A stretch of 64,000 nt of DNA from Nitrospira defluvii (GTDB lineage: Bacteria > Nitrospirota > Nitrospiria > Nitrospirales > Nitrospiraceae), in NCBI GenBank assembly GCA_000196815.1, contig FP929003.1:2193501-2257500 (forward strand), in the 5' to 3' direction. Both the position numbers and the translations under genes were made by a program. Position 1 is the stretch's first letter. Every line of letters begins with the position of its first letter. Under the pieces are notes generated by a model. The model saw only the letters and a list, made by a program, of their open reading frames with translations. It was not told where the DNA came from and searched no databases. Positions 1 through 64,000 of this stretch are shown here, one piece after another.

Positions 1-886
1 CGAGCCAGTCTGCGGCAAGATCCGGTAATGACCGGTCTTTGATGTTTCCCCAGGACCAGGCACGCGGGAATCCATACTGCAACGGTGAGACGAGGCCGCT
101 GGTTTCGACCACCAGCGGGGCAATGACGTCGGCCACGGTCTGCGCGCCACACAACGTCGCTTCCCGGACGAAGACCCGCGTCGGATGTTCCCGCATGGCC
201 GGAACCGTTGCAAGATCGATTTGGACTTCCAGTGTGCCCTCGTACAACTCGCGGATACGTCCGGCCTCGCAGACGGCCGCCGCATTTTCTTCGCCGTCGG
301 GGTAAGATTCGCCCAGCCTGCAGGTGGCTCTGCCGACAGGTTCCAGCGGGTGGAGCTGGAGCAGGGAGGCGCCCTGCTCGACGGCAAAATCTGCGATCCA
401 CTCCAACTCGTGCACGTTGTGGAACGTGAGCGTGAAGATAAAGCCGAAGGGGATGCCGGAAGCGCGGAGTGCCGGCAAACGCGCACACATGTCGTCGAAT
501 GCCCGCGCGGAGTTCCGCATGAAGTTGTGGGATTCCGGGATGCCGTCGAGGCTGATCGCGACAAGGTCGCAATCAGCCTCCAGGACGTTCAATTGACGCT
601 GATCGAGAAGCATGCCGTTCGTCGTGACGGTGGTCACGAGACCGGAGGCATGGGCCGCACGTAGGAGTTGGGCGAGTCCGGGATACAGCAGGGGCTCGCC
701 GCCAGACACCGACATGACCCTATATCCGATGGCGGCCGCATCGGCGACCACTTGCTCCAGCAGATCGATCGCCAACTGTTCAGTCACCGCCGGTCCCGAA
801 TCGGAATAACAATGCAAGCATTGCAGGTTGCATCGTCGGCCCGGATGGACCTGCAATGTCGGGTACTGTCCGGCTGGTCCTTGCAC
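1..886 (-). CDS. Radical SAM protein (3' end cut by window edge)
   Basis: This is a MoaA/NifB/PqqE-type radical S-adenosylmethionine enzyme that should bind a 4Fe-4S cluster and form a 5'-deoxyadenosyl radical. In the 295 visible residues the motif GRRCNLQCLHC (CxxxCxxC) lies near residues 16-26 and the SAM-contact motif SGGEP follows about 45 residues later. Toward the cut end a Cys and a WGNIKDRSL stretch resemble a SPASM-type tail, but the usual second Cys of a V-x-P-C motif is Leu, so any auxiliary cluster is doubtful. The GTG at 886 is the likely start: the same frame is blocked by the upstream gene's TAA at 896-898, only 9 bases away. Substrate is unknown. The gene is probably co-transcribed with the small gene upstream. 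Confidence 0.85.
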   Translation of the reverse strand, partial: MQGPAGQYPTLQVHPGRRCNLQCLHCYSDSGPAVTEQLAIDLLEQVVADAAAIGYRVMSVSGGEPLLYPGLAQLLRAAHASGLVTTVTTNGMLLDQRQLNVLEADCDLVAISLDGIPESHNFMRNSARAFDDMCARLPALRASGIPFGFIFTLTFHNVHELEWIADFAVEQGASLLQLHPLEPVGRATCRLGESYPDGEENAAAVCEAGRIRELYEGTLEVQIDLATVPAMREHPTRVFVREATLCGAQTVADVIAPLVVETSGLVSPLQYGFPRAWSWGNIKDRSLPDLAADWL

Positions 887-895
887 GACCGGTAC

Positions 896-1171
896 TTAGC
901 CTCGCAGCGTGAACTTGATTTGGGCGATGTCCGGCCGCGGCGTGCCGTTGATGAGAATATGGAGATCACGCAGTTCCTTCAATTTCGCCAGCGTGCCGAG
1001 GTTGGCCTTGAAGTTCGCCACACCCGTCTGCACGGTGCCGATCACGACTTCCGGATGCGGCGTGCCGACTTCGTGCCAATCGATCACTTTGACGCCCTTC
1101 AGCCGTTTCTTGATCGCGCTTGCCGCAGTGCTTAACTTCACGGATCCGCGCCCACTTGGTTGTTTTGCCAT
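896..1171 (-). CDS. Small conserved-looking protein upstream of radical SAM gene
   Basis: This 91-residue, basic, soluble protein is not recognised. It has a Lys/Arg-rich N-terminal third, a central stretch with alternating Val/Ile (GTVQTGVANFKANLGTL) and a C-terminal stretch that looks like beta strands. There is no signal peptide, no transmembrane segment and no Cys. The start at 1171 is chosen over an upstream ATG at 1222 because a strong SD (AAAGGAGGT) lies just before it. The stop at 896 is nearly fused to the radical SAM start, so the two are translationally linked. A role as partner or substrate of the radical SAM enzyme is a guess from position only. Confidence 0.7.
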   Translation of the reverse strand: MAKQPSGRGSVKLSTAASAIKKRLKGVKVIDWHEVGTPHPEVVIGTVQTGVANFKANLGTLAKLKELRDLHILINGTPRPDIAQIKFTLRG

Positions 1172-1438
1172 CGGAGACCTCCTTTGGATTGTGATGGTCG
1201 CGCTCGTACCTGAGCACGTCATGAGTAGATGGCCGCACCATACAACTTCTTACATAAAACGACAAGCACATCTCACCGCCTGATCACGATGACTACGCGT
1301 GAGCGCGTTGAGAGTTACGGGCATGCAGCTGTCAACCGGGCAGGTAGTGATCTCTGCGGAAGCTTTCGGACTTATAAGTGTCGGGATGTGAAGCCATGCG
1401 GTGGCGAGGAATGCTGGCTGTGTCGCGGGGCCGAGCGG
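1172..1438. other. Intergenic region, no gene seen
   Basis: About 270 bases separate the small minus-strand gene at 896-1171 from the hairpin at 1439. Short open frames here have no SD and no protein-like composition. The promoter of the 1171 gene probably lies here, but no clear -35/-10 pair was found. Confidence 0.4.
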
Positions 1439-1467
1439 CGCGCGCCCGCTTTCGTGGCGGGCGCGCG
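1439..1467 (-). terminator. Strong GC hairpin after the DUF5989 gene
   Basis: An 11-bp perfect stem (CGCGCGCCCGC paired with GCGGGCGCGCG) closes a 7-base loop and starts 8 bases past the stop of the minus-strand gene ending at 1476. There is no clear U-tract, so termination efficiency is uncertain. Confidence 0.55.
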
Positions 1468-1475
1468 TACAAGAG

Positions 1476-1655
1476 TTAGAACACGGAGTAGATGGCGGGC
1501 GCCAATACGCTTCCCTCGAGGAAGAACGCGAGCGCACTCAGGGCCATCAAGACAAAAATGATCGGCGCCAGCCAATAAGACTTTTTCTCCTTCAAGTAGA
1601 TCGTAAACTCTGTAACCAGGCCAGAGTAGTCTCTCACTCGTGCGATTGTATTCAT
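1476..1655 (-). CDS. DUF5989 family small membrane protein
   Basis: This 59-residue protein has a charged N-terminal part (LKEKKSYW), one hydrophobic transmembrane helix and the C-terminal signature GSVLAPAIYSVF. That pattern is the one I know from DUF5989 proteins, small single-helix proteins of unknown function. The start at 1655 follows a good SD (AAGGAGG). The family is sometimes found beside carbamoyltransferase or glycan genes, but none is visible here. A hairpin follows directly. Confidence 0.75.
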   Translation of the reverse strand: MNTIARVRDYSGLVTEFTIYLKEKKSYWLAPIIFVLMALSALAFFLEGSVLAPAIYSVF

Positions 1656-1715
1656 GTGCGCCTCCTTGTAAACGATTGTTGAGAACCTATCTTGAAGCGA
1701 CTGCCGGTCAACACA

Positions 1716-2993
1716 TCACGACTTGACGGATACGATAGGTGGCTGGATTCTTCCCATAGCCCGCCACCGTTGCACGCGCAAACAACATTCCCGGAATACA
1801 ATGAACGAAATGATGGCTCCGGGGTAAAACCAGAAGCCTCCGAAGCGGGACGTGATGCCTCCGCAGATCAACGCCACGATCATCGATGAGAAATCAGCGA
1901 CGGGTCCGAGGGGTTCGAACACCTGCATGTGTCTGGCATTGGTGAGTAGCCCGTCTTTTCGAATCAATTCCTGTTGCCAGGGGCGTTTTTCATACGGCTT
2001 CAAGCGATCGGTTTGCGGCACGCCCGGCGCCGCCGTATCCTGAAGCACGTTGTCATCGCAGGCATCGATGCAGGCGTAGCACTTGATGCATTCCGTGTTG
2101 ACCACCTTGCCGTTGAAATGAAAAATTTCTCGGCTGACATCGATACCCTGGGGGCAGGCATTACTGCAATCCCGGCAGCCGGTGCACTGAGCCACGCGCG
2201 TGATCTTTTTTTGAACCGGGGAGATGTTCATGAGCGGGACCATCATCGTGGCATAGGGGCAGAGGATTCGGCAGAATGCGCCTTGGCCGTAGCGCAGATT
2301 CAACAGGACGCTCATGGTGAACTGAATAAACACCGCCAACCCGAAGGCCAGCAGGAAGTCATTCCACGTCGGCTTGATCTCAAAATTGAAGAAGGCCGCC
2401 TTGGCAAATGCTTTGCCTTCATACCCTGGCAGGTCTGCAATAGGCGGTGGAGTCATCACGTTGACTTTGGGCGTGAATCCGACGTTGTGAATCAGAATGA
2501 TGACCGGCAGCAGGAGGACGAACAGGGCCCCGATTCTCAGGAGCCAGCGGTGAGGAGTGTTGACGAGAATATTCTTCTCTCGCAGGGCGAGATACCGGCC
2601 TATCTGCAACTTGCGAAGCATCCAATCGGCAAATTCGATCGCCCCGCGCATGTGGCAGGCCCAGCCACAGAATCCGCGCCCCCAGATCAGGATGGAACCC
2701 AGGATCAGCAGCACCATGATCGAGGCCGCGTTGATGGTTCCTTTGGCCAAAGACGGTACACCCATCATGGCCGTCTTTCCCCAGAGTTCGATCCCGAAGA
2801 CATGCCATGAAATAAGGTGAAACGCGATATAGGCATGCACCGACGCCAATGCCATCATGCGATAGGTATGACGTTTTGTCGGCGCCTGTGTGCCTGGAGC
2901 GGGAACTTTGCAGGAGCTGTGATGGTCTTCAGCGCGGCGATCGATGGTGATGAGTTGGAGCGGCGGTGTGGTTGGAGTGGCAACAGGACTCAT
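1716..2993 (-). CDS. NapH/CcoG-like 4Fe-4S membrane protein
   Basis: This 425-residue polytopic membrane protein probably moves electrons between the quinone pool or periplasm and a partner. It has about five hydrophobic segments. A CxxxC-type site (FCGWACHMRG) follows the second, and FCRILCPY comes later. Two ferredoxin-type clusters follow: CTGCRDCSNACP and CIKCYACIDAC. The layout matches the NosR/NapH/CcoG superfamily. No catalytic subunit lies nearby, so the electron acceptor cannot be named; a role in copper or oxidase assembly (as CcoG) is also possible. The start at 2993 has an AGGGGGT SD; an open extension to 3185 lacks one and reads as non-coding. Confidence 0.8.
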   Translation of the reverse strand: MSPVATPTTPPLQLITIDRRAEDHHSSCKVPAPGTQAPTKRHTYRMMALASVHAYIAFHLISWHVFGIELWGKTAMMGVPSLAKGTINAASIMVLLILGSILIWGRGFCGWACHMRGAIEFADWMLRKLQIGRYLALREKNILVNTPHRWLLRIGALFVLLLPVIILIHNVGFTPKVNVMTPPPIADLPGYEGKAFAKAAFFNFEIKPTWNDFLLAFGLAVFIQFTMSVLLNLRYGQGAFCRILCPYATMMVPLMNISPVQKKITRVAQCTGCRDCSNACPQGIDVSREIFHFNGKVVNTECIKCYACIDACDDNVLQDTAAPGVPQTDRLKPYEKRPWQQELIRKDGLLTNARHMQVFEPLGPVADFSSMIVALICGGITSRFGGFWFYPGAIISFIVFRECCLRVQRWRAMGRIQPPIVSVKS

Positions 2994-3270
2994 ATATACC
3001 CCCTGAAGGTGGTAGGAGATTCCCACCTCGGCTTGGTATTCGTTGTAAAATGCTCTTGATGAAGAATAGGCTTGATCAGCAGGCTGCGCTATGCATCGAA
3101 AGGCGGAGGTGGGCGCGATAAAGGTATGGGCTCGTCGAATGAACCCCTGGGCTGGAGGGTCTGGTTGCGTGTGGTGATTGAACACTCAGAGCGGAGATAG
3201 CCGGTCGAATTGGAGGGCGCCTGCGTGGGAAGCAGGTTATCGGCCAACAGCACACTGTCAGAATGTGCCC

Positions 3271-4161
3271 TTATTCGCGCAGTGAGTCCACAAGCGCTTG
3301 AATCGTCAGAGGCGCATTGCCTTCCGCCCGGTTGTTGACCAGCACATAGGTGGTCCGGTTTTCACCGGCAGCTTGTCGGGCGAGCCGTACGGTGTCCTGT
3401 CGCATCTCAGGCAATTCACCGACAATTTTGTTGTACGGTTCGGCACGTTTCTTGGCCGCCTCATGGGTGATCTTCAGGGGTGTCTGGAGACGAAACACAC
3501 TGAACGGTGCGGTAAAGGTCCCCATCCGTTGATGCTGTTCGGCGAGGGACGGCATGAAAGTCCAGTGATTGTAAACATGCGCCACGCCGTGTCGCCTGAG
3601 CACCTCGTGGTACTGATGGCCCAGCATCCCCGCATTCCGAATTTCAACGGCATACCGGAAGTCCTTCGGCAGGCGTGCGAAGAACCCGTCTAATCCGCTG
3701 CAGAATTCCCGGACGGACAGTCCGTGGCGTTGAAATTCGAATAGGAACGGCCCTGTGTGCGGGCCGAATCGTGCGTCCCGATAGGGTTGTAAAACCAGCT
3801 TGATGAAGGCGTCTGCGTTGAGGAAGTTCGGATTCCGCTGTCCGGCTTTGATCCCGTACCTGGCATGTGTGGCATAGGTAGGGATGGTGATTTCTTCCCA
3901 GACCTTGGCGCACATTTCAAAGTCTTCCGGGATCTGGTTGAGATACCGTGAGAGTTGGCTCGCTGTGGGAGGCCGGTAAAACGTTGCATCATTCCCCACG
4001 GTGCGAAAGAGTGGCTCGCCTTTGTAGAGATACTGACAGAATTCCCCGAGACAGTCCCGTGTGAAGCCGGTTTTCGTGTAGGTGCGTGTATAGATCTGAC
4101 CCTTCCAGCCTTCATAGGTCCAGGTGGAGGTGCCGAAGCGGATCAGGGGAGAGAGTGTCAT
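3271..4161 (-). CDS. DUF72 (YecE-like) family protein
   Basis: This 296-residue protein has the DUF72 hallmarks: RFGTSTWTYEGWKG at the start, YAVEIRNAGML in the middle and YVLVNNRAEGNAP near the end. The family is predicted to form a TIM-barrel-like fold; its biochemical role is not established. The chosen ATG at 4161 lies 50 bases inside the 3' end of dnaE2, so it is probably translated from the lexA-imuB-dnaE2 transcript by coupling. A longer start at 4218 is possible but adds basic, low-quality sequence. Linkage to SOS polymerases suggests a DNA-damage connection, which is inference. Confidence 0.85.
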   Translation of the reverse strand: MTLSPLIRFGTSTWTYEGWKGQIYTRTYTKTGFTRDCLGEFCQYLYKGEPLFRTVGNDATFYRPPTASQLSRYLNQIPEDFEMCAKVWEEITIPTYATHARYGIKAGQRNPNFLNADAFIKLVLQPYRDARFGPHTGPFLFEFQRHGLSVREFCSGLDGFFARLPKDFRYAVEIRNAGMLGHQYHEVLRRHGVAHVYNHWTFMPSLAEQHQRMGTFTAPFSVFRLQTPLKITHEAAKKRAEPYNKIVGELPEMRQDTVRLARQAAGENRTTYVLVNNRAEGNAPLTIQALVDSLRE

Positions 4162-7100
4162 GCCGCTCAGTGTACGGTTCTTCCGCGTCCTCCTCAAGTG
4201 AGATGGTGCCCTCCGCATCGGGAGCGGATAACGGACGAAGTTGTGTGACTGTGACCGTCACGGTCGCAAAATGTTCTTCCACCACACCGGTGACGAGGTA
4301 GGCCTGATCTGAGGCGAGGAGGTGGCAGTATCGCCGGTAGATGTCGGGAAAGAAGGTGGCATCATAGAGGCTGGTCTGATCCTCAAAGGTGACAAACTCC
4401 ATCGGCTCGCCTTGTTTCGTGGACACGATTTTCTCCGTTACAATCCAACCGAGGAGGGTCACGTGCTTCCCGACATGCTTGGCCAAGTCCCGTGCCGGGA
4501 GATACGACAGGCTCGCGACTACGTCTTTGAAGAGCTCCAGTGGATGTTCGCTCAAGGGAAAGCCGAACAGTTCCAGTTCATGGCTGAGCTTCTGCTGAGG
4601 CGAATAGTCCGGTGGAATCGGCAGATAGCCGGCCGGTTTCCCAGACTGGGCGGCGAAGAGTCGCCAGATCAGCGCCGGCCGAGTCAGTTCTCCGGCGATG
4701 GAATCGAAGCAGCCCGCTTTGATGAGCAGTGTGGCCTGGGCGATCTCAGGATTCACTCGGACGAGAAAATCCTGTAGCGAACGGTAGGCGCCGTGATCCT
4801 GCCGTTCCACAACAATCCTCTGGGCGAACTCTTTGCGTAGGGCTTTGAGCTGCATCAGGCCAACCCGGACGGCCCGGTTCGATCCACGATAGGGCCAGTC
4901 GCTGACGTTGATGTCCGGTGGAAGGATCGTGAGCCCCATGCGCCGTCCCTCCGACAGATAGGCGAAGGCCGAATAATACCCGCCTTGGTTACTGATGACG
5001 GCGGCCAGGAACTCGGCCGGATAATGTGCCCGCAAGTAGGCCGACTTGAAGGACACCTGGGCGTAGCTCGCACTGTGCGGCTTACAAAAGCTATAGCCCG
5101 AAAAGCTCATGATCATGGCCCAGATCTTGTCGATCGTCGATCGGTGAACGTCTCGTGCAGCAGCCCCTTCGTAGAACTGTCGCTGATAGTCTCGCAGCTG
5201 CCGTTCCTTGTGCTTCTTGCTGAGGATCTTGCGCAGCTGATCGCCGTCGTGTAAGGAGAATCCGCCCAAGGCCACCGCCACCTTCATCACATCTTCCTGG
5301 TAGACCATGATCCCGTGCGTCTCAGCCAAGACCTCATCCAGCAAGGGATGCCACGAGCGGTAGGGATGGCCGTGGGATCGGCGGACAAAGTCATCGGCAT
5401 AGACATTGGCGGCGGGACGGATGATGGAAGACACGACCACCAGATATTCAAAGACATCCGCGTGAGCCCGGCGCGCCTGTGGCATGGTCGTCCACAGTTT
5501 TTTGAGCAGGAGCCTGGTTGCCGGAGACTCGACATAGAAGCAGCCCATTGTCTCCCCCCGGCGGATCAATTCCCGGGTGACCGGATCGCTGATCGGATCC
5601 CAGAGTTCGTAGTCGATCAGGCGGCCGGTGTTGTGGTGGACGGCAGCCAGGGCATCACGAATGACGGCGAGGGAACGATTGCCGAGCAGGTCGATTTTGA
5701 CCAGCCCCGCATCCTCAGCCTGGTCTTTTTCCCATTGAATGACGGGCCAACCGGACGCAGAGGTTTCCACCGGAACATACCGGCGGATCTCATCGGGAAC
5801 CAAGACCACTCCGCCGGGGTGGAGGCTGAGATGACGGAAGTGTCCCTGCAGTTGTCCGGCCCGGAAGAGAATGTCCGGCCAGGGCGGGCGCAATTGCAGG
5901 GCGCGACAGACTTCGCTTGCCCAGGTTTGTAAGGTCGAATTTTCGGTCACATTCACGAAATCGGCGCGTCGATGAAGCAGATCCAGCGCCTTGCCGATCT
6001 CAGCGGCCGGCAGGCCGTAGACCTTGGCGATCTCACGCATGGCTGCACGTGCTGCCAGAGTGTTTTGATTGGCGACCATCGCAGCTTGTTGTGCTCCATA
6101 GCGCGCAAACACCCATTCGAGAATCTTCGGACGTTCGTCCCATGGAAAGTCGATGTCGATATCCGGCGGGTCATGCCGGCCTGGGTTCAGGAAGCGCTCG
6201 AACAGCAGATTGTGCCGAATCGGATCGACATGGGTGATGCCCAGACAATAAGAGACGATCGAGGCGGCCGCGGATCCTCGTCCACAGGTACGAGGCGCTT
6301 CCCGGACAATCTCATCGACCACCAGAAAGTAGTCGGCATAGCGTTTTTCTCGAATCACCGCCAACTCTACTTCGATCCGGTGCCGCACCGCCTCGGACAG
6401 GGTTCCATAGCGCCGCTGTGCACCCTCGTAGGTCTTCGTGCGCAGCGACTCAAATGCAGCTTCTGTCGAAAGTTGACGGAACGAGGGGAAGATCGTTTCT
6501 TTGAAGGTCCAGTCGGTGAAACAGTCGTCGGCGATACGCCGGCTGTTGGTAAGCGCTTCGGACACATGCGGCAAGTACCGCTCAATGCCGGCCGGCGACA
6601 TGAGCCAGTGGGATGGTGCACAACAGCGTTCCGGGCGGAGCCGGGACAATGTCGTGTTGTCGGCGATGGCGCGCAGCAGACGATGCGTCTCGAAATCGGC
6701 TGGATGAAGAAATGCGGCGCGGGTGGTGGCCACCGGCGGCAGCCTGTTGCCCCGGCTGAAGGTGAGCGCCTCCTGTATATCCGATCCGGGAGAAAGTTCG
6801 ACATACAAATCTTCCTGGGAATCCTTGCGCCAAGCTCTTAATGCTGACAGGTCGTCGGACAGAATGATCAGCCCGGCTCGATAACGTGCCACAGCTGCGA
6901 TGCAATCGAAGGTGCTCTCCTCGTGACGAACGGATAGAAGTCGGCAGAGATTCGCATAACCAGCCGGCGTTTTGGCCAGCAGCACCGCCCGGTGCGCCTC
7001 ATGAACGAGTTCCGCCCCGATGATCGGTTTCAACCCCGCGTGCTGCGCGACCTCTAAAAACCGGATGGCTCCATACAAGCCGTTGGTATCGGTGAGGGCA

Positions 7101-7213
7101 AGCCTGTCCTGGCCTTGTGTGCGAGCGGCCTGACAGAGGGCTTCAAGCGTCGGGATGCCCCACATGGGCGAATAGGATGAATGAGTGTGGAGATGCACGA
7201 AACCGGACGACAT
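4112..7213 (-). CDS. dnaE2: Error-prone DNA polymerase III alpha subunit DnaE2
   Basis: DnaE2 is the C-family polymerase of the SOS translesion mutasome. The 1033-residue length fits the family. The PHP domain is at the N-terminus (FVHLHTHSSYSPMWG, LALTDTN). The palm has GRGSAAASIVSYCLG followed by PDIDIDF with catalytic aspartates, then the helix-hairpin-helix region and a C-terminal OB fold with low-complexity VTVTVTQ. Replicative DnaE1 is longer. The ATG at 7213 abuts the imuB stop, and the gene lies in a lexA-like/imuB/dnaE2 operon. No imuA is present between them, unlike the classical cassette. Expression is likely controlled by the palindrome upstream of the lexA-like gene. Confidence 0.93.
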   Translation of the reverse strand: MSSGFVHLHTHSSYSPMWGIPTLEALCQAARTQGQDRLALTDTNGLYGAIRFLEVAQHAGLKPIIGAELVHEAHRAVLLAKTPAGYANLCRLLSVRHEESTFDCIAAVARYRAGLIILSDDLSALRAWRKDSQEDLYVELSPGSDIQEALTFSRGNRLPPVATTRAAFLHPADFETHRLLRAIADNTTLSRLRPERCCAPSHWLMSPAGIERYLPHVSEALTNSRRIADDCFTDWTFKETIFPSFRQLSTEAAFESLRTKTYEGAQRRYGTLSEAVRHRIEVELAVIREKRYADYFLVVDEIVREAPRTCGRGSAAASIVSYCLGITHVDPIRHNLLFERFLNPGRHDPPDIDIDFPWDERPKILEWVFARYGAQQAAMVANQNTLAARAAMREIAKVYGLPAAEIGKALDLLHRRADFVNVTENSTLQTWASEVCRALQLRPPWPDILFRAGQLQGHFRHLSLHPGGVVLVPDEIRRYVPVETSASGWPVIQWEKDQAEDAGLVKIDLLGNRSLAVIRDALAAVHHNTGRLIDYELWDPISDPVTRELIRRGETMGCFYVESPATRLLLKKLWTTMPQARRAHADVFEYLVVVSSIIRPAANVYADDFVRRSHGHPYRSWHPLLDEVLAETHGIMVYQEDVMKVAVALGGFSLHDGDQLRKILSKKHKERQLRDYQRQFYEGAAARDVHRSTIDKIWAMIMSFSGYSFCKPHSASYAQVSFKSAYLRAHYPAEFLAAVISNQGGYYSAFAYLSEGRRMGLTILPPDINVSDWPYRGSNRAVRVGLMQLKALRKEFAQRIVVERQDHGAYRSLQDFLVRVNPEIAQATLLIKAGCFDSIAGELTRPALIWRLFAAQSGKPAGYLPIPPDYSPQQKLSHELELFGFPLSEHPLELFKDVVASLSYLPARDLAKHVGKHVTLLGWIVTEKIVSTKQGEPMEFVTFEDQTSLYDATFFPDIYRRYCHLLASDQAYLVTGVVEEHFATVTVTVTQLRPLSAPDAEGTISLEEDAEEPYTERHDTLSPDPLRHLHLDL

Positions 7214-8398
7214 TCACTGCGTTCTCCCATAACGGATCGCCTGTTCCCCGAACCGTTGATGCAGGTGGTCGAGGGCGACGGCGAGTCGCCGGCTCCGGGT
7301 GCGAGCCCATTGCTCCTCCGGTGGTCGTTCTTCGAACAGCGATCCCTGCTCAGCAAAGCCGGTGAGGTCGGTCAACGTGACCGTCATCATGCGAAGACGG
7401 ATGCGCCGCCGGAAGGCTCGTTGAAAAATCCCCCGGAGCAGTCCGGAGAGATCGATCTCCCAGCAGGTCTCCGGAATCACCCGCGCCTTCGTGGTGACCT
7501 CGCGTTGATCGCTGTAGCGAAGGGTCAATGAGAGCCCGCCACACATCCGGTGTTGGCTGCGGAGGGTGCGACAGAGTCGTTGCAGGCTATCTGCCAGTCG
7601 TCCCTGGAGCCGTGCATCGTCCACCTCATCGGGGTTAAGGGTGACGGTGTCGTTCAGGACCGGATGGGCGACCGGCGGAAGGACCGGCGTTGGGTCGATG
7701 CCCTGTGCCCATCGGGATAGTTGTCCGGCATAGTTGCCCAGTGCCACTTCGAGGGCGTCTAGGGGGCTGTCCGCCACGTCTCCTAACGAGCGGAGGTTGA
7801 GATCGTCCAATCGCTTCAGTACCGTGCGCATGCAGGGGCGATGCACGCCGGGCAAGGCTCGAATCGACAGAGGAGACATAAAGAAGCGCTCCGATCCCAA
7901 GCGGACATCGTAGAGTTCGGAGGGTTCCACCAGGGTCGCGGCTGTCTGTGCGACGAGTTTATTGCTTCCCACGCCGGCCACGCCTTCGAGGTGAAACTGT
8001 GTGAGCACCTCCGCTTGAATTGTGGCCGCCACATCACAAGCTGATCCGAAGAGGCGTGTGGTCCCGGTGAGGTCCATCAGGAGAGAACCGGGGAGAAAGG
8101 GCTCCCAGGTCGGGGCATACCGCTGGATGACACCGAGGATCGAATGGTTGGCCGTGGCGACCTGGCGAGGATTCGGGGGATGGACGTGCAGGGACGGGCA
8201 GAGGCGGCGCGCCCGGTCGAGTGTCATGCCGACGTGGAGGCCGTCTTGTTCCGCCTCGGTGGAGATCTCACGAAGAAGCGCACGAGGAGTGTCGATCGTG
8301 GCGATCGCGAGCGGACGGGTTCGGAGTAATGGCTGGCTCAACCGCGCCAGCGCGATTTCCAGAGAGGGGATGGCAAAGCAGACAATCTGACGATCCAT
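7214..8398 (-). CDS. imuB: ImuB, Y-family polymerase-like SOS protein
   Basis: ImuB is a catalytically dead Y-family homologue that links DnaE2 to the beta clamp. This 394-residue protein lacks the N-terminal Y-family DxD-type acidic motif (it reads CFAIPSLEIALA), but keeps the ImuB-type stretch LLMDLTGTTRLFG and the little-finger region. A beta-clamp-binding motif, QGSLF, is visible at residues 351-355. It starts 31 bases after the lexA-like gene and ends directly at the dnaE2 start. Absence of polymerase activity is inferred from the missing acidic residues. Confidence 0.88.
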   Translation of the reverse strand: MDRQIVCFAIPSLEIALARLSQPLLRTRPLAIATIDTPRALLREISTEAEQDGLHVGMTLDRARRLCPSLHVHPPNPRQVATANHSILGVIQRYAPTWEPFLPGSLLMDLTGTTRLFGSACDVAATIQAEVLTQFHLEGVAGVGSNKLVAQTAATLVEPSELYDVRLGSERFFMSPLSIRALPGVHRPCMRTVLKRLDDLNLRSLGDVADSPLDALEVALGNYAGQLSRWAQGIDPTPVLPPVAHPVLNDTVTLNPDEVDDARLQGRLADSLQRLCRTLRSQHRMCGGLSLTLRYSDQREVTTKARVIPETCWEIDLSGLLRGIFQRAFRRRIRLRMMTVTLTDLTGFAEQGSLFEERPPEEQWARTRSRRLAVALDHLHQRFGEQAIRYGRTQ

Positions 8399-8429
8399 GG
8401 CATTCGCTCACGCGGTCTGATGAGCGTAC

Positions 8430-8975
8430 CTAGCGTTTCAGATGCCGGATCACGCCGACGACAATGCCCTCAATGTGAAACGTGTCGGTTTCGTGCACCA
8501 GGATGGGCGTCATGGCTTCGTTGGCCGGATGCAACTCGATCGCGCCTGCTGTACGGTGATACGTCTTGATCGTGGCCTCGTCGTTCAAAAGGGCAATCAC
8601 GGTTTGGCCGTTTCGAGCCACATCCTGTTTCTGTACGACGACCACATCGCCGGGGAGAATGCCGTCGTCGCGCATGGAGGTCCCCTTGACCCGCAAAGCA
8701 AAGGTTTCTCCTCGCCCGAGCATGCTCTTGGGGACCTCAATACGTTCGGTTTGGGGGATGGGTTCGATGGGATCGCCTGCAGCCACAATCCCGACGAGTG
8801 AAATCCGGGATGATTGTCCGATGGACTGCAGCGCCACCTCGACGACGCCGGGGATTGTGCGTGTCCCGCCTTCATAGCGAGCAATAGCGAGCCGCTTGCG
8901 TTTGAGCTGATCCGCAAGGGCTTGTTGGGTGAGACCGAGAGCCAATCTGGTGCGTTTGAATTCTTCAGGACTCAT
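8430..8975 (-). CDS. LexA-like SOS repressor with XRE-type HTH and S24 peptidase domain
   Basis: This 181-residue self-cleaving repressor combines an N-terminal XRE/Cro-type helix-turn-helix (residues 5-40, GLTQQALADQLKRKRLAIARYE) with a C-terminal S24 domain. The predicted cleavage bond is Ala66-Gly67 in VAAGDP. The catalytic dyad is Ser100 (GTSM) and Lys137 (ATIK), with the same 37-residue spacing as E. coli LexA. Canonical LexA has a winged-helix N-terminus instead, so the operator should differ. It heads the imuB-dnaE2 operon. The ATG lies inside a perfect palindrome, has no SD and sits 2-3 bases from the predicted transcription start, so a leaderless mRNA is likely. Confidence 0.88.
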   Translation of the reverse strand: MSPEEFKRTRLALGLTQQALADQLKRKRLAIARYEGGTRTIPGVVEVALQSIGQSSRISLVGIVAAGDPIEPIPQTERIEVPKSMLGRGETFALRVKGTSMRDDGILPGDVVVVQKQDVARNGQTVIALLNDEATIKTYHRTAGAIELHPANEAMTPILVHETDTFHIEGIVVGVIRHLKR

Positions 8976-8995
8976 GTATCCAATGGATACATGAG
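8971..8995. promoter_or_regulatory. Palindromic operator over the lexA-like start codon
   Basis: A perfect inverted repeat has 12-bp arms (CTCATGTATCCA and TGGATACATGAG) around a single central A at 8983. It covers the start codon (8973-8975) and the predicted -10 hexamer of the lexA-like gene. Position and symmetry fit an autoregulatory site for the encoded HTH repressor. Confidence 0.75.
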
Positions 8996-9012
8996 CGGAC
9001 TGTTTCTGTCAA
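8984..9012 (-). promoter_or_regulatory. Predicted sigma-70 promoter of the SOS operon
   Basis: A consensus -35 TTGACA (9007-9012) is followed by a 17-base spacer and a -10-like TATCCA (8984-8989). Transcription would begin near 8977, two or three bases before the ATG at 8975, giving a leaderless message. The -10 lies within the palindromic operator. Confidence 0.55.
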
Positions 9013-9300
9013 TGGTGATCTGAGAGGGAGAGGGTCACAGGACCTGCCGGCTTGTAATTTGAGCCGATGCGATGTGCGAACTATTCTCCGCACACATTGA
9101 CCACTGTCAAAAGGCGTTATGAAGAAACTCAACGTGCTAGAGTGGGGCGGCGCATTCATTGATCTGCTAGATTTCGGACCATTTTCGGAAGGATATTAGC
9201 CGCTGTATTCCGCGTCCTGAGCGTATGACGATGTCTGATATACTTGCCATAGTTGACCGTGGCATCGTACTTTTGACGCGCTTTTGCGGGAGATTCAGGG
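9013..9300. other. Divergent intergenic region
   Basis: The roughly 290 bases between the SOS promoter and the plus-strand gene at 9301 hold no credible gene. A GGGAG sequence about 10 bases before 9301 can serve as its SD. No convincing promoter for that gene was identified. Confidence 0.4.
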
Positions 9301-9801
9301 ATGGTACAACGCACCGCCGAGGTCACTGTGCCGCACGATAATTCTTCAGGGCCGGCAGATCCCCGGGAACTACCCGCAGAAGGAGTTCCTGGTCCTGACC
9401 TGATCGCATTGAACGGTCCGCCCCCTCTCCGCTGTCCGACCCACAAATGCGACGGGCTCCTGCGCACCGACGCTTCCGGCTACGATCCTTATACCGGGTT
9501 GGACGTACTGGTATGCACGCAGTGCAGGCATCGAGGGTTTCGATCCCGTGAAGGTGTGATCCTCTTGTTTCGAGGCGGGTATGAGTTCAAGTTCAGCTAT
9601 GGGCCGTCACTGCAGACGATCACCGTTGTGCTCAGTTCTGCGTCGGTCAATCTGTGGAGCACGCACGGTGTGAACGACGAGCAACTGGCAAAGATTGCTG
9701 CGGAGTGGAGTTTGCTGTGTGGCAATACGACGAAACGAGTTCACTTGGGCATTCCTGCTGAGGAATTCGCCGACTTCTATCTCTATTTTTGCCAAAAGTA
9801 A
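9301..9801 (+). CDS. Uncharacterised protein with zinc-ribbon-like Cys pairs
   Basis: This 166-residue protein is not recognised. After a Pro/Gly-rich leader of about 40 residues it has CPTHKC and then, about 26 residues on, CTQCRHRG, a spacing like a treble-clef or zinc ribbon. The C-terminal half (FKFSYGPSLQTITVVLSS onward) looks folded and ends in FYLYFCQK. There is no signal peptide or transmembrane helix. The start is supported by a GGGAG about 10 bases upstream. No functional partner is evident; the neighbour on the opposite strand also has an N-terminal zinc ribbon. Confidence 0.65.
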   Translation: MVQRTAEVTVPHDNSSGPADPRELPAEGVPGPDLIALNGPPPLRCPTHKCDGLLRTDASGYDPYTGLDVLVCTQCRHRGFRSREGVILLFRGGYEFKFSYGPSLQTITVVLSSASVNLWSTHGVNDEQLAKIAAEWSLLCGNTTKRVHLGIPAEEFADFYLYFCQK

Positions 9802-9903
9802 CGCGGCCGCAGTCGATACGATTCGATCTTCCTCTTGTCTCCGCGGGAACGTCTCTTCGCGATGCACGTTCGGTCATCGGAATCCACGTCGGCCTGAGAG
9901 CGA

Positions 9904-10470
9904 TCACCATTTCCCTAGCCAGTTTCGACAACCTGCATAATACGATGCAATCGCGATGGCCAGGACGAACAGAATTTGCATCACGTGTTGGACGAGCACG
10001 CTCGGGTCGATCGTTCGAGTCACGAAGAGCACGCCGGCAGCCACCAACGTGACGACGAACGTGGTGCGCTTCGGGCAGAGACTGCCGTCCCGCTTGCTCT
10101 GAGCTGCCAGCACAATCCACACGCAGGCCCAACCGATCGCCCCGACGACGAGCGCGGCGGCAAGATCGGTCATGCCGACCATCAGGCTGCTGAGCCCTAA
10201 TTCCATCTTCGGGCGGCGCGGCAGTTCGATGCGTATGCGATAGAGTTCGCCGACAGAGAGTGCCAGCCAGATCAGCAGAATGCCGAGTAGAAAACTGCCG
10301 CGTCCCATTTCGTCCGGGAACAGGCGCTTGCGAACCGTCGTGTCGGAAGCGGGTTTTATGGGGAATCCCTGGAAGTGCGGCGTAAAGTCGTAGCCGCATT
10401 CGCAATATTGAACGGCGTCAGGATTCGCCATCAGGCAACGGGGACATTCAAGCGGGGTAGGTTTGCCCAT
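9904..10470 (-). CDS. Zinc-ribbon membrane protein, function unknown
   Basis: This 188-residue protein begins with a CPRC...CECG zinc ribbon (residues 9-26), then about four hydrophobic helices: GSFLLGILLIWLALSVG, LAAALVVGAIGWACVWIVLA, TTFVVTLVAAGVLFV and ILFVLAIAIASYYAG. The design, a cytoplasmic Zn ribbon plus membrane domain, is common in uncharacterised bacterial proteins. It is transcribed divergently from the DUF423 gene 72 bases away. No strong SD is seen before 10470, so the start is moderately certain. Four Cys in the ribbon are intact, so metal binding is plausible. Confidence 0.65.
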   Translation of the reverse strand: MGKPTPLECPRCLMANPDAVQYCECGYDFTPHFQGFPIKPASDTTVRKRLFPDEMGRGSFLLGILLIWLALSVGELYRIRIELPRRPKMELGLSSLMVGMTDLAAALVVGAIGWACVWIVLAAQSKRDGSLCPKRTTFVVTLVAAGVLFVTRTIDPSVLVQHVMQILFVLAIAIASYYAGCRNWLGKW

Positions 10471-10542
10471 TTTTCAGCGAGAGTCGTGTTAGAATCGCGC
10501 GCCATGCCTTTGCCAAGGGCCGTGGCTGTTCAGGAGGATCGT

Positions 10543-10938
10543 ATGGCCGTGTCGGCGCGCTCGTTCCGGTTTGTGGTTCTCGGCGGCCTGTTCGCTGCGG
10601 CATCCGTGGCCGCAGGTGCGTTCGGCGCCCATGCGCTCAAATCGATTCTGGATCCCTCCATGCTTGCCGTTTATGAAACGGCGGCACGCTACCAACTGTA
10701 CCATGCTCTCGGTCTGTTTGTCGTAGCCTGGCTGGTTCGTGAGACGGACGATTCGCTGGCGGTGAAGGCCGGTTGGCTCTTTTGCATCGGGATTCTCCTG
10801 TTCAGCGGCAGTTTGTATATCGTAGCGCTGGCGGGAATCAAGTGGATGGGGGCATTGACTCCCCTCGGCGGTATCTCCTTTATTTCCGGATGGGCCTGTG
10901 TGGCCTGGACCGCCTGGCGTGCGGGACGTGTTCAGTGA
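10543..10938 (+). CDS. DUF423 family inner-membrane protein (YgdD-like)
   Basis: This 131-residue protein matches DUF423: an N-terminal helix ending in GAFGAHALK, the conserved YQLYHALGLF, then SGSLYIVAL and LTPLGGISFISGW, with four predicted transmembrane helices. Family function is unknown. The start at 10543 is set by the SD CAGGAGGATC; an open extension to 10375 overlaps the divergent gene and is non-coding in character. Its stop overlaps the convergent gene's stop by 7 bases. Confidence 0.85.
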   Translation: MAVSARSFRFVVLGGLFAAASVAAGAFGAHALKSILDPSMLAVYETAARYQLYHALGLFVVAWLVRETDDSLAVKAGWLFCIGILLFSGSLYIVALAGIKWMGALTPLGGISFISGWACVAWTAWRAGRVQ

Positions 10939-11906
10939 TGCTGGCGACGGGGTGACGGCGCAGGTTTTCCCCCTCCCTCCGTGACGCAAGTCGCGGTACG
11001 TTTACCGGTAATCGATCCCCATCCGCCTGCCGTATTCACAAATGTTCCTTCCAGGCGTTGGCCTTCTCCGGAAAATAGCAGACTGTCTTCCTGCACCCCC
11101 GCCCTGGTTTCCCATCGCAAATAGACGCTGTCGCCAAGGACGGTGATTTCCGCAGGACTGGTCGACGAGGCGATTCCCGCGGGGGCGAAGATCACAGCCG
11201 TCTTTTCCTCTCGATGGTTCTGATGATTGTGAATCGACCATTGCCACGTGCCGCACAATCGCGTGAGGCCGCGCTGCTGACGGACCTGATCTTTCCAATT
11301 GTACAAACGGAACCATTCCCGATGTACGGTATCGATGGCCCATATTTCGATTTGGGCGATCGTTCCCTGCAGGGGGGCGACTGCTTCCTGTGCCGGGGAT
11401 TCTTTGAGCACCATCAACAGCCGGCGCAGAGGAATCTCAAGAGGCGTACCTTCAGTCAACCAGGTGATCTGGGATTCGATTTGTCGTTGAAGGGCTTCCC
11501 GTTGTTCTGGTCCCGCGGAGGGATCGGCATCTTTGGCGGCTTGTGTCAGTTGCCATGCGGCAAGTCCCCGCACGAGCTCATTGGCCGACTTCGTGAGATC
11601 GGGGATCAGGAGCTCCTGGCTCATGGCGGGCGTGAGGCCTTTGGCTCCGAGGGTCATGGCGACGTCGTTCAACCCCAGTTGAGGGCCGACGACCGTCTTA
11701 AACAGGCTCAGCGAATCGCCCTGGGTCGGGAGGGCCGCCAGCGATGCGGCATCGGCCCGCACCAGGTCGTGAAAGGCGGGTAGGCGATTGACCAGAGTCG
11801 GTTTGGCTTGGGGCGGGGGTTCGTCGGCTTCGGCAACGACTGACGTCGTCAGCAAGGCGGTGACACAACAGGCAATGAGCAGGGTGCGAACTGAATGATT
11901 CGGCAT
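10932..11906 (-). CDS. Exported protein, function unknown
   Basis: This 324-residue protein has a clear signal peptide (RTLLIACCVTALLTTSVVAEA, cleavage after about residue 25), so it is periplasmic or secreted. The middle is helical and Gln/Glu-rich (residues 60-190). The C-terminal 90 residues look beta-rich and contain a lipocalin-like pattern (CGTWQWSIHNHQN, LEGTFVNTAGGWGSITGKR), which may be a small ligand-binding or lipocalin-like barrel; that is a weak guess. The start at 11906 is chosen because it places the signal peptide at the N-terminus and has an AAGGAAAG sequence upstream. Confidence 0.7.
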   Translation of the reverse strand: MPNHSVRTLLIACCVTALLTTSVVAEADEPPPQAKPTLVNRLPAFHDLVRADAASLAALPTQGDSLSLFKTVVGPQLGLNDVAMTLGAKGLTPAMSQELLIPDLTKSANELVRGLAAWQLTQAAKDADPSAGPEQREALQRQIESQITWLTEGTPLEIPLRRLLMVLKESPAQEAVAPLQGTIAQIEIWAIDTVHREWFRLYNWKDQVRQQRGLTRLCGTWQWSIHNHQNHREEKTAVIFAPAGIASSTSPAEITVLGDSVYLRWETRAGVQEDSLLFSGEGQRLEGTFVNTAGGWGSITGKRTATCVTEGGGKPAPSPRRQHH

Positions 11907-11999
11907 GAGTGCGAATACTTTCCTTGCGTGCGGGGCAGCGGGCGAGAGGCACTGTGCTGCGACCATCCATGACCGGCTTGCCTGGCCCATCGGTGTCCG

Positions 12000-12791
12000 C
12001 TATGTTCCCTGAAATGACGATTTGAGAAATGCGACGGTGGCGTCCCATGCCTGCGCGGTGGCCTCTGCCTGGTAGCCGGCCGGACGTGTCTCGTCACAGA
12101 AGGCGTGAGAGGCCCCGGGGTAGGTCTTGATCTCGATGCGCTTCCCTTGGCTTGCGGCGGCCCGGAGATGATCGACATCTTGCTGCGTGGCCCAGGTGTC
12201 CTGTTCGGCCTGGTGATAGAGCAACGGACTCATCATATTTGTAAGCTGGTCGGGAGCGGTGACCTTTCCGTAATAGGCGACGGCGGCTCGCAACCGCTTG
12301 CGTTGGCAGGCGAACCGGATTGCCAGACTGGCGCCCATCCCGAATCCGACGACGCCATGGATATTGCGCTTGATGTGTTGAGTGGTATTTAGATATTCGC
12401 AGCAGGTGTTGATGTCCTGCAGCAGCAGCTTTTCATTGCACTTGGCCATGAGTGCTTCTGCCACCTCGTTATTGGCCGTGACCATCCCGCCCAGCCGCCC
12501 GTATAACTTGGGAATGATCACTCCGTAGCCTTCGCAGGCCAGTCTGGCGCCGAGGTCTGTGATTTGAGAATTCAGGCCCCACCAGTCATGCAAGAGCACG
12601 ATACCAGGGTAGGCGGTCTTATCTTGCGGCCAGAACTCGATACACTCCACCTGCACGTCTTTGCTCACCCGCGTGCGGATATACGGATCCACCATGGCAT
12701 CCGTCGCGGTGGGAATTGCCATACCACTCGGAAAGCGAGCCGTACCGGTTCCGATCTGATCCAGTGAAAAGGGTGCTGCCTGAGTAGTCAT
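12000..12791 (-). CDS. Dienelactone hydrolase-like protein lacking the nucleophile
   Basis: This 263-residue alpha/beta-hydrolase aligns with dienelactone hydrolases: PGIVLLHDWWGLN near residue 62, then VVGFGMGAS at 147-155, EQDTW at 196-200 and the histidine in PGASHAF (H229). The nucleophile elbow should be G-x-C/S-x-G but reads G149-F-G151-M-G153, encoded by GGA TTC GGG ATG GGC, so the Cys/Ser is replaced by Gly while Asp198 and His229 remain. It is probably not a classical hydrolase; a binding role or another chemistry is possible. It has its own sigma-70-like promoter upstream. Confidence 0.82.
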   Translation of the reverse strand: MTTQAAPFSLDQIGTGTARFPSGMAIPTATDAMVDPYIRTRVSKDVQVECIEFWPQDKTAYPGIVLLHDWWGLNSQITDLGARLACEGYGVIIPKLYGRLGGMVTANNEVAEALMAKCNEKLLLQDINTCCEYLNTTQHIKRNIHGVVGFGMGASLAIRFACQRKRLRAAVAYYGKVTAPDQLTNMMSPLLYHQAEQDTWATQQDVDHLRAAASQGKRIEIKTYPGASHAFCDETRPAGYQAEATAQAWDATVAFLKSSFQGT

Positions 12792-12843
12792 GGGCGATGA
12801 GGTCCTTTCTCGATTGACGTCGGCTTGGGGGAATGCTTTCGGT

Positions 12844-12873
12844 ACTATAGGGAGCGTATTTGGGCGTTGTCAA
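12844..12873 (-). promoter_or_regulatory. Sigma-70-type promoter of the dienelactone hydrolase-like gene
   Basis: A consensus TTGACA (12868-12873) is followed by an 18-base spacer and TATAGT (12844-12849) on the minus strand. This gives a leader of about 45 bases to the ATG at 12791. Confidence 0.6.
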
Positions 12874-12943
12874 TCGAGGCGAGAGCTGGGTCGTCGAGGC
12901 ATATTGACCCGTTGCCGGACGGTCGGTAGAGTGCACCAGAACG

Positions 12944-13933
12944 ATGTCTCACCAACCGGATGTACCTCTTGGAATCGGACTGATCGGCGTCGGCCATCAT
13001 GGCAGCCGTTACGCCAAGCATCTTCTGCAGGACTTGCCTGAAGCACGTCTGGCGGCGGTCAGCCGTCGTCGGACCGCCGGTGGAAATGGTCTGGCCTCCG
13101 CGCCGGCTGTGCCCTGCTACCACGACTATCACGAGTTGATCGCGGATCCTCAGGTGGCGGCCGTGGTCGTCGTGACTCCACCGGAACTCAATCGGGAGAT
13201 CTGCCTGGCTGTGGTGCAGGCGCAGAAAGCACTGTTGGTTGAGAAGCCGTTGGCGATATCGGCAACGGATGCCCGTGTTATTGCCCAAGCAGCGCTGAGA
13301 AGCGGGCAGATCACGATGACTGCGCAGACGTTACGGTTTGATGCCGCCGTGGGTGTGCTGCGTGAGCGACAAGCACAGATCGGCGCCCTCCAATATCTGA
13401 GCCTGGCCAGTCGCATGGAGCCTCATGGCATGAGTGAGGACGGGCGGGGATTCGGCGGACGCGGTTGTTTGCTCGAGACCGGCATTCATCTCTTGGACTT
13501 GGCTCGTGTCTTGACTGGAGACGAGATTCATACGGTGTCTTGTGAGATGGACGTGGTGCCGCCGGGTGGCGCGGAGCGTCGGGTTCTCGGCCGTTTGACG
13601 ACTCATAGTGGTCTGGTGTGCCTTGTGGATGTGTCGCGGGTGTCATCCGGACGGGTCGGGCGAGTCGAGTTGATCGGAAGCGAAGGACAGTTATCGGCGG
13701 ACTGGTGTGGGCAGCAAGTGGCGCAGATCTCTGCCAGGCATGGTGCCGGGAACTGGTCGAGCATTGCGGAGCCGACTGTGCTCGGGACGCTCCGCGCCTT
13801 CGTCCGATCCGTGCGCACCGGCTTGCCGCCTCCGGTGACGATCGAAGACGGCAAGCGTGCGGTGGAAATTGCTGAGGCCTGCTATGCTTCAGCCAGGCAG
13901 GGTGGACGGGTTGTGCCGGTCGAGTACGAGTAA
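12944..13933 (+). CDS. Gfo/Idh/MocA family oxidoreductase
   Basis: This 329-residue NAD(P)-dependent dehydrogenase has an N-terminal Rossmann fold (GIGLIGVGHHGSRYA at residues 10-24) and the family signature EKPLA near residue 99. A C-terminal alpha/beta substrate domain contains the conserved GGRGCLLETGIHLLDL, where the His acts in catalysis in relatives. Family members oxidise or reduce sugars, inositols and related compounds; the substrate cannot be told. The SD is weak. It stands alone, convergent with the RAM-domain gene, with only one base between stop codons. Confidence 0.85.
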   Translation: MSHQPDVPLGIGLIGVGHHGSRYAKHLLQDLPEARLAAVSRRRTAGGNGLASAPAVPCYHDYHELIADPQVAAVVVVTPPELNREICLAVVQAQKALLVEKPLAISATDARVIAQAALRSGQITMTAQTLRFDAAVGVLRERQAQIGALQYLSLASRMEPHGMSEDGRGFGGRGCLLETGIHLLDLARVLTGDEIHTVSCEMDVVPPGGAERRVLGRLTTHSGLVCLVDVSRVSSGRVGRVELIGSEGQLSADWCGQQVAQISARHGAGNWSSIAEPTVLGTLRAFVRSVRTGLPPPVTIEDGKRAVEIAEACYASARQGGRVVPVEYE

Positions 13934-13934
13934 C

Positions 13935-14171
13935 CTACGTTTCCGCCACGATATGCGTGTCGGTTTCTTCCACGCCCTCGATCGCGTGAATGCGTGTAAT
14001 CACGACATCCGAGAGCGCCCGTTCGTCGGCCACATTGATGAAGACAAAAATGTCGGGTTGGCCGAAACACGCGTGAATTTGTTCCACGCCGGCAATGCTT
14101 TTCAGGGCGCTGAGCACCGGTTTGCCTTTGCCTGCCTTGACCTTGATGAGAATGTACGCTTTCGTTGCCAT
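13935..14171 (-). CDS. Stand-alone Lrp/AsnC ligand-binding (RAM) domain protein
   Basis: This 78-residue protein is just the RAM domain of Lrp/AsnC regulators: KAYILIKVKAGK at the start, VEQIHACFGQPDIFVFI in the middle and an end with IEGVEETDTHIVAE. There is no DNA-binding domain. Such small proteins usually form oligomers binding amino acids or other small effectors and may modulate a full-length partner. The start at 14171 follows a strong SD (GAGGAGG). Confidence 0.85.
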   Translation of the reverse strand: MATKAYILIKVKAGKGKPVLSALKSIAGVEQIHACFGQPDIFVFINVADERALSDVVITRIHAIEGVEETDTHIVAET

Positions 14172-14243
14172 GATGCCTCCTCGGGCTACACATCGTGAGA
14201 AAAAGTGCGATCGATATCGCCGGCGCTCGCTACTGACGGACGG

Positions 14244-14882
14244 TCATTCCGACTTTGCGCCGGGCATTTCCCGGCGACGTTGGGTATAGACCTGCTGGAA
14301 GGTCTTGCCCTGTGTGGAGAATGCGGCCCTGCTTTCTTCATACAGGCGCGCAAGAATATCGAAGTCCGGTTTGCCGATATTGAATTCACGGAATCCCTCG
14401 CTCAGTCCCTCGGCATTCCAGACATTGTTTGTGTGACCGGCGGTTATCACTGCGTCGAAGGTGTCCGCCGACCAGCCTGTCTGTCGAAAGGCGGTCTCGA
14501 CCTCCTCGGCGCGAGGACCGAGTGTGACGCGATGGGCGTCGGTAAAGAATTGCCGGATTGCGGGATGAGTACTTTTTAAGAAAGCCGATTGAAACTGGAT
14601 GACGGCCTTGATGATGCCATTGGCCTGGGGCGTGCCTTCCGGAGGCAGAATGCCGGCGTCTTCAAACGTGGCGAGCAGGGCCATGACGGATCCGATATAC
14701 ACCGACGACGTGCGGGACGGCTGGGCGACGGGCTGCATGGTGGAACCCGGTTGATTGCGCACGGGCTGACTGAGAGCAACGGCAGGGAAAAGAAGCGCCA
14801 GTGATAGTGCGGTCAGGAGAAGATGCGGTCGGTGTGAGCCTCCCAATGCCCTCGCCTGACTGGTTTCCGAATGTCCGATCAT
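14244..14882 (-). CDS. Exported protein, function unknown
   Basis: This protein of about 212 residues has a signal peptide (LLLTALSLALLFPAVALSQ) followed by a short Pro/Gln-rich linker. A helical domain begins SSVYIGSVMALLATFEDAG. The region FLKSTHPAIRQFFTDAH and the tail RLYEESRAAFSTQGKTFQQVY suggest an all-alpha periplasmic domain. The family is not recognised. The start is uncertain: the ATG at 14882 puts the signal peptide near the N-terminus, but a longer form from 14933 is open and neither has a clear SD. Confidence 0.6.
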   Translation of the reverse strand: MIGHSETSQARALGGSHRPHLLLTALSLALLFPAVALSQPVRNQPGSTMQPVAQPSRTSSVYIGSVMALLATFEDAGILPPEGTPQANGIIKAVIQFQSAFLKSTHPAIRQFFTDAHRVTLGPRAEEVETAFRQTGWSADTFDAVITAGHTNNVWNAEGLSEGFREFNIGKPDFDILARLYEESRAAFSTQGKTFQQVYTQRRREMPGAKSE

Positions 14883-15007
14883 GATGCTAGATGGACGGGC
14901 TGTACTGCGCCGACGATGACATGCTGTTGGCATGGCGCATTATACAGAACAGATGCAGGGCACGCTACAGCAGGGATGAGGAACAGCAAAGGACGGGGAG
15001 GCGGTAA

Positions 15008-15037
15008 TTGAATTCAGACGGATCGACTGCCTATAAT
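15008..15037 (+). promoter_or_regulatory. Sigma-70-type promoter of comM
   Basis: TTGAAT (15008-15013), an 18-base spacer and a perfect TATAAT (15032-15037) lie about 75 bases before the comM GTG start. Confidence 0.55.
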
Positions 15038-15114
15038 TCGGCCACTGGAGCCGGTTTGCGGCTGATTTCTTCTTGAGCACTGTTTGAGTCGAACGACGGA
15101 TACCCGGAGGGACT

Positions 15115-16644
15115 GTGCTGGCCAACGTGTTAAGTGCGGCGATTGTGGGCGTCGATGCGCACCTGGTTGACGTGGAAGTCGATATCTCTTCCGGTCTTCC
15201 TCAGTTCTCCATCGTCGGACTGCCCGATGCGACGGTGCGTGAGAGTCGTGACCGGGTTCGTGCCGCGCTCAAAAATAGTGGCTTTCACTTTCCTGTGAAA
15301 AAAGTCACGGTCAATCTGGCCCCCGCGAATATTAAGAAGGAAGGAGCCGGCCTGGATTTGGCCATTGCGCTGGGCATTCTGGCGGCAGAAGATCTCATTC
15401 CGCCTGAAGCGGTGAAGAATTTTGTGTTTGTGGGGGAACTCTCGCTGGACGGTCGCCTGAAGCCTATCCCTGGCGCGCTTTCGATCGGTGCCGTCTGTCG
15501 ACGCCGTCATCCGGTGTTGGTCTCGGCCGAGAACGCCGGGGAGGCGGCTCTGGTGGAGGGAGCAGAAGTGTTCCCGATTCATACGTTGCCGCAGGCCGTG
15601 GAATTCTTGCGCGGCACGTTGACCATTGCGAAAGTATCGGTCCCGCAGGATGGTTCGGCCTCTTCCGGCCTTCCGGAAGACGAAGATTTCGCCGACGTGA
15701 AGGGGCAGGCGCATGCGAAACGGGCCATCGAAGTGGCTGCAGCCGGCGGACATAACCTGCTCATGATGGGACCTCCGGGCGCAGGCAAGACGATGTTGGC
15801 TCGTCGCCTGCCGGGAATCTTGCCTTTGTTGGCTCAGGAGGAGGCGTTGGAGACCAGTCGCATTCATAGCGTGGTCGGGCAACTGTCCAAAGAGCAGCCT
15901 CTTATGCGGCGGCGGCCCTTTCGAGCCCCGCATCACAGTATTTCCGAGGCCGGCCTGATCGGTGGCGGAACGATACCACGGCCGGGAGAAGTCTCGTTGG
16001 CCCACAACGGCGTGCTGTTCCTGGATGAGGCCGGTGAGTTCGGGCGTGCGACGCTGGACGGACTGAGGCAACCGCTTGAGGATGGGCATGTGACCGTGAC
16101 GCGCGCCAGTGGTTCCCTTCGATTTCCTGCCCGGTTCATGCTGGTGGCTGCAATGAACCCTTGTCCCTGTGGCTACTATGGAGATCGGACCAAGGATTGT
16201 GTGTGCAGCGCCGCGCAAGTGCGACGGTATCGGGGGCGATTGTCCGGCCCGTTGCTGGATCGTCTTGATCTGCAGATTGAAGTGCCGGCTGTCCCGATTC
16301 GCGCGCTCGGCGACGACGTGGCCACCAGCGATTCTTCCGCTGTGATCCGCTCGAGGGTGATGGCTGCGCGGGCGCGGCAGGCGGAGCGGTATCGTGGTGA
16401 TGGAATTTACACCAATGCCCAATTGAAACCGCGCCACCTGAAGCAGTATTGTGCATTGGATCTGCAGAGCCGTGAGCTGCTGGAGCAGGCCATGATCCGG
16501 TTGGGGTTTTCTGCCCGTGCCCATGGACGCATCCTCCGTGTGGCGCGTACTATTGCCGACCTGGCCGAGTCTGGTAGTATCGCTCCCGCACATCTGGCCG
16601 AAGCGATTCAGTACCGGAGTTTTGATCGGCGAGTCGAGTTGTGA
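15115..16644 (+). CDS. comM: YifB/ComM family Mg-chelatase-like AAA+ ATPase
   Basis: This 509-residue protein has an N-terminal ChlI-like/Lon-fold domain (LVDVEVDISSGLPQFSIVGLPD), the AAA+ core with Walker A GPPGAGKTML and Walker B VLFLDEAGEF, and a C-terminal Mg-chelatase-associated domain (MNPCPCGYYGD, arginine-finger region). In ComM the hexamer is a helicase promoting branch migration during natural transformation; the same role here is by family. The start is a GTG preceded by CCGGAGGG. A membrane-protein gene overlaps its stop. Confidence 0.92.
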   Translation: MLANVLSAAIVGVDAHLVDVEVDISSGLPQFSIVGLPDATVRESRDRVRAALKNSGFHFPVKKVTVNLAPANIKKEGAGLDLAIALGILAAEDLIPPEAVKNFVFVGELSLDGRLKPIPGALSIGAVCRRRHPVLVSAENAGEAALVEGAEVFPIHTLPQAVEFLRGTLTIAKVSVPQDGSASSGLPEDEDFADVKGQAHAKRAIEVAAAGGHNLLMMGPPGAGKTMLARRLPGILPLLAQEEALETSRIHSVVGQLSKEQPLMRRRPFRAPHHSISEAGLIGGGTIPRPGEVSLAHNGVLFLDEAGEFGRATLDGLRQPLEDGHVTVTRASGSLRFPARFMLVAAMNPCPCGYYGDRTKDCVCSAAQVRRYRGRLSGPLLDRLDLQIEVPAVPIRALGDDVATSDSSAVIRSRVMAARARQAERYRGDGIYTNAQLKPRHLKQYCALDLQSRELLEQAMIRLGFSARAHGRILRVARTIADLAESGSIAPAHLAEAIQYRSFDRRVEL

Positions 16645-16871
16645 AGGAATCTACTGTCATCCATACGGCGCGAGTTTTCGCCTGGTGGTTCATTGTCGGC
16701 GCGACCATGGCGTTGGCAGTGATTCTGCTGCAGGGTGGGATTCGCGAGGCGCTCCAGGCTCAAGGATCGGTGTGGGAGCTCAAGCTGGTCGAGTTGTTAA
16801 CGACGATTCTGGGCGGTGGATTGTTGGGCGGCTGTATCGCGTTGATTTTGGACCGGATCAAGAAGGCATAA
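16641..16871 (+). CDS. Small two-helix membrane protein
   Basis: This 76-residue protein has two hydrophobic segments (VFAWWFIVGATMALAVILL and LLTTILGGGLLGGCIALIL) joined by a short amphipathic loop, and a basic C-terminus (DRIKKA). The GTG start overlaps the comM stop, so translation is likely coupled. It is not recognised. Confidence 0.6.
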   Translation: MKESTVIHTARVFAWWFIVGATMALAVILLQGGIREALQAQGSVWELKLVELLTTILGGGLLGGCIALILDRIKKA

Positions 16872-16913
16872 CGGGCACCTTCCGGTGTCGTGCAGGATAA
16901 AGGAGTCGCGGCG

Positions 16914-17339
16914 ATGGATATTGAAGTCGGTTCCAATCTGTATCGGAATTCCAACGGCATCATCGATATCGAAGGGGTGCCGCAATTTGAAGTGACCATC
17001 AAGGAACCGGCGCGCGCATTGCTCGTGAACTTCGCGCTGTTCGACGACGTGGGCCGCATGATGGCCAAGGTGGTCGATAGCAATCTGATCTTCAATGAGC
17101 GGCGGGCTTATCAGCTCGCCAAGAGTCCGACGAGTGTGTCGTTGAAGCACGAGGAGTCGGGAACGGTCGTGTTTGCATTGGAGTTGAAAGAGGGGGATCG
17201 GGTGGTGTTCAGCCGGGGTTCATTCCACACGATCAAGGGGCATCGCCTGGACGTGTCACAAACCGAATGGCGAATCGACAAGAAACGCTTCAGCGGGAAA
17301 GAGACGGACACAAAAGGAGGGGCGGTGTTCATCGGGTAG
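16914..17339 (+). CDS. Uncharacterised soluble protein
   Basis: This 141-residue protein contains alternating hydrophobic strands (FEVTIKEPARALLVNFALF, VSLKHEESGTVVFALEL, RVVFSRGSFHTIKGHRLDV), suggesting a beta-rich fold. There is no signal or transmembrane segment. The ATG at 16914 is preceded by AAGGAG with 9-base spacing. It follows the small membrane protein by 42 bases, so it is likely in the comM operon. Not recognised; the strand pattern suggests a small ligand-binding or structural domain. Confidence 0.65.
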   Translation: MDIEVGSNLYRNSNGIIDIEGVPQFEVTIKEPARALLVNFALFDDVGRMMAKVVDSNLIFNERRAYQLAKSPTSVSLKHEESGTVVFALELKEGDRVVFSRGSFHTIKGHRLDVSQTEWRIDKKRFSGKETDTKGGAVFIG

Positions 17340-17363
17340 CGAAGTCCCAGCGTTCCGCCCCTC
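17317..17363. terminator. Inverted repeat between convergent genes
   Basis: A perfect 9-bp stem (GAGGGGCGG with CCGCCCCTC) spans the stop of the 17339 gene and lies just beyond the clpB stop. The 29-base loop is long and there is no U-tract, so its role as a bidirectional terminator is uncertain. Confidence 0.35.
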
Positions 17364-17383
17364 TGCACTTGTGCGGTCGTTCT

Positions 17384-19978
17384 CTACGGCGCGACGGTCG
17401 GTACAATAGCAATGTACCCGTCCTTCAGATCCACCACCGCCGTATCTCCGTCCCGTAGCTCCCCTTTGATCAGCTGGCGCGCCATAGGGGTTTCGATTTC
17501 CTGTTGAATGAGCCGCTTCAGCGGTCTGGCCCCATATACGGGATCATATCCGCGCCGCCCGAGGTTTTGTAGCGCTTCGGGCGTCACCGTCAGGGTAATC
17601 CGCCGTTCCACCAACCGGGCACGCAACCGCTCCAGCTGGATCTCCACGATCTTCGCCAGGTGTTCATTGCCCAAGGCATGGAAGACCACAATCTCATCGA
17701 CCCGGTTTAGGAATTCCGGCCGGAAGTGTGCCCGTAGTTCGCCGGTCACTTGAGCCTTCATCGTCTCATACGAGGCGCCGGCCTGTTGGGCCTCCAGGAT
17801 ATGCTGGCTCCCGATGTTCGACGTCATGATCAGTACGGTGTTCTTGAAGTCCACGGTTCGACCCTGGGAATCGGTGAGCCGTCCGTCGTCGAGTACCTGC
17901 AAGAGAATGTTGAAGACGTCGTGGTGAGCCTTTTCGATTTCGTCGAAAAGAATGACGGAGAACGGATGCCGTCGCACGGCTTCGGTCAGTTGGCCGCCTT
18001 CTTCGTATCCGACATAGCCGGGAGGAGCGCCGATGAGTCGCGCGACCGTGTGTTTCTCCATATACTCTGACATGTCGATGCGAATGAGGTTCGACTCATC
18101 ATCAAACAGCGTGACCGAAAGCGCCCGCGCCAGTTCTGTTTTGCCGACACCGGTGGGCCCGAGGAACAAGAACGATCCGATGGGGCGATTGGGATCTTTG
18201 ATGCCGGAGCGTGCGCGGAGTACGGCGTCTGCCACCGCAGTGACGGCTTGTTCCTGTCCTACTACGCGCCGGTGCAGGAGTTCGTCTAGCTTCAGGAGTT
18301 TTTCCATTTCTCCTTCGACCAGACGGGTAACAGGGATACCGGTCCACCGACTGACGACGGCGGCGATATCCTCTTCATCCACTTCCTCCTTGAGAAGGCG
18401 GCTTTCGTTTTGTTTCTTGCCGAGGTGTTGCTGCTCCAGTTCGAGTTCCCGTTCGAGCCTCGGTAGCTCGCCGTAGCGCAATTCAGCGACCTTATTCAAG
18501 TCATATGCGCGTTCGGACTGCTCGATTTTTTGTTTGACCTCCTCGATCTGCTGACGGATTTTTCTGAGCTTACTGACCGAGTTTTTTTCGGACTCCCAGC
18601 GCGTCTTGAGCGCCTGGAGATCGCGATTTTTCTCGGTCAGTTCTTTTTCAATCGATTGCAGCCGTGCCTTGCTGCCCGCATCTGTTTCCTTTTTCAGCGC
18701 TTCCCGTTCGATCTCAAGCTGAAGCACCTTGCGCGAGACTTCGTCCAACTCGGCCGGCAGGCTGTCGATCTCCGTTCGAAGGCGTGCGGCAGACTCGTCG
18801 ACCAGATCGATGGCTTTATCAGGCAGAAACCGGTCGCCGATATAGCGGTTCGACAATTTGGCTGCTGCAACCAGCGCCGCATCCTTGATCCGCACCCCGT
18901 GGTGCACTTCGTAGCGCTCCTTTAGGCCACGAAGGATCGAGATGGTGTCTTCCACGGTCGGCTGATCCACGAGGACCGTTTGAAAACGGCGTTCTAATGC
19001 GGCGTCCTTCTCGATGTGTTTGCGGTACTCGTCGAGGGTCGTGGCACCTATGAGGTGCATCTCGCCCCTGGCCAGCATGGGCTTGAGCAAATTCGCGGCA
19101 TCCATGGCGCCTTCCGCCGCGCCGGCTCCCACCACCGTGTGGAGTTCGTCGATAAACAGCAGCACTTGCCCCTGCGCCGACTGGATTTCCTTGAGGACGG
19201 CTTTTAATCGTTCTTCGAATTCACCGCGAAACTTGGCCCCGGCAACGAGCGCGCCCATATCAAGGACAACCACGCGCTTTTGTTTGAGCCCTTCCGGGAC
19301 ATCGCCCTTGACGATGCGTTGTGCGAGTCCCTCCACGATGGCCGTTTTCCCGACACCCGGCTCACCGATAAGGACGGGATTGTTCTTGGTGCGACGCGAG
19401 AGAATCTGGATGGTTCGTCGGATTTCGTCGTCGCGCCCGATGACCGGATCCAACTTGCCTTGCCCGGCCAGTTTCGTGAGGTCCCGTCCGTATTTTTCGA
19501 GCGCCTGGTAGGTGCCTTCCGGGTCCTGGGTGGTTACTCGTTGATTGCCTCGCACCTGCTGCAGGGCCGTCAGCAGGCGTTCGCGCGTGAGATTGAGCCG
19601 GCGAAAGACACCACCTTCCTCCACCATGGCCAGGATCATGTGTTCGACGCTGACGAAATCGTCACGGAGCTCCCTCATCCGGTCTTCGGCGTTCGTCAGC
19701 AGCGAGCCTAAGCGGGGCGTGAGGTGGATCTGCCCGGGAGCCGCGCCCGGTCCATGAACTTGAGCCACTTTGGTCAGGGCCTGCTCCGCGGCCTGGCGAA
19801 CAGCAGCGGGAGACACACCGGCCTGTTCGAACAAGGATCCGGCTATCCCTCCTTCTTGCTCCATCAGGGCAAGGAGCAGGTGTTCGACATCAATGCCCTG
19901 GTGCCCCCGGCGCATGGCAAGGGCGGATGCGCTCTGCAAGGCCTCTTGTAGCTTGACGGTCATCCGGTTCATATCCAT
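17384..19978 (-). CDS. clpB: ATP-dependent disaggregase ClpB
   Basis: ClpB is the Hsp100 disaggregase working with DnaK. The 864-residue length is typical. In order: the Clp N-terminal repeat domain (residues 1-150), the first AAA+ domain with GEPGVGKTA, the coiled-coil middle domain (about residues 400-520, rich in [18 protein letters not shown]), the second AAA+ domain with GPTGVGKTE and [10 protein letters not shown], and the C-terminal D2-small domain. Both Walker motifs and the middle domain are intact, which separates it from ClpA and ClpC. The start at 19978 has a CAGGAGT SD and a promoter-like pair upstream. Confidence 0.97.
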
Positions 19979-20013
19979 GTGGCTGACTCCTGGGTGAGTG
20001 TATCTAGTGAAAG

Positions 20014-20041
20014 AACATAATCATATCGACGCGCAAGTCAA
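20014..20041 (-). promoter_or_regulatory. Putative promoter of clpB
   Basis: TTGACT (20036-20041), a 16-base spacer and TATGTT (20014-20019) lie 35-63 bases before the clpB ATG. It resembles a housekeeping rather than a heat-shock promoter. Confidence 0.4.
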
Positions 20042-20202
20042 TAGCGCGTGGCGTGGTGGATTGCCCGACACTTCCAAAGTTTGGCCGTGCAGACTGCTTG
20101 ACCTGTCAGGGGCATCCGGCTTATTGTCCGCCTCCGATAGCTGGTGCGCTTCTCGGGGCGGAGGCATTCCGATATGAACATTTACCTCCTTTCGATTGAT
20201 CC

Positions 20203-21021
20203 ATGCTGACAGTCGTCACATCCACCCTGCATCTCTATCGGGAGGCCCTGCACGCGACCAGCCGTTCCCTGGTCCGTGGATGGCTGGCGATACCCGCCGT
20301 CATTGTATTTACGCTGCTCATGCTGTTGGCGCACCAAATCGCCCGCCCCCTGGGGATGCTGGGTGGCTTTCTGCTGGGCGCGGTCAATGCGTGCTTGATC
20401 GGGGCGACCCTCAGCGTGATCGAACAGGCGATTAGGGGCATGCGGCCCCTCACCATCGGCGACGTGATCGAGAGTATGGGGCACTATTTCTGGGACGTGA
20501 TAAGCGTCGGGTTTGTGTTGTGGATTCCCACCATGCTGCTGGATACGAGCCTGCGCGCGAACCCTGACAGCCAGTTTCTAGTCACCGCCTGTCTGCTGCT
20601 CGTGTTTATCCTTCTGAATCCAGCCCCGGAAGTGATTTATCTCACCCGGCATGATTCGCCCCTTGATGTCTTGAAGCGGAGCTACGATTTCGTGCTCGAT
20701 AACTGGATCGAATGGTTCCTGCCCATGGCGTTGGTACTGGCGCCTCTGGGACTCTCCCTCTTTTTCAAACTGTCCAGCCAGCTGGGGAGAGGGGCCGGGT
20801 TGGATTTCATTCAACTGGTGTTTGTGCCGTTTACCGTACTCAGCGCCTGGCTGACAGATTTCGGGATTTCAGCGGAACTGACCGGCATGATAGCGCTGCT
20901 GCTGACCCCACCGCTCATGGTTGGCATGCTGATCTTTCGCGGCCACCTGTTTATCGCCCTATCCGCAACCTCCAGACGACAACGTTTGTACCAATCGCAG
21001 TTCCACGACTCCGCCCGATAG
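20203..21021 (+). CDS. Polytopic membrane protein, function unknown
   Basis: This 272-residue integral membrane protein has about six hydrophobic helices, beginning with WLAIPAVIVFTLLMLLA and ending with TGMIALLLTPPLMVGMLIF. Short charged loops include the cytoplasmic segment RGMRPLTIGDVIESMGHYFW, which resembles the amphipathic repeats of some DUF-type YciC/glycerophosphoryl-type membrane proteins, but I do not recognise it. There is no SD of note before the ATG. It precedes the GlrK-like kinase by about 150 bases in the same direction. Confidence 0.65.
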   Translation: MLTVVTSTLHLYREALHATSRSLVRGWLAIPAVIVFTLLMLLAHQIARPLGMLGGFLLGAVNACLIGATLSVIEQAIRGMRPLTIGDVIESMGHYFWDVISVGFVLWIPTMLLDTSLRANPDSQFLVTACLLLVFILLNPAPEVIYLTRHDSPLDVLKRSYDFVLDNWIEWFLPMALVLAPLGLSLFFKLSSQLGRGAGLDFIQLVFVPFTVLSAWLTDFGISAELTGMIALLLTPPLMVGMLIFRGHLFIALSATSRRQRLYQSQFHDSAR

Positions 21022-21167
21022 GAGGCGCACCAGCCGTCCAGAGTCCATCCCTGTGCGTTGCACAATATGGAGAACTTGTTGAGGGCATGTACGAAGTGGT
21101 GTATGGCTTAACCTGCACTCCCGATTGCTCTGGTTCTCGTGTGGTTCACCGGGGAGGATGCGCCGTC

Positions 21168-22640
21168 GTGCGCCTCTCGATTTTCTGGCGACTGATTCTG
21201 ACGTATGTGGTCATCATCGCGGTGATGACAGCTGTCAATATCTATGCTTTGCTGCAAATTCGAACATTGGCTGGCCTCAATACAGAAGTTGGCTCCCATC
21301 ATCATCCTGAAATTGAGTCGGCAAAACGGCTGCTGAGCTCGTTTTACCAGCAAATCCAGAGCGAGAAAAAATATGTGGCGGTACCGGCGGCCACGTTTCT
21401 CGAACACTTCGACGCCGAAAGCAAGGATTTTCAACTGGTCTTGCATGGCTTGCTCACTCGGGACACTTCTGAGCCGGAGATCCAGTTAGTACGAGAAGTG
21501 GAGCGGATCCAGCAGGCGCATTTGGCTCTTTTCCATGCGCAACTTGCTGAGGGTGTAGGACAACTCCCGGAGTCGAGCGCAGCCTATGATGAACGAAGAG
21601 ACGCTCTGGCTGGGAAGATGGCCTCGACTCTGCAGCAGTACATCGGGCTCCATGAGGCGCGTATCGCGGTGGGGGTGAACGAGTCTCATGCGAGCTCGGT
21701 TCATGCGGAAGCGGTCACACGGCAATTGGTGTTGGTGGCATTGATGTTCGGGCTCGGTATGGCTGCGGTGGCGAGTTACAATATCCTTCGACCGCTGCGC
21801 CGGCTGCAGTCGACGATTCAGGAAATGGGACAGGGAAATTTCCGGGCAACAATGGACGGTCAGGCACCCCGTGAACTTCGAGAATTAGGTGATACGGTGA
21901 AGTGGATGGGGACCAGGCTGCAGCAACTCGACGATATTAAAAGCGAGTTTCTTGCCCATGTGTCCCATGAGCTTCGCACGCCGATGGCATCGATTCAGGA
22001 GGGGACCCATCTTCTCTTGGATGAAATCCCAGGCCCCCTGACGCAGGACCAGCGGACGACATTACGGATCATGTCCGACAGTAGCCGGCGATTGATGTAC
22101 CTCATTTCGACCATTCTCGATCTGTCGAAAATGGAATCCGGCATGATGGAATATCGATTTGCTCCGACCGACCTGAGGCGGGTTGCTGACATCTCAGTCA
22201 ATAAAATCAGGTTGTTGGCGGATGCGAAACAAGTGCGACTCCTGGTCGAAGCTCCGGTCGAACGCCACTGGGTGAGAGCTGACAGCGCTCGGATCGAACA
22301 AGTGCTGGACAATCTGCTGTCGAATGCGTTGAAGTACAGCCCGGAGGGGGCGGCCGTGACGTTGCATATGGAGCCGCGGCGTGATGAAGGGTTGATGTTT
22401 GTCGATGTGACAGACTGCGGGCCGGGGATACCAACAGAGGAAGTCCCGCATATTTTTGAGCGATTTTATCAGGGTCGCACCAAGACACGACATGTCTCGG
22501 TTGGCAGTGGGTTGGGGCTGGCCTTGGCCAAAAAGGTAGTGGAAGCCCATGGGGGGCGTATCTGGGTCGACAGTGAAGTCGGAAAAGGAACAACTGTGCG
22601 GTTCATGTTGTGCCTGACAAAACCGGGGATACTGGCATAG
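21168..22640 (+). CDS. Membrane sensor histidine kinase, GlrK/QseE-like
   Basis: This 490-residue kinase has a first transmembrane helix near residues 8-28, a periplasmic region of about 160 residues with mainly helical content, a second helix (LVALMFGLGMAAVASYNIL), a HAMP domain, HisKA with FLAHVSHELRTPM, and HATPase with N box NLLSNALKYSP, G1 DCGPGI and G2 GSGLGLALAK. The order kinase, lipoprotein, sigma-54 response regulator matches glrK-qseG-glrR of enterobacteria. The GTG at 21168 follows GGGGAGG; a much longer open frame to 20712 lies on the preceding gene and is rejected as coding. The output is presumably phosphorylation of the regulator at 23419. Confidence 0.88.
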   Translation: MRLSIFWRLILTYVVIIAVMTAVNIYALLQIRTLAGLNTEVGSHHHPEIESAKRLLSSFYQQIQSEKKYVAVPAATFLEHFDAESKDFQLVLHGLLTRDTSEPEIQLVREVERIQQAHLALFHAQLAEGVGQLPESSAAYDERRDALAGKMASTLQQYIGLHEARIAVGVNESHASSVHAEAVTRQLVLVALMFGLGMAAVASYNILRPLRRLQSTIQEMGQGNFRATMDGQAPRELRELGDTVKWMGTRLQQLDDIKSEFLAHVSHELRTPMASIQEGTHLLLDEIPGPLTQDQRTTLRIMSDSSRRLMYLISTILDLSKMESGMMEYRFAPTDLRRVADISVNKIRLLADAKQVRLLVEAPVERHWVRADSARIEQVLDNLLSNALKYSPEGAAVTLHMEPRRDEGLMFVDVTDCGPGIPTEEVPHIFERFYQGRTKTRHVSVGSGLGLALAKKVVEAHGGRIWVDSEVGKGTTVRFMLCLTKPGILA

Positions 22641-23410
22641 TGTGGCAGCTGCGGAACAGGGCAGTACTGTTGGGATTCGGCATCTTGTCAGCCTGCAGCA
22701 CGGTGTCTTCTCCCCCCGGCGAGACCCCCTATTTTTATGGTGATGGTAGCGACGGAAAGGCGTTGCAGGCCATTATACGTAAAGAAAGCCAGTTAGTGCC
22801 CAAATGCGCTAGTAAAAATACCTGTGATCATGTATTCTTCACGCGCGCCCTGGCGTCTCTGTATGAAAGTCGGGAATCAGCAAGCCAGTATTTTGAGAAA
22901 GTCATTGCTGTCGCGCCGAAGAGTCAGCTGGCAGCGTCGAGTCGCCTGTGGCTACAATTGTTGCAGTCTGAAGAAGTGCCTGCCGATCAGTCCTGGATCC
23001 GTTCCATTTGGAATGCTCCAGCTACTGCACATACGCAGAGGCTTCTGTCCCAGGCAATTGAGCGGACCGTACACGACTTGCTTGATCGCGAACTCACAAT
23101 TCAGCAACTACGGGCACTGCAGGACAGTGAGGCTCAGTCGCTCGAAGCGTTGCAACGAGAACTTCAAGACCAGGAGCGGAAGGCGGAATTGTTCAATTCC
23201 AGAAGAGAACACCCGCGGATGTCGGTCGAGCCGGCTACACTCCAAAGCTTGCAACGGCAAGTCAGTGATCGAGATAGAAAAATTGAGGAGCTCACGAGTC
23301 AATTGGAAGCCCTCAAGCGCATTGACCAGGAAATGAGGGGAAAGACCCGCCCGATCAAACCTCCGTCGAATGTCTTTTCGCCACAACAGCCGGAGTCGTC
23401 CAAACCTTAG
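22640..23410 (+). CDS. Outer-membrane lipoprotein in GlrK/GlrR operon (QseG-like position)
   Basis: This 256-residue lipoprotein has the lipobox LSAC after a short hydrophobic signal. Residues 60-120 are helical (an FFTRALASLY-type TPR-like stretch). The C-terminal part is coiled coil (ALQRELQDQERKAELF, VSDRDRKIEELTSQLEALK), then a Pro-rich tail. It sits where qseG (yfhG) sits in enterobacteria, between kinase and regulator; QseG affects QseE signalling there, so a similar role is inferred by position, not by clear sequence identity. The GTG at 22640 overlaps the kinase stop (TAGTG); an ATG at 22610 is an alternative. Confidence 0.72.
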   Translation: MWQLRNRAVLLGFGILSACSTVSSPPGETPYFYGDGSDGKALQAIIRKESQLVPKCASKNTCDHVFFTRALASLYESRESASQYFEKVIAVAPKSQLAASSRLWLQLLQSEEVPADQSWIRSIWNAPATAHTQRLLSQAIERTVHDLLDRELTIQQLRALQDSEAQSLEALQRELQDQERKAELFNSRREHPRMSVEPATLQSLQRQVSDRDRKIEELTSQLEALKRIDQEMRGKTRPIKPPSNVFSPQQPESSKP

Positions 23411-23418
23411 GGGCCGTC

Positions 23419-24834
23419 ATGGAGCAGGAACGCATTCTTGTTGTAGATGATGACGAAGGATTGTTGCATCTGTTGAGGATGCGGCTGTCGGCGCTTGGGT
23501 TTTCTGTGACGCCGTGCACCGGTGGTCGAGATGCGCTCACGGCTGCTCGGCAGGAAACGTTTGACATCGCGATTACTGACTTGAGGTTGCGAGCTGAAGA
23601 TGGGTTGGCCTTGGCCGAGGAGCTCATGCAGATCCAGCCAGGTCTGCCAGTCATCATTCTGACGGCTCACGGGAGCATTCCCAATGCTGTCGAAGCGATG
23701 CAACGCGGAGCGTTCGGCTACCTGACGAAACCGTTCGATGATAAAGAACTAAAGGCGACCCTCGACAAGGCCTTGATTCAGCTGCGCATGACGCGTGAGA
23801 TTCAGCGCCTCAAATCTTTAGTGAAGGAGCTGTACGGACTGGAGAACGTGATTGCCAGAAGTCCCGCAATGCAGCGATTGTTCCAGCAAGTTGCGCAGAT
23901 TGCGGATTCAGATGCGACCATTCTGTTGACTGGAGAGACTGGTACCGGGAAAGAAGTGCTCGCGCGCGTACTTCATGCCAATAGTCGTCGTTCTAAAGGT
24001 CCATTTGTGGCCTTGAATTGTGCGGCAATCAGCGAGACTCTCTTTGAAAGTGAATTGTTCGGACATATTCGCGGCGCCTTCACCAATGCGGTAGCGGCCA
24101 AGCGGGGTCTCTTCCAAAGTGCACATGGGGGCACTCTCTTTCTCGACGAGATTGCCGAGATGTCCTTACCCATGCAGGTGAAACTTCTACGTGCGGTGCA
24201 GGAGCGGGAAGTGCGGGAGGTGGGGGCGGAGTACGCAACCAAGGTAGACGTGCGTATCATTACAGCAACGAACAAGGATCTCGCAGAAAGCGTAAAAGCC
24301 GGAACCTTCCGTCATGACCTCTATTACCGAGTATCCGTCGTCCCTCTAGCTCTCCCTCCACTGCGAGAGCGAAAAGACGATATTCCGCTTCTTGCACAAC
24401 ATTTTTTAAAACAAAGCGCTAAACGTTCGAATAAGGATGTTCGTGGATTTACCCCTGCAGCCATGCATCGCCTCATGGTGTATCCATGGCCGGGTAATGT
24501 GCGAGAGCTTGAAAATGCTGTCGAAAAAGCTGTCGTAATGTCTCGGCAAGATATGGTGTTGCCAGAATTGCTTCCGACGGCTGGGGCGACCTCAGACATT
24601 GGCCTAAAACCATTGACCGAGGCCAAGGAGGATTTTGAGCGGACCTATTTGCGCAATGTGCTTCAGATGACAGGAGGGAATATCTCGCGCGCGGCACAAT
24701 TTGCCGGCAGATATCGCGCAGATTTCTATAAAATGCTGAAAAAGTACGGGTTACACCCGTCCATGCTGAAAGAACGTTCGGATTTTGAGTTGAGTGACTT
24801 AGAAGAAGTAACAGAGGAGGTCAAGGATGCCTAG
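23419..24834 (+). CDS. Sigma-54-dependent response regulator, GlrR-like, with GAFTNA loop
   Basis: This 471-residue NtrC-family activator has a receiver (phosphoacceptor Asp54, Lys104), a central AAA+ domain with Walker A GETGTGKE at residues 172-179 and Walker B TLFLDEIAEM, and a C-terminal Fis-type HTH. The sigma-54-contacting loop normally reads GAFTGA but here is G219-A-F-T-N223-A. Gly-to-Asn at this position is unusual. The protein ends with an acidic tail after the HTH. It is the output of the GlrK-like kinase; the 4-base overlap with the convergent PilZ gene (24831) sets its stop. Targets are unknown. Confidence 0.88.
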   Translation: MEQERILVVDDDEGLLHLLRMRLSALGFSVTPCTGGRDALTAARQETFDIAITDLRLRAEDGLALAEELMQIQPGLPVIILTAHGSIPNAVEAMQRGAFGYLTKPFDDKELKATLDKALIQLRMTREIQRLKSLVKELYGLENVIARSPAMQRLFQQVAQIADSDATILLTGETGTGKEVLARVLHANSRRSKGPFVALNCAAISETLFESELFGHIRGAFTNAVAAKRGLFQSAHGGTLFLDEIAEMSLPMQVKLLRAVQEREVREVGAEYATKVDVRIITATNKDLAESVKAGTFRHDLYYRVSVVPLALPPLRERKDDIPLLAQHFLKQSAKRSNKDVRGFTPAAMHRLMVYPWPGNVRELENAVEKAVVMSRQDMVLPELLPTAGATSDIGLKPLTEAKEDFERTYLRNVLQMTGGNISRAAQFAGRYRADFYKMLKKYGLHPSMLKERSDFELSDLEEVTEEVKDA

Positions 24835-25172
24835 TGCTCAACCTGGGGAAGTATGCACAGGTGGCGTCCGATGAAACGTTCCGACTTGATTGCCGCTGAG
24901 CGATGAATTTTCTCGATATGGACTCCGAAGTCCTGCCCCCGGACCCACTGAACGATGGCCTGCTCGATTTCCAATGGAACCTGTTCATCAGGCAGGTCCA
25001 TCCGCAGTGTGAGTCTCATGCCAATCTTGACTTGATGGTCCCCTTGGATCCGCCACCCTCCCGACGACATATCCCAAACGGTGCCTTTGCCTAGAAAATC
25101 TTCTGAGAGATAGTATCCTGTTCCGCAAATCTTGGCTCTCTGGTAAGTACGAAGTTTGAAGTGTTTCGGCAT
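24831..25172 (-). CDS. PilZ domain protein
   Basis: This 113-residue protein has the c-di-GMP-binding PilZ signature: RTYQR (RxxxR) near residue 8, then DMSSGG (DxSxxG) about 25 residues on, and a beta-barrel ending near FGVHIEKI. It is a single-domain PilZ protein of the adaptor type. The start at 25172 leaves the RxxxR close to the N-terminus as is usual; an upstream open extension to 25250 is rejected. Both binding motifs are intact, so it should bind c-di-GMP. Confidence 0.82.
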   Translation of the reverse strand: MPKHFKLRTYQRAKICGTGYYLSEDFLGKGTVWDMSSGGWRIQGDHQVKIGMRLTLRMDLPDEQVPLEIEQAIVQWVRGQDFGVHIEKIHRSAAIKSERFIGRHLCILPQVEH

Positions 25173-25209
25173 GGCAAGTACTTCCCGGGGGATTAATGTG
25201 CGGAAATAA

Positions 25210-25587
25210 CTACAACTGCTTCTCATTCTGTACTGATCCAGCAAGGACACCCTGATTGTTCAATGTTGAGGAAGTATCGCATCCGGAAGTCCGGTGCACG
25301 AATTGTTCAAGTCGATGTTGTTCGGGTTTGGATGTGCGGATGAACTCGATGCCAACCTTCGAGTCTTCGGCCCATCTGACGGCGGCAAGTTCGACATGCA
25401 GAGGAGCCTGCTGGTCCGGTAGAAATAGCCGCAGTTGGATATATTCACCGGCGGCCAGTGTTTTTGAGCTTTCCATGAGGCATCCCGGCAGGGAGAGGTC
25501 GAGAATCCGTCCTTCAGCAACCATGCTCTCTCCGGCAAACATGACGGAACAATCTACTGATACTCGCTGGCTATATCGATTTTTCAT
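25210..25587 (-). CDS. PilZ domain protein
   Basis: This 125-residue PilZ protein has RYSQR (RxxxR) near residue 4 and DLSLPG (DxSxxG) about 30 residues later, then VGIEFI. Its start at 25587 is preceded by AAGGAGG. It lies 37 bases upstream of the next PilZ gene in the same direction, making a tandem pair of c-di-GMP receptors. The short Ser/Asn tail after residue 105 is probably disordered. The pair may set responses of the flagellum, pilus or polysaccharide machinery. Confidence 0.82.
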   Translation of the reverse strand: MKNRYSQRVSVDCSVMFAGESMVAEGRILDLSLPGCLMESSKTLAAGEYIQLRLFLPDQQAPLHVELAAVRWAEDSKVGIEFIRTSKPEQHRLEQFVHRTSGCDTSSTLNNQGVLAGSVQNEKQL

Positions 25588-25950
25588 CGCGCCTCCTTTG
25601 CCTCTCACTGGAACCAGCATGGGTCAGTTGAGTCGCTCTTGTTCTCAACTATATTCGGAGGTTTGCGGGAGGCCTAGTCCTCAAAGTCGGTAACTCTTTA
25701 GAGGGGATCGCTGTTAAGGTGTCCATTCTTGACCGTTTCGGTTCTATGAGGCTCTAGAGGTCTGAGGAACCAGTTGAGACGTGAACTGGCGCATCTTTCT
25801 GCGGCTCTGTTTCTATGATCGTTCTGGTATGAAGCGACGAGAGCTTGAAGGGGCTACAGCCTAGCTTCCGGACTAATCTGAATTGCAATAGAAAGAATGA
25901 AAGAACCCGAGACGCGAGGAGCGAATTCACGAGCCGCCACGTGCTTAACA
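25588..25950. other. Region before the integrative element
   Basis: This region has no credible gene. It separates the PilZ pair from the left att repeat. It is somewhat AT-richer than the chromosome on the left and may include element-proximal sequence. Confidence 0.4.
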
Positions 25951-26014
25951 GATTCGTCAGTGGAATTTATGGAGCTGGCGAGAGGAATCGAACCCCCAAC
26001 CGGCGGTTTACAAA
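25951..26014 (+). repeat. Left attachment repeat (partial tRNA-Thr copy)
   Basis: This is a direct repeat of 31924-31987 with one mismatch (25969 A against 31942 G). It contains the 3' 45 bases of tRNA-Thr on the minus strand, including the CCA complement, but not the 5' half, so it is an att relic and not a tRNA gene. Downstream sequence differs from the right copy right after CAAA. Confidence 0.85.
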
Positions 26015-26147
26015 CCAGTCCTGAGCCTCTTTCATCCCATCACTCCACAGCATCAGAACCAATAGAATCGCCTGATCCACCATTGGGTTAGGCGATAGTG
26101 CCATGTTGCTTGGAGTTGTCGTTCAAAAGGGTAAAAAGGGCCGTTAC

Positions 26148-26169
26148 GGTTACACTTTTGGTTACACTT
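26148..26169 (+). repeat. Paired 10-bp repeats, candidate integrase arm sites
   Basis: Two copies of GGTTACACTT lie at 26148-26157 and 26160-26169, spaced 12 bases apart, 134 bases inside the left att repeat. The same pair with the same 12-base period occurs near the right end at 31854-31875. Confidence 0.55.
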
Positions 26170-26188
26170 TTTTGAGGTGAGGTCGAAC

Positions 26189-27166
26189 GTGGACAGGAAC
26201 GAAAAAGAACCGACGCAGCAAACAAGACTGTCCCGCTCGGCCGGTGATGCCCGTGCGCGGGGTGGCGCAAGCCACCCGCGCAGGGGAGCCGCGCCAGCGG
26301 CCTCTCCTAAACTTGACAGGAGGACATTTCTCGGCGAACACACATGGCCTCACATCACACTACCTCCCGCAGGAAACATCTGGTCCGTTACGATTCATGA
26401 TTTCGGAAAACAATGGGTCGAAATGTCTTGGGGGAGATTAGACTCGATTCAGGGCAAGAGGGGAGAGAAAGGCGCATCGCGGAATAGAAAGATGAACGAG
26501 GTGCGGGCACGAGGCAGGGCCAAAGGCACAATTCGCAAGAAATGCCTGACCATCGGAGCCGACCATCTCGTGACCTTGACCTATCGAACGAATGTGGAGG
26601 ATCGAGAGCGCGTATTACACGATCTAGGACGGTTACGACGTGCGCTCTCACGTTCCGGCTGTTCTATGCCCTATGTGGCGGTCCTGGAACGTCAACAGCG
26701 TGGGGCCCTGCATCCCCATCTCGCAGTGAAAGGGTTTCAGGATGTTCGGCTCCTACGACGATGCTGGTACAAGATCGTCGGGAACGGGCAGGGACAAGTC
26801 AATGTCAGAGGGCCTCGCCCCGGCAGTTCTCCTGTGAAGCTTGCTCGCTATCTCTCAAAGTACATCAGCAAGGATTTCGACAATATGCCACGTGAGTTTG
26901 AAGAACACCGGTACTTTTGCTCTTTAGGCGTGAAGGTGCCTACTGAAAAGCATGAGTTTGTGCTGGACCGAAGCGCAAAAGACGTTGAAAGGAAGATGTA
27001 TACCCTCATGCGGCAAGAGGCGTTGCGTCGAGTTGGCGTCCGCTGCTGTCTTGCGGAGTGGATGGGTGGGTCGGGCACCTATGGATGGATGGCGGGTTTT
27101 GAGGATGCCTCGATACGATGGGGCAACGGAAGCTCTCAACCGGTGCCGATTACTTCAAGCTCGTGA
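26189..27166 (+). CDS. HUH-type replication-associated protein (Rep)
   Basis: This protein of about 325 residues has the rolling-circle initiator layout: LVTLTYRTN (motif 1-like), LERQQRGALHPHLAV (the HUH metal motif as HPH) and KLARYLSKYISKDFD (YxxKYxxK-type catalytic Tyr region). A basic Arg-rich N-terminal extension of about 70 residues precedes the core. It resembles the ORF2/G2P-type Rep family of filamentous and other ssDNA phage-related elements. It nicks at an origin to drive element replication; no origin hairpin was identified. The start is a GTG at 26189 (26177 is an alternative); an SD-like GAGG precedes it. The C-terminal third has a homologous but broken second copy at 28586-28903. 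Confidence 0.75.
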   Translation: MDRNEKEPTQQTRLSRSAGDARARGGASHPRRGAAPAASPKLDRRTFLGEHTWPHITLPPAGNIWSVTIHDFGKQWVEMSWGRLDSIQGKRGEKGASRNRKMNEVRARGRAKGTIRKKCLTIGADHLVTLTYRTNVEDRERVLHDLGRLRRALSRSGCSMPYVAVLERQQRGALHPHLAVKGFQDVRLLRRCWYKIVGNGQGQVNVRGPRPGSSPVKLARYLSKYISKDFDNMPREFEEHRYFCSLGVKVPTEKHEFVLDRSAKDVERKMYTLMRQEALRRVGVRCCLAEWMGGSGTYGWMAGFEDASIRWGNGSSQPVPITSSS

Positions 27167-27251
27167 CACTGCGCCGGCGCCTGCTGAAGCGCGGGCGCAC
27201 TTAGCTGGGGGGAGGGGGGTGTCGGAGACTACCCCCGGAGCGGTCCGTCGC

Positions 27252-28028
27252 CTACTTGGTCTCTTCCGCCACGGTGGTTGATGGGAAGTCAGGGCCAGAC
27301 TCCCGACCAAAGAACTGTCTCCACAGATAGTCGGCGCAGGCATCTGCCAAAGTCTGTATTCCCGCTTTCACGGCTACACCGTAGTCATCTCCAAGAATGT
27401 CGGCATGAGTCAACTTTGGAGTCAAGGAATCGTCCTTCGTATATTCGCAGATCCCTTGCCAAAGAGTTTTTTGATCGTCAAGTCGGATCAATCGAGCCCG
27501 TCCAGTGTAGGATGGGCGATAGGTAATCGTTTCAAAGGAAAATCCACCTACAATGATCGGATCGACGCTCCATCGTTCCGTTTTGAAGTCGATCACGTAA
27601 CCTTCGCCAAATTGCTGACGAAGCTTCTGCGAGCTATCATTTTTCACGAGATTCGATGTCCCCACTGCCGTGAGTTTTAGCTCTCGTTGCCATGCAGCTA
27701 CGAATCGATTTTCTACTTGCGTGATGGGGTCGAGAAGTTGAGTTGACGAGATGAATTTCGCTCCGACCTCCTTGGCGTCCGTCTGCTGCATCCCACCCTC
27801 GATAGCAGCACCGATCAATCCAAACATGCTTAAAGCAGTCGTGCGTGTTTTCGGTTCTCCCGTCCAAATCATAAACTGTTCAGGATCATAATGAGCAACT
27901 GCCACCTTGGCATTCGCTCTTAGATCAGCAATGGCTTCAGATGGTGCAGGCAGCCGAGTCGTGCTACAGCCTGCTAAGCACACAAGAATCAGGGCGCCTA
28001 GTATCGGGGTGAGTCGCAATCGGAACAT
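27252..28028 (-). CDS. Lipoprotein, function unknown
   Basis: This 258-residue lipoprotein has signal and lipobox LAGC near residue 21. The mature part is mixed alpha/beta without recognised motifs; it includes FGLIGAAIEGGMQQ and RARLIRLDDQKTLWQG. Coding is on the strand opposite to rep. It forms a pair with the smaller lipoprotein at 28059-28430. No role in element biology can be deduced; such lipoproteins can be exclusion or surface proteins, which is speculation. Confidence 0.7.
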   Translation of the reverse strand: MFRLRLTPILGALILVCLAGCSTTRLPAPSEAIADLRANAKVAVAHYDPEQFMIWTGEPKTRTTALSMFGLIGAAIEGGMQQTDAKEVGAKFISSTQLLDPITQVENRFVAAWQRELKLTAVGTSNLVKNDSSQKLRQQFGEGYVIDFKTERWSVDPIIVGGFSFETITYRPSYTGRARLIRLDDQKTLWQGICEYTKDDSLTPKLTHADILGDDYGVAVKAGIQTLADACADYLWRQFFGRESGPDFPSTTVAEETK

Positions 28029-28058
28029 CGTGCATGGCCTTTCGAAAAGCTGTTCTGG

Positions 28059-28430
28059 TTACTTGTATTTCACGGCGATACCGCTAACCGATGTGCAGGT
28101 GAAACTATAGACATTGTAGATAGGAATAAAGCCATACAAGCTGGTCGAGACAGTTACGTTGATCAATGCATCACCACCTTTTTGACTAAGTGCTTCGTCC
28201 ACAGCTTTTGAAAAACTGGAATCACCGAATGGAATGATGGCAAGGATGAAGTGCCGACAGCCAGATCCTTCCACCGGCCCAAGTTCTTCAAAACTCACAC
28301 CCGATTTAAGCCTGTCGGCATTATTGGCCGAAGGTTTCGTGACAATGCCTAAGTTTCCGACCGACGTACAGCCGGTCATCAATGCAGCGCCAAGAACAAG
28401 AAGTGCGCACAATCTGGACGAACGTTTCAT
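28059..28430 (-). CDS. Small lipoprotein, TRL-like
   Basis: This 123-residue lipoprotein has signal peptide and lipobox MTGC. The mature part ends in a stretch (SQKGGDALINVTVSTSLYGF, VYSFTCTSVSGIAV) like TRL-type/DUF6567-type small lipoproteins, in which short hydrophobic strands follow an ADALINV motif. The start at 28430 is fixed by an SD (CGGAGGCC) 5 bases upstream; a longer frame to 28481 lacks a signal at its N-terminus. Function unknown. It lies just upstream of the other lipoprotein and is co-oriented with it. Confidence 0.72.
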   Translation of the reverse strand: MKRSSRLCALLVLGAALMTGCTSVGNLGIVTKPSANNADRLKSGVSFEELGPVEGSGCRHFILAIIPFGDSSFSKAVDEALSQKGGDALINVTVSTSLYGFIPIYNVYSFTCTSVSGIAVKYK

Positions 28431-28585
28431 AAGGCCTCCGTTGAAAATCAATGTGAGCTGCAATATACGAGGTGAATGCATGCCCCGCCATTATGCTTAG
28501 AGGTGGAATGTCACCCTGCTTTGGGGGATGGTAGTGGTACTTAACGATAAGGGGAGAAGGAGAGGAGTAATGGGTCAAACCGACT
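28431..28585. other. Short intergenic region
   Basis: Between the small lipoprotein and the broken rep copy there is only an SD and leader region on the minus strand. No gene or clear repeat was found. Confidence 0.4.
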
Positions 28586-28903
28586 GGTATGTCTTAATAT
28601 CTGACTAAGGATTTCGATAACATGCCGCGTGAGTTCGAGGAGCACCGATACTTTTGTTCCTTAGGCGTCAAGGTGCCTACGGAAAAGCATGATTTGGTGC
28701 TGGACCGAAGGGCAAAGGACGTGGAAAGAAAAATGTACAGCCTCATTCGGCAAGAAGCCTTGCGTCGCGTCGGCGTCTGCTGCCGTCTTATGGAATAGAT
28801 GGGTGGATCGAGAACATACGGCTGGATGGCCGGGTTTGAGGACCTCTCGGCGGCCTGGCATAGCGGAACACCTGAAGTGGTATCGATAAGTCCAAGTTCG
28901 TGA
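28586..28903 (+). pseudogene. Broken 3' copy of a second rep gene
   Basis: The plus strand encodes a stretch that matches the last 100 residues of the Rep at 26189-27166: KDFDNMPREFEEHRYFCSLG near the start and MAGFEDLSAAW toward the end. It is interrupted by an in-frame TAG at 28796-28798, and a TAA lies where the Rep has Lys-Tyr, near 28594. There is no start codon or 5' part. Most differences to the intact copy are at third codon positions, so this copy evolved under selection before it decayed. It is probably a leftover of another related element. Confidence 0.8.
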
Positions 28904-29031
28904 AGGATCTGTTCGAAGTTACCGAAGCCCCGCCGTGCGTTGGGAGTGATGGAGGCTGGCGAAGAGTCCACCTCAAAATCAGAATTTGATCTGTCCAGAC
29001 GGACAGAGCGAAGGAATCGCCAATTTATGAT
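28904..29031. other. Intergenic region after rep remnant
   Basis: This region holds the 3' margin of the rep remnant and the end of the convergent cargo gene. No separate feature is visible. Confidence 0.4.
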
Positions 29032-30036
29032 CTAGGATTCTATGGTCCATTCACCAAGATTGGAAGGAACACCCGGCTCAGAATTCGGTTGAACACCGCG
29101 TGAAGTTAAGACATGGACCGGAAACGGCTGGAAAAGCTCCGAAGCGTGTTGAGCAGCGTCTTCCGCAGATGGGAAGCTGTCCAACACATTGTCTCCCTCG
29201 AACAACCAAAAGCGATTACCGATCTTTGCAATTCGAAGACGCTGAAACTTCCAGTAGTGGACCCAGTTTGGCCCTGCAAAAGTTGACTCCGGAGGCGGAA
29301 CACCATCGCAATTGAGACATGATGTATCTATGGGAGTTCCATGAAACGGTTTCAAAGCTTCGCGGAGGGATTGGCGGACTTTCCGACCTTGACGCTGAAG
29401 GGAAAATGGCCAACGGTTGAATTCAAGCCGCTGAAGATTTTTCTCTAGTGCGCTGGGAAGTGAATTTATTGCCTCGGGGTTCTTAAAAAGAACGGGTTCG
29501 GCGTGACGTACGAGTCCTGTAAGGATCTCTGGTCCAATGAGTATGGGCACCACGATGGCCGCAGAAATGCTCCTGAATTGGGCAAAGGATTCGTAGATTG
29601 CGCGGTCACGTGACACTTCCCCAGGTCCATGAAAGGGGGAAAGCGACGATACTCGATCTGTTCCAATGCAAAATACTACCGGGTCCGTGGTATTTGTCCG
29701 TCTGGCTTGGTCATTCTTTTCTAGAAGCTTCCGAAATAATCGATGCTGATTGAGTTCTGTGAGGGGCTTTGAAGATTGTTCAAATGCGAGCGTAGCATCG
29801 ATCCATAGTCGATTCCCAGCAGAAGTCTCAACAAGGAAGTCCGGACGGGCACTACCTGGTGTTGGTGGCTCGTATGAGATTCGACCGATTCGATTCGCCG
29901 CATCAGCCACAAGAAGTTCCCAAACAACACAAAGCCAGTCATCTTGCTTCAGTCTATGCCGCAATTTTGGAAGGATGCAGCCTGTTCCTTTTTCACATCG
30001 TGCCAGCAGATGAAGTATTTGTGTGTCCGTAAGCAT
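29032..30036 (-). CDS. Element cargo protein, weak nuclease-like pattern
   Basis: This protein of about 334 residues is not recognised. Its N-terminal part holds a pattern like a PD-(D/E)xK core: ARPDFLVE, then RLWIDATLAFE, in which the usual ExK is DAT, so the catalytic Lys is missing. The rest is mixed alpha/beta with a C-terminal beta-rich stretch ending in GEWTIES. Base composition is AT-richer than the flanking chromosome, as expected for cargo. The start is uncertain: ATG at 30036, or TTG at 30075 with a possible SD nearby. Cargo genes at this place in integrative elements are often defence genes; that is a guess from location. Confidence 0.55.
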   Translation of the reverse strand: MLTDTQILHLLARCEKGTGCILPKLRHRLKQDDWLCVVWELLVADAANRIGRISYEPPTPGSARPDFLVETSAGNRLWIDATLAFEQSSKPLTELNQHRLFRKLLEKNDQARRTNTTDPVVFCIGTDRVSSLSPFHGPGEVSRDRAIYESFAQFRSISAAIVVPILIGPEILTGLVRHAEPVLFKNPEAINSLPSALEKNLQRLEFNRWPFSLQRQGRKVRQSLREALKPFHGTPIDTSCLNCDGVPPPESTFAGPNWVHYWKFQRLRIAKIGNRFWLFEGDNVLDSFPSAEDAAQHASELFQPFPVHVLTSRGVQPNSEPGVPSNLGEWTIES

Positions 30037-30202
30037 TTCAATGACAATTTCGCATTCCTTCCTCTCGCGATTCAAGATTCTGTATCGGTACGATGGAGAA
30101 TCTGAATCTTATATCGTGAAGTACTCCTGCATCGTTCCTATCAGTTGACGTTGACAAATATATAGCGAGCCGATATATAAAGCGTATAACGGAGGGCTAT
30201 AA

Positions 30203-30493
30203 ATGAGTCCGAAGCCAAAAAACACACCGCATCGAGTCCTGTTGTCGCTGCCCACTGACCTCTATGAGACGATTTCGCGTGTATCCGCTGCTATGGAAAA
30301 ACCTCGAGCCGAAATCATCCGCGATCTGCTAAGCGAACAACAGCCGATTCTCGAACACATGGCCACGATGTTGGAGCAGGCAAAAACAGGAAAATTGGAT
30401 CAGGCCATGAAGGGATGGAAGAAAATGACCGGGGAGGCATTAAAGGGCCTTGGAGTAATCATGAATCCGCCTGATCTTAAGAAATCCAAATAA
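30203..30493 (+). CDS. Ribbon-helix-helix-like protein of the integrative element
   Basis: This 96-residue protein has a CopG/Arc-like N-terminal half: HRVLLSLPTDLYETISRVS followed by KPRAEIIRDLL, which suits a beta strand and two helices of an RHH DNA-binding fold. The C-terminal part is helical and basic and may mediate oligomerisation. It could be a regulator of the element. The start at 30203 has a good SD (GGAGGG) before the ATG. It lies upstream of the excisionase-like and integrase genes in the same direction. Confidence 0.7.
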   Translation: MSPKPKNTPHRVLLSLPTDLYETISRVSAAMEKPRAEIIRDLLSEQQPILEHMATMLEQAKTGKLDQAMKGWKKMTGEALKGLGVIMNPPDLKKSK

Positions 30494-30560
30494 AATATTA
30501 GCGACGTGATCGGGCGTCAGTGTGTAAAAAACCAGATCTAAACGGAAGGGGGTGATGCAA

Positions 30561-30839
30561 ATGTCAGAGGAAGTATTCAAGCGGCTGTATTCGGTCAGAG
30601 AGGCGGCTCGATACCTTGGTATCAGCCAGTGGGCGGTTCGGCATCTCAATTGGTCCAGCAAACTGCCCTGTGTGCGGCAGGGACGACGGGTCCTATTCGA
30701 TATTTACGATATGGACCGGTTTATCGAAAACAATAAGCGGGAGGGGCACCATGGGGATGATTTATCGACGCAAGAAACGCGATCCGACGACAGGGACTTT
30801 GGCCGAACAGGGCCCATACTGGATGAAGTATTACGTTGA
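30561..30839 (+). CDS. Excisionase-like HTH protein
   Basis: This 92-residue protein has a MerR/excisionase-type winged helix (LYSVREAARYLGISQWAVRHL then VRQGRRVLFDIYDMDRFI). Such proteins act as recombination directionality factors or regulators beside integrases. The ATG at 30561 is preceded by GGAAGGGGG. Its 3' end overlaps the integrase start by 89 bases, which links the two translationally. Confidence 0.78.
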   Translation: MSEEVFKRLYSVREAARYLGISQWAVRHLNWSSKLPCVRQGRRVLFDIYDMDRFIENNKREGHHGDDLSTQETRSDDRDFGRTGPILDEVLR

Positions 30840-32007
30840 CGGCAGACCTATCCAAGAAAGCACGAGGACCAGTGATAAGGAGCGAGCCAAACGGATTCTT
30901 AAAATTAAGGAAGGGGAGATCGCTGCAGGGCTATATCGTGGGCCCAATATCGACAGAACACGCTATGAGGACCTGGCTGAGCTCGTGAGACAAGATTACG
31001 AATTAAACAAGCGTAAGACTGGACGTCGGGTCAATGAATATCAGCACCATTTAGAACCATACTTCCGAAAGATGCGGGTGTCCACCATCACCACTGAGCG
31101 AATCAAAGCCTATATTGTGAAACGCCAAGGAGAGGGCGCGGCAAACGCCACCATCAACCGGGAAACTGGATTTCTGAAGCGCATGTTTCGGATGGGCTTT
31201 CAACAAACACCACAACTGGTCGCTCGTGTTCCTCATATTCCTCAACTCAAGGAATACAACATTCGATCAGGATTCTTTGAGCATGAGGATTTTCTCGCCC
31301 TTCGAGGCGCGTTACCTGACTATGCCCAGGTCGCTGCAACGCTCGCATACTACAGCGGGATGCGAATGGGCGAGGTCTGCTCGCTGCAATGGCGGCAAAT
31401 CAATTGGACGGAGGGGAAGCTGTTTCTACAGGCACAGGACACGAAGACCAATACCCCCAGGGTTCTCTACCTGACGGGAGATCTTTACCGGGTTCTATTG
31501 GCTTGGAAGACTCGCTGCGACCTCAAGTGGCCAGGTTGTCCCTGGATCTGCCATCGTGGAGGAATCCGCCTACAGAGTTTGAAGCATTCCTGGCGGAAGG
31601 CGTGCGAGACGGTCGGTCTCGGCGGGATGGTGAAAGATGAAAAGAAAAAGCACTTAGTGTGGGTAGGTAGAATCCCACATGACTTCCGTCGTACTGCTGT
31701 CCGCAACATGGTGCGGGCCGGAGTGCCGGAGAAGGTGGCCATGTCCATTTCGGGCCACAAGACCAGAAGCGTGTTTGACCGGTACAACATTGTGAACGAA
31801 CGGGACCTCGAACAGGCGGCGCGTTCACTCTCTGCGTACTTTGAGCGTCAGACGGTTACACTTACGGTTACACTCGCAGAATTGCGAGGGGAGAATAGTG
31901 GCTCTGTAAGCCGCCAACCGGTTGATTCGTCAGTGGAATTTGTGGAGCTGGCGAGAGGAATCGAACCCCCAACCGGCGGTTTACAAAACCGCTGCTCTGC
32001 CAATTGA
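30751..32007 (+). CDS. Tyrosine-type site-specific integrase
   Basis: This 418-residue integrase has an N-terminal arm/SAM-like domain and a catalytic domain with the tetrad Arg205 (GMRMGE), His310/Arg313 (PHDFRRT), His336 (SGHKT) and Tyr345 (FDRYNIV). The last 27 residues, from Asp392 (DSSVEFVELARGIEPPTGGL onward), come from the att core and antisense tRNA-Thr, so the final sequence depends on the integrated state. The ATG at 30751 has SD GGGAGGGG; the longer open frame from 30616 overlaps the excisionase-like gene. Confidence 0.92.
   Translation: MGMIYRRKKRDPTTGTLAEQGPYWMKYYVDGRPIQESTRTSDKERAKRILKIKEGEIAAGLYRGPNIDRTRYEDLAELVRQDYELNKRKTGRRVNEYQHHLEPYFRKMRVSTITTERIKAYIVKRQGEGAANATINRETGFLKRMFRMGFQQTPQLVARVPHIPQLKEYNIRSGFFEHEDFLALRGALPDYAQVAATLAYYSGMRMGEVCSLQWRQINWTEGKLFLQAQDTKTNTPRVLYLTGDLYRVLLAWKTRCDLKWPGCPWICHRGGIRLQSLKHSWRKACETVGLGGMVKDEKKKHLVWVGRIPHDFRRTAVRNMVRAGVPEKVAMSISGHKTRSVFDRYNIVNERDLEQAARSLSAYFERQTVTLTVTLAELRGENSGSVSRQPVDSSVEFVELARGIEPPTGGLQNRCSAN
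31854..31875 (+). repeat. Paired 10-bp repeats near right att, candidate arm sites
   Basis: GGTTACACTT at 31854-31863 and GGTTACACTC at 31866-31875 repeat the left-end pair with the same 12-base period. They lie 49 bases inside the right att repeat, within the integrase coding region. Confidence 0.55.
31924..31987 (+). repeat. Right attachment repeat at tRNA-Thr 3' half
   Basis: This 64-base direct repeat matches 25951-26014 in 63 positions and includes the tRNA-Thr 3' half plus 19 bases beyond the CCA end. It ends at the anticodon loop, as is typical of tyrosine integrases that use tRNA genes. Confidence 0.85.
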
Positions 32008-32018
32008 GCTACGCCAGC
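31943..32018 (-). tRNA. tRNA-Thr(UGU)
   Basis: A complete 76-base cloverleaf: acceptor GCTGGCG with CGCCAGC, anticodon stem GCGGT/ACCGC with loop TTTGTAA (anticodon TGT), T loop TTCGATT, discriminator T and an encoded CCA. The 3' half is the integration target of the element. Confidence 0.97.
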
Positions 32019-32326
32019 CCGAGAGATCAGCTATCTGATTTACTATCAAGAGAATGTGAAAGGAAGATTGCGAACCCTACAATTCTTCTTCTCACCTGTC
32101 AAGATCTAGGCCGGGTGCTATTAAAGAGAAAAGCTTTCTTTGTGCAGACTCTGATGGCTCACCTATGCAGGCCATCCTTACTTTCACTTGAATAAAGTTT
32201 CAATTCCCAATAAGCTGATTCTGTGTTCAATTCTTCGACGAGAGAGGTGTTTCTCATGGTACCTTCTGGTCATCCTTATAGATCCGAACCTGATTTCTTT
32301 GGTCCCCTCAGAGAGGAGTGCTCTTG
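32019..32326. other. Intergenic region before the flagellar regulator
   Basis: About 310 bases with no credible gene. It should hold the tRNA-Thr promoter on the minus strand and the promoter of the regulator at 32327. No clear sigma-54 site was found. Confidence 0.4.
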
Positions 32327-33742
32327 ATGAGCCAGTCACATATTCTCGTGATTGATGATGATCCTGCCGTGCGTCAAATCTTGGCGGAGACGCTCACCGG
32401 TGAAGGCCATCAGGTGACGGTCATGTCCAGCGGGCTGGAGGGAGTGGAGGCCGTCAAGGATCAGCCGGTGCACGTGGTACTGACGGATCTCCAGATGCCG
32501 GGAATCGATGGGTTGGAAACCATTGATCGAATCTCGAAAATCGACTCCAAGATAATTGCGATTGTCATGACGGGTTATGGGACGGTCGACTACGCCGTGC
32601 GGGCGATGAAAGCCGGCGCGTTTGATTTTATTACTAAGCCCTTTGAGCCCGATACCGTGGCGGTAGTGGTCCGAAAGGCCTTGGACGTCTACAAGTTGAA
32701 GCAGGAAAACCACCTGCTTCGAAAAGCCGTGCGAGATCAATATCGCCTGGAGCATCTGGTGGGGACGAGTGCACCGATGCGCATGGTACTTGATTTTGTC
32801 GAAAAGGTGGCGGATAGCGACAGTACGGTGCTGATTGAAGGCGAGAGCGGGACCGGCAAGGAATTGATCGCACGCATGTTGCACTTTAACAGCATGCGGA
32901 GGGAACGTCCGCTGGTTCCGGTGAACTGCGGGGCCATTCCGGAAACCCTCTTAGAATCCGAACTCTTCGGGCATGAGAAGGGGGCCTTTACCGGAGCGGC
33001 CCATACGCGCCTCGGGCGATTTGAGTTGGCTCATGGCGGAACCATCTTTTTGGACGAGGTCGGGGAGATGAGTTTGCCGTTGCAGGTCAAACTGCTGCGG
33101 GTGTTACAAGAGCGATGCTTCGAGCGCGTGGGCGGGACACGGACGATCAATGTCGATGTCCGCATCATCGCGGCGACGAATCAGGATTTGGCGCAAGCTG
33201 TTCAGGAGCGCCGGTTCCGACAAGACTTGTATTACCGGCTGCACGTGATTCCCATTCACATTCCGCCATTGCGGGAGCGCCGTAGCGATATTCCGCTTCT
33301 GGTAAACCATTTCATCGCCCAGTTTAATCAATTACGGCGGACGGAGATTCTCGGTATGGAGCCTGATGCGTTAGCGCGCATGATGGAAGAAGAATGGCCT
33401 GGGAATATCCGGGAACTTGAAAACATGATCGAACGCCTCTGTGTGTTGAAGAAACGAGGCATGATCACGATGGGCGATTTGCCTGAACGGCCGGTCAAAA
33501 TGAATGCCGGTAAGGGAGTCGAATCGCCTGAGCAGTTCATTCGCTTCTCGGAAGACGGGATTAATTTGACCAAAGAACTTGAGCATTATGAAAATAGGCT
33601 TATTGGGGAAGCGCTGCGAAAGGCCAATGGAATTACTAGCCGAGCCGCGCAGTTACTTCAAGTGAATCGCACTACACTGGTGGAAAAACTCAAACGGAAA
33701 GGATTTGATCCCAAGACTCACGGGTACTCGATTCAAAACTAG
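32327..33742 (+). CDS. Sigma-54-dependent response regulator
   Basis: This 471-residue NtrC-family activator has a receiver (VIDDD, VLTDLQMPG, TKPFE), an AAA+ domain with Walker A GESGTGKE, an intact GAFTGA loop (KGAFTGAAH) and Walker B TIFLDEVGEM, and a Fis-type HTH (GITSRAAQLLQVNRTTLVEKL). A GAGGAG SD is 8 bases before the ATG at 32327. It precedes the TPR-kinase-activator operon and the flagellar genes, so it is a candidate upstream regulator (FlrA/FleQ-like position), but no direct link is seen. It is not co-directionally linked to a kinase of its own. Confidence 0.85.
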   Translation: MSQSHILVIDDDPAVRQILAETLTGEGHQVTVMSSGLEGVEAVKDQPVHVVLTDLQMPGIDGLETIDRISKIDSKIIAIVMTGYGTVDYAVRAMKAGAFDFITKPFEPDTVAVVVRKALDVYKLKQENHLLRKAVRDQYRLEHLVGTSAPMRMVLDFVEKVADSDSTVLIEGESGTGKELIARMLHFNSMRRERPLVPVNCGAIPETLLESELFGHEKGAFTGAAHTRLGRFELAHGGTIFLDEVGEMSLPLQVKLLRVLQERCFERVGGTRTINVDVRIIAATNQDLAQAVQERRFRQDLYYRLHVIPIHIPPLRERRSDIPLLVNHFIAQFNQLRRTEILGMEPDALARMMEEEWPGNIRELENMIERLCVLKKRGMITMGDLPERPVKMNAGKGVESPEQFIRFSEDGINLTKELEHYENRLIGEALRKANGITSRAAQLLQVNRTTLVEKLKRKGFDPKTHGYSIQN

Positions 33743-33873
33743 CATTTCTCTCACCGTCTCTCCTCTCTCACGTCATTTTTTTGACCGGCCCCACGAAGTG
33801 CCTGTCGGGATTTCTGACAACACTTTCTACTCGGACTTCTCTGCCGACCGAAATCATCAAGTGATGCCGCTAT

Positions 33874-36096
33874 TTGAATGATTTCCGAAGGGGCACAGGA
33901 CTTGCTGATTTGCCCCCTGTGCAATACCGATCTTCGTCACAACAACCCGTCAGGATCCGGATAGGCCTGGCATTTTTTCTGGGAAGCCTGTTCCTCGCCG
34001 GAGGTTCTTCTGCCATGGCTGCCGGTGGACCCTCGACGATGCGACAAGAACTGCCAGCCATGATGCCTGAGCCGTCGGAATTGGTGCGAGGCGCACTTCC
34101 GGATCCAGGGCCTCGCTTGGAACGGGTTCCCGAGAGTCCTGAATGGGGTGAATTTGAACGGGGAGTGACTCTCTACACGCAGGGGCAGTATCCCGAAGCG
34201 CGGCTTCACTTGACCAACATGTTGCGAGACCATCGCGATCTTCCGCTGCGGTCGTCGATTCAAGCCTTCCTCACAGAAAGCTCCTTAAAGAGTAGCGCAC
34301 AAGAACTGAGGCCGCTGGAAATCATCGATCTATACAAGGCGCTGATGCGAGAGGATCCCCAGTCGACAAATGCCAGGCGGGCCGCCTGGAGAATCGGCGA
34401 TGTGTATCGTGTCGAGGGTTGGTACCAGGAGGCGCAGATCGCCTACCAGCATGCGCTCAGTCTCTCCGAGCGAGATTCCTATGATGCCAATCGAGCCATG
34501 CTCGGTCTGGGCTATGTCTTGCGCGGCATCAAGAGTTGGAAGGACAGCGTACAGACGTTTGATCACGTTTTGAAGCGAAGCACCGACCCCGCGTTGCTGG
34601 TGTCCGCTTCCCTGGGGCAGGCCCACAGCCTCTATCGAATGGGGCGGATCAAGGACGCTGATGCGTTATATGAAAGCCTCAGCAGCCGCTGGCCTGCCGC
34701 ACTTCGGGCGGATCCATACGCATTGCTGCGTTATGCGGATACGGCGGGAGAAGCTCAGCGCGGCCCGGTCATGCGGGAACAACTCCTCCATTTCTACAAT
34801 CTGTATCCCTCCAGACCGGAGAATCCTTTTGTCTTGATGCACTTGGCCGACAGTTACAAAGAGGCCGGGCGATGGGAAGATGCGAGCATGTTCTATGCGG
34901 CGTTGATGAGCCAGTATCCGGATGCGCAGGTTGTTCCCACGGCCAGGCTCCGATATGCGGACGTGCAGGAGCATCTCACTCCGGAAGGCGAGGAGGTCAA
35001 TCTTCGACACACGATCGCCGCACATCTCGCAAACGTTCCCCTCAAACCCGGTGAAATGCTCAGCCCGCGCCAGTTGTTCGAAAGCAGCGCGAAGCAATAT
35101 GAGGACTCACCGGTTGGAAGCGAGGCGCTATTTCATCTCGGTCAGGCGTTGGAGCGAGCAGGCAAACAGGAAGATGCGCTGAAAGCTTACGAGCGGGGAG
35201 TCCAGCGGGCGGGGAAGTTTGAGAACGATCCCTGGCCGGAGAAAAGCGGGGCGCAACTCGTCAGATTTATGCGTCCCAGGCTGGAAGCGGCACTGAAAGC
35301 AGGCGACGATTTTGAGCTCATCAACCTGTTCCACCGTAACGGCCCGTTTGCCGATCGGCTATACGCCGGTACGGAGCTCTTGCTCAAGGTGGCCGAGGCG
35401 CATCGTCGGCTTGGATTTCCAATCGAGTCGGCGCGGCTCTTTCAGTCGTTGATTCGAAATTCCAAAGCCGAGACCTTTCACGAAGTCGCTTTAATGGGGC
35501 TCGGCGAGAGTTACCTGGAACAAAAAGACATGCGGGCGGCCCGTGCCGTCTTCGAGCGGTATCGCCTGCAATTTCCCGTCGGCCGGTTCGCTGGACAGGC
35601 TCTGCTTGGAATCCTGACGTCCTTCGAGGGGGAAGGAAACACGGCCGGCTTAGTGAAGCTTGGAAAGCAGTGGTTGATACACAACCCGCGCCATCCGAAC
35701 CGCGCATTGGTTCAGCTGAAGGTAGCCGATGCCTTGAGGCAAGCAAAACGGGACTCCGAGGCCGCTTCCCTGTACGAGAACGTGCTCAAGGCGGGGACGG
35801 ACCTGTCCGCATTGGACCGGCTCCGATATGCCGATGTTTTGGCCAGACTGAATCGTCAAGAGCCGGCACTGGCTCTGTATAAGCAGGCATTGGTGGCGGG
35901 ATTGGAGGCCGAGGAGGAAGCCTGGGCGCAATTGCAGATCGTGCAGTTGGCGCGGGGAGTGAAGCGTGACGAGTTCGCAAGGAACGGGCTTCGCGCACTG
36001 AATGAGAACAGCGACAGCCTCGTTCGGCGCATGGCTGCCGTATTGCAGACCGAGTTGCCTGAATCCACTCCCGCCGCAGGAGGCAAAAAGCGATGA
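33874..36096 (+). CDS. Exported TPR-repeat protein in flagellar regulator operon
   Basis: This protein of about 740 residues has an uncleaved-looking N-terminal leader of about 25 residues, a hydrophobic signal (RIGLAFFLGSLFLAGGSS) and then many tetratricopeptide-like helical pairs up to the C-terminus (for example WYQEAQIAYQHALSL and QEDALKAYERGV). The protein is probably periplasmic, with more than ten repeats. TPR arrays bind partner proteins; the gene overlaps the kinase start by 4 bases, so it may modulate the kinase. The start is uncertain: TTG at 33874, or a later TTG or GTG; none has a good SD. Confidence 0.75.
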   Translation: MNDFRRGTGLADLPPVQYRSSSQQPVRIRIGLAFFLGSLFLAGGSSAMAAGGPSTMRQELPAMMPEPSELVRGALPDPGPRLERVPESPEWGEFERGVTLYTQGQYPEARLHLTNMLRDHRDLPLRSSIQAFLTESSLKSSAQELRPLEIIDLYKALMREDPQSTNARRAAWRIGDVYRVEGWYQEAQIAYQHALSLSERDSYDANRAMLGLGYVLRGIKSWKDSVQTFDHVLKRSTDPALLVSASLGQAHSLYRMGRIKDADALYESLSSRWPAALRADPYALLRYADTAGEAQRGPVMREQLLHFYNLYPSRPENPFVLMHLADSYKEAGRWEDASMFYAALMSQYPDAQVVPTARLRYADVQEHLTPEGEEVNLRHTIAAHLANVPLKPGEMLSPRQLFESSAKQYEDSPVGSEALFHLGQALERAGKQEDALKAYERGVQRAGKFENDPWPEKSGAQLVRFMRPRLEAALKAGDDFELINLFHRNGPFADRLYAGTELLLKVAEAHRRLGFPIESARLFQSLIRNSKAETFHEVALMGLGESYLEQKDMRAARAVFERYRLQFPVGRFAGQALLGILTSFEGEGNTAGLVKLGKQWLIHNPRHPNRALVQLKVADALRQAKRDSEAASLYENVLKAGTDLSALDRLRYADVLARLNRQEPALALYKQALVAGLEAEEEAWAQLQIVQLARGVKRDEFARNGLRALNENSDSLVRRMAAVLQTELPESTPAAGGKKR

Positions 36097-37382
36097 CAAC
36101 GCGCGAGGTCGACACATCGAACAATGACCTGCTGACACGTGCATTCCACGACTTTGACCAGGCTGCCACCGTCCTTCAACAGTCGTATGACGCCTTGACG
36201 ACACGGCTGCAGCAGATGGATCTGGAACTCGCGCAAACCAATGCCAGTTTGCGCGAACATCTTCGCGAAACAGAAGAGATGCGTGCCCATGTGACGGCGG
36301 TACTGGAGTCGTTGGATACGGGTGTGATCGTAACAGACTCGCAGGATTCGGTCGTGCGGTGCAACCACGCCACGGAACGGCTGTTGGGAGTGTCGCAAGC
36401 CAGCCTCAAGGGACGTCGGGCGACGGAGGTTCTGGAGGAAATCAGGAAAGATCACGGCGAGTATCCGCTGGTTCTTCCGACGGGCGTCACCATTGCCCTC
36501 TCGCAGAGCGCCTTGACCGATGAAACCGGGACGTTGATCGGCAAACTGGTGTTGATCCATGACGTCACTCACATTCGCCAGCTTGAAGACCGTTTGCAGC
36601 GGCGCAACCGCCTGGAGGCCATGGGCCAGATGGTCGGGAACATCGCGCATGAAATCCGGAATCCACTGGGAAGCGTCGAGTTGTTCGCGTCGATGCTGCG
36701 CAAAGATCTCCGCGATCAGCCGCATCTGCGGACCTACGCGGAGCATATCTCGATGGCGGTGCAGGCCATGGACCGGTTGCTATCGAACCTCCTCGTCTAT
36801 ACCAGACCGGACTGTTCGAGGTTGGCATGGCTGGATACGGAATCGCTGATTCGGGAAGTACTCACGCTGGCGAGCCATGCCATGTCACCGGCGTCGATCG
36901 TGGTCCGTTGCGAGGTCGATCCCCGCGTGCCGAAGATATGGTGTGACGGCGGGAAAATGAAACAGGTACTCCTGAATCTTGTTTTGAACGCCGTCCAGGC
37001 CATGCCGGAAGGGGGCAGCCTGACATTGTCCGCTCGTATGGCTCCGGCAGGCATTTCAGAAGCACCTGCTATTCAACTCACGGTCAGTGACACCGGCACG
37101 GGGATTCCACTGGCGTTGCAGTCGCGGGTATTCGACCCGTTTTTTACCACGAAAGACCAAGGGACTGGACTGGGGCTTGCCATCGTACATGCGCTGGTCG
37201 AAGCTCATCACGGCCGCATCGATGTGGAGAGCAGACCGGGGCATGGGACTTCATTTGTCATGACATTCCCCCAGGGCTCCATGCAGCAAGCAACGATGCC
37301 GGCGCGAAATGCCGCATTGGTCGGACGGTCCGTGCAAATTAGTCCGATTGCGAATGTCACCGAAGAGGAGACCTACGAATGA
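36093..37382 (+). CDS. Cytoplasmic PAS histidine kinase, FlrB-like
   Basis: This 429-residue kinase has no transmembrane segment. An N-terminal coiled coil (residues 15-70), a PAS-like domain (VLESLDTGVIVTDSQ), a HisKA domain with H-box NIAHEIRNPLGS and a HATPase with NLVLNAVQAM, DTGTGI and GTGLGLAI are visible. The ATG overlaps the TPR gene by 4 bases and the stop overlaps the activator start by 4 bases. This is the FlrB/FleS position of polar flagellar systems, in which the kinase phosphorylates the FlrC/FleR activator. A REC-FliH fusion 5 kb downstream is another possible partner. Confidence 0.88.
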   Translation: MTTREVDTSNNDLLTRAFHDFDQAATVLQQSYDALTTRLQQMDLELAQTNASLREHLRETEEMRAHVTAVLESLDTGVIVTDSQDSVVRCNHATERLLGVSQASLKGRRATEVLEEIRKDHGEYPLVLPTGVTIALSQSALTDETGTLIGKLVLIHDVTHIRQLEDRLQRRNRLEAMGQMVGNIAHEIRNPLGSVELFASMLRKDLRDQPHLRTYAEHISMAVQAMDRLLSNLLVYTRPDCSRLAWLDTESLIREVLTLASHAMSPASIVVRCEVDPRVPKIWCDGGKMKQVLLNLVLNAVQAMPEGGSLTLSARMAPAGISEAPAIQLTVSDTGTGIPLALQSRVFDPFFTTKDQGTGLGLAIVHALVEAHHGRIDVESRPGHGTSFVMTFPQGSMQQATMPARNAALVGRSVQISPIANVTEEETYE

Positions 37383-38797
37383 GCGTGCAACAGGATTTAC
37401 AAGGCCCCTCCGCCACCTCCGAAGACACTCGGATGGTCCTGATCGTCGATGATGAACCCTCGATGAGAACGGCCCTGTCTGAAACGGTCCGCAGATTGGG
37501 CTACCAAGTCCGGGGGGCGATCGACGGCGTCGACGCCATTGAGCAGATTGAGCGAATCAAACCGTGGTTGGTGGTGACCGACTTGAAGATGCCGCGCCTG
37601 ACGGGGCTGGAACTCGTCAAGGCCATCAAACAAAAATCCCCCCAGACCTTCATTGTTCTGATGACCGCCTATGGCACGGTGGAGACAGCGGTGGAAGCGA
37701 TGAAATACGGCGCGAATGACTACCTGTTAAAGCCTTTCTCCACAGACCTGTTGGAACGAGTGATTCTCAACCTGCAGGCCACCACGGCTACGGACGAGCA
37801 GGAAGGGCCCGCTACACTGGAAGCTCGGGCGATCTTGACGCAGGATCCCGGCATGATCCGCCTGCTCACCACTCTGGAGGGTGTCGCGGCGAGTCAGGCA
37901 ACCGTGCTGATCAGCGGCGAGAGTGGAACCGGGAAGGAACTCATGGCCCGTTACATCCACGCGCGCAGTCCGCGCGCCCATCGCCCCTTCGTGGCGTTGA
38001 ATTGTGCCGCGCTACCGGACAGCCTCCTCGAGAGCGAACTGTTTGGTCACGAACGCGGCGCATTTACCGGAGCCATTCAGAAAAAATTGGGCAAGTTTGA
38101 AATGGCGCATACCGGGACGCTGTTTCTCGATGAAATCAGCGAAATGAATTTGGGCTTGCAGTCCAAACTTCTGCGCGTCTTGCAAGAGCGCGAAGTCGAT
38201 CGTATCGGTGGGCGCGAGCCCGTTCCAGTGAATATTCGCGTCATCGCCACCACCAACCGCTCGCTGTATCACGAAGTCACCCAAGGGAGATTCCGTGAGG
38301 ATCTTTTCTATCGGCTGAACGTGTTTCCCGTCACGGTGCCTCCCCTTCGTGATCGGTCGGGCGATATTCCGCTTCTGGCGAGACATTTCCTTCGTTCCTC
38401 GGCACAGCGGAACGGGCTCACCATGCCGACGTTGTCCGAGCGCGCGATCGCCGATCTCCAGCAGCGTCCCTGGAAAGGCAACGTGCGCGAACTCGAAAAC
38501 GTCATGGAACGTGCCATCCTGGTGGCCACCGGAGGAGCGGTGGATGTGGATCATCTGATGCCGGGCGATGGCACCGTGCCGGTACGTGAGGTAGGGGCGG
38601 TCGATACCCTCGTGACTGCCTCGGCACATGGATCGCTGTGGGAGATGGAGCGCGACCTTATTTTCAAGACCCTGGCGCGAGTGAAAGAAAACCGTACACA
38701 TGCGGCGAAGGAATTGGGGATCAGCATTAGAACGTTGCGGAACAAATTGCGGGAGTATCGCGACATGGGCTACCAGGTCGAGGCGGAGAAGTCCTGA
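37379..38797 (+). CDS. flrC: Sigma-54 flagellar response regulator, FlrC/FleR-like
   Basis: This 472-residue activator has a receiver (LIVDDEPSM, VVTDLKMP, LLKPF), an AAA+ domain with GESGTGKE, intact GAFTGA (RGAFTGAIQ), Walker B TLFLDEISEM, and a C-terminal Fis-type HTH (NRTHAAKELGISIRTLRNKL). It follows the FlrB-like kinase with a 4-base overlap and lies 170 bases upstream of flgB, whose sigma-54 promoter it probably activates. The symbol reflects position and architecture; FleR is the equivalent name in Pseudomonas. Downstream sigma-54 sites at fliL and flgF would also be targets. Confidence 0.85.
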   Translation: MSVQQDLQGPSATSEDTRMVLIVDDEPSMRTALSETVRRLGYQVRGAIDGVDAIEQIERIKPWLVVTDLKMPRLTGLELVKAIKQKSPQTFIVLMTAYGTVETAVEAMKYGANDYLLKPFSTDLLERVILNLQATTATDEQEGPATLEARAILTQDPGMIRLLTTLEGVAASQATVLISGESGTGKELMARYIHARSPRAHRPFVALNCAALPDSLLESELFGHERGAFTGAIQKKLGKFEMAHTGTLFLDEISEMNLGLQSKLLRVLQEREVDRIGGREPVPVNIRVIATTNRSLYHEVTQGRFREDLFYRLNVFPVTVPPLRDRSGDIPLLARHFLRSSAQRNGLTMPTLSERAIADLQQRPWKGNVRELENVMERAILVATGGAVDVDHLMPGDGTVPVREVGAVDTLVTASAHGSLWEMERDLIFKTLARVKENRTHAAKELGISIRTLRNKLREYRDMGYQVEAEKS

Positions 38798-38911
38798 TCG
38801 CGCCGGCAGGGAGATGGGCAGATTATTCTCCGAGGTGGACATTTTTGCCGGGTGCCGCTCGGAACGCCGCCCACAGAGGGGATGTGATCCCAATTCGATC
38901 AGCTGCAAGCG

Positions 38912-38927
38912 CGGTATACGTATTGCA
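38912..38927 (+). promoter_or_regulatory. Sigma-54 promoter of the flgB operon
   Basis: CGGTATACGTATTGCA has GG at 38913-38914 and GC at 38925-38926 separated by exactly 10 bases, with TTGCA at the -12 position. The flgB ATG is about 40 bases downstream. Confidence 0.75.
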
Positions 38928-38966
38928 CACCCTGTGGCGGTGAAGCGTCATTAAGGAGCATGGGAC

Positions 38967-39374
38967 ATGACTATTTTTGACAGAACCATACAGCTGCTGA
39001 GTCGATCGCTTGATCTTCGCGGTGCCCGCCAGCAGGTGATCGCGGCGAATATCGCCAACGAAGAAACGCCCAAGTATCGCGCGAAGGATTTGAATTTCGG
39101 CCAGGCGCTGGCCAATGCGCAACAGGGCAAGTTGCCGATCTCCCTGGTGTCCACCAACGCGCAACATTTCGGACCACAAGGCACGGGGTACCAACGGGTC
39201 CTCGGCCAGCTTGAAGACGTACCGGCAGGCGATCTGCCGCTGGACGCCAATTCCGTCAACATTGAATTGGAAATGGCCAAAATGTCCGATAACGCCCAGC
39301 AATACAACACGGCGGCGACCATCATCGGGATGAAGTTCAAAGGTCTGTTGAGTGCCATTCGGGAAGGGCGGTAG
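38967..39374 (+). CDS. flgB: Flagellar basal-body rod protein FlgB
   Basis: FlgB is a proximal rod subunit exported by the flagellar type III system. This 135-residue protein has the family motif LRGARQQVIAANIANEETP near residues 17-35 and the C-terminal helix rich in hydrophobics. An AAGGAG SD is 8 bases upstream. It begins the flgBC-fliEFGHIJ unit behind a sigma-54 promoter, in the order usual for this operon. Confidence 0.95.
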   Translation: MTIFDRTIQLLSRSLDLRGARQQVIAANIANEETPKYRAKDLNFGQALANAQQGKLPISLVSTNAQHFGPQGTGYQRVLGQLEDVPAGDLPLDANSVNIELEMAKMSDNAQQYNTAATIIGMKFKGLLSAIREGR

Positions 39375-39434
39375 GCGCGATCGTGGAACCTCCTCGATTC
39401 ATGACTTTGGGAAGCAACCACAAAGGAGTGTGTG

Positions 39435-39884
39435 ATGGAATTAACAGATAGCCTTGCGGTTTCTGTCTCCGCGCTGGATGCCCATCGGCATCGACTGAAT
39501 GTCATTGCCAGTAATCTGGCCAACGCCCAGTCGACCAAAACGAGCACGGGCGGTCCTTATCGACGCCGCGATGTCGTGTTTCAGGCCGCGCCTGTATCCC
39601 CGACGTTTCAAAAGGCCTTCAAGCAAGTGACGTCCGGCCCCGGCCGTCAAGCCTTGGACGGAGTCAAAGTCGCCCGCGTCATCGAAGACAAGAAGCCCGG
39701 ACAGACGGTGTACGACCCTCGTCATCCCGATGCGGACAAAAAGGGGTTCGTCACGATGCCTAACGTGAATGTCATGGAAGAGATGGTCAACATGATCGGC
39801 GCCTCGCGCGCCTATGAAGCGAACGTGCAGGCGATTAATGCGACCCGCACCATGTGGAATCGCGCGTTGGAGATCGGGAGGTAA
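39435..39884 (+). CDS. flgC: Flagellar basal-body rod protein FlgC
   Basis: FlgC is a proximal rod subunit. The 149-residue protein has the rod N-terminal motif (LNVIASNLANAQST) and C-terminal VNMIGASRAYEANVQ. The ATG at 39435 follows AAAGGAG. It lies between flgB and fliE as in most flagellar operons. Length is slightly above the usual range, about 135-140 residues. Confidence 0.95.
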   Translation: MELTDSLAVSVSALDAHRHRLNVIASNLANAQSTKTSTGGPYRRRDVVFQAAPVSPTFQKAFKQVTSGPGRQALDGVKVARVIEDKKPGQTVYDPRHPDADKKGFVTMPNVNVMEEMVNMIGASRAYEANVQAINATRTMWNRALEIGR

Positions 39885-39886
39885 CC

Positions 39887-40198
39887 ATGTCTGATCTGCG
39901 CATTGCGGGAGCGAATGGTCTCCGACCGATTGAGATACCTGAGATTCACGAGGCGGGGGCGGGCGGCGAGGCCGGCGCAGCCAATTTCATGGGCTCCCTC
40001 AAGGAGGCCATCGGGCATATCAACGACGCACAGACCGGCGCCAGCCAGGCCGTCGATGCGTTGGTGACCGGGCAGAGCACCAACATTCATCAAACCATGG
40101 TGGCATTGCAACAGGCCGATGTGTCTTTTCAGTTGATGATGCAGGTGCGAAACAAGCTGGTCACTGCCTACGAGGAAATTCAGCGGATGCAGATTTAG
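39887..40198 (+). CDS. fliE: Flagellar hook-basal body protein FliE
   Basis: FliE connects the rod to the MS-ring. The 103-residue protein keeps the C-terminal signature VALQQADVSFQLMMQVRNKL, with a Gly-rich linker near the N-terminus. The start at 39887 is two bases after flgC's stop with GGAGGT before it; the upstream open extension to 39854 overlaps flgC. It contains the final residues EIQRMQI expected of FliE. Confidence 0.95.
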   Translation: MSDLRIAGANGLRPIEIPEIHEAGAGGEAGAANFMGSLKEAIGHINDAQTGASQAVDALVTGQSTNIHQTMVALQQADVSFQLMMQVRNKLVTAYEEIQRMQI

Positions 40199-40247
40199 GC
40201 GGCGGGTGTCCGGTCAACGGTCGCACGCATAAAGGATTCCACACCGT

Positions 40248-41804
40248 ATGTTTTCAAAATTCAACCAGTTCACGATCAACCAACGCTTCATCATTTTGCT
40301 CGCGCTCGCCGGGTCTATTGCGGGACTGGTCGCGGTGACCCTCTGGACCCAGCAGCCGGATATGCAGGTCCTCTTTGCCAACCTGGCGGTAGACGATGCC
40401 TCGGGCATTATCGACAAGCTGAAAGATGCGAAGGTGCCGTATGAGACGGCCAACGGAGGGACCACCGTGCTGGTGCCCAGTGCGCAGGTGCATGACTTGC
40501 GTTTGGAACTGGCTGGTCAAGGCCTTCCGCATGGCGGGGGTGTGGGATATGAAATTTTCGACCGGACAACCATGGGTATGTCCGATTTCGTGCAGAAGTT
40601 GAATTATCGACGGGCCTTGCAAGGCGAGCTGGCCCGCACGATCACTCAAATGCCGGAGGTAGAGCGAGCACGGGTGCATTTGGCGATTCCTGAACGCCGG
40701 CTGTTTGCCACCGAGCAGGATCGTGCGCGAGCCTCCGTGGTGGTGTCTCTGCGCGCCAGTCAAACGTTGTCGAAGGCGCAAATTCAAGGTGTGGTGCACC
40801 TGGTCTCCAGCAGCGTCGAAGGACTTCAATCACGCGATGTCACCGTCGTTGATGGCCACGGCAATTTATTGTCCAACACCTCCAGCGATGAATCAGCCGG
40901 GCTTTCCGGAACCCAGATGGAATATCAGCGGACGCTGGAAAAAGACATCGAGACTCGTATTCAAACGATGTTGGAACGGATTGTCGGCGTGAACAAAGCC
41001 GTGGTGCGCGTGTCGAGCGTGCTGGATTTCCGCAAGATCGAAACCACCGAAGAACGCTACGATCCGAACGGACAGGTGGTTCGTAGTGAGCAGCGCGGAC
41101 AGGAAAAATCGAGCGGAGTGAACGGCACCTCGGGCGGCGTGCCCGGCGTCGAGTCGAACGTCCCCGGTGGCACCGAAGCCGAAGGAGGACAGACCAGCTC
41201 GAACAACAACCAGACGAAAAACGAGACGGTTAATTATGAAATCAGCCGGACGGTATCGCGCATCGTGGAGCCGACCGGCACCATCAAGAAGCTCTCGGTC
41301 GCAGTCCTGGTAGACGGCACGTATGAGGGCGGAGGTAAGGCGGGCGAGGCGGGGGCGGATCAACCCAAGAAGTATGTGCCTCGTTCCGAGGAAGAAATGA
41401 AACGCATCGAAGAAATCGTCAAGAAGGCGATGGGGTATTCGACCGAGCGGCAGGATCAAGTGGAGGTGGTGAGCATCCAGTTCGGGCTGGGAGCGGAGGA
41501 ACCGACCGGCGGAGTCGAGGCCGCGCCGGATGCGAGCAAGGCCTGGATGCCCTACGTGCGCTATGCAGTAGGCGGGCTGCTGTTTTTCCTGATTTTCTTC
41601 ATGGTAGTTCGCCCGTTGATGGTGATGCTGGTTCAGTCCGCGCCCGCGGCCGGCGGCGGCGAGACGCCGGCGTTGCCCGCGTCGGTGGGGCAGGTTGAAG
41701 CGGCCATCAGCGGCAAGCAGCCGGGGCAGATCCTCGATATGGCCAAGAACAACCCCGCCAATACCGCCGTCGTCGTGAAACAGTGGCTGAAGAATAACGC
41801 CTAA
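40248..41804 (+). CDS. fliF: Flagellar MS-ring protein FliF
   Basis: FliF forms the MS-ring. The 518-residue protein has an N-terminal transmembrane helix (FIILLALAGSIAGLVAV), the ring-building domains (RBM2 and RBM3 regions, with VERARVHLAIPER), a low-complexity Gly/Ser/Asn-rich insert near residue 290-325, a second helix (YAVGGLLFFLIFFMVVRPL) and the C-terminal FliG-binding tail (DMAKNNPANTAVVVKQWLKN). The order of the motifs is intact. It follows fliE by about 50 bases. Confidence 0.96.
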   Translation: MFSKFNQFTINQRFIILLALAGSIAGLVAVTLWTQQPDMQVLFANLAVDDASGIIDKLKDAKVPYETANGGTTVLVPSAQVHDLRLELAGQGLPHGGGVGYEIFDRTTMGMSDFVQKLNYRRALQGELARTITQMPEVERARVHLAIPERRLFATEQDRARASVVVSLRASQTLSKAQIQGVVHLVSSSVEGLQSRDVTVVDGHGNLLSNTSSDESAGLSGTQMEYQRTLEKDIETRIQTMLERIVGVNKAVVRVSSVLDFRKIETTEERYDPNGQVVRSEQRGQEKSSGVNGTSGGVPGVESNVPGGTEAEGGQTSSNNNQTKNETVNYEISRTVSRIVEPTGTIKKLSVAVLVDGTYEGGGKAGEAGADQPKKYVPRSEEEMKRIEEIVKKAMGYSTERQDQVEVVSIQFGLGAEEPTGGVEAAPDASKAWMPYVRYAVGGLLFFLIFFMVVRPLMVMLVQSAPAAGGGETPALPASVGQVEAAISGKQPGQILDMAKNNPANTAVVVKQWLKNNA

Positions 41805-41815
41805 CCGCGCTGAAC

Positions 41816-42811
41816 ATGAATAAAGAACTGTCGGGTGCACAAAAAGCGGCGATCTTACTTCGAGCCATCGGTGAAGAAGCGGCCGCGGCGGTCATGAAGA
41901 CTCTCGACCCGAAGGATATTCGCAAGCTCGGGAGCTTCATGAAAGAAACCGCAAACATTACGAAGCAGGAAGAGGATAGCGTGATCGCCGAATTTGAACA
42001 GGCGAGCTCATCCGGCGAGGTGCAATTCGAGGGACGCGAATTCATGGAAGCCATTCTGAAGAAGGCGCTGGGCCCCGAGAAGGCCGCCAGAATGATGGAG
42101 TCCTTGAATACGAAGACCTATCCCGGTATCGACGCTCTGAAGTGGGTCGATCCCCGAACCGTCGCGCAAATTCTCAAGATCGAACATCCCCAGACGATTG
42201 CCGTCTGCCTGGGACAAATGGAAGCCGAACAGGCCAGTGCCGTGCTGGCGTTGTTACCGGTACACCTGCATGCCGACGTGTCGCTGCGGCTGGCGACGAT
42301 GCAGGAAGTGCAGCCGGAGGTGCTGTCCGAATTGAGCGATAGTCTGCAGGAAATTCTGTCGGCCTCGATGGGCATGTCGAGCATGTCGGTCGGCGGCGCC
42401 GAATTGATGGCCGATATTCTGACGCGTGTGGATAAGAACACCGAAGGCGCCATTATGGCCAAGATCACTGAGCGCGACCAGGCTCTGGCAGAAAGCATCC
42501 GGGCGCTGATGTTCGTCTTCGATGACCTGGTCGAACTGGATTCCCGCGGCATGCAGGAACTCATGAAGGAAATCAGTAAAGAAGACCTTCCGGTCGCCCT
42601 TCGTGGTGCCACCCCGGAGATCAAAGAGAAGTTTCTCAAGAACATGTCGAGTCGCGCGGCCGAAATGCTCAAGGAAGACATGGAAACGCGCGGGCCGGTC
42701 AAGGTATCCGATGTCGAAAAGGCGCAGCAGAACATTCTCAAAGTCTGTCGCAAGCTTGAGGAGGAAGGCCGCATCGTGATCGGAGGCGGGGGAGGCGAGG
42801 AGTTGCTGTAG
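41816..42811 (+). CDS. fliG: Flagellar motor switch protein FliG
   Basis: FliG is the rotor switch subunit that engages the stator. This 331-residue protein has the N-terminal MS-ring-binding domain, the middle EHPQT motif (KIEHPQTIAVCLGQME) and the C-terminal charged helix with LVELDSRGMQELMKEI used for torque. The start follows the fliF stop by 11 bases, and its stop abuts the REC-FliH gene, so translation of the two is likely coupled. Confidence 0.96.
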   Translation: MNKELSGAQKAAILLRAIGEEAAAAVMKTLDPKDIRKLGSFMKETANITKQEEDSVIAEFEQASSSGEVQFEGREFMEAILKKALGPEKAARMMESLNTKTYPGIDALKWVDPRTVAQILKIEHPQTIAVCLGQMEAEQASAVLALLPVHLHADVSLRLATMQEVQPEVLSELSDSLQEILSASMGMSSMSVGGAELMADILTRVDKNTEGAIMAKITERDQALAESIRALMFVFDDLVELDSRGMQELMKEISKEDLPVALRGATPEIKEKFLKNMSSRAAEMLKEDMETRGPVKVSDVEKAQQNILKVCRKLEEEGRIVIGGGGGEELL

Positions 42812-43861
42812 ATGGGTACTGTTGATTTGGGAAGTCGCCTGCCGCAGACGTCTCCCGCGGACAATGAAAAGGAACTCGCCCCACGGGCCATTCTTATCGT
42901 CGACGACGAGCCATCCATCGGCTTCCTCTTGACCGAAATGTTGCAGTCCACAGGGCACCCGATTCTCACGGCCGGGTCTGTCAGCGAGGCCCTGGCGCAT
43001 CTGAAATCCCGTCCGATTGCCGTGTTGATCGTCGATGTTCAATTGGCCGGAACAGATGGTATTGCTTTTTTGCAACAGGCCTTGGAGGTCGATAGCCGTC
43101 TGCTGAGTATCGTCATGACCGGGCACGGCAACATCGAACTGGCTGTGCGCGCCATGAAATCAGGCGCTGCAGACTTCTTAACCAAACCGTTCGAAGTCGA
43201 ATTGGTGAGACAATCCGTCTCGCGATTGCTGGAGCTCTATCGCCTCAGGCAGGAGAATACGGTGCTCACCCGCACCTTGATTCGTTCCGGCAACATACAG
43301 TTGCGGACGGTGCCGCTGGCCGATTTCAGCCGCGGGAACCGGCCCTTCGGAACGGATGACGTGACCGAATTCGAGCGGGGCGTGGCGGAGGGGGAAAAGC
43401 GCGTCACGGAGCGGGTCGCCGCGCTGCGCCAACGGGAACAGGCGCTGGTGGCTTCGCTGATGGCGCAATTGGAGGGAAGCTGGCGCAATCTGCACGACAC
43501 GGTGGAAGAAGAAGTGGCGTCACTGTCGTTCATGATCGCGCAGAAGGTCCTGCGCGAACTGGTGACGGAAAAACGCGAGGTGATCGTGACGCAGGTACGA
43601 ACGGCACTGGCGCATTTGCATGAAAGCGGGCTGGTCCGGATCCGGGTGCATCCGTCGGATCTGCCGCTGCTCGAAGCGTCGCGGGCGGCACTGAGTCAGA
43701 CTCCGCACGGGCTCTTGACACTAAAATTTGAGACGGATCCCGGTATCAGCCCGGGGGGCTGTCTCGTGCAGGCGCAGAGCCTCTTGATCGACGCCACGCT
43801 GGATACCCAATTGCTGAGGCTCGGTGAAGCCCTAAGAAAGCGGGACGCCGGTGAAGCTTAG
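42812..43861 (+). CDS. fliH: FliH fused to an N-terminal response-regulator receiver domain
   Basis: FliH inhibits and delivers the export ATPase FliI. This 349-residue protein carries an NtrC-like receiver at residues 26-140: acidic pair Asp31-Asp32, phosphoacceptor Asp75 (LIVDVQL), Thr103 and Lys125 (LTKPFE) are all present. A linker helix (LYRLRQENTVL) resembles the one in the NtrC-type activator encoded at 32327. Residues 185-345 are FliH: the Arg/Glu coiled coil EFERGVAEGEKRVTERV and the C-terminal ISPGGCLVQAQSLLIDATLD. The ATG directly follows the fliG stop; SD GGAGGCGAGGAG. The frame is continuous and single. Separate translation of FliH from an internal start cannot be excluded. Confidence 0.9.
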   Translation: MGTVDLGSRLPQTSPADNEKELAPRAILIVDDEPSIGFLLTEMLQSTGHPILTAGSVSEALAHLKSRPIAVLIVDVQLAGTDGIAFLQQALEVDSRLLSIVMTGHGNIELAVRAMKSGAADFLTKPFEVELVRQSVSRLLELYRLRQENTVLTRTLIRSGNIQLRTVPLADFSRGNRPFGTDDVTEFERGVAEGEKRVTERVAALRQREQALVASLMAQLEGSWRNLHDTVEEEVASLSFMIAQKVLRELVTEKREVIVTQVRTALAHLHESGLVRIRVHPSDLPLLEASRAALSQTPHGLLTLKFETDPGISPGGCLVQAQSLLIDATLDTQLLRLGEALRKRDAGEA

Positions 43862-45158
43862 CGAACGCCTCGAACAAGTCGAACCCTTATCCGTCACGGG
43901 CCGGGTGGCCCAAGCCGTCGGGATCGTCATTGAAGCCTCGGGGCCGTTCACCTCTGTCGGAGAGGTCTGCGAGATCACCCGTGAGGGCGGCCATGGCGCC
44001 GTCATGGCAGAAGTGGTCGGATTCCGCGAGGATCGTGTGCTGCTGATGCCGCTGGGTGAAATGCAGGGCATCGGCCCGGGCAGCCGTGTCGTGATGAAAG
44101 GGCACGTGGCGTCGGTGCCGGTCGGACCGCAGATGTTGGGACGAATTTTCGACGGACTCGGGCACCCGCTGGACGGCTTGCCGCCGCTACGCACCGATGT
44201 CCAGGTTCCGTTGTATGCGCCTCCGCTGAATCCGCTGCATCGCGCGAGAATTACCCAGCCGGTCGATCTGGGCATTCGGGCGATCAATGCCCTGTTGACC
44301 TGCGGCCAAGGCCAGAAAATCGGCGTGTTTGCCGGATCCGGGGTGGGAAAAAGCGTCTTGTTGGGCATGATCAGCCGGTATACGCAGGCGGATGTCCGGG
44401 TGATCGCCCTCGTCGGCGAGCGGGGACGTGAAGTCAAAGAGTTCCTGGAGCGCGACCTGACCCCGGAAGCAAGGGCCCGCTCCATTGTCGTCGTCGCGAC
44501 CTCGGATCAACCGCCGCTGGTGCGCATTCGCGGCGCCTTGGTGGCGACGGCCATCGCCGAATATTTTCGCGATTGCGGCAAACATGTATTGCTGATGATG
44601 GATTCCCTTTCCCGCCTGGCCTATAGCCAGAGAGAAGTCGGGCTTGCCATCGGTGAACCTCCCACCACCAAAGGGTATACACCGTCCGTTTTTGCCGTGT
44701 TGCCGAAATTGCTGGAGCGGGTCGGACCGGCACAGAGCGGGGGCAGCATTACCGGGCTCTACACCGTGCTGGTCGACGGCGACGACCTCAACGATCCGGT
44801 CGCGGATGCCGTGCGCTCCATTCTCGACGGACATATTGTGCTTTCACGTGAACTGGCTGCGCGCAATCACTTTCCGGCCATCGATATCCTGCAGAGTACC
44901 AGCCGGGTCATGCGGGACATTGTCACGCCGGCACACTATGCCGCGGGGCGGTTGGTCCTGGAACGCACGGCGCTCTATCGGCGCTCTGAAGATCTCATCA
45001 CGCTGGGCGCGTATAAGCCCGGCACGAGCAAGGATCTGGATAAAGCCGTCTCCGCTCATGAGGGCATTACGGCGTTCCTGCGGCAGGAGACGAAGCAGTC
45101 CGTCGGGTTGTCGCAGTCCATCGATGCTTTGCTGGCGCTGGCAGGAACCATTCAATGA
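43851..45158 (+). CDS. fliI: Flagellar export ATPase FliI
   Basis: FliI is the F1-beta-like ATPase of the flagellar type III export system. The 435-residue protein has Walker A AGSGVGKS near residue 163, Walker B LLMMDSLSRLAYSQRE and the family segment IGEPPTTKGYTPSVFA. The GTG start overlaps fliH by 11 bases, so FliH and FliI are translated together. The N-terminal beta-barrel domain is complete. It should form a hexamer controlled by FliH. Confidence 0.96.
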   Translation: MKLSERLEQVEPLSVTGRVAQAVGIVIEASGPFTSVGEVCEITREGGHGAVMAEVVGFREDRVLLMPLGEMQGIGPGSRVVMKGHVASVPVGPQMLGRIFDGLGHPLDGLPPLRTDVQVPLYAPPLNPLHRARITQPVDLGIRAINALLTCGQGQKIGVFAGSGVGKSVLLGMISRYTQADVRVIALVGERGREVKEFLERDLTPEARARSIVVVATSDQPPLVRIRGALVATAIAEYFRDCGKHVLLMMDSLSRLAYSQREVGLAIGEPPTTKGYTPSVFAVLPKLLERVGPAQSGGSITGLYTVLVDGDDLNDPVADAVRSILDGHIVLSRELAARNHFPAIDILQSTSRVMRDIVTPAHYAAGRLVLERTALYRRSEDLITLGAYKPGTSKDLDKAVSAHEGITAFLRQETKQSVGLSQSIDALLALAGTIQ

Positions 45159-45595
45159 ACGTGACCGTGCTCCGCACCTATGCGATCCAACTTGAAGAGG
45201 TCGCCAAGCTCGAGTTGGCGGAACTCGCGAGCGCGTTGCAGCAGACAGTCGACCGTATGACGATGTTGGATTCGCGGGCGAAGGCGGATGCCGACCGATA
45301 TTTGCTTCAGGTCAAACAGGGGAGCACCGTGGACCAGGTGTACGGTCACCTTGACGCGATGGATCAGGCCATCGCCGCACGGAAGAGCATGGAGCAGATA
45401 CAGAGGGATCAACAGGTCAATATGGAACACAAACGCGGAGAACTCCTGGAAGCCATGCAGTATCGGAAGAAGCTGGACCTCCTCGATGCGCGCGCTGCGC
45501 TGGAACGACGTCGACGACGAGAACGGCAGGATCAGCAACTGCTGGATGAACGAGCCTGGCGACGGAGTCCATTACAAAAGGGAGAACGGGCATGA
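45155..45595 (+). CDS. fliJ: Flagellar export chaperone/stalk protein FliJ
   Basis: FliJ is a small coiled-coil protein that acts as the gamma-like rotor of FliI and as a substrate escort. The 146-residue protein is nearly all helical and charged (VAKLELAELASALQQTVDRM, ERRRRRERQDQQ). It overlaps fliI by 4 bases and the next gene by 4. Sequence identity of FliJ is always low; position and coiled-coil content support the call. Confidence 0.88.
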   Translation: MNVTVLRTYAIQLEEVAKLELAELASALQQTVDRMTMLDSRAKADADRYLLQVKQGSTVDQVYGHLDAMDQAIAARKSMEQIQRDQQVNMEHKRGELLEAMQYRKKLDLLDARAALERRRRRERQDQQLLDERAWRRSPLQKGERA

Positions 45596-46230
45596 CCGTG
45601 ATGGCGAGGGGTGACGTTCGCGCACTCTGCACAGGGGGGATCCTCGGCGTTGCCTTCGGTGCGGTCTTGCTGGGGAGTATGGGCACGGCAGCCTTCGCTG
45701 AGGATCTGGCGCCGGCTCAGGCTCCGGCAGCGGAGAAGGAAGAACCAAAAGCCGAGGCGATTAAGAAAGAGGTTCAGGGCCCCGCCATGAACGCGCCGCG
45801 TGAAATTTTTCAGATGCTGGAGCAGCGCAAACGTGCCTTGGACAAGCGTGAGGCGGCCTTGCGTGGATCGGAAATGCATCTCCTGGAACTCAAAGCGGAA
45901 CTCGAGCAGATTGTAACTCGGCATGAACAGGCGGTGGAGGCCGAAAAAAAACGTCGTCAGGCCGCCCAGAGCAAGGCGACGAGTGAAGCGGAGAAGCCCA
46001 AGGCGACGACGAAACCAGGAGGGGCGGCCAACGTCAATCAGACGCAACTTGCGAAAATCTACGAAACAATGCCGGCTGAGGAAGCCGCCGCCCGCCTGGA
46101 GCGCATGCCGGATCGGAAGGCGATCGAAGTGCTACGCCTGATTAAGGGCAAATCCGCCGGCGCAATCCTCGCTGAGGTCAAGCCGGAGCGCGCCGCCCGC
46201 CTGACCGAGCAATTGCTGACAGCCCCGTAA
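45592..46230 (+). CDS. MotE family (MgtE_N-like) flagellar protein
   Basis: This 212-residue protein has an N-terminal signal/membrane helix (CTGGILGVAFGAVLLGSMG), a coiled coil (LEQRKRALDKREAALR) and a C-terminal MgtE_N-like domain of about 60 residues (QLAKIYETMPAEEAAARLERMPDRKAIEVL). This architecture is annotated MotE in flagellar loci; in Sinorhizobium MotE aids MotC in the periplasm. It overlaps fliJ by 4 bases. Placement between fliJ and fliK is typical. An ATG at 45601 is an alternative start. Confidence 0.8.
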   Translation: MTVMARGDVRALCTGGILGVAFGAVLLGSMGTAAFAEDLAPAQAPAAEKEEPKAEAIKKEVQGPAMNAPREIFQMLEQRKRALDKREAALRGSEMHLLELKAELEQIVTRHEQAVEAEKKRRQAAQSKATSEAEKPKATTKPGGAANVNQTQLAKIYETMPAEEAAARLERMPDRKAIEVLRLIKGKSAGAILAEVKPERAARLTEQLLTAP

Positions 46231-46364
46231 ACAGCTCCTTCGTGTTCCGGTGATTCGGCAGGTTTTGCCGTCACCTCCTGCAGAAACTTCCATCTTCCAG
46301 TCCTCAACTCTAACCCTCCTTGCGAAAATCGCGCGTCATGCGTGGTTTTCTCGTTCGACGCGGA

Positions 46365-46379
46365 TGGCACGGCCTTTGT
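46365..46379 (+). promoter_or_regulatory. Weak sigma-54-like element upstream of fliK
   Basis: TGGCACGGCCTTTGT has a perfect -24 TGGCACG and correct 10-base spacing, but the -12 pair reads GT instead of GC. It may be a weak internal promoter or a chance match. Confidence 0.3.
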
Positions 46380-46428
46380 AATGCTGTTCCATGACAACGC
46401 ACGGGGTTCGAAACGGACAGGAACACCT

Positions 46429-48003
46429 ATGGCCACTGACATGCAGCCCTTCATGAACGGAATTCCAAGTCACAGCGCCCATGCCGCCCCGGTCGCGCGA
46501 GATCGCCAGGCGACGGCTCAGGGTTCATCGCCATCTCGTACATTCGATTCGTTACTTGACCGAGCAGAAGCTCACCGGGCGGCAATGACGCCTGAACCGG
46601 CTTCAGCTCGATCCGCGTCGAAACCGGTTGCACCGGCTCGTTCGTCGCACCATTCCAAGGTGGAACCAGACAAGCAAGGAGCGGCTCGCTCGACGGAGGC
46701 CGCACGACAGCAACGAACCGCCGGCCGGAATGAAGAGCCTTGTGGGGAGGCTGACTGTGTGTCCGACAAGGAAGTCGAGAGCCCCAAGGCCGAAGACACT
46801 ACGCAACAGGCTGAGGATCAGAGCGCCCAACGGCAGGAGCTCCTTGTGGCTGCGATGCTTCTTCCCGCACCTGCGGTCGTGCAGACCGAAGTACAGGCCA
46901 GTGATGCACCGGATCCGGAATCGGACCCCTCTGCAGATGGCGTCGGGAAAGTGGCGGCTACACTCGTTACGGACTCTCACGAGACATCGTCCGTTCCGCT
47001 CGCAACGGTAAATACCTCGGTACAGACATCTGAAGAGGTACTCGTCGGCCAGGCTGCAACTGCTCAGGCGCAAAAGTCAGACATAAAAAAATCCGCTGAA
47101 ACAGCACAGCCAGGGGAGGGAATGATTGATCTCTCAGCGTTTCCTCGGCCCGACAGTCGTGGTGAAGTGCCAGAAGTGAGCGCGGAGCGAATGGACGCGG
47201 CCGTCACCGCCAGCATGATCGACCCGGAGAAAGTCACGACTGTCGCTGCGGTTGTCACGACAGGCACGGCAGAGGCTGGAGCCATGAAACAGCCTGAAGG
47301 CGATCGGGTTGACCGGCCGGCATTTCTTGAAGACCTCGCGCAGGACAGCCGGGTGAGCGTCGAACAGGGAAGTGCGACCACCGGGAAATTTATGGAGAAT
47401 GAGTCAGAGTCGTTTTCCGGCTCTTCTGCCGATGCCGATCGCTCGATGCCGAATCAGGCCATGAGCAATGGGCCGACCGATCGCCAGTTGTTTCTGGACC
47501 GAATGAACGGACTGAATCAACCGGCCCCGTCTCCAAACGACAGCGCCGTCGGCCGCAACGAGGCCGGCCAACCCGCTGCGGTCTTGCGAGCAGCTGAATC
47601 CGAACGCATGAGCGAACTGCGAGGAGCGTCGCCTGTGGCGCACAGTGTCATGCTGGATCTGGATCCCTTGGACATGGGCCCCTTGCGGGTCCGTGTCATG
47701 ATGAGCGACCAAACGGTTCATGCGCACATCCGGACGGAACATGGAGAACTGGGACAAGGCCTGCTGCAACAGGGGCAATCACTGGAATCATCCCTCCGCA
47801 CGACAGGCCTGGAAATGGGCATGTTGCGAGTGACCGTCGATCAACAACAGGGCCGAAGCGACAATGCCTGGATGTTTCAGCAGCAGCATCAGGATCGCCC
47901 GACGGCCTCGTCCGGCCAGCGGTCTACGACGGGAGAAGACGAGCGCAGTGCGAGGGGAGAGACCGGCGACTACACCAGTGAACGCGTCAGTATATTTGCA
48001 TGA
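46429..48003 (+). CDS. fliK: Flagellar hook-length control protein FliK
   Basis: FliK measures hook length and switches export specificity. The 524-residue protein has a long Ala/Gln/Glu-rich, probably disordered first 400 residues and the conserved C-terminal domain near residues 405-490, with [19 protein letters not shown] and [16 protein letters not shown]. The start at 46429 gives a plausible N-terminus; a longer frame to 46342 lacks an SD. It is followed directly by flgD and flgE. No repeats of the ruler region are obvious. Confidence 0.88.
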
Positions 48004-48014
48004 TTGGAGGCCCC

Positions 48015-48305
48015 ATGGATATCAGCAAGGTGATTACACAGGCGACCCCACCAGACTCATCCACGCCGACCACCGATGGTCCGAAGCCGCTCGGGAAAGA
48101 CGATTTCCTGAAGTTGCTCGTCACCCAGCTTCAACATCAAGATCCGCTCAAGCCGATGGAGAACGAGGACTTCGTCGCCCAAACCGCGCAGTTCTCGCAG
48201 CTGGAACAAATGTCCAAGCTGGTGTCCTTGATGGAGAAGAGTGTGACGCTGCAGGAAAACGCGCAGAATAAAACCGCGACCACCGGCACGACGGCCGTCG
48301 CATAA
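48015..48305 (+). CDS. flgD: Short flagellar hook cap protein FlgD
   Basis: FlgD is the hook scaffold on which FlgE assembles. This copy is only 96 residues: the N-terminal domain with [21 protein letters not shown] and [17 protein letters not shown] is complete, but the C-terminal tudor/Ig domains (about 130 residues in E. coli FlgD, 231 residues in all) are absent. The ATG at 48015 follows TTGGAGG; its frame begins as fliK ends. No frameshift or second fragment follows before flgE, so the short form appears natural. Confidence 0.88.
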
Positions 48306-48378
48306 CGCCTGTCGCGCCGAGATGCGGGCGAACGCTCGGAGAGAACGTTTCAGGTCGTGGTAACAAGGAGGATGAGAT

Positions 48379-49602
48379 ATGGGCATTTTAACATCGATGT
48401 TTACTGCAGTGACCGGCCTGAGCTCCTACGGCAATGCCATGGGGGTGATCGGGAACAATATCGCCAACGTCGGGACTGCAGGATTTAAGTCCAGCCGGGC
48501 AACCTTTTCAGACCTGATTTCATCCAGCCTGGGCGGTGGCTCCGGCAGCGATCAAATCGGTCTCGGCGTATTCCTCAACGATGTGCAGACCAATTTCTCC
48601 CAAGGGTCGATGACGACCACAGGCAATACCTTCGACCTGGCGATTGATGGAAACGGTTTCTACCTGGTGAGAAACACCTCCGGCGCCAATTTCTATTCGC
48701 GGGCCGGCCAATTCAAGGTCGACAGTCTCGGTCAGGTCGTCGATAGCAGCGGAGCCCTGTTGCAAGGCTACCAGGCCGACACGAACGGCAACATCACGAG
48801 CACGATCGGCGGCATCACACTGACATCGAGTGCCGTACCGCCGGTCGCGACGACCAGCGCCGAGATACTCGGGAATCTCAATGCCAATGCCACGGCGCCG
48901 ACGGCAGCCTTCAGCATCACCGATACGACCTCCTACAATTTCTCCACGGGCATGACGTTCTATGACTCCCTGGGGAACTCCCATCAAATGCAGTTGTATT
49001 TTAGGAAGACAGCGGCGAATGCCTGGGGCGTGTACTCTCAAATCGACGGGGGTGCGGCTGCCGCCCAAACCAACATGACGTTTAACGCCAGCGGCGCCGT
49101 GACGGCGGGCGGAACACAGACCGTGACTGCGACACTGACCAACGGTGCCACCACTCCGCAGGCCATGACCGTGGATTTGTCCTCTCTGACGCAATTCGGC
49201 GCCGCCTCCGGTGTCGCGAGTCAAACGCAAGACGGCTATTCATCGGGCACCCTCGACCGCATCAGCGTCGATAAAGAAGGGCGAGTGATGGCCCAATTCA
49301 CGAACGGGGAAACGCGTGCCCTTGCCCAGGTCGTCTTGAGCCGCTTTACCAATCCCGACGGGTTGGTCAATGTCGGCGACAATCACTTTCTGGAGACGGT
49401 TGAGTCCGGGGCGGCTTTGGCCGGTGCCCCGACGATAAATGGATTGGGCAGAGTCTTGTCGGGAACTGTGGAGCAATCCAACGTGGATCTCGGCAAAGAG
49501 TTTGTGGACATGATTATTACCCAGCGCGCATTTCAAGCGAACTCGCGTGCGATCACGACCAGCGACGAAATGTTGCAGGAACTCGTGAATCTCAAACGGT
49601 AA
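48379..49602 (+). CDS. flgE: Flagellar hook protein FlgE
   Basis: FlgE builds the hook. The 407-residue protein has the N-terminal rod-type motif (NNIANVGTAGFKSSRATFSDL), the FlgE-specific middle domain (low-complexity Thr/Ala/Gly) and the C-terminal segment VDMIITQRAFQANSRAITTSD. A good SD (AAGGAGGATG) precedes the ATG. A strong hairpin ends the unit after its stop. Confidence 0.95.
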   Translation: MGILTSMFTAVTGLSSYGNAMGVIGNNIANVGTAGFKSSRATFSDLISSSLGGGSGSDQIGLGVFLNDVQTNFSQGSMTTTGNTFDLAIDGNGFYLVRNTSGANFYSRAGQFKVDSLGQVVDSSGALLQGYQADTNGNITSTIGGITLTSSAVPPVATTSAEILGNLNANATAPTAAFSITDTTSYNFSTGMTFYDSLGNSHQMQLYFRKTAANAWGVYSQIDGGAAAAQTNMTFNASGAVTAGGTQTVTATLTNGATTPQAMTVDLSSLTQFGAASGVASQTQDGYSSGTLDRISVDKEGRVMAQFTNGETRALAQVVLSRFTNPDGLVNVGDNHFLETVESGAALAGAPTINGLGRVLSGTVEQSNVDLGKEFVDMIITQRAFQANSRAITTSDEMLQELVNLKR

Positions 49603-49609
49603 GCGAGGA

Positions 49610-49646
49610 GGGCCCTGATGCGCTTGCTCAGCGCGCGTCAGGGCCC
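49610..49646 (+). terminator. Strong hairpin terminator after flgE
   Basis: A 14-bp stem (GGGCCCTGATGCGC paired with GCGCGTCAGGGCCC, one G-T pair) closes a 9-base loop starting 8 bases past flgE. There is no U-tract, so termination may be Rho-assisted. Confidence 0.6.
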
Positions 49647-49648
49647 AA

Positions 49649-49836
49649 CCCGCATTGTTCATGAGCACTTCTGCTGCAATCGCCGATTCATTGCTACGAC
49701 GGGCCTTCGGCCGGCGGGCTCGCCCCTCGGACCCTCAACGTACTGCACGAGTACGCGTCGGGTCCTCCCGGCTCCGCGCGCCGGTCTCGCCACGCGACTC
49801 GGCGCTTTCGCGACGAACCGTCATGAATAATGCGGG
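49649..49836. repeat. 188-bp inverted-repeat element between flgE and fliL
   Basis: Terminal 16-bp arms (49649-49664 and 49821-49836, one mismatch) enclose a GC-rich interior with a nested hairpin: GGACCC (49729-49734) with GGGTCC (49760-49765) and CGTACT (49739-49744) with AGTACG (49750-49755) around loop GCACG. No gene is inside. It looks like a non-autonomous or palindromic repeat element, or a large structured transcript end. Confidence 0.5.
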
Positions 49837-50069
49837 CTAAGTCGGCAATTTCTACCTAGCGCTCGCCCACACCCGATCTGCCTCACGATTTCTCCCCTTC
49901 GTCAACATTCTGTCGGCCCTCGCGAAGTCTCCGTCACTCCGCTGACACGGTCACACGAACGGTCGGCGATGACGCGCGTCCGGAAGACGCCGTGACCTGA
50001 AATCAGTGGGTTATCGCAGGCGCCGCTGCACAGAGTGAAATCTGCACGGGACTCTTGTCGGTCGTTGCG

Positions 50070-50085
50070 TGGCATATGCATTGCA
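50070..50085 (+). promoter_or_regulatory. Sigma-54 promoter of the fliL operon
   Basis: TGGCATATGCATTGCA matches the sigma-54 consensus: GG at 50071-50072, a 10-base spacer, GC at 50083-50084. The fliL ATG is 43 bases beyond the element. Confidence 0.85.
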
Positions 50086-50127
50086 CAACCGACCAACACC
50101 GGCAAACACTGTCCGCAGGAGGTCCGT

Positions 50128-50664
50128 ATGTCAGAAGCAGCTGAAGAGAAGGCGCCCGCAGCGCCCGCGGGTATTCCCATGAAGATGGTCATCATCATCG
50201 TCGCGGGGGTATTGGTTCTCGGCCTGGGTGGCGCCTTTGCGATGTTCAAAATGATGGGCGGTGCCTCCGGGGAGAAAGCGCATGGCGAAAACGGTGGAGA
50301 GAAGCAAGCCGCTCACGGGGAGGCCGAAGACAAAGGCGGGGGCCACGGGGCCGTCGCCGATGCCAGTGCGATTGCCGACCTGGACCCATTTATCGTCAAC
50401 CTCGCGGACACGCCGGAAATTCGTTATCTCAAAGTGACCCTCAAGGTGGAGGCCGACAACTCGAACACCGTTGAACAAATCAAAGCGCGCACTCCCCAGA
50501 TCCGCGACGCCATCCTTGTGTTGCTGACCGGGTTGGATTCCGCCACCGCCCGTTCTCCTCAAGGCAAACACAAATTGCGCGAGGACATCACGGATCGCAT
50601 CAACGGGTTGTTGCCGAAAAAGTCCGTGAAGTCGACCTACTTCACGGAATTCGTCATTCAATAG
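50128..50664 (+). CDS. fliL: Flagellar basal-body-associated protein FliL
   Basis: FliL is a single-pass inner-membrane protein near the stator and MS-ring. The 178-residue protein has one transmembrane helix (MVIIIVAGVLVLGLGGAFAMF) near residue 20 and a periplasmic domain ending in KSTYFTEFVIQ. A His/Glu/Gly-rich linker follows the helix, at about residues 45-75. The ATG at 50128 is preceded by GCAGGAGGT; an open extension to 50035 covers the sigma-54 promoter. It heads the fliLMNOPQR-flhBA unit. Confidence 0.9.
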   Translation: MSEAAEEKAPAAPAGIPMKMVIIIVAGVLVLGLGGAFAMFKMMGGASGEKAHGENGGEKQAAHGEAEDKGGGHGAVADASAIADLDPFIVNLADTPEIRYLKVTLKVEADNSNTVEQIKARTPQIRDAILVLLTGLDSATARSPQGKHKLREDITDRINGLLPKKSVKSTYFTEFVIQ

Positions 50665-50688
50665 TCGATCGTCGTTCGCCGGGACGCC

Positions 50689-51660
50689 ATGGATAAAATA
50701 CTTTCCCAAGAAGAAATCGACGCCTTGATGGGCGGCGTCATGTCCGGCGAAGTCGAGACGGCTCCGAAGGAGGAGGAAGAACCGGGCGGGGTCAAAACGT
50801 ACAGCCTCACCAGCCAGGAACGCATCATTCGCGGGCGTATGCCCACGATGGAGATGATCAACGATCGTTTCACGCGTCAGCAATCCATCTCCTGGAGCGC
50901 CGTGCTTCGCGAGAAGATCGAATTCAGCGTCCTCGGCACACAAATCATGAAGTTCGGCGACTTCATTCAAAAAGTTCCGGTCCCCTCATCTTTTAATCTT
51001 TTCGCCATGGAGCCGATGCGAGGCAACGGGCTCTTCGTCATGGACGCCATGCTGGTGTACCTGATTGTGGACTTCTTCTTCGGCGGAAAAGTGCAAACGC
51101 ATGTGAAGCCCGAAGGCAGGGAGTTCACCACGATTCAACTCCGTCTGATCAAAAAACTAGTCCAGCAGGCATTGGCCGACCTGGAGAAAGCCTGGCAGGC
51201 CGTGATGCCGGTGAAGATCGGATACTTACGCTCAGAGAGCAACCCGCAGTTCGCCATGGTCGTGACGACGTCGGAAATCGTCGTGGTGGTGACGTTGCAG
51301 GTGCACCTGGGCGATATCTCCCGCGAAATGTTTATCGCTTATCCCTATTCCATGTTGGAGCCGATCAAAGAAAAACTGTATTCCGGTTTGTTCGCCGACA
51401 ATGTGGAGCAGGACAGCAGCTGGGGCAGTCGTTTCAAGGACTCCTTGCAGGAATGCGACGTGGCTCTGACCGTGCAATTGGGAACCGCGCGCATCAATGT
51501 GCAGGACTTGCTCAATTTCAACCCCGGGGATGTGTTGATGCTTGACCAACATCCCGGCGATCCGATGCTGTGTCTGGTCGAGGGTGATCCGAAATTTCAA
51601 GGGCAGCCCGGGATCTTTAAGGGCAATCATGCGTGCCGCGTGACCAAGATATTGGGGTAG
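50689..51660 (+). CDS. fliM: Flagellar motor switch protein FliM
   Basis: FliM forms the middle C-ring and binds CheY-P. The 323-residue protein has the N-terminal CheY-binding motif LSQEEIDALMGG, the CheC-like middle domain (residues 60-230) and a C-terminal SpoA domain (VTLQVHLGDI, VQDLLNFNPGDVLMLDQ). All three domains are intact. It is followed by fliN after 29 bases. Confidence 0.95.
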   Translation: MDKILSQEEIDALMGGVMSGEVETAPKEEEEPGGVKTYSLTSQERIIRGRMPTMEMINDRFTRQQSISWSAVLREKIEFSVLGTQIMKFGDFIQKVPVPSSFNLFAMEPMRGNGLFVMDAMLVYLIVDFFFGGKVQTHVKPEGREFTTIQLRLIKKLVQQALADLEKAWQAVMPVKIGYLRSESNPQFAMVVTTSEIVVVVTLQVHLGDISREMFIAYPYSMLEPIKEKLYSGLFADNVEQDSSWGSRFKDSLQECDVALTVQLGTARINVQDLLNFNPGDVLMLDQHPGDPMLCLVEGDPKFQGQPGIFKGNHACRVTKILG

Positions 51661-51689
51661 AGCGTCCCGGAACTAAAGGAGATTTGCGC

Positions 51690-52064
51690 ATGGGCAACGG
51701 AGACACAACTGCACCGCCGGACGCGTCCAATGCCGGCGCCGGGGACATCAACGTGCAACCGACCTCGTTTCCTCCGGTCGATAATCAGAACGCCGTCCCC
51801 GCCAACAAGAACATCGAGTTTGTGCTCGATATCCCGCTGCAAGTGACCGTGCAGATCGGCTCGACGCGGATGCTGATCCGGGAGTTGCTGCAGTTGGGGC
51901 AGGGGTCGGTCATCGAACTCAACAAGCTGGCCGGCGAACCGATGGAAGTGCTGGTCAACAACAAACTGGTCGCGCGCGGCGAAGTCGTCGTCGTCAACGA
52001 AAAGTTCGGCATTCGCTTGACGGATGTCGTGAGCCCGAATCAGCGCATTCAGCAACTCGGGTAG
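51690..52064 (+). CDS. fliN: Flagellar motor switch protein FliN
   Basis: FliN is the distal C-ring subunit and docks FliH for export. The 124-residue protein has a disordered N-terminal 35 residues and a SpoA domain (FVLDIPLQVTVQIGSTRMLIRE to VNEKFGIRLTDVVSP). The ATG at 51690 is taken because it follows AAAGGAG; the upstream open frame overlaps fliM. In other bacteria FliN binds FliH, so the REC-FliH form encoded upstream may also contact it. Confidence 0.95.
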   Translation: MGNGDTTAPPDASNAGAGDINVQPTSFPPVDNQNAVPANKNIEFVLDIPLQVTVQIGSTRMLIRELLQLGQGSVIELNKLAGEPMEVLVNNKLVARGEVVVVNEKFGIRLTDVVSPNQRIQQLG

Positions 52065-52121
52065 CGGGCGCAAGCGGCGGCACTGCCGCTGATCCGGCGG
52101 CGAGAGGAATAAACGGTCTCC

Positions 52122-52490
52122 ATGGAGATTTGGGAAAGTGTGGTTCGGATGGTGTCGGCGCTCGGGGTCGTCCTGGCATTGATCCTGGGGCTGCTGGCCG
52201 TGGCGCGATCCGCCGTCGGGCGGCGCTTTCTCCCTGTGAGCGGCCCTCCGTTGGTCAAGATTTTGGGAAGTGGTCCGCTCGGGTCCAGAAAGCATGTGAT
52301 GGTGGTGGCCGTGGCAGGAGAGGTGCTGATCCTGGGCACCACCGCCACCGAATTGGTACCGCTCGGAAAAATCGCCGATCCCGACGTCGCGAAACGCCTC
52401 ATCGCCGAGGCGTCCATGCTGCCGTCCGGAGCAGCAACCGGAATCCCCGAGTCCGGCAACCTTGAGGAGATCGCGCGTGCACGCAGGTAG
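52122..52490 (+). CDS. fliO: Flagellar export protein FliO
   Basis: FliO assists assembly of the FliP-FliQ-FliR gate. The 122-residue protein has one N-terminal transmembrane helix (MVSALGVVLALILGLLAVARS) and a small cytoplasmic beta domain (VKILGSGPLGSRKHVMVVAV). Its stop overlaps the fliP start by 14 bases. Low conservation is usual for FliO; position and topology support it. Confidence 0.85.
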   Translation: MEIWESVVRMVSALGVVLALILGLLAVARSAVGRRFLPVSGPPLVKILGSGPLGSRKHVMVVAVAGEVLILGTTATELVPLGKIADPDVAKRLIAEASMLPSGAATGIPESGNLEEIARARR

Positions 52491-53277
52491 TGTCCTGAGC
52501 CGCCCGGGACAGCCATCGGTCGCGCAACGTTCCGGATGGTGGACCGGCTGCCTCATGAGTGTAGCCATCTTCGCCTGCCTGTTCGTCGCCACTTCCGCAT
52601 ACGCCGATGGGCCATCGCTCACGATCGATCTCGGCCAGGGCGGGAGCAAGCAGACTGCCGTAGTCCTGCAGATTCTGGCTCTGTTTACCGTCCTCTCCCT
52701 GGCGCCTGCCTTGTTCATCATGGTGACATCGTTTACCCGTATGGTCATCGTGCTGTCCTTTCTTCGCCAGGCCATGGGGACGCAGCAGGTACCGCCCAAT
52801 CAAGTTCTGATCAGCCTGGCGTTGTTTCTGACCATGTTCGTGATGGCTCCCGTCGGGCAGGCCGTCTACAAGGATGCCCTGCAACCGCTGCTCGCCGAGC
52901 AAATCGGGTACGAAGATGCCTGGAATCGGGGAATTCAGCCGATCCGGGCCTTCATGTTGAAACAAATGCGCGACAAGGATCTCGAACTGTTCATGGAGCT
53001 GTCGCACGCGCCAAAAGCGACGCAGGTCGAACAGGTGCCGATCCACGTGATCATTCCCGCCTTCGTCCTGAGTGAGCTGCGGATTGCGTTTCAGATCGGA
53101 TTTCTTCTCTACATTCCGTTCCTCATCGTGGACATGGTCGTCGCCAGCGTCTTGATGTCCATGGGCATGATGTTGTTGCCGCCGGTCATGATTTCGCTGC
53201 CGTTCAAACTGATTTTGTTCGTGCTTGCCGACGGCTGGTATCTGGTCGTCGGATCGATGGTCAGAAGCTTTCAGTAG
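52477..53277 (+). CDS. fliP: Flagellar export gate protein FliP
   Basis: FliP is the main gate subunit. The protein of about 266 residues has a signal peptide (MSVAIFACLFVATSAYA) after a 30-residue N-terminal extension, then four transmembrane helices with the family segments SFTRMVIVLSFLRQAMGTQQ and FQIGFLLYIPFLIVDMVVAS. The GTG at 52477 has a GAGGAG SD 8 bases upstream; an internal ATG at 52555 lacks one. The longer N-terminus is unusual but may be cleaved. Confidence 0.92.
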   Translation: MHAGSVLSRPGQPSVAQRSGWWTGCLMSVAIFACLFVATSAYADGPSLTIDLGQGGSKQTAVVLQILALFTVLSLAPALFIMVTSFTRMVIVLSFLRQAMGTQQVPPNQVLISLALFLTMFVMAPVGQAVYKDALQPLLAEQIGYEDAWNRGIQPIRAFMLKQMRDKDLELFMELSHAPKATQVEQVPIHVIIPAFVLSELRIAFQIGFLLYIPFLIVDMVVASVLMSMGMMLLPPVMISLPFKLILFVLADGWYLVVGSMVRSFQ

Positions 53278-53288
53278 GAGCGCGACGC

Positions 53289-53558
53289 ATGACGATTGAA
53301 ACCGTCACAGAAATCGGTCGCCAGGCGATTGAAACTACCATGCTGGTGTCGGCGCCGATCTTGGGTTTGAGCCTGATCGTGGGGTTGCTGGTCAGCACAT
53401 TTCAGGCGATGACTCAGATCAACGAAGCGACCTTGACCTTTGTGCCCAAGGTGCTGGCGGTGTTCGCCGCCACGCTCTTGTTTCTGCCCTGGATGATGGG
53501 CGTCCTCATTGCGTTTATGACCCATATCATCACGAGTATCCCGTCCCTGATTCACTGA
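53289..53558 (+). CDS. fliQ: Flagellar export gate protein FliQ
   Basis: FliQ is a small gate subunit of 89 residues with two transmembrane hairpin helices (TMLVSAPILGLSLIVGLLVS and VLAVFAATLLFLPWMMGVL) and the conserved TQINEATLTFVPK between them. A GTAGGAGCG SD precedes the ATG. It sits between fliP and fliR as expected. Confidence 0.95.
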   Translation: MTIETVTEIGRQAIETTMLVSAPILGLSLIVGLLVSTFQAMTQINEATLTFVPKVLAVFAATLLFLPWMMGVLIAFMTHIITSIPSLIH

Positions 53559-53570
53559 TAGGCCGGTACC

Positions 53571-54362
53571 ATGATGAGCGCCGCGCAAACCCTGCATCTC
53601 GCCCTGCCTCAGTTCCAGGCCTTTTCCATCCTGCTGGTGCGGATTGCCGGCATTGTCAGCGTCTTTCCTATCCTCAACACGCGCACGATTCCCATGCCGG
53701 TCAAAACGGGGCTCGTCGCCACGCTGGGCCTGGTCTTGGCGCCGATCATTCACCTGCCGAACCTGCCGAACGATCCGGTCCTGGTCATCGCCGGGATCGG
53801 CAGTGAGTTTCTGATCGGACTGACGATTGGTTTGGCCGTGCGATTGCTGTTCTCGGGGTTTCAGGTCGCCGGTGACATGATCGGCACGCAGATGGGTTTC
53901 AGCGCCATTCAAATGTTCGATCCCATGAGCCACCAGAACACGCCGATCATCGCGCAATTTCAACTCACGCTCGGCTCCCTGGTATTTCTGTCTCTCAACG
54001 CGCACCTGCTGGTGGTGCATGCGATCGGCATGAGCTACGAATACGTGCCGCCGTTCGGCGCCTCCTTATCCGACGGTATCGCTCAGGATATCATTCACCT
54101 GGCGCAAAATATGCTGGGAGTCGCCCTCAAGCTCGCGGCTCCCGTCTTCGCAACTCTTCTCATCGTCAATACCGTGCTGGCGATCCTTGGTCGGGCGGTA
54201 CCTCAGATGAATGTGTTTGTCACGAGTTTTCCGATCACCATCGGGGCGGGCTTCCTCGCGATGAGCCTGGCGATGCCCTTTACCCTGTTGTTGTTTGAAA
54301 AAGAATTCGAAACCCTGGTGGAAACCATCCTCGGACTCCTGAAGGCACTCGGTCATGGCTGA
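53571..54362 (+). CDS. fliR: Flagellar export gate protein FliR
   Basis: FliR closes the export gate and contacts FlhB. The 263-residue protein has about six transmembrane helices and family segments such as MGFSAIQMFDPMSHQNTPII and GRAVPQMNVFVTSFPI. The gene begins 12 bases after fliQ and overlaps flhB by 8 bases. A second Met follows the first. Confidence 0.95.
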   Translation: MMSAAQTLHLALPQFQAFSILLVRIAGIVSVFPILNTRTIPMPVKTGLVATLGLVLAPIIHLPNLPNDPVLVIAGIGSEFLIGLTIGLAVRLLFSGFQVAGDMIGTQMGFSAIQMFDPMSHQNTPIIAQFQLTLGSLVFLSLNAHLLVVHAIGMSYEYVPPFGASLSDGIAQDIIHLAQNMLGVALKLAAPVFATLLIVNTVLAILGRAVPQMNVFVTSFPITIGAGFLAMSLAMPFTLLLFEKEFETLVETILGLLKALGHG

Positions 54363-55437
54363 CAGCGGACAGAATCGGACAGAACAGGCAACCCCGAAAC
54401 GCAAAGCTGATGCACGGGCGAAAGGTCAGGTCGCTCTCAGTCGGGATGCCGCCATGGCGGTGGGGTTATTGGGAAGCTTAGGCGCGCTCTATTGGATGAC
54501 GCCAGGCATTCTGAACGGGCTTCGGGAGTCGCTTCAATTGTGGCTGAGCAAATCCATGGAGGAGTCCACGCAGCGCACACTGAGTCTCGACCATCTGCAT
54601 TTAATCCTGAGGCAGGTCGGAGTCGATGTGTTTGTCATGCTTGGCCCGGTCATTGCCGGGATCGCGGTGGTGGGCGTTGGCGCCAACCTCATCCAAACCG
54701 GTTTCCTCTGGAAGCGAGACGCCCTGCAATTGGAGTTTTCCCGCATTAGCCCGATGGCCGGGTTCTCACGGCTCTTCTCCGTCCGGTCCTTCAGCGAGCT
54801 GGTGAAATCGTGGCTCAAGATCTTCGCCATCGGAGGAGTCGGCTATCTCACGATCAAGCAGGACATGGTGCTGTTCTCTCCCCTGACGCAATTCGGCATG
54901 GAGACGCTCTTGCCGACGGTCGGGTGGGCGACATTCAAAGCTGCGCTCATGATGGGAGGGGCGGCCCTGGTGATCGGCGGCCTCGACTACGGCTTCCAAC
55001 GGTTTGAATGGGAACGCGATCTCCGCATGTCACGCGACGAAATCAAAGAGGAAAGTCGGGCGGCGGAAGGAGACCCGGGGCTGAAGGCGAAGATCCGGAG
55101 CACTCAACGAGAGATGTCCCGGAAACGCATGATGGCCGCCGTACCGAAGGCGGATGTCATCATCACCAACCCGACGCACCTGGCGGTGGCTCTGAAGTAT
55201 GACTCCAAGGCCATGGGCGCGCCGATCGTCGTGGCCAAGGGCGCCGGCTACGTGGCCGAGAAGATACGGGAAATCGGTCGACAACACGGAGTCATGATCG
55301 TCGAAAACAAGTTGGTCGCACGTACCCTGTTTAAACTGGTCGAGGTGGGTCGGGAAGTGCCCGAAGATCTCTATCGTGCGGTTGCCGAAATCCTGGCGTT
55401 TGTGTATCGCGTGCGCGGCAAACTGCCGCCCGCGTAA
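54355..55437 (+). CDS. flhB: Flagellar export switch protein FlhB
   Basis: FlhB switches export specificity after autocleavage at NPTH, present as TNPTHLAVALKYD near residue 268. The 360-residue protein has four transmembrane helices followed by the cytoplasmic domain. The motif is intact, so cleavage and the switch partnered with FliK should work. It overlaps fliR by 8 bases. Confidence 0.96.
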   Translation: MADSGQNRTEQATPKRKADARAKGQVALSRDAAMAVGLLGSLGALYWMTPGILNGLRESLQLWLSKSMEESTQRTLSLDHLHLILRQVGVDVFVMLGPVIAGIAVVGVGANLIQTGFLWKRDALQLEFSRISPMAGFSRLFSVRSFSELVKSWLKIFAIGGVGYLTIKQDMVLFSPLTQFGMETLLPTVGWATFKAALMMGGAALVIGGLDYGFQRFEWERDLRMSRDEIKEESRAAEGDPGLKAKIRSTQREMSRKRMMAAVPKADVIITNPTHLAVALKYDSKAMGAPIVVAKGAGYVAEKIREIGRQHGVMIVENKLVARTLFKLVEVGREVPEDLYRAVAEILAFVYRVRGKLPPA

Positions 55438-55459
55438 AGCGGATTGGAGTGGAGTGTAG

Positions 55460-57564
55460 ATGACAAACGAGCAGACATCCGTATCCACGACCTCCTTGGT
55501 CAAACACCCGGACATCATGATGTCCGTAGGGGTCGTGGGCATTCTGATGGTCATGTTGATTCCTCTTCCCCGGTTCGTTCTGGATCTGCTCCTCGCCTTC
55601 AACATCACACTCTCCATCATCGTGCTGCTGGTCGGCATGCAGGTACGCCGGCCGCTTGAATTCTCGGTGTTTCCGTCGATTCTGCTGATGGTGACGCTCC
55701 TGCGCCTCGCCCTCAATATCGCCTCCACGCGCTTGATTCTCCTGCACGGCAATGAAGGCGCCGCCGCCGCAGGCGAAGTCATTCGGGCCTTCGGCACATT
55801 CGTGGTCGGCGGCAACTACACCGTCGGGCTCGTCGTGTTCAGCATTCTCGTCATCATCAACTTCGTGGTCATCACCAAGGGCGCCGGACGCGTCGCCGAA
55901 GTGGCGGCCCGATTCACCTTGGACGCGATGCCCGGCAAACAGATGAGCATCGACGCCGATCTGAACGCCGGCCTGATCAACGACAAAGAGGCCCGTCAAC
56001 GCAGGAAAGAGATCGCTCAGGAAGCCGATTTCTATGGCGCCATGGACGGTTCGAGCAAGTTTGTGCGCGGCGACGCCGTGGCGGCCGTCATTATCACGCT
56101 CGTCAACATTCTGGGCGGGTTGACGATCGGTGTGTTGCAGCAGGGCATGACGCTGGCCGCAGCGGCGCAGACCTATACGTTGTTGACGGTGGGTGAAGGC
56201 CTCGTGGCACAGGTGCCGGCGCTCATTGTTTCGACCGCGGCCGGTATCGTCATCACTCGCGCCGCCTCCGAAGTGAACTTAGGATTTGAGATCAGCCGTC
56301 AGGTCCTCATTTCCCCGAAGGCGATCGGCACGGCTTCAGGGATTCTGATCACCCTGGGCCTGGTCCCGGGACTTCCCCATCTCGCGTTCCTCGCATTGGG
56401 CGGCCTGACCGCCTGGATGGCGTATCAGATCAACGAACAGCAGAAGACTGTCGAAGCCGCACCGGCCCAGGCTTCCACACAGGTCAAAGCCGAAGAGGCC
56501 GCGACACAAGTGGTTCCCCTGGATCTCATGGAAGTACAGGTCGGCTACGGCCTCATCGGGCTCGTCGATGGCGGGCAGGGCGGCGCCTTGCTGGATCGTA
56601 TCAAAGGGCTTCGGCGACAGTTCGCGGAACAGATGGGCTTTGTCCTGCCGCCGATCCATATCCGCGACAACTTACAGCTTCGGCCCAACGAATATGCAGC
56701 GTTGCTCAAAGGCGTGGAACTCGCCAAGTCAGAGGTGATGCCGGCACATGTGCTCGCGATCGATCCCGGTACGGCTCAGCGGGGGGCCATCCATGGGTTG
56801 CCGACCAAAGAACCGGCGTTCGGCCTGCCGGCCATGTGGGTGCCGGAGCAGCAACGTGAACAGGCGCAAATGGCGGGGTATACGGTCGTGGATCCGGGAT
56901 CGGCCATCGCAACCCACTTGTCCGAGTTGATCAAACGGCATGCGCATGAACTGCTGGGGCGGCAAGAAGTGCAGGGTTTGCTGGATCAACTAGGCAAAAA
57001 TCACCCTAAGCTGGTTGAGGAAGTGATTCCCAATCTGATTCCGTTGGGCACACTCGTCAGAGTTTTGTCGCATCTCCTGAGGGAGGGTGTACCAATTCGT
57101 GACTTGCGGACGATTCTTGAAACTCTTGCCGACCATGCGGCAACCACAAAAGACGCCGATATTTTGACGGAAGTCGTCAGGCAATCGCTGGGACGGACCA
57201 TCACGAAGCAATATCTCGCGCCAGATGGCTCGTTGCCGATCATCGGACTGGACCCGCGATTGGATCGCACGCTCGCCGATCAAGCGAATGCAGCCGGACA
57301 GGGTTCCCAGTGGGTGCCCGACCCGCTGGTGGCACAGAAACTGCTCACTGCATTGAAGGCTGCCGCGGAACGTATGGTCGGGCGCGGGCATCAACCGGTC
57401 ATTTTGTGCTCGCCTTCGTTGCGACGACATCTGCGGAAACTGACGGACAGAATTTTGCACTCGGTTCCGATTTTAGGATTGAACGAGGTGGAGAGCGTGA
57501 CACGTTTGCAAGCAGTGGAAACCGTACGGCTCGACCTTGAGGTCGGTGAAACCAGGAGCTTGGC

Positions 57565-57568
<4 letters not shown>
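55460..57568 (+). CDS. flhA: Flagellar export protein FlhA
   Basis: FlhA is the main export gate ring and binds chaperone-substrate complexes. The 702-residue protein has about eight transmembrane helices, the conserved cytoplasmic FHIPEP-type loop (ATRFTLDAMPGKQMSIDADL region) and a large C-terminal domain with Gly-rich segments and PLG motifs. It overlaps flhF by 4 bases. Confidence 0.96.
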
Positions 57569-58848
<1,280 letters not shown>

Positions 58849-58876
58849 GCGACTGGCGAACAAGAGGGGAGTGACG

Positions 58877-59743
58877 ATGGCGATGCAACCAGGAATTTTG
58901 GATCCGCAGATGAGAGCGCTTGATGACAACGTCGGTCCCTCCCGCACGCAAGTGATCACCGTCACCAGCGGAAAAGGCGGGGTGGGAAAGACCAATGTTG
59001 TGGCGAATACCGCCATCGCCCTGGCTCAAACCGGAAAGCGTGTACTCGTGCTGGATGCGGATCTCGGGCTTGGGAATGTCGATATTTTGCTCGGCCTGAC
59101 ACCGAAATACACGTTGGAACATGTACTCGCAAAGACCTGCCGGCTGGAAGACATCGCGCTGACCGGACCGCACGGCATTACCGTCCTCCCGGCCAGTACC
59201 GGTATCTCCCAGTTGACGATCCTGACGGAAGCCCAACAGCTCATCCTTCAAGATGAGCTTGAGCGATTGGCATCGAACATGGATGTCCTGTTGATCGACA
59301 CCGGTGCGGGCATTTCCTCGACCGTGACCTACTTTGCGGCGGCGGCCCAATCCATCGTTGTCGTGGTGTCTCCCGAGCCGACCTCCATGACGGACGCCTA
59401 TGCGTTGATGAAAGTCCTGTTGCGGCAGTACCGGGAGCGCCGCTTCCATGTGCTCGTCAACATGGTGAAGTCGCCGAGGGACGCCGCACGGATCTTCCGG
59501 AAACTGGAGTTGGCCGTCAGTCGATTTCTGCATATTTCGCTGGATTATCTGGGTGCGATTCCCCTGGACGACTATGTGCCGATGGCCGTGACCCAGCAGC
59601 GGGCCGTCATCGATCTCTTTCCGCACGCGCCGTCCAGCCGTGCGTTTCGAGACCTGACTGAGGCGGTGGCTCAGTTGACCCCACCGGCGCTTCCCAAAGG
59701 CACAGTGCAGTTCCTCTGGCAACAACTTTTGCGGACGCACTGA
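58877..59743 (+). CDS. flhG: FlhG/FleN-type MinD-like ATPase
   Basis: FlhG limits flagellar number and antagonises FlhF. The 288-residue protein has the deviant Walker A SGKGGVGKTNV, the switch LLIDTGAGISS and a DLGLGNVDILLG segment typical of MinD/ParA ATPases. The ATG at 58877 has AGGGGAG upstream; a longer open frame to 58628 covers the end of flhF. It is followed by fliA after 18 bases. Confidence 0.93.
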   Translation: MAMQPGILDPQMRALDDNVGPSRTQVITVTSGKGGVGKTNVVANTAIALAQTGKRVLVLDADLGLGNVDILLGLTPKYTLEHVLAKTCRLEDIALTGPHGITVLPASTGISQLTILTEAQQLILQDELERLASNMDVLLIDTGAGISSTVTYFAAAAQSIVVVVSPEPTSMTDAYALMKVLLRQYRERRFHVLVNMVKSPRDAARIFRKLELAVSRFLHISLDYLGAIPLDDYVPMAVTQQRAVIDLFPHAPSSRAFRDLTEAVAQLTPPALPKGTVQFLWQQLLRTH

Positions 59744-59761
59744 CTGAAAGGACTGTAGCGA

Positions 59762-60523
59762 ATGATGGACGCTCGAAAAATGTCTGCGGTCAGAAACGCC
59801 CCGCGCCGGGTGATTGCGGAGGCGGATCGCGAACGGGTGATTCAGGAATTCACCCACGTCGTGAAGGCCATGGCCCATCGGCTGGCGTTTCGCCTGCCGG
59901 CTTATATGGACGCGGAGGATCTCATATCCGTCGGGATCATGGGCCTCATGGATGCGATGGACAAGTACGATCCGACTCGCGAAGCCAAGTTCAAAACCTA
60001 CGCGGAGTTCCGTATCCGTGGCGCGATGCTCGATGAAATCCGGTCGATGGATTGGATTCCTCGCTCGGTCCATGAACGGATTACGCTCCTGCAAAAGACG
60101 TATTCCGAGCTGTTGCACAGACTCGGGCGGCCGCCGACGGACCAGGAAGTCGGCAAGGAACTGAAGATGTCCGCGGAGGAACTGGATGAATTCCTCACTC
60201 GCTCACGCGGCGCCGTGGTGATCAGCCTGGACGACCTCGGCGTGCAGGATGCGGACGGGCATAAAATCATCAGTGTATTGACCGACTCCAATCAGCCGGA
60301 TCCTCTCTCGGTCCTGGTGAACGAACGGGCGCGCCACGTGCTCGAAGCGGCGATCCATGATCTGCCGGAAAAGGAACGGTTGGTATTGTCGCTTTACTAT
60401 TTCGAGGAACTCACGATGAAGGAGATCGGGCAGGCGCTCAAGGTGACCGAATCGCGCGTATGCCAGATTCATTCGAAAGCCATCCTTCATTTGAAAGCGC
60501 GGCTCGAACCGGTGGATGTGTGA
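59762..60523 (+). CDS. fliA: Flagellar sigma factor FliA (sigma-28)
   Basis: FliA drives late flagellar genes such as flagellin. The 253-residue protein has sigma region 2 (LISVGIMGLMDAMDKYDPTR, FKTYAEFRIRGAMLDEIRSM), region 3 and region 4 with the HTH (ELTMKEIGQALKVTESRVCQIHS). No anti-sigma factor flgM is seen within the window. It follows flhG in the usual flhF-flhG-fliA order. Confidence 0.96.
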   Translation: MMDARKMSAVRNAPRRVIAEADRERVIQEFTHVVKAMAHRLAFRLPAYMDAEDLISVGIMGLMDAMDKYDPTREAKFKTYAEFRIRGAMLDEIRSMDWIPRSVHERITLLQKTYSELLHRLGRPPTDQEVGKELKMSAEELDEFLTRSRGAVVISLDDLGVQDADGHKIISVLTDSNQPDPLSVLVNERARHVLEAAIHDLPEKERLVLSLYYFEELTMKEIGQALKVTESRVCQIHSKAILHLKARLEPVDV

Positions 60524-60682
60524 GATGACCACCCGGACGGTGTAGCGGTCGTTGCTGTTCGTTCGTATCGTCGGCCCCCGGGCGTTGTCGCGCGGGCCAC
60601 CATGCCTTTAGTTTCGCCTCCACTTTTCCGATACCTCCCTAGTCCAACATCCCGTTGGCTGCGCTGCTCCATCGGGGAGGGT

Positions 60683-61558
60683 ATGCATTCGTCACGTCCT
60701 GAACACAACACCTCGAACGACCGCAACGGGGCTGAGTTAACGAACCGGCATGGGTGGTCCGACGACGAAGCGGGTACCGAATCGCTTGAGAGCGCTCGAC
60801 TCGGCGTCGTGGCTTGTATCCTGTTCATGGCCGGCGGATTGTATTGGACCGCCTCTGTGGGCCTGCTGACGCTCTCGGCGTTGACGGCCTATCCCGTCAT
60901 GATCTCGGCTGCTCTTCTCCTCACGCTCCTGGTCTTCGGCGCCACGCTCTGGACTCCGCGTGGCCCGCAATCGGCATCCGGGATGCACTCGCTGTCGGAA
61001 GATGCGAACGGATCCGGCATGAACACCTATGACTCGGTCACCGGATTGCCGACCTATCGCCTCTTTGCATCTCTCCTCAAGCAAGCCCTGGCGCATGCCG
61101 GCCAGCATGGCCGGCCGGTAGCGGTCCTCATGATCGAGCTGGATCACTTCACCCCAAAGACCGACGAACAGGCGCGAATCAACCTCAACCTCATGTATCG
61201 CGTTCACGCCGCGCGTGTGAAGAGCGCCCTGCGCACGACCGATACGGTGGCAAGACTTGCTGAACGCACATTTGTCGTCCTGCTGGATCAGGTCACGGAC
61301 CCCGAGGAGGTACTGGCCATCGCCAGGAAGATGCAACGCACGATATCGCTGCCGGTCACGTTTGACGGGCACGAACTGTTTCTAACCAGCCGGATTGGAA
61401 TCAGTCTCTCCAGCCCTCAAACTGAGGACGATAACGCGCTCCTCGATGCGGCCACCCGGGCCGTGGCAACGGCTCGGGCCGAAGGGTACGCCCTCTATGG
61501 ACTCCCGGGTGCGATGGCATCCGCCTCCGCCGATGCCAGGTCCACGATCGCTGCCTGA
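60683..61558 (+). CDS. Membrane protein with degenerate GGDEF domain
   Basis: This 291-residue protein has two transmembrane helices (LGVVACILFMAGGLYWTASV and VMISAALLLTLLVFGATLW) and a C-terminal GGDEF-like domain from about residue 112 (YDSVTGLPTYRLFASLL). The catalytic GGDEF signature is replaced by AERTF and the metal-binding DxDxFK motif by ELDHFTPK, so diguanylate cyclase activity is unlikely. It may act as a c-di-GMP effector or regulator of flagella. The ATG at 60683 has SD GGGGAGG; an upstream open frame to 60602 is rejected. Position between fliA and flgF supports a flagellar or c-di-GMP link. Confidence 0.75.
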   Translation: MHSSRPEHNTSNDRNGAELTNRHGWSDDEAGTESLESARLGVVACILFMAGGLYWTASVGLLTLSALTAYPVMISAALLLTLLVFGATLWTPRGPQSASGMHSLSEDANGSGMNTYDSVTGLPTYRLFASLLKQALAHAGQHGRPVAVLMIELDHFTPKTDEQARINLNLMYRVHAARVKSALRTTDTVARLAERTFVVLLDQVTDPEEVLAIARKMQRTISLPVTFDGHELFLTSRIGISLSSPQTEDDNALLDAATRAVATARAEGYALYGLPGAMASASADARSTIAA

Positions 61559-61777
61559 TCTCCAGAACTCTCGTCGCGCACAATTCCATGTAGGCAGGAC
61601 TTTCCCTGTTTCCGGCAAAGACTTCCGGGTTGCCATGCCGCTTGACAGGCGCCGTTGACGGCGGAAGAATTTTCCCGACGTCGCCTCAATTACCCTTCGG
61701 TTCCCATCTCTCGACAATCACAAGGATTTTCGTCCGGCCCTCGCTTGGGCTGCGGCAGGCCGCCCGGCGTATCGCGA

Positions 61778-61793
61778 TGGCATGTCCATTGCT
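61778..61793 (+). promoter_or_regulatory. Sigma-54 promoter of the flgFG operon
   Basis: TGGCATGTCCATTGCT has GG at 61779-61780, a 10-base spacer and GC at 61791-61792, with a good -12 TTGC. The flgF ATG lies 45 bases beyond the element. The rest of the intergenic region (61559-61837) has no gene. Confidence 0.82.
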
Positions 61794-61837
61794 AACTCCT
61801 TCTGCAACACAACAGGTTCATCTGGAACAGACGAACA

Positions 61838-62605
61838 ATGAATCGAGCCATCTACCCCATACTGTCAGGCGCCGTCGCCCAGGAAAAACAACTCACGGTC
61901 TTCGCCAACAATCTGGCGAACGTGAACACGGCCGGATTCAAGCAGGACCAGCAGGGATTCCGCGGCCTCTTTGCCCGTGCCAGTTCGACAGGGACGGGAG
62001 TGGTATCAGGAGGCCTCTCCTCCGCCATTTCGACCAGACCGGCCGGTCCCAGCGAACGGGTATTTGCCGAGGTGCATGGAGTTCGAACGGCCTTTGAGCC
62101 GGGGCGGATCCGCATTACGGGTAATCCGCTGGATGTCGCCATACAGAGCGATGGGTTTTTTGAGGTCAAGACTCCTGACGGCGTTCGCTACACACGCAAC
62201 GGCATCTTTTCTCTCGACAGCCAACGACGCCTGGTCACCAATCTCGGGCATCCGGTCATGGGCACCAAAGGAGAGATCAAGGTGCCGCCCGGCAATATCC
62301 AGATCAATGCGGAGGGGGCGATTCAGGTGGACGGGACTCCGATCGGCAGCATCAAGGTGGTCGAGTTTCCTGAGAACGGGATGCCGCAGAAGTTTGCCGA
62401 AGGACTGTTTGTCGGCGGGAAACCGGCAGTGTCGACAAGGCCGCAGGTGCAGTCGGGACACATCGAGGAGTCCAACGTGAATTCGTTGAGTGAAATGGTG
62501 AAGATGATGCAAGGCATGCGCAGTTACGAGTCGGCGCAGAAATTGATCCAAACGATGGATCGCATGACCGAAACGGCCATTCAGGATCTGGGCCGGGTGC
62601 AATAG
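61838..62605 (+). CDS. flgF: Flagellar rod protein FlgF
   Basis: FlgF is a proximal rod subunit of the FlgE/F/G family. The 255-residue protein has the N-terminal motif FANNLANVNTAGFKQD, a central domain with FALDIQSDGFFEV-type sequence (here VAIQSDGFFEVK), and C-terminal LSEMVKMMQGMRSYESAQK. It directly precedes flgG. The call rests on order and size: FlgF and FlgG are paralogues, and this copy comes first. Confidence 0.92.
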   Translation: MNRAIYPILSGAVAQEKQLTVFANNLANVNTAGFKQDQQGFRGLFARASSTGTGVVSGGLSSAISTRPAGPSERVFAEVHGVRTAFEPGRIRITGNPLDVAIQSDGFFEVKTPDGVRYTRNGIFSLDSQRRLVTNLGHPVMGTKGEIKVPPGNIQINAEGAIQVDGTPIGSIKVVEFPENGMPQKFAEGLFVGGKPAVSTRPQVQSGHIEESNVNSLSEMVKMMQGMRSYESAQKLIQTMDRMTETAIQDLGRVQ

Positions 62606-62614
62606 GAGGAGCGT

Positions 62615-63406
62615 ATGATTCGCGCAATGTGGACGGCCGCGACGGGCATGACGGCCCAGCAACTGAACGTGGATACCATCGCCAACAATCTGGCGAACGT
62701 GAACACGAACGCGTTCAAACGCAGCCGTGCGGAATTCGGCGATCTGCTCTATCAGATTCAACGCTTGCCGGGCACGAACGCGTCGAACGTGGGCGTCTTT
62801 CCTGTCGGCGTGCAGGTCGGAGGCGGTGTGCGTCCCATTACCGTGGCCAAGGAATGGGTGCAAGGTAACATGCGGCAGACCGGAAACGATCTCGACCTGG
62901 CCATCGACGGCGCCGGATTTTTCCAAGTGACCCGGCCCGACGGGACCATCATGTATACCCGCAACGGATCCTTCAAGCGCGACAACGTCGGCAATCTCGT
63001 GACCGGCGACGGCGACCAGCTCAACCCGGTGATTACGATTCCGTCGGGGGCATTGAAAATCGATGTGGGCCAGGACGGCACCGTCTCCGTGCTGCTTCCC
63101 GGCGTCACACAAGCGTCGCAGGTGGGGCAGATTCAGCTGGTCCGCTTCGACAACCCTTCGGGCCTGGTGGCGATGGGCGGCAACCTGTTCCTGGACAGCT
63201 TTGCCTCCGGGCCCGCGCAACAGGGCACAGGCGGATTCTCGACCGGCTTCGGCACCTTGCAGCAGGGGTTCCTGGAAAGTTCGAACGTCAACCTGGCGGA
63301 GGAGATGGTCAACATGATCATCGCCCAACGGAGTTACGAAATTAACTCCAAGACCATTCAGGCATCCGATGAAATGATGCAGATTGCCAACAACCTGCGC
63401 CGGTAA
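62615..63406 (+). CDS. flgG: Flagellar distal rod protein FlgG
   Basis: FlgG is the distal rod subunit. The 263-residue protein begins MIRAMWTAATGMTAQQLNVD and ends in VNMIIAQRSYEINSKTIQAS, both typical of FlgG. A GGAGGAGCGT SD precedes the ATG. It shares a 24-base identical stretch with flgF near the N-terminal motif. It is followed by flgA. Confidence 0.95.
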   Translation: MIRAMWTAATGMTAQQLNVDTIANNLANVNTNAFKRSRAEFGDLLYQIQRLPGTNASNVGVFPVGVQVGGGVRPITVAKEWVQGNMRQTGNDLDLAIDGAGFFQVTRPDGTIMYTRNGSFKRDNVGNLVTGDGDQLNPVITIPSGALKIDVGQDGTVSVLLPGVTQASQVGQIQLVRFDNPSGLVAMGGNLFLDSFASGPAQQGTGGFSTGFGTLQQGFLESSNVNLAEEMVNMIIAQRSYEINSKTIQASDEMMQIANNLRR

Positions 63407-63439
63407 TCGGCGCCGCACCTTCAACCAAGGGTGACACCT

Positions 63440-64000
63440 GTGACTCGACTCAGCCTCCTGTCAGTTGCGACCATCAGCCTGGTCACGAGCGCGGTCCTAC
63501 CGGCCATGGCAGGGGAGCGGGCTCCGGTGCGGCCGCTCTTTCAGGTGCAGGGGGCTGTTGCGCACAATACGCAGGGTTTCCCGCAGTCCCGTGGAAAACG
63601 GCTCATCTATCCGGAGCAGATCCACGGCGTGATCCACGATTTCGTCAAACGGGAACTGGCCGGCCGCGCGGTCGATTGCCAGGTGGCGATCGGCGATCCT
63701 CAGCAGCCGATCGTCGTGCCCTCCGGAGCGGTCGATCTGCAAGTCAGCGCCGGTCGATCGGACGAACCGCTCGGTCGTCGAGTGTTCCAGATTCATCTGG
63801 CTGTGAACGGGCGATTCATCAAGACCATCGATGCCACGGCCGATGTGGCCGCCATTGTCGAGGTGGTGGTGCCGGTGCGGTCGATCAAGGTCGACGAGGA
63901 GATCGCGGCCGACGACGTCACCACGGAACGGATCGTCCTGTACGACCTGAAGCAACCGTTTGTGACCAGTCCTGCCGAAGTCATCGGTAAAGCGGCCATT
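63440..64000 (+). CDS. flgA: Flagellar P-ring assembly chaperone FlgA (3' end cut)
   Basis: FlgA is a periplasmic chaperone for P-ring assembly. The visible 187 residues have a signal peptide (LSLLSVATISLVTSAVLPAMA), then IHDFVKRELAGRAVDCQV, a central beta domain and VVVPVRSIKVDEEIAADDV, which matches the SAF-type domain of FlgA. The GTG at 63440 is preferred over the GTG at 63431 because an AAGGGTG lies at a good distance. P-ring gene flgI and L-ring gene flgH would be expected after the window end. Confidence 0.85.
   Translation, partial: MTRLSLLSVATISLVTSAVLPAMAGERAPVRPLFQVQGAVAHNTQGFPQSRGKRLIYPEQIHGVIHDFVKRELAGRAVDCQVAIGDPQQPIVVPSGAVDLQVSAGRSDEPLGRRVFQIHLAVNGRFIKTIDATADVAAIVEVVVPVRSIKVDEEIAADDVTTERIVLYDLKQPFVTSPAEVIGKAAI

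Follow-up and report, generated by a model that had tools for sequence, protein, structure and literature searches.

The flagellar gene cluster of Nitrospira defluvii encodes a FliH protein that begins with a response-regulator receiver, which raises the question of whether this fusion is genuine, where the receiver came from and what it might do on the export machine. The window, that is, the whole stretch of 64,000 nucleotides that was analysed, supplies all positions used here (Table 1). The fusion gene, referred to as REC-FliH, is a single intact frame in which an NtrC-type receiver is followed by an exit helix and a complete FliH. It is the sole FliH of the genome and is encoded between fliG and fliI in the flagellar operon. 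Its ATG abuts the fliG stop (TGTAG followed directly by ATG), with GAGGAG upstream of the start, and its stop codon at 43859-43861 lies beyond the start of fliI, which therefore overlaps the 3' end of REC-FliH. Pfam identified Response_reg (PF00072) at residues 27-135 (E 5.7e-22, 78.4 bits against a cut-off of 30.2) and FliH (PF02108) at residues 211-336 (E 2.2e-20, 73.3 bits against a cut-off of 24.1). These two were the only Pfam matches above cut-off, and neither an AAA+ sigma54-interaction domain nor an HTH was among them. A sequence-only reading of this DNA had claimed a continuous frame with a receiver and a complete FliH between fliG and fliI, and coordinates, frame and Pfam agree with it; Asp31, Asp32, Asp75, Thr103 and Lys125 were all found at the positions it had given.

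Table 1. Features of the flagellar cluster and of the REC-FliH gene, with window coordinates.
Feature	Coordinates	Strand	Basis or remark
RR1, NtrC-type sigma54 activator	32318..33742	+	Pfam; closest relative of the FliH receiver
TPR protein between RR1 and kinase	33874..36096	+	Pfam; position common to most clusters examined
PAS histidine kinase, FlrB/FleS-like	36093..37382	+	Pfam; nearest candidate phospho-donor
RR2, NtrC-type activator beside kinase, FlrC-like	37379..38797	+	Pfam, cluster comparison
fliG	41816..42811	+	Pfam
REC-FliH fusion gene, 349 aa	42812..43861	+	Frame, Pfam; 75 distinct homologues
NtrC-type receiver, residues 26-135	42887..43216	+	Pfam, AF2 model, conservation
Phospho-acceptor Asp75 codon	43034-43036	+	Within receiver
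Receiver alpha5 continued as exit helix, residues 129-158	43196..43285	+	AF2 helix, entropy, heptad scan
Flexible linker with hydrophobic motif IxLxxVxLxxF, residues 162-172	43295..43327	+	Motif comparison
FliH stalk helix and C-terminal FliI-binding domain, residues 187-342	43370..43837	+	PF02108, profile matches 187-342
fliI, export ATPase	43851..45158	+	Pfam
fliJ	45155..45595	+	Pfam

A sequencing error that joined two genes, or a protein that is split at translation, would produce the same reading frame. We found nothing in favour of either and consider such an artefact extremely improbable. The fusion is present in 75 distinct homologues, several of them in single-contig genomes, and thus REC-FliH is not an assembly artefact. 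No internal start is kept at residues 130-229, where 56% of sequences have a start-like codon, and 15% ATG, in the best column. The earlier reading had itself listed a joining error and absence of the fusion from related genomes among the findings that would refute it, and the 75 homologues speak against both.

The distribution of the fusion was surveyed in 296 genomes of the phylum, 163 of which contain FliH. Loci were taken for most of the organism's own family, its sister family and its class, and the FliH proteins were extracted and aligned. Both domains were detected by Pfam in all 21 divergent fused members opened to this search, and FliH without a receiver in all 18 relatives classed as unfused. 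Within the family, which is taken to be Nitrospiraceae, all sampled genomes with FliH carry the fusion except those of genera g3 and g6 (three genomes). These unfused genomes (L137 and L164 in g3, L148 in g6) still keep RR1, the TPR protein, the kinase and RR2, and they are natural controls for receiver function. In a tree of FliG and FliI, g3 and g6 group inside the fused family and the fused or unfused label needs at most two changes, with one gain being sufficient; the tree does not reject the fused genomes as one clade (p-AU 0.26). A gain followed by later loss in g3 and g6 is not demanded, given that value. The fusion most likely arose a single time, at the root of this one family or close to it.

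The search was also extended to FliH-bearing genomes of six other phyla, centred on Desulfarculales (126 genomes), Burkholderiaceae (157), Acidobacteria (69), Bacillota (127), Planctomycetota (82) and Alkalispirochaeta (117). Among these approximately 680 genomes, no receiver was found on FliH in the 60 frames opened, which were mostly the longest; positive controls were recovered in this sample, and frames of approximately 300-345 aa were opened only in part. A scan of genome contigs with REC-FliH gave full-length matches only in Nitrospira-type records, one of which is titled as an uncultured Nitrosospira bin. When 398 genomes of one phylum were searched with a receiver-FliH profile, only NtrC-type receivers came up among the best five candidates per genome. 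Because only these five candidates were scored, the range was judged instead from surveys of the FliH family that included the length of each frame. Two loci that gave multi-piece matches, L066 and L111, were rejected as second receiver-FliH fusions since the pieces belong to adjacent separate regulators. One frame of L066 (5929-6957) is RR1-like and has an AAA+ domain that runs into the ATPase end of a histidine kinase, which is either an assembly join or a true hybrid. The search for N-terminal receivers on FliH that had been proposed with the sequence-only reading thus places the fusion in one family only, within the sample surveyed.

The origin of the receiver was traced within the same gene cluster. 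The best non-self match of REC-FliH in its own genome is RR1 (from 32333), with 109.6 bits over residues 24-157, and the next match has 72.8 bits. RR1 is also the nearest cluster regulator to the FliH receiver in every fused genome examined. In a receiver tree, twelve FliH receivers group together (95/84) inside a group with the RR1 receivers (95/92), on limited sampling and few columns. Because of this genome match, the cluster comparison and the tree grouping, the sequence data indicate that the receiver and its exit helix were copied from RR1, approximately 10 kb away. Capture from an NtrC-type gene at this place (32318, or 32327 as first read) had been suggested before, and the wide margin of the best match and the tree both bear it out.

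The order RR1, TPR, kinase, RR2, flgB, flgC, fliE, fliF, fliG, fliH and fliI is constant across the genomes examined; one clipped contig (L270) begins at the kinase. In the window, the TPR gene overlaps the kinase start by 4 bp. A gene for a GGDEF diguanylate cyclase (60602-61558) is located inside the flagellar cluster, after fliA. An integrated mobile element (26177-32007) lies just upstream of the cluster and includes a G2P/ORF2-type replication protein (26177-27166), a CopG-like protein (30203-30493) and a tyrosine recombinase (30616-32007) that ends approximately 300 bp before RR1.

The receiver has kept the residues of its phosphorylation site, and few columns of the fused proteins are more conserved than those of this site. 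Asp75 and Lys125 are present in 75 of 75 aligned fused sequences, position 103 is Thr in 74 and Ser in one, and position 31 is Asp in 74 and Glu in one. Asp32 is kept in 65 of the 75 and is replaced by Ala, His or Gly in the other ten, which come from at least two lineages. Canonical phosphorylation may therefore not hold in all fused proteins, and the receivers without Asp32, which retain Asp75 and Lys125, are possibly pseudo-receivers. They were found in genus g2 (L133, L134, L135, L138, L150, L158, L167, L174 and L176) and genus g5 (L146). Within the genus, the receiver had a median dN/dS of 0.059, the linker 0.043 and FliH 0.082. Mean column entropy was 1.28 in the receiver, 0.99 in the exit helix and 1.44 in FliH, and the exit helix value was the lowest of all segments. 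These measures indicate that the receiver is held under purifying selection with an intact phospho-acceptor site. A first AF2 model, built from close homologues alone, was of poor quality (pLDDT 55); a second, with receiver homologues added, improved the receiver half, and the FliH half was still of low confidence. In the second model the receiver has a pLDDT of approximately 90 and matches the NtrX receiver with Z 22.0 and an rmsd of 1.2 A over 117 residues. It also matches the receivers of HupR, NtrC1 and DctD, several of them through the exit helix.

Beyond the receiver, the AF2 model contains a continuous helix at residues 129-158, a disordered linker at 161-179 (pLDDT below 50) and then a long stalk helix. 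The exit helix is heptad-like in a heptad scan (L142, L145, N149, L152 and L156). FliH forms a coiled-coil dimer. Its extreme N-terminus binds FliN and FlhA, in Salmonella via Trp-7 and Trp-10, and the dimer brings FliI to both proteins (PMC9114704). At the N-terminus, the unfused FliH proteins of the phylum have a segment whose hydrophobic residues lie at positions 0, 3, 5 and 8, which is the spacing of W7, W10, P12 and L15 in E. coli. In the fused proteins this spacing is found in 64 of 75, mostly as L-V-L-F at 164, 167, 169 and 172. The spacing is retained and the docking-segment aromatic is eroded in most fused lineages; 72 of the 75 have no Trp between the receiver start and the FliH core. 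A docking-motif score matrix was significant in few lineages, with a median shuffle p of 0.21 across individual fused sequences. These comparisons are suggestive of a receiver module joined directly before a degenerate copy of the FliN/FlhA-docking motif of FliH.

REC-FliH resembles FliH of E. coli and Salmonella in its FliI-binding C-terminal domain, its helical stalk, its place between fliG and fliI and its docking-type hydrophobic segment of equal spacing. However, it has 158 residues of receiver and exit helix in front, the Trp/Tyr of the docking segment are mostly lost in the fused proteins, and the GxxxG repeat is not evident in a sequence read by eye. With the NtrX, DctD, NtrC1 and HupR receivers and RR1 it shares the fold, the acidic pocket, the Thr/Lys switch and the alpha5 exit helix. 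The NtrC-subfamily regulators act through an AAA+ sigma54-activator part and a DNA-binding domain, whereas the output of REC-FliH is FliH.

Phosphorylation gating of flagellar export is plausible from the conservation of the receiver, its fold and the position of the fusion. We put forward, tentatively and at somewhat less than an even chance, that phosphorylation of Asp75 in the RR1-derived receiver tunes the docking or activity of FliH2-FliI. A histidine kinase would phosphorylate Asp75 of REC-FliH. Within the FliH dimer, both receivers would then re-pair, as in NtrC-subfamily receivers, which alternate between 4-5 and 4-5-5 dimers (PMC13269768), and the packing of the exit helices would shift. 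As a result, the adjacent docking segment at the N-terminus, or the stalk, would offer FliH2-FliI to FliN and FlhA in a different way. The export ATPase would thereby be tuned post-translationally in its recruitment or its activity, on top of sigma54 transcriptional control by RR1 and RR2. LvrB, a histidine kinase controlled by a receiver, serves as a model for this mechanism only: re-pairing of its receivers switches the coiled coil after alpha5 and so controls a non-DNA output (PMC13269768). That output is its kinase core, and LvrB has no relation to flagella. Altered docking is preferred over altered FliI control as the effect of receiver re-pairing, because the linker between exit helix and stalk is flexible.

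The same linker bears on the reading in which docking is unaltered and phosphorylation shifts the register of the coiled-coil stalk, relieving or imposing inhibition of the FliI ATPase. Salmonella FliH without residues 60-100 gives higher FliI ATPase activity (PMC2674601), and the exit and stalk helices are both long in the AF2 model. However, the 19 flexible residues between these helices argue against a rigid lever, and we regard this route as unlikely. A role without phosphorylation is rather improbable in our judgement. The receiver would then dimerise FliH or replace its N-terminal anchor via FliM/FliN or another partner, which would fit the persistence of the fusion in two lineages without Asp32 and the loss of the aromatic from the ancestral docking motif in most fused lineages. 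The invariance of Asp75 and Lys125, with Thr or Ser at position 103 in every fused protein, speaks against such a scaffold.

The source of the phosphate bears on a further alternative. The sequence-only reading had named the kinase at 36093 as the nearest candidate donor, and no other histidine kinase is conserved in the cluster. The kinase-specificity patch of the FliH receiver, however, has diverged from both cluster regulators. Identity to RR1 is 29% in the patch against 43% elsewhere in the receiver, and identity to RR2, the adjacent partner of this kinase, is 20% against 33%. The kinase at 36093 is thus the nearest candidate, and a weak one. If it were nonetheless bound or drained by REC-FliH at the nascent export apparatus, assembly of the export gate could be reported to RR1 and RR2 while export itself is ungated. 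The descent of the FliH receiver from a paralogue in the same cluster and the constant gene order from RR1 to fliI would suit such a checkpoint, as would the finding that FlrB/FleS/FlgS kinases of other bacteria need the MS ring, rotor and export core to be active (PMC7064773). The diverged patch fits insulation rather than competition for one kinase, and a phosphate sink could do without a conserved helical link to FliH, whereas conservation within the fusion is highest in the exit helix. We give this checkpoint a low probability.

The kinase at 36093 and RR2 share the FlrB/FlrC layout beside flagellar genes with FlrBC, FleSR and FlgSR (PMC7064773). The known output of those systems is transcription, whereas REC-FliH places a third receiver on the export machine itself. 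No published FliH with a receiver was found in the searchable papers, with most subscription journals outside the search, in line with the earlier reading, which knew of none. The fusion may already be recorded, without remark, among the domain architectures of databases or in genome annotations. In the papers searched, no phospho-input to FliH-FliI docking was found, and docking itself is described as dynamic. In the searchable literature, neither FliH as the output of a response regulator nor a receiver as the input to FliH is described.

The fusion occurs in ecologically important nitrite oxidisers. It is a clear example of how duplication within a single gene cluster can give a response regulator a new, mechanical output. 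Control of flagellar export beyond transcription is an open question, for which a family-wide receiver gives a defined residue, Asp75. It is possible, if on the doubtful side, that one signalling system, through a receiver duplicated from RR1, reaches both gene expression and the export ATPase stator by phosphorylation across the whole family. If the proposed mechanism is true, flagellar export in these bacteria would be switched directly by phosphorylation, beyond gene expression alone.
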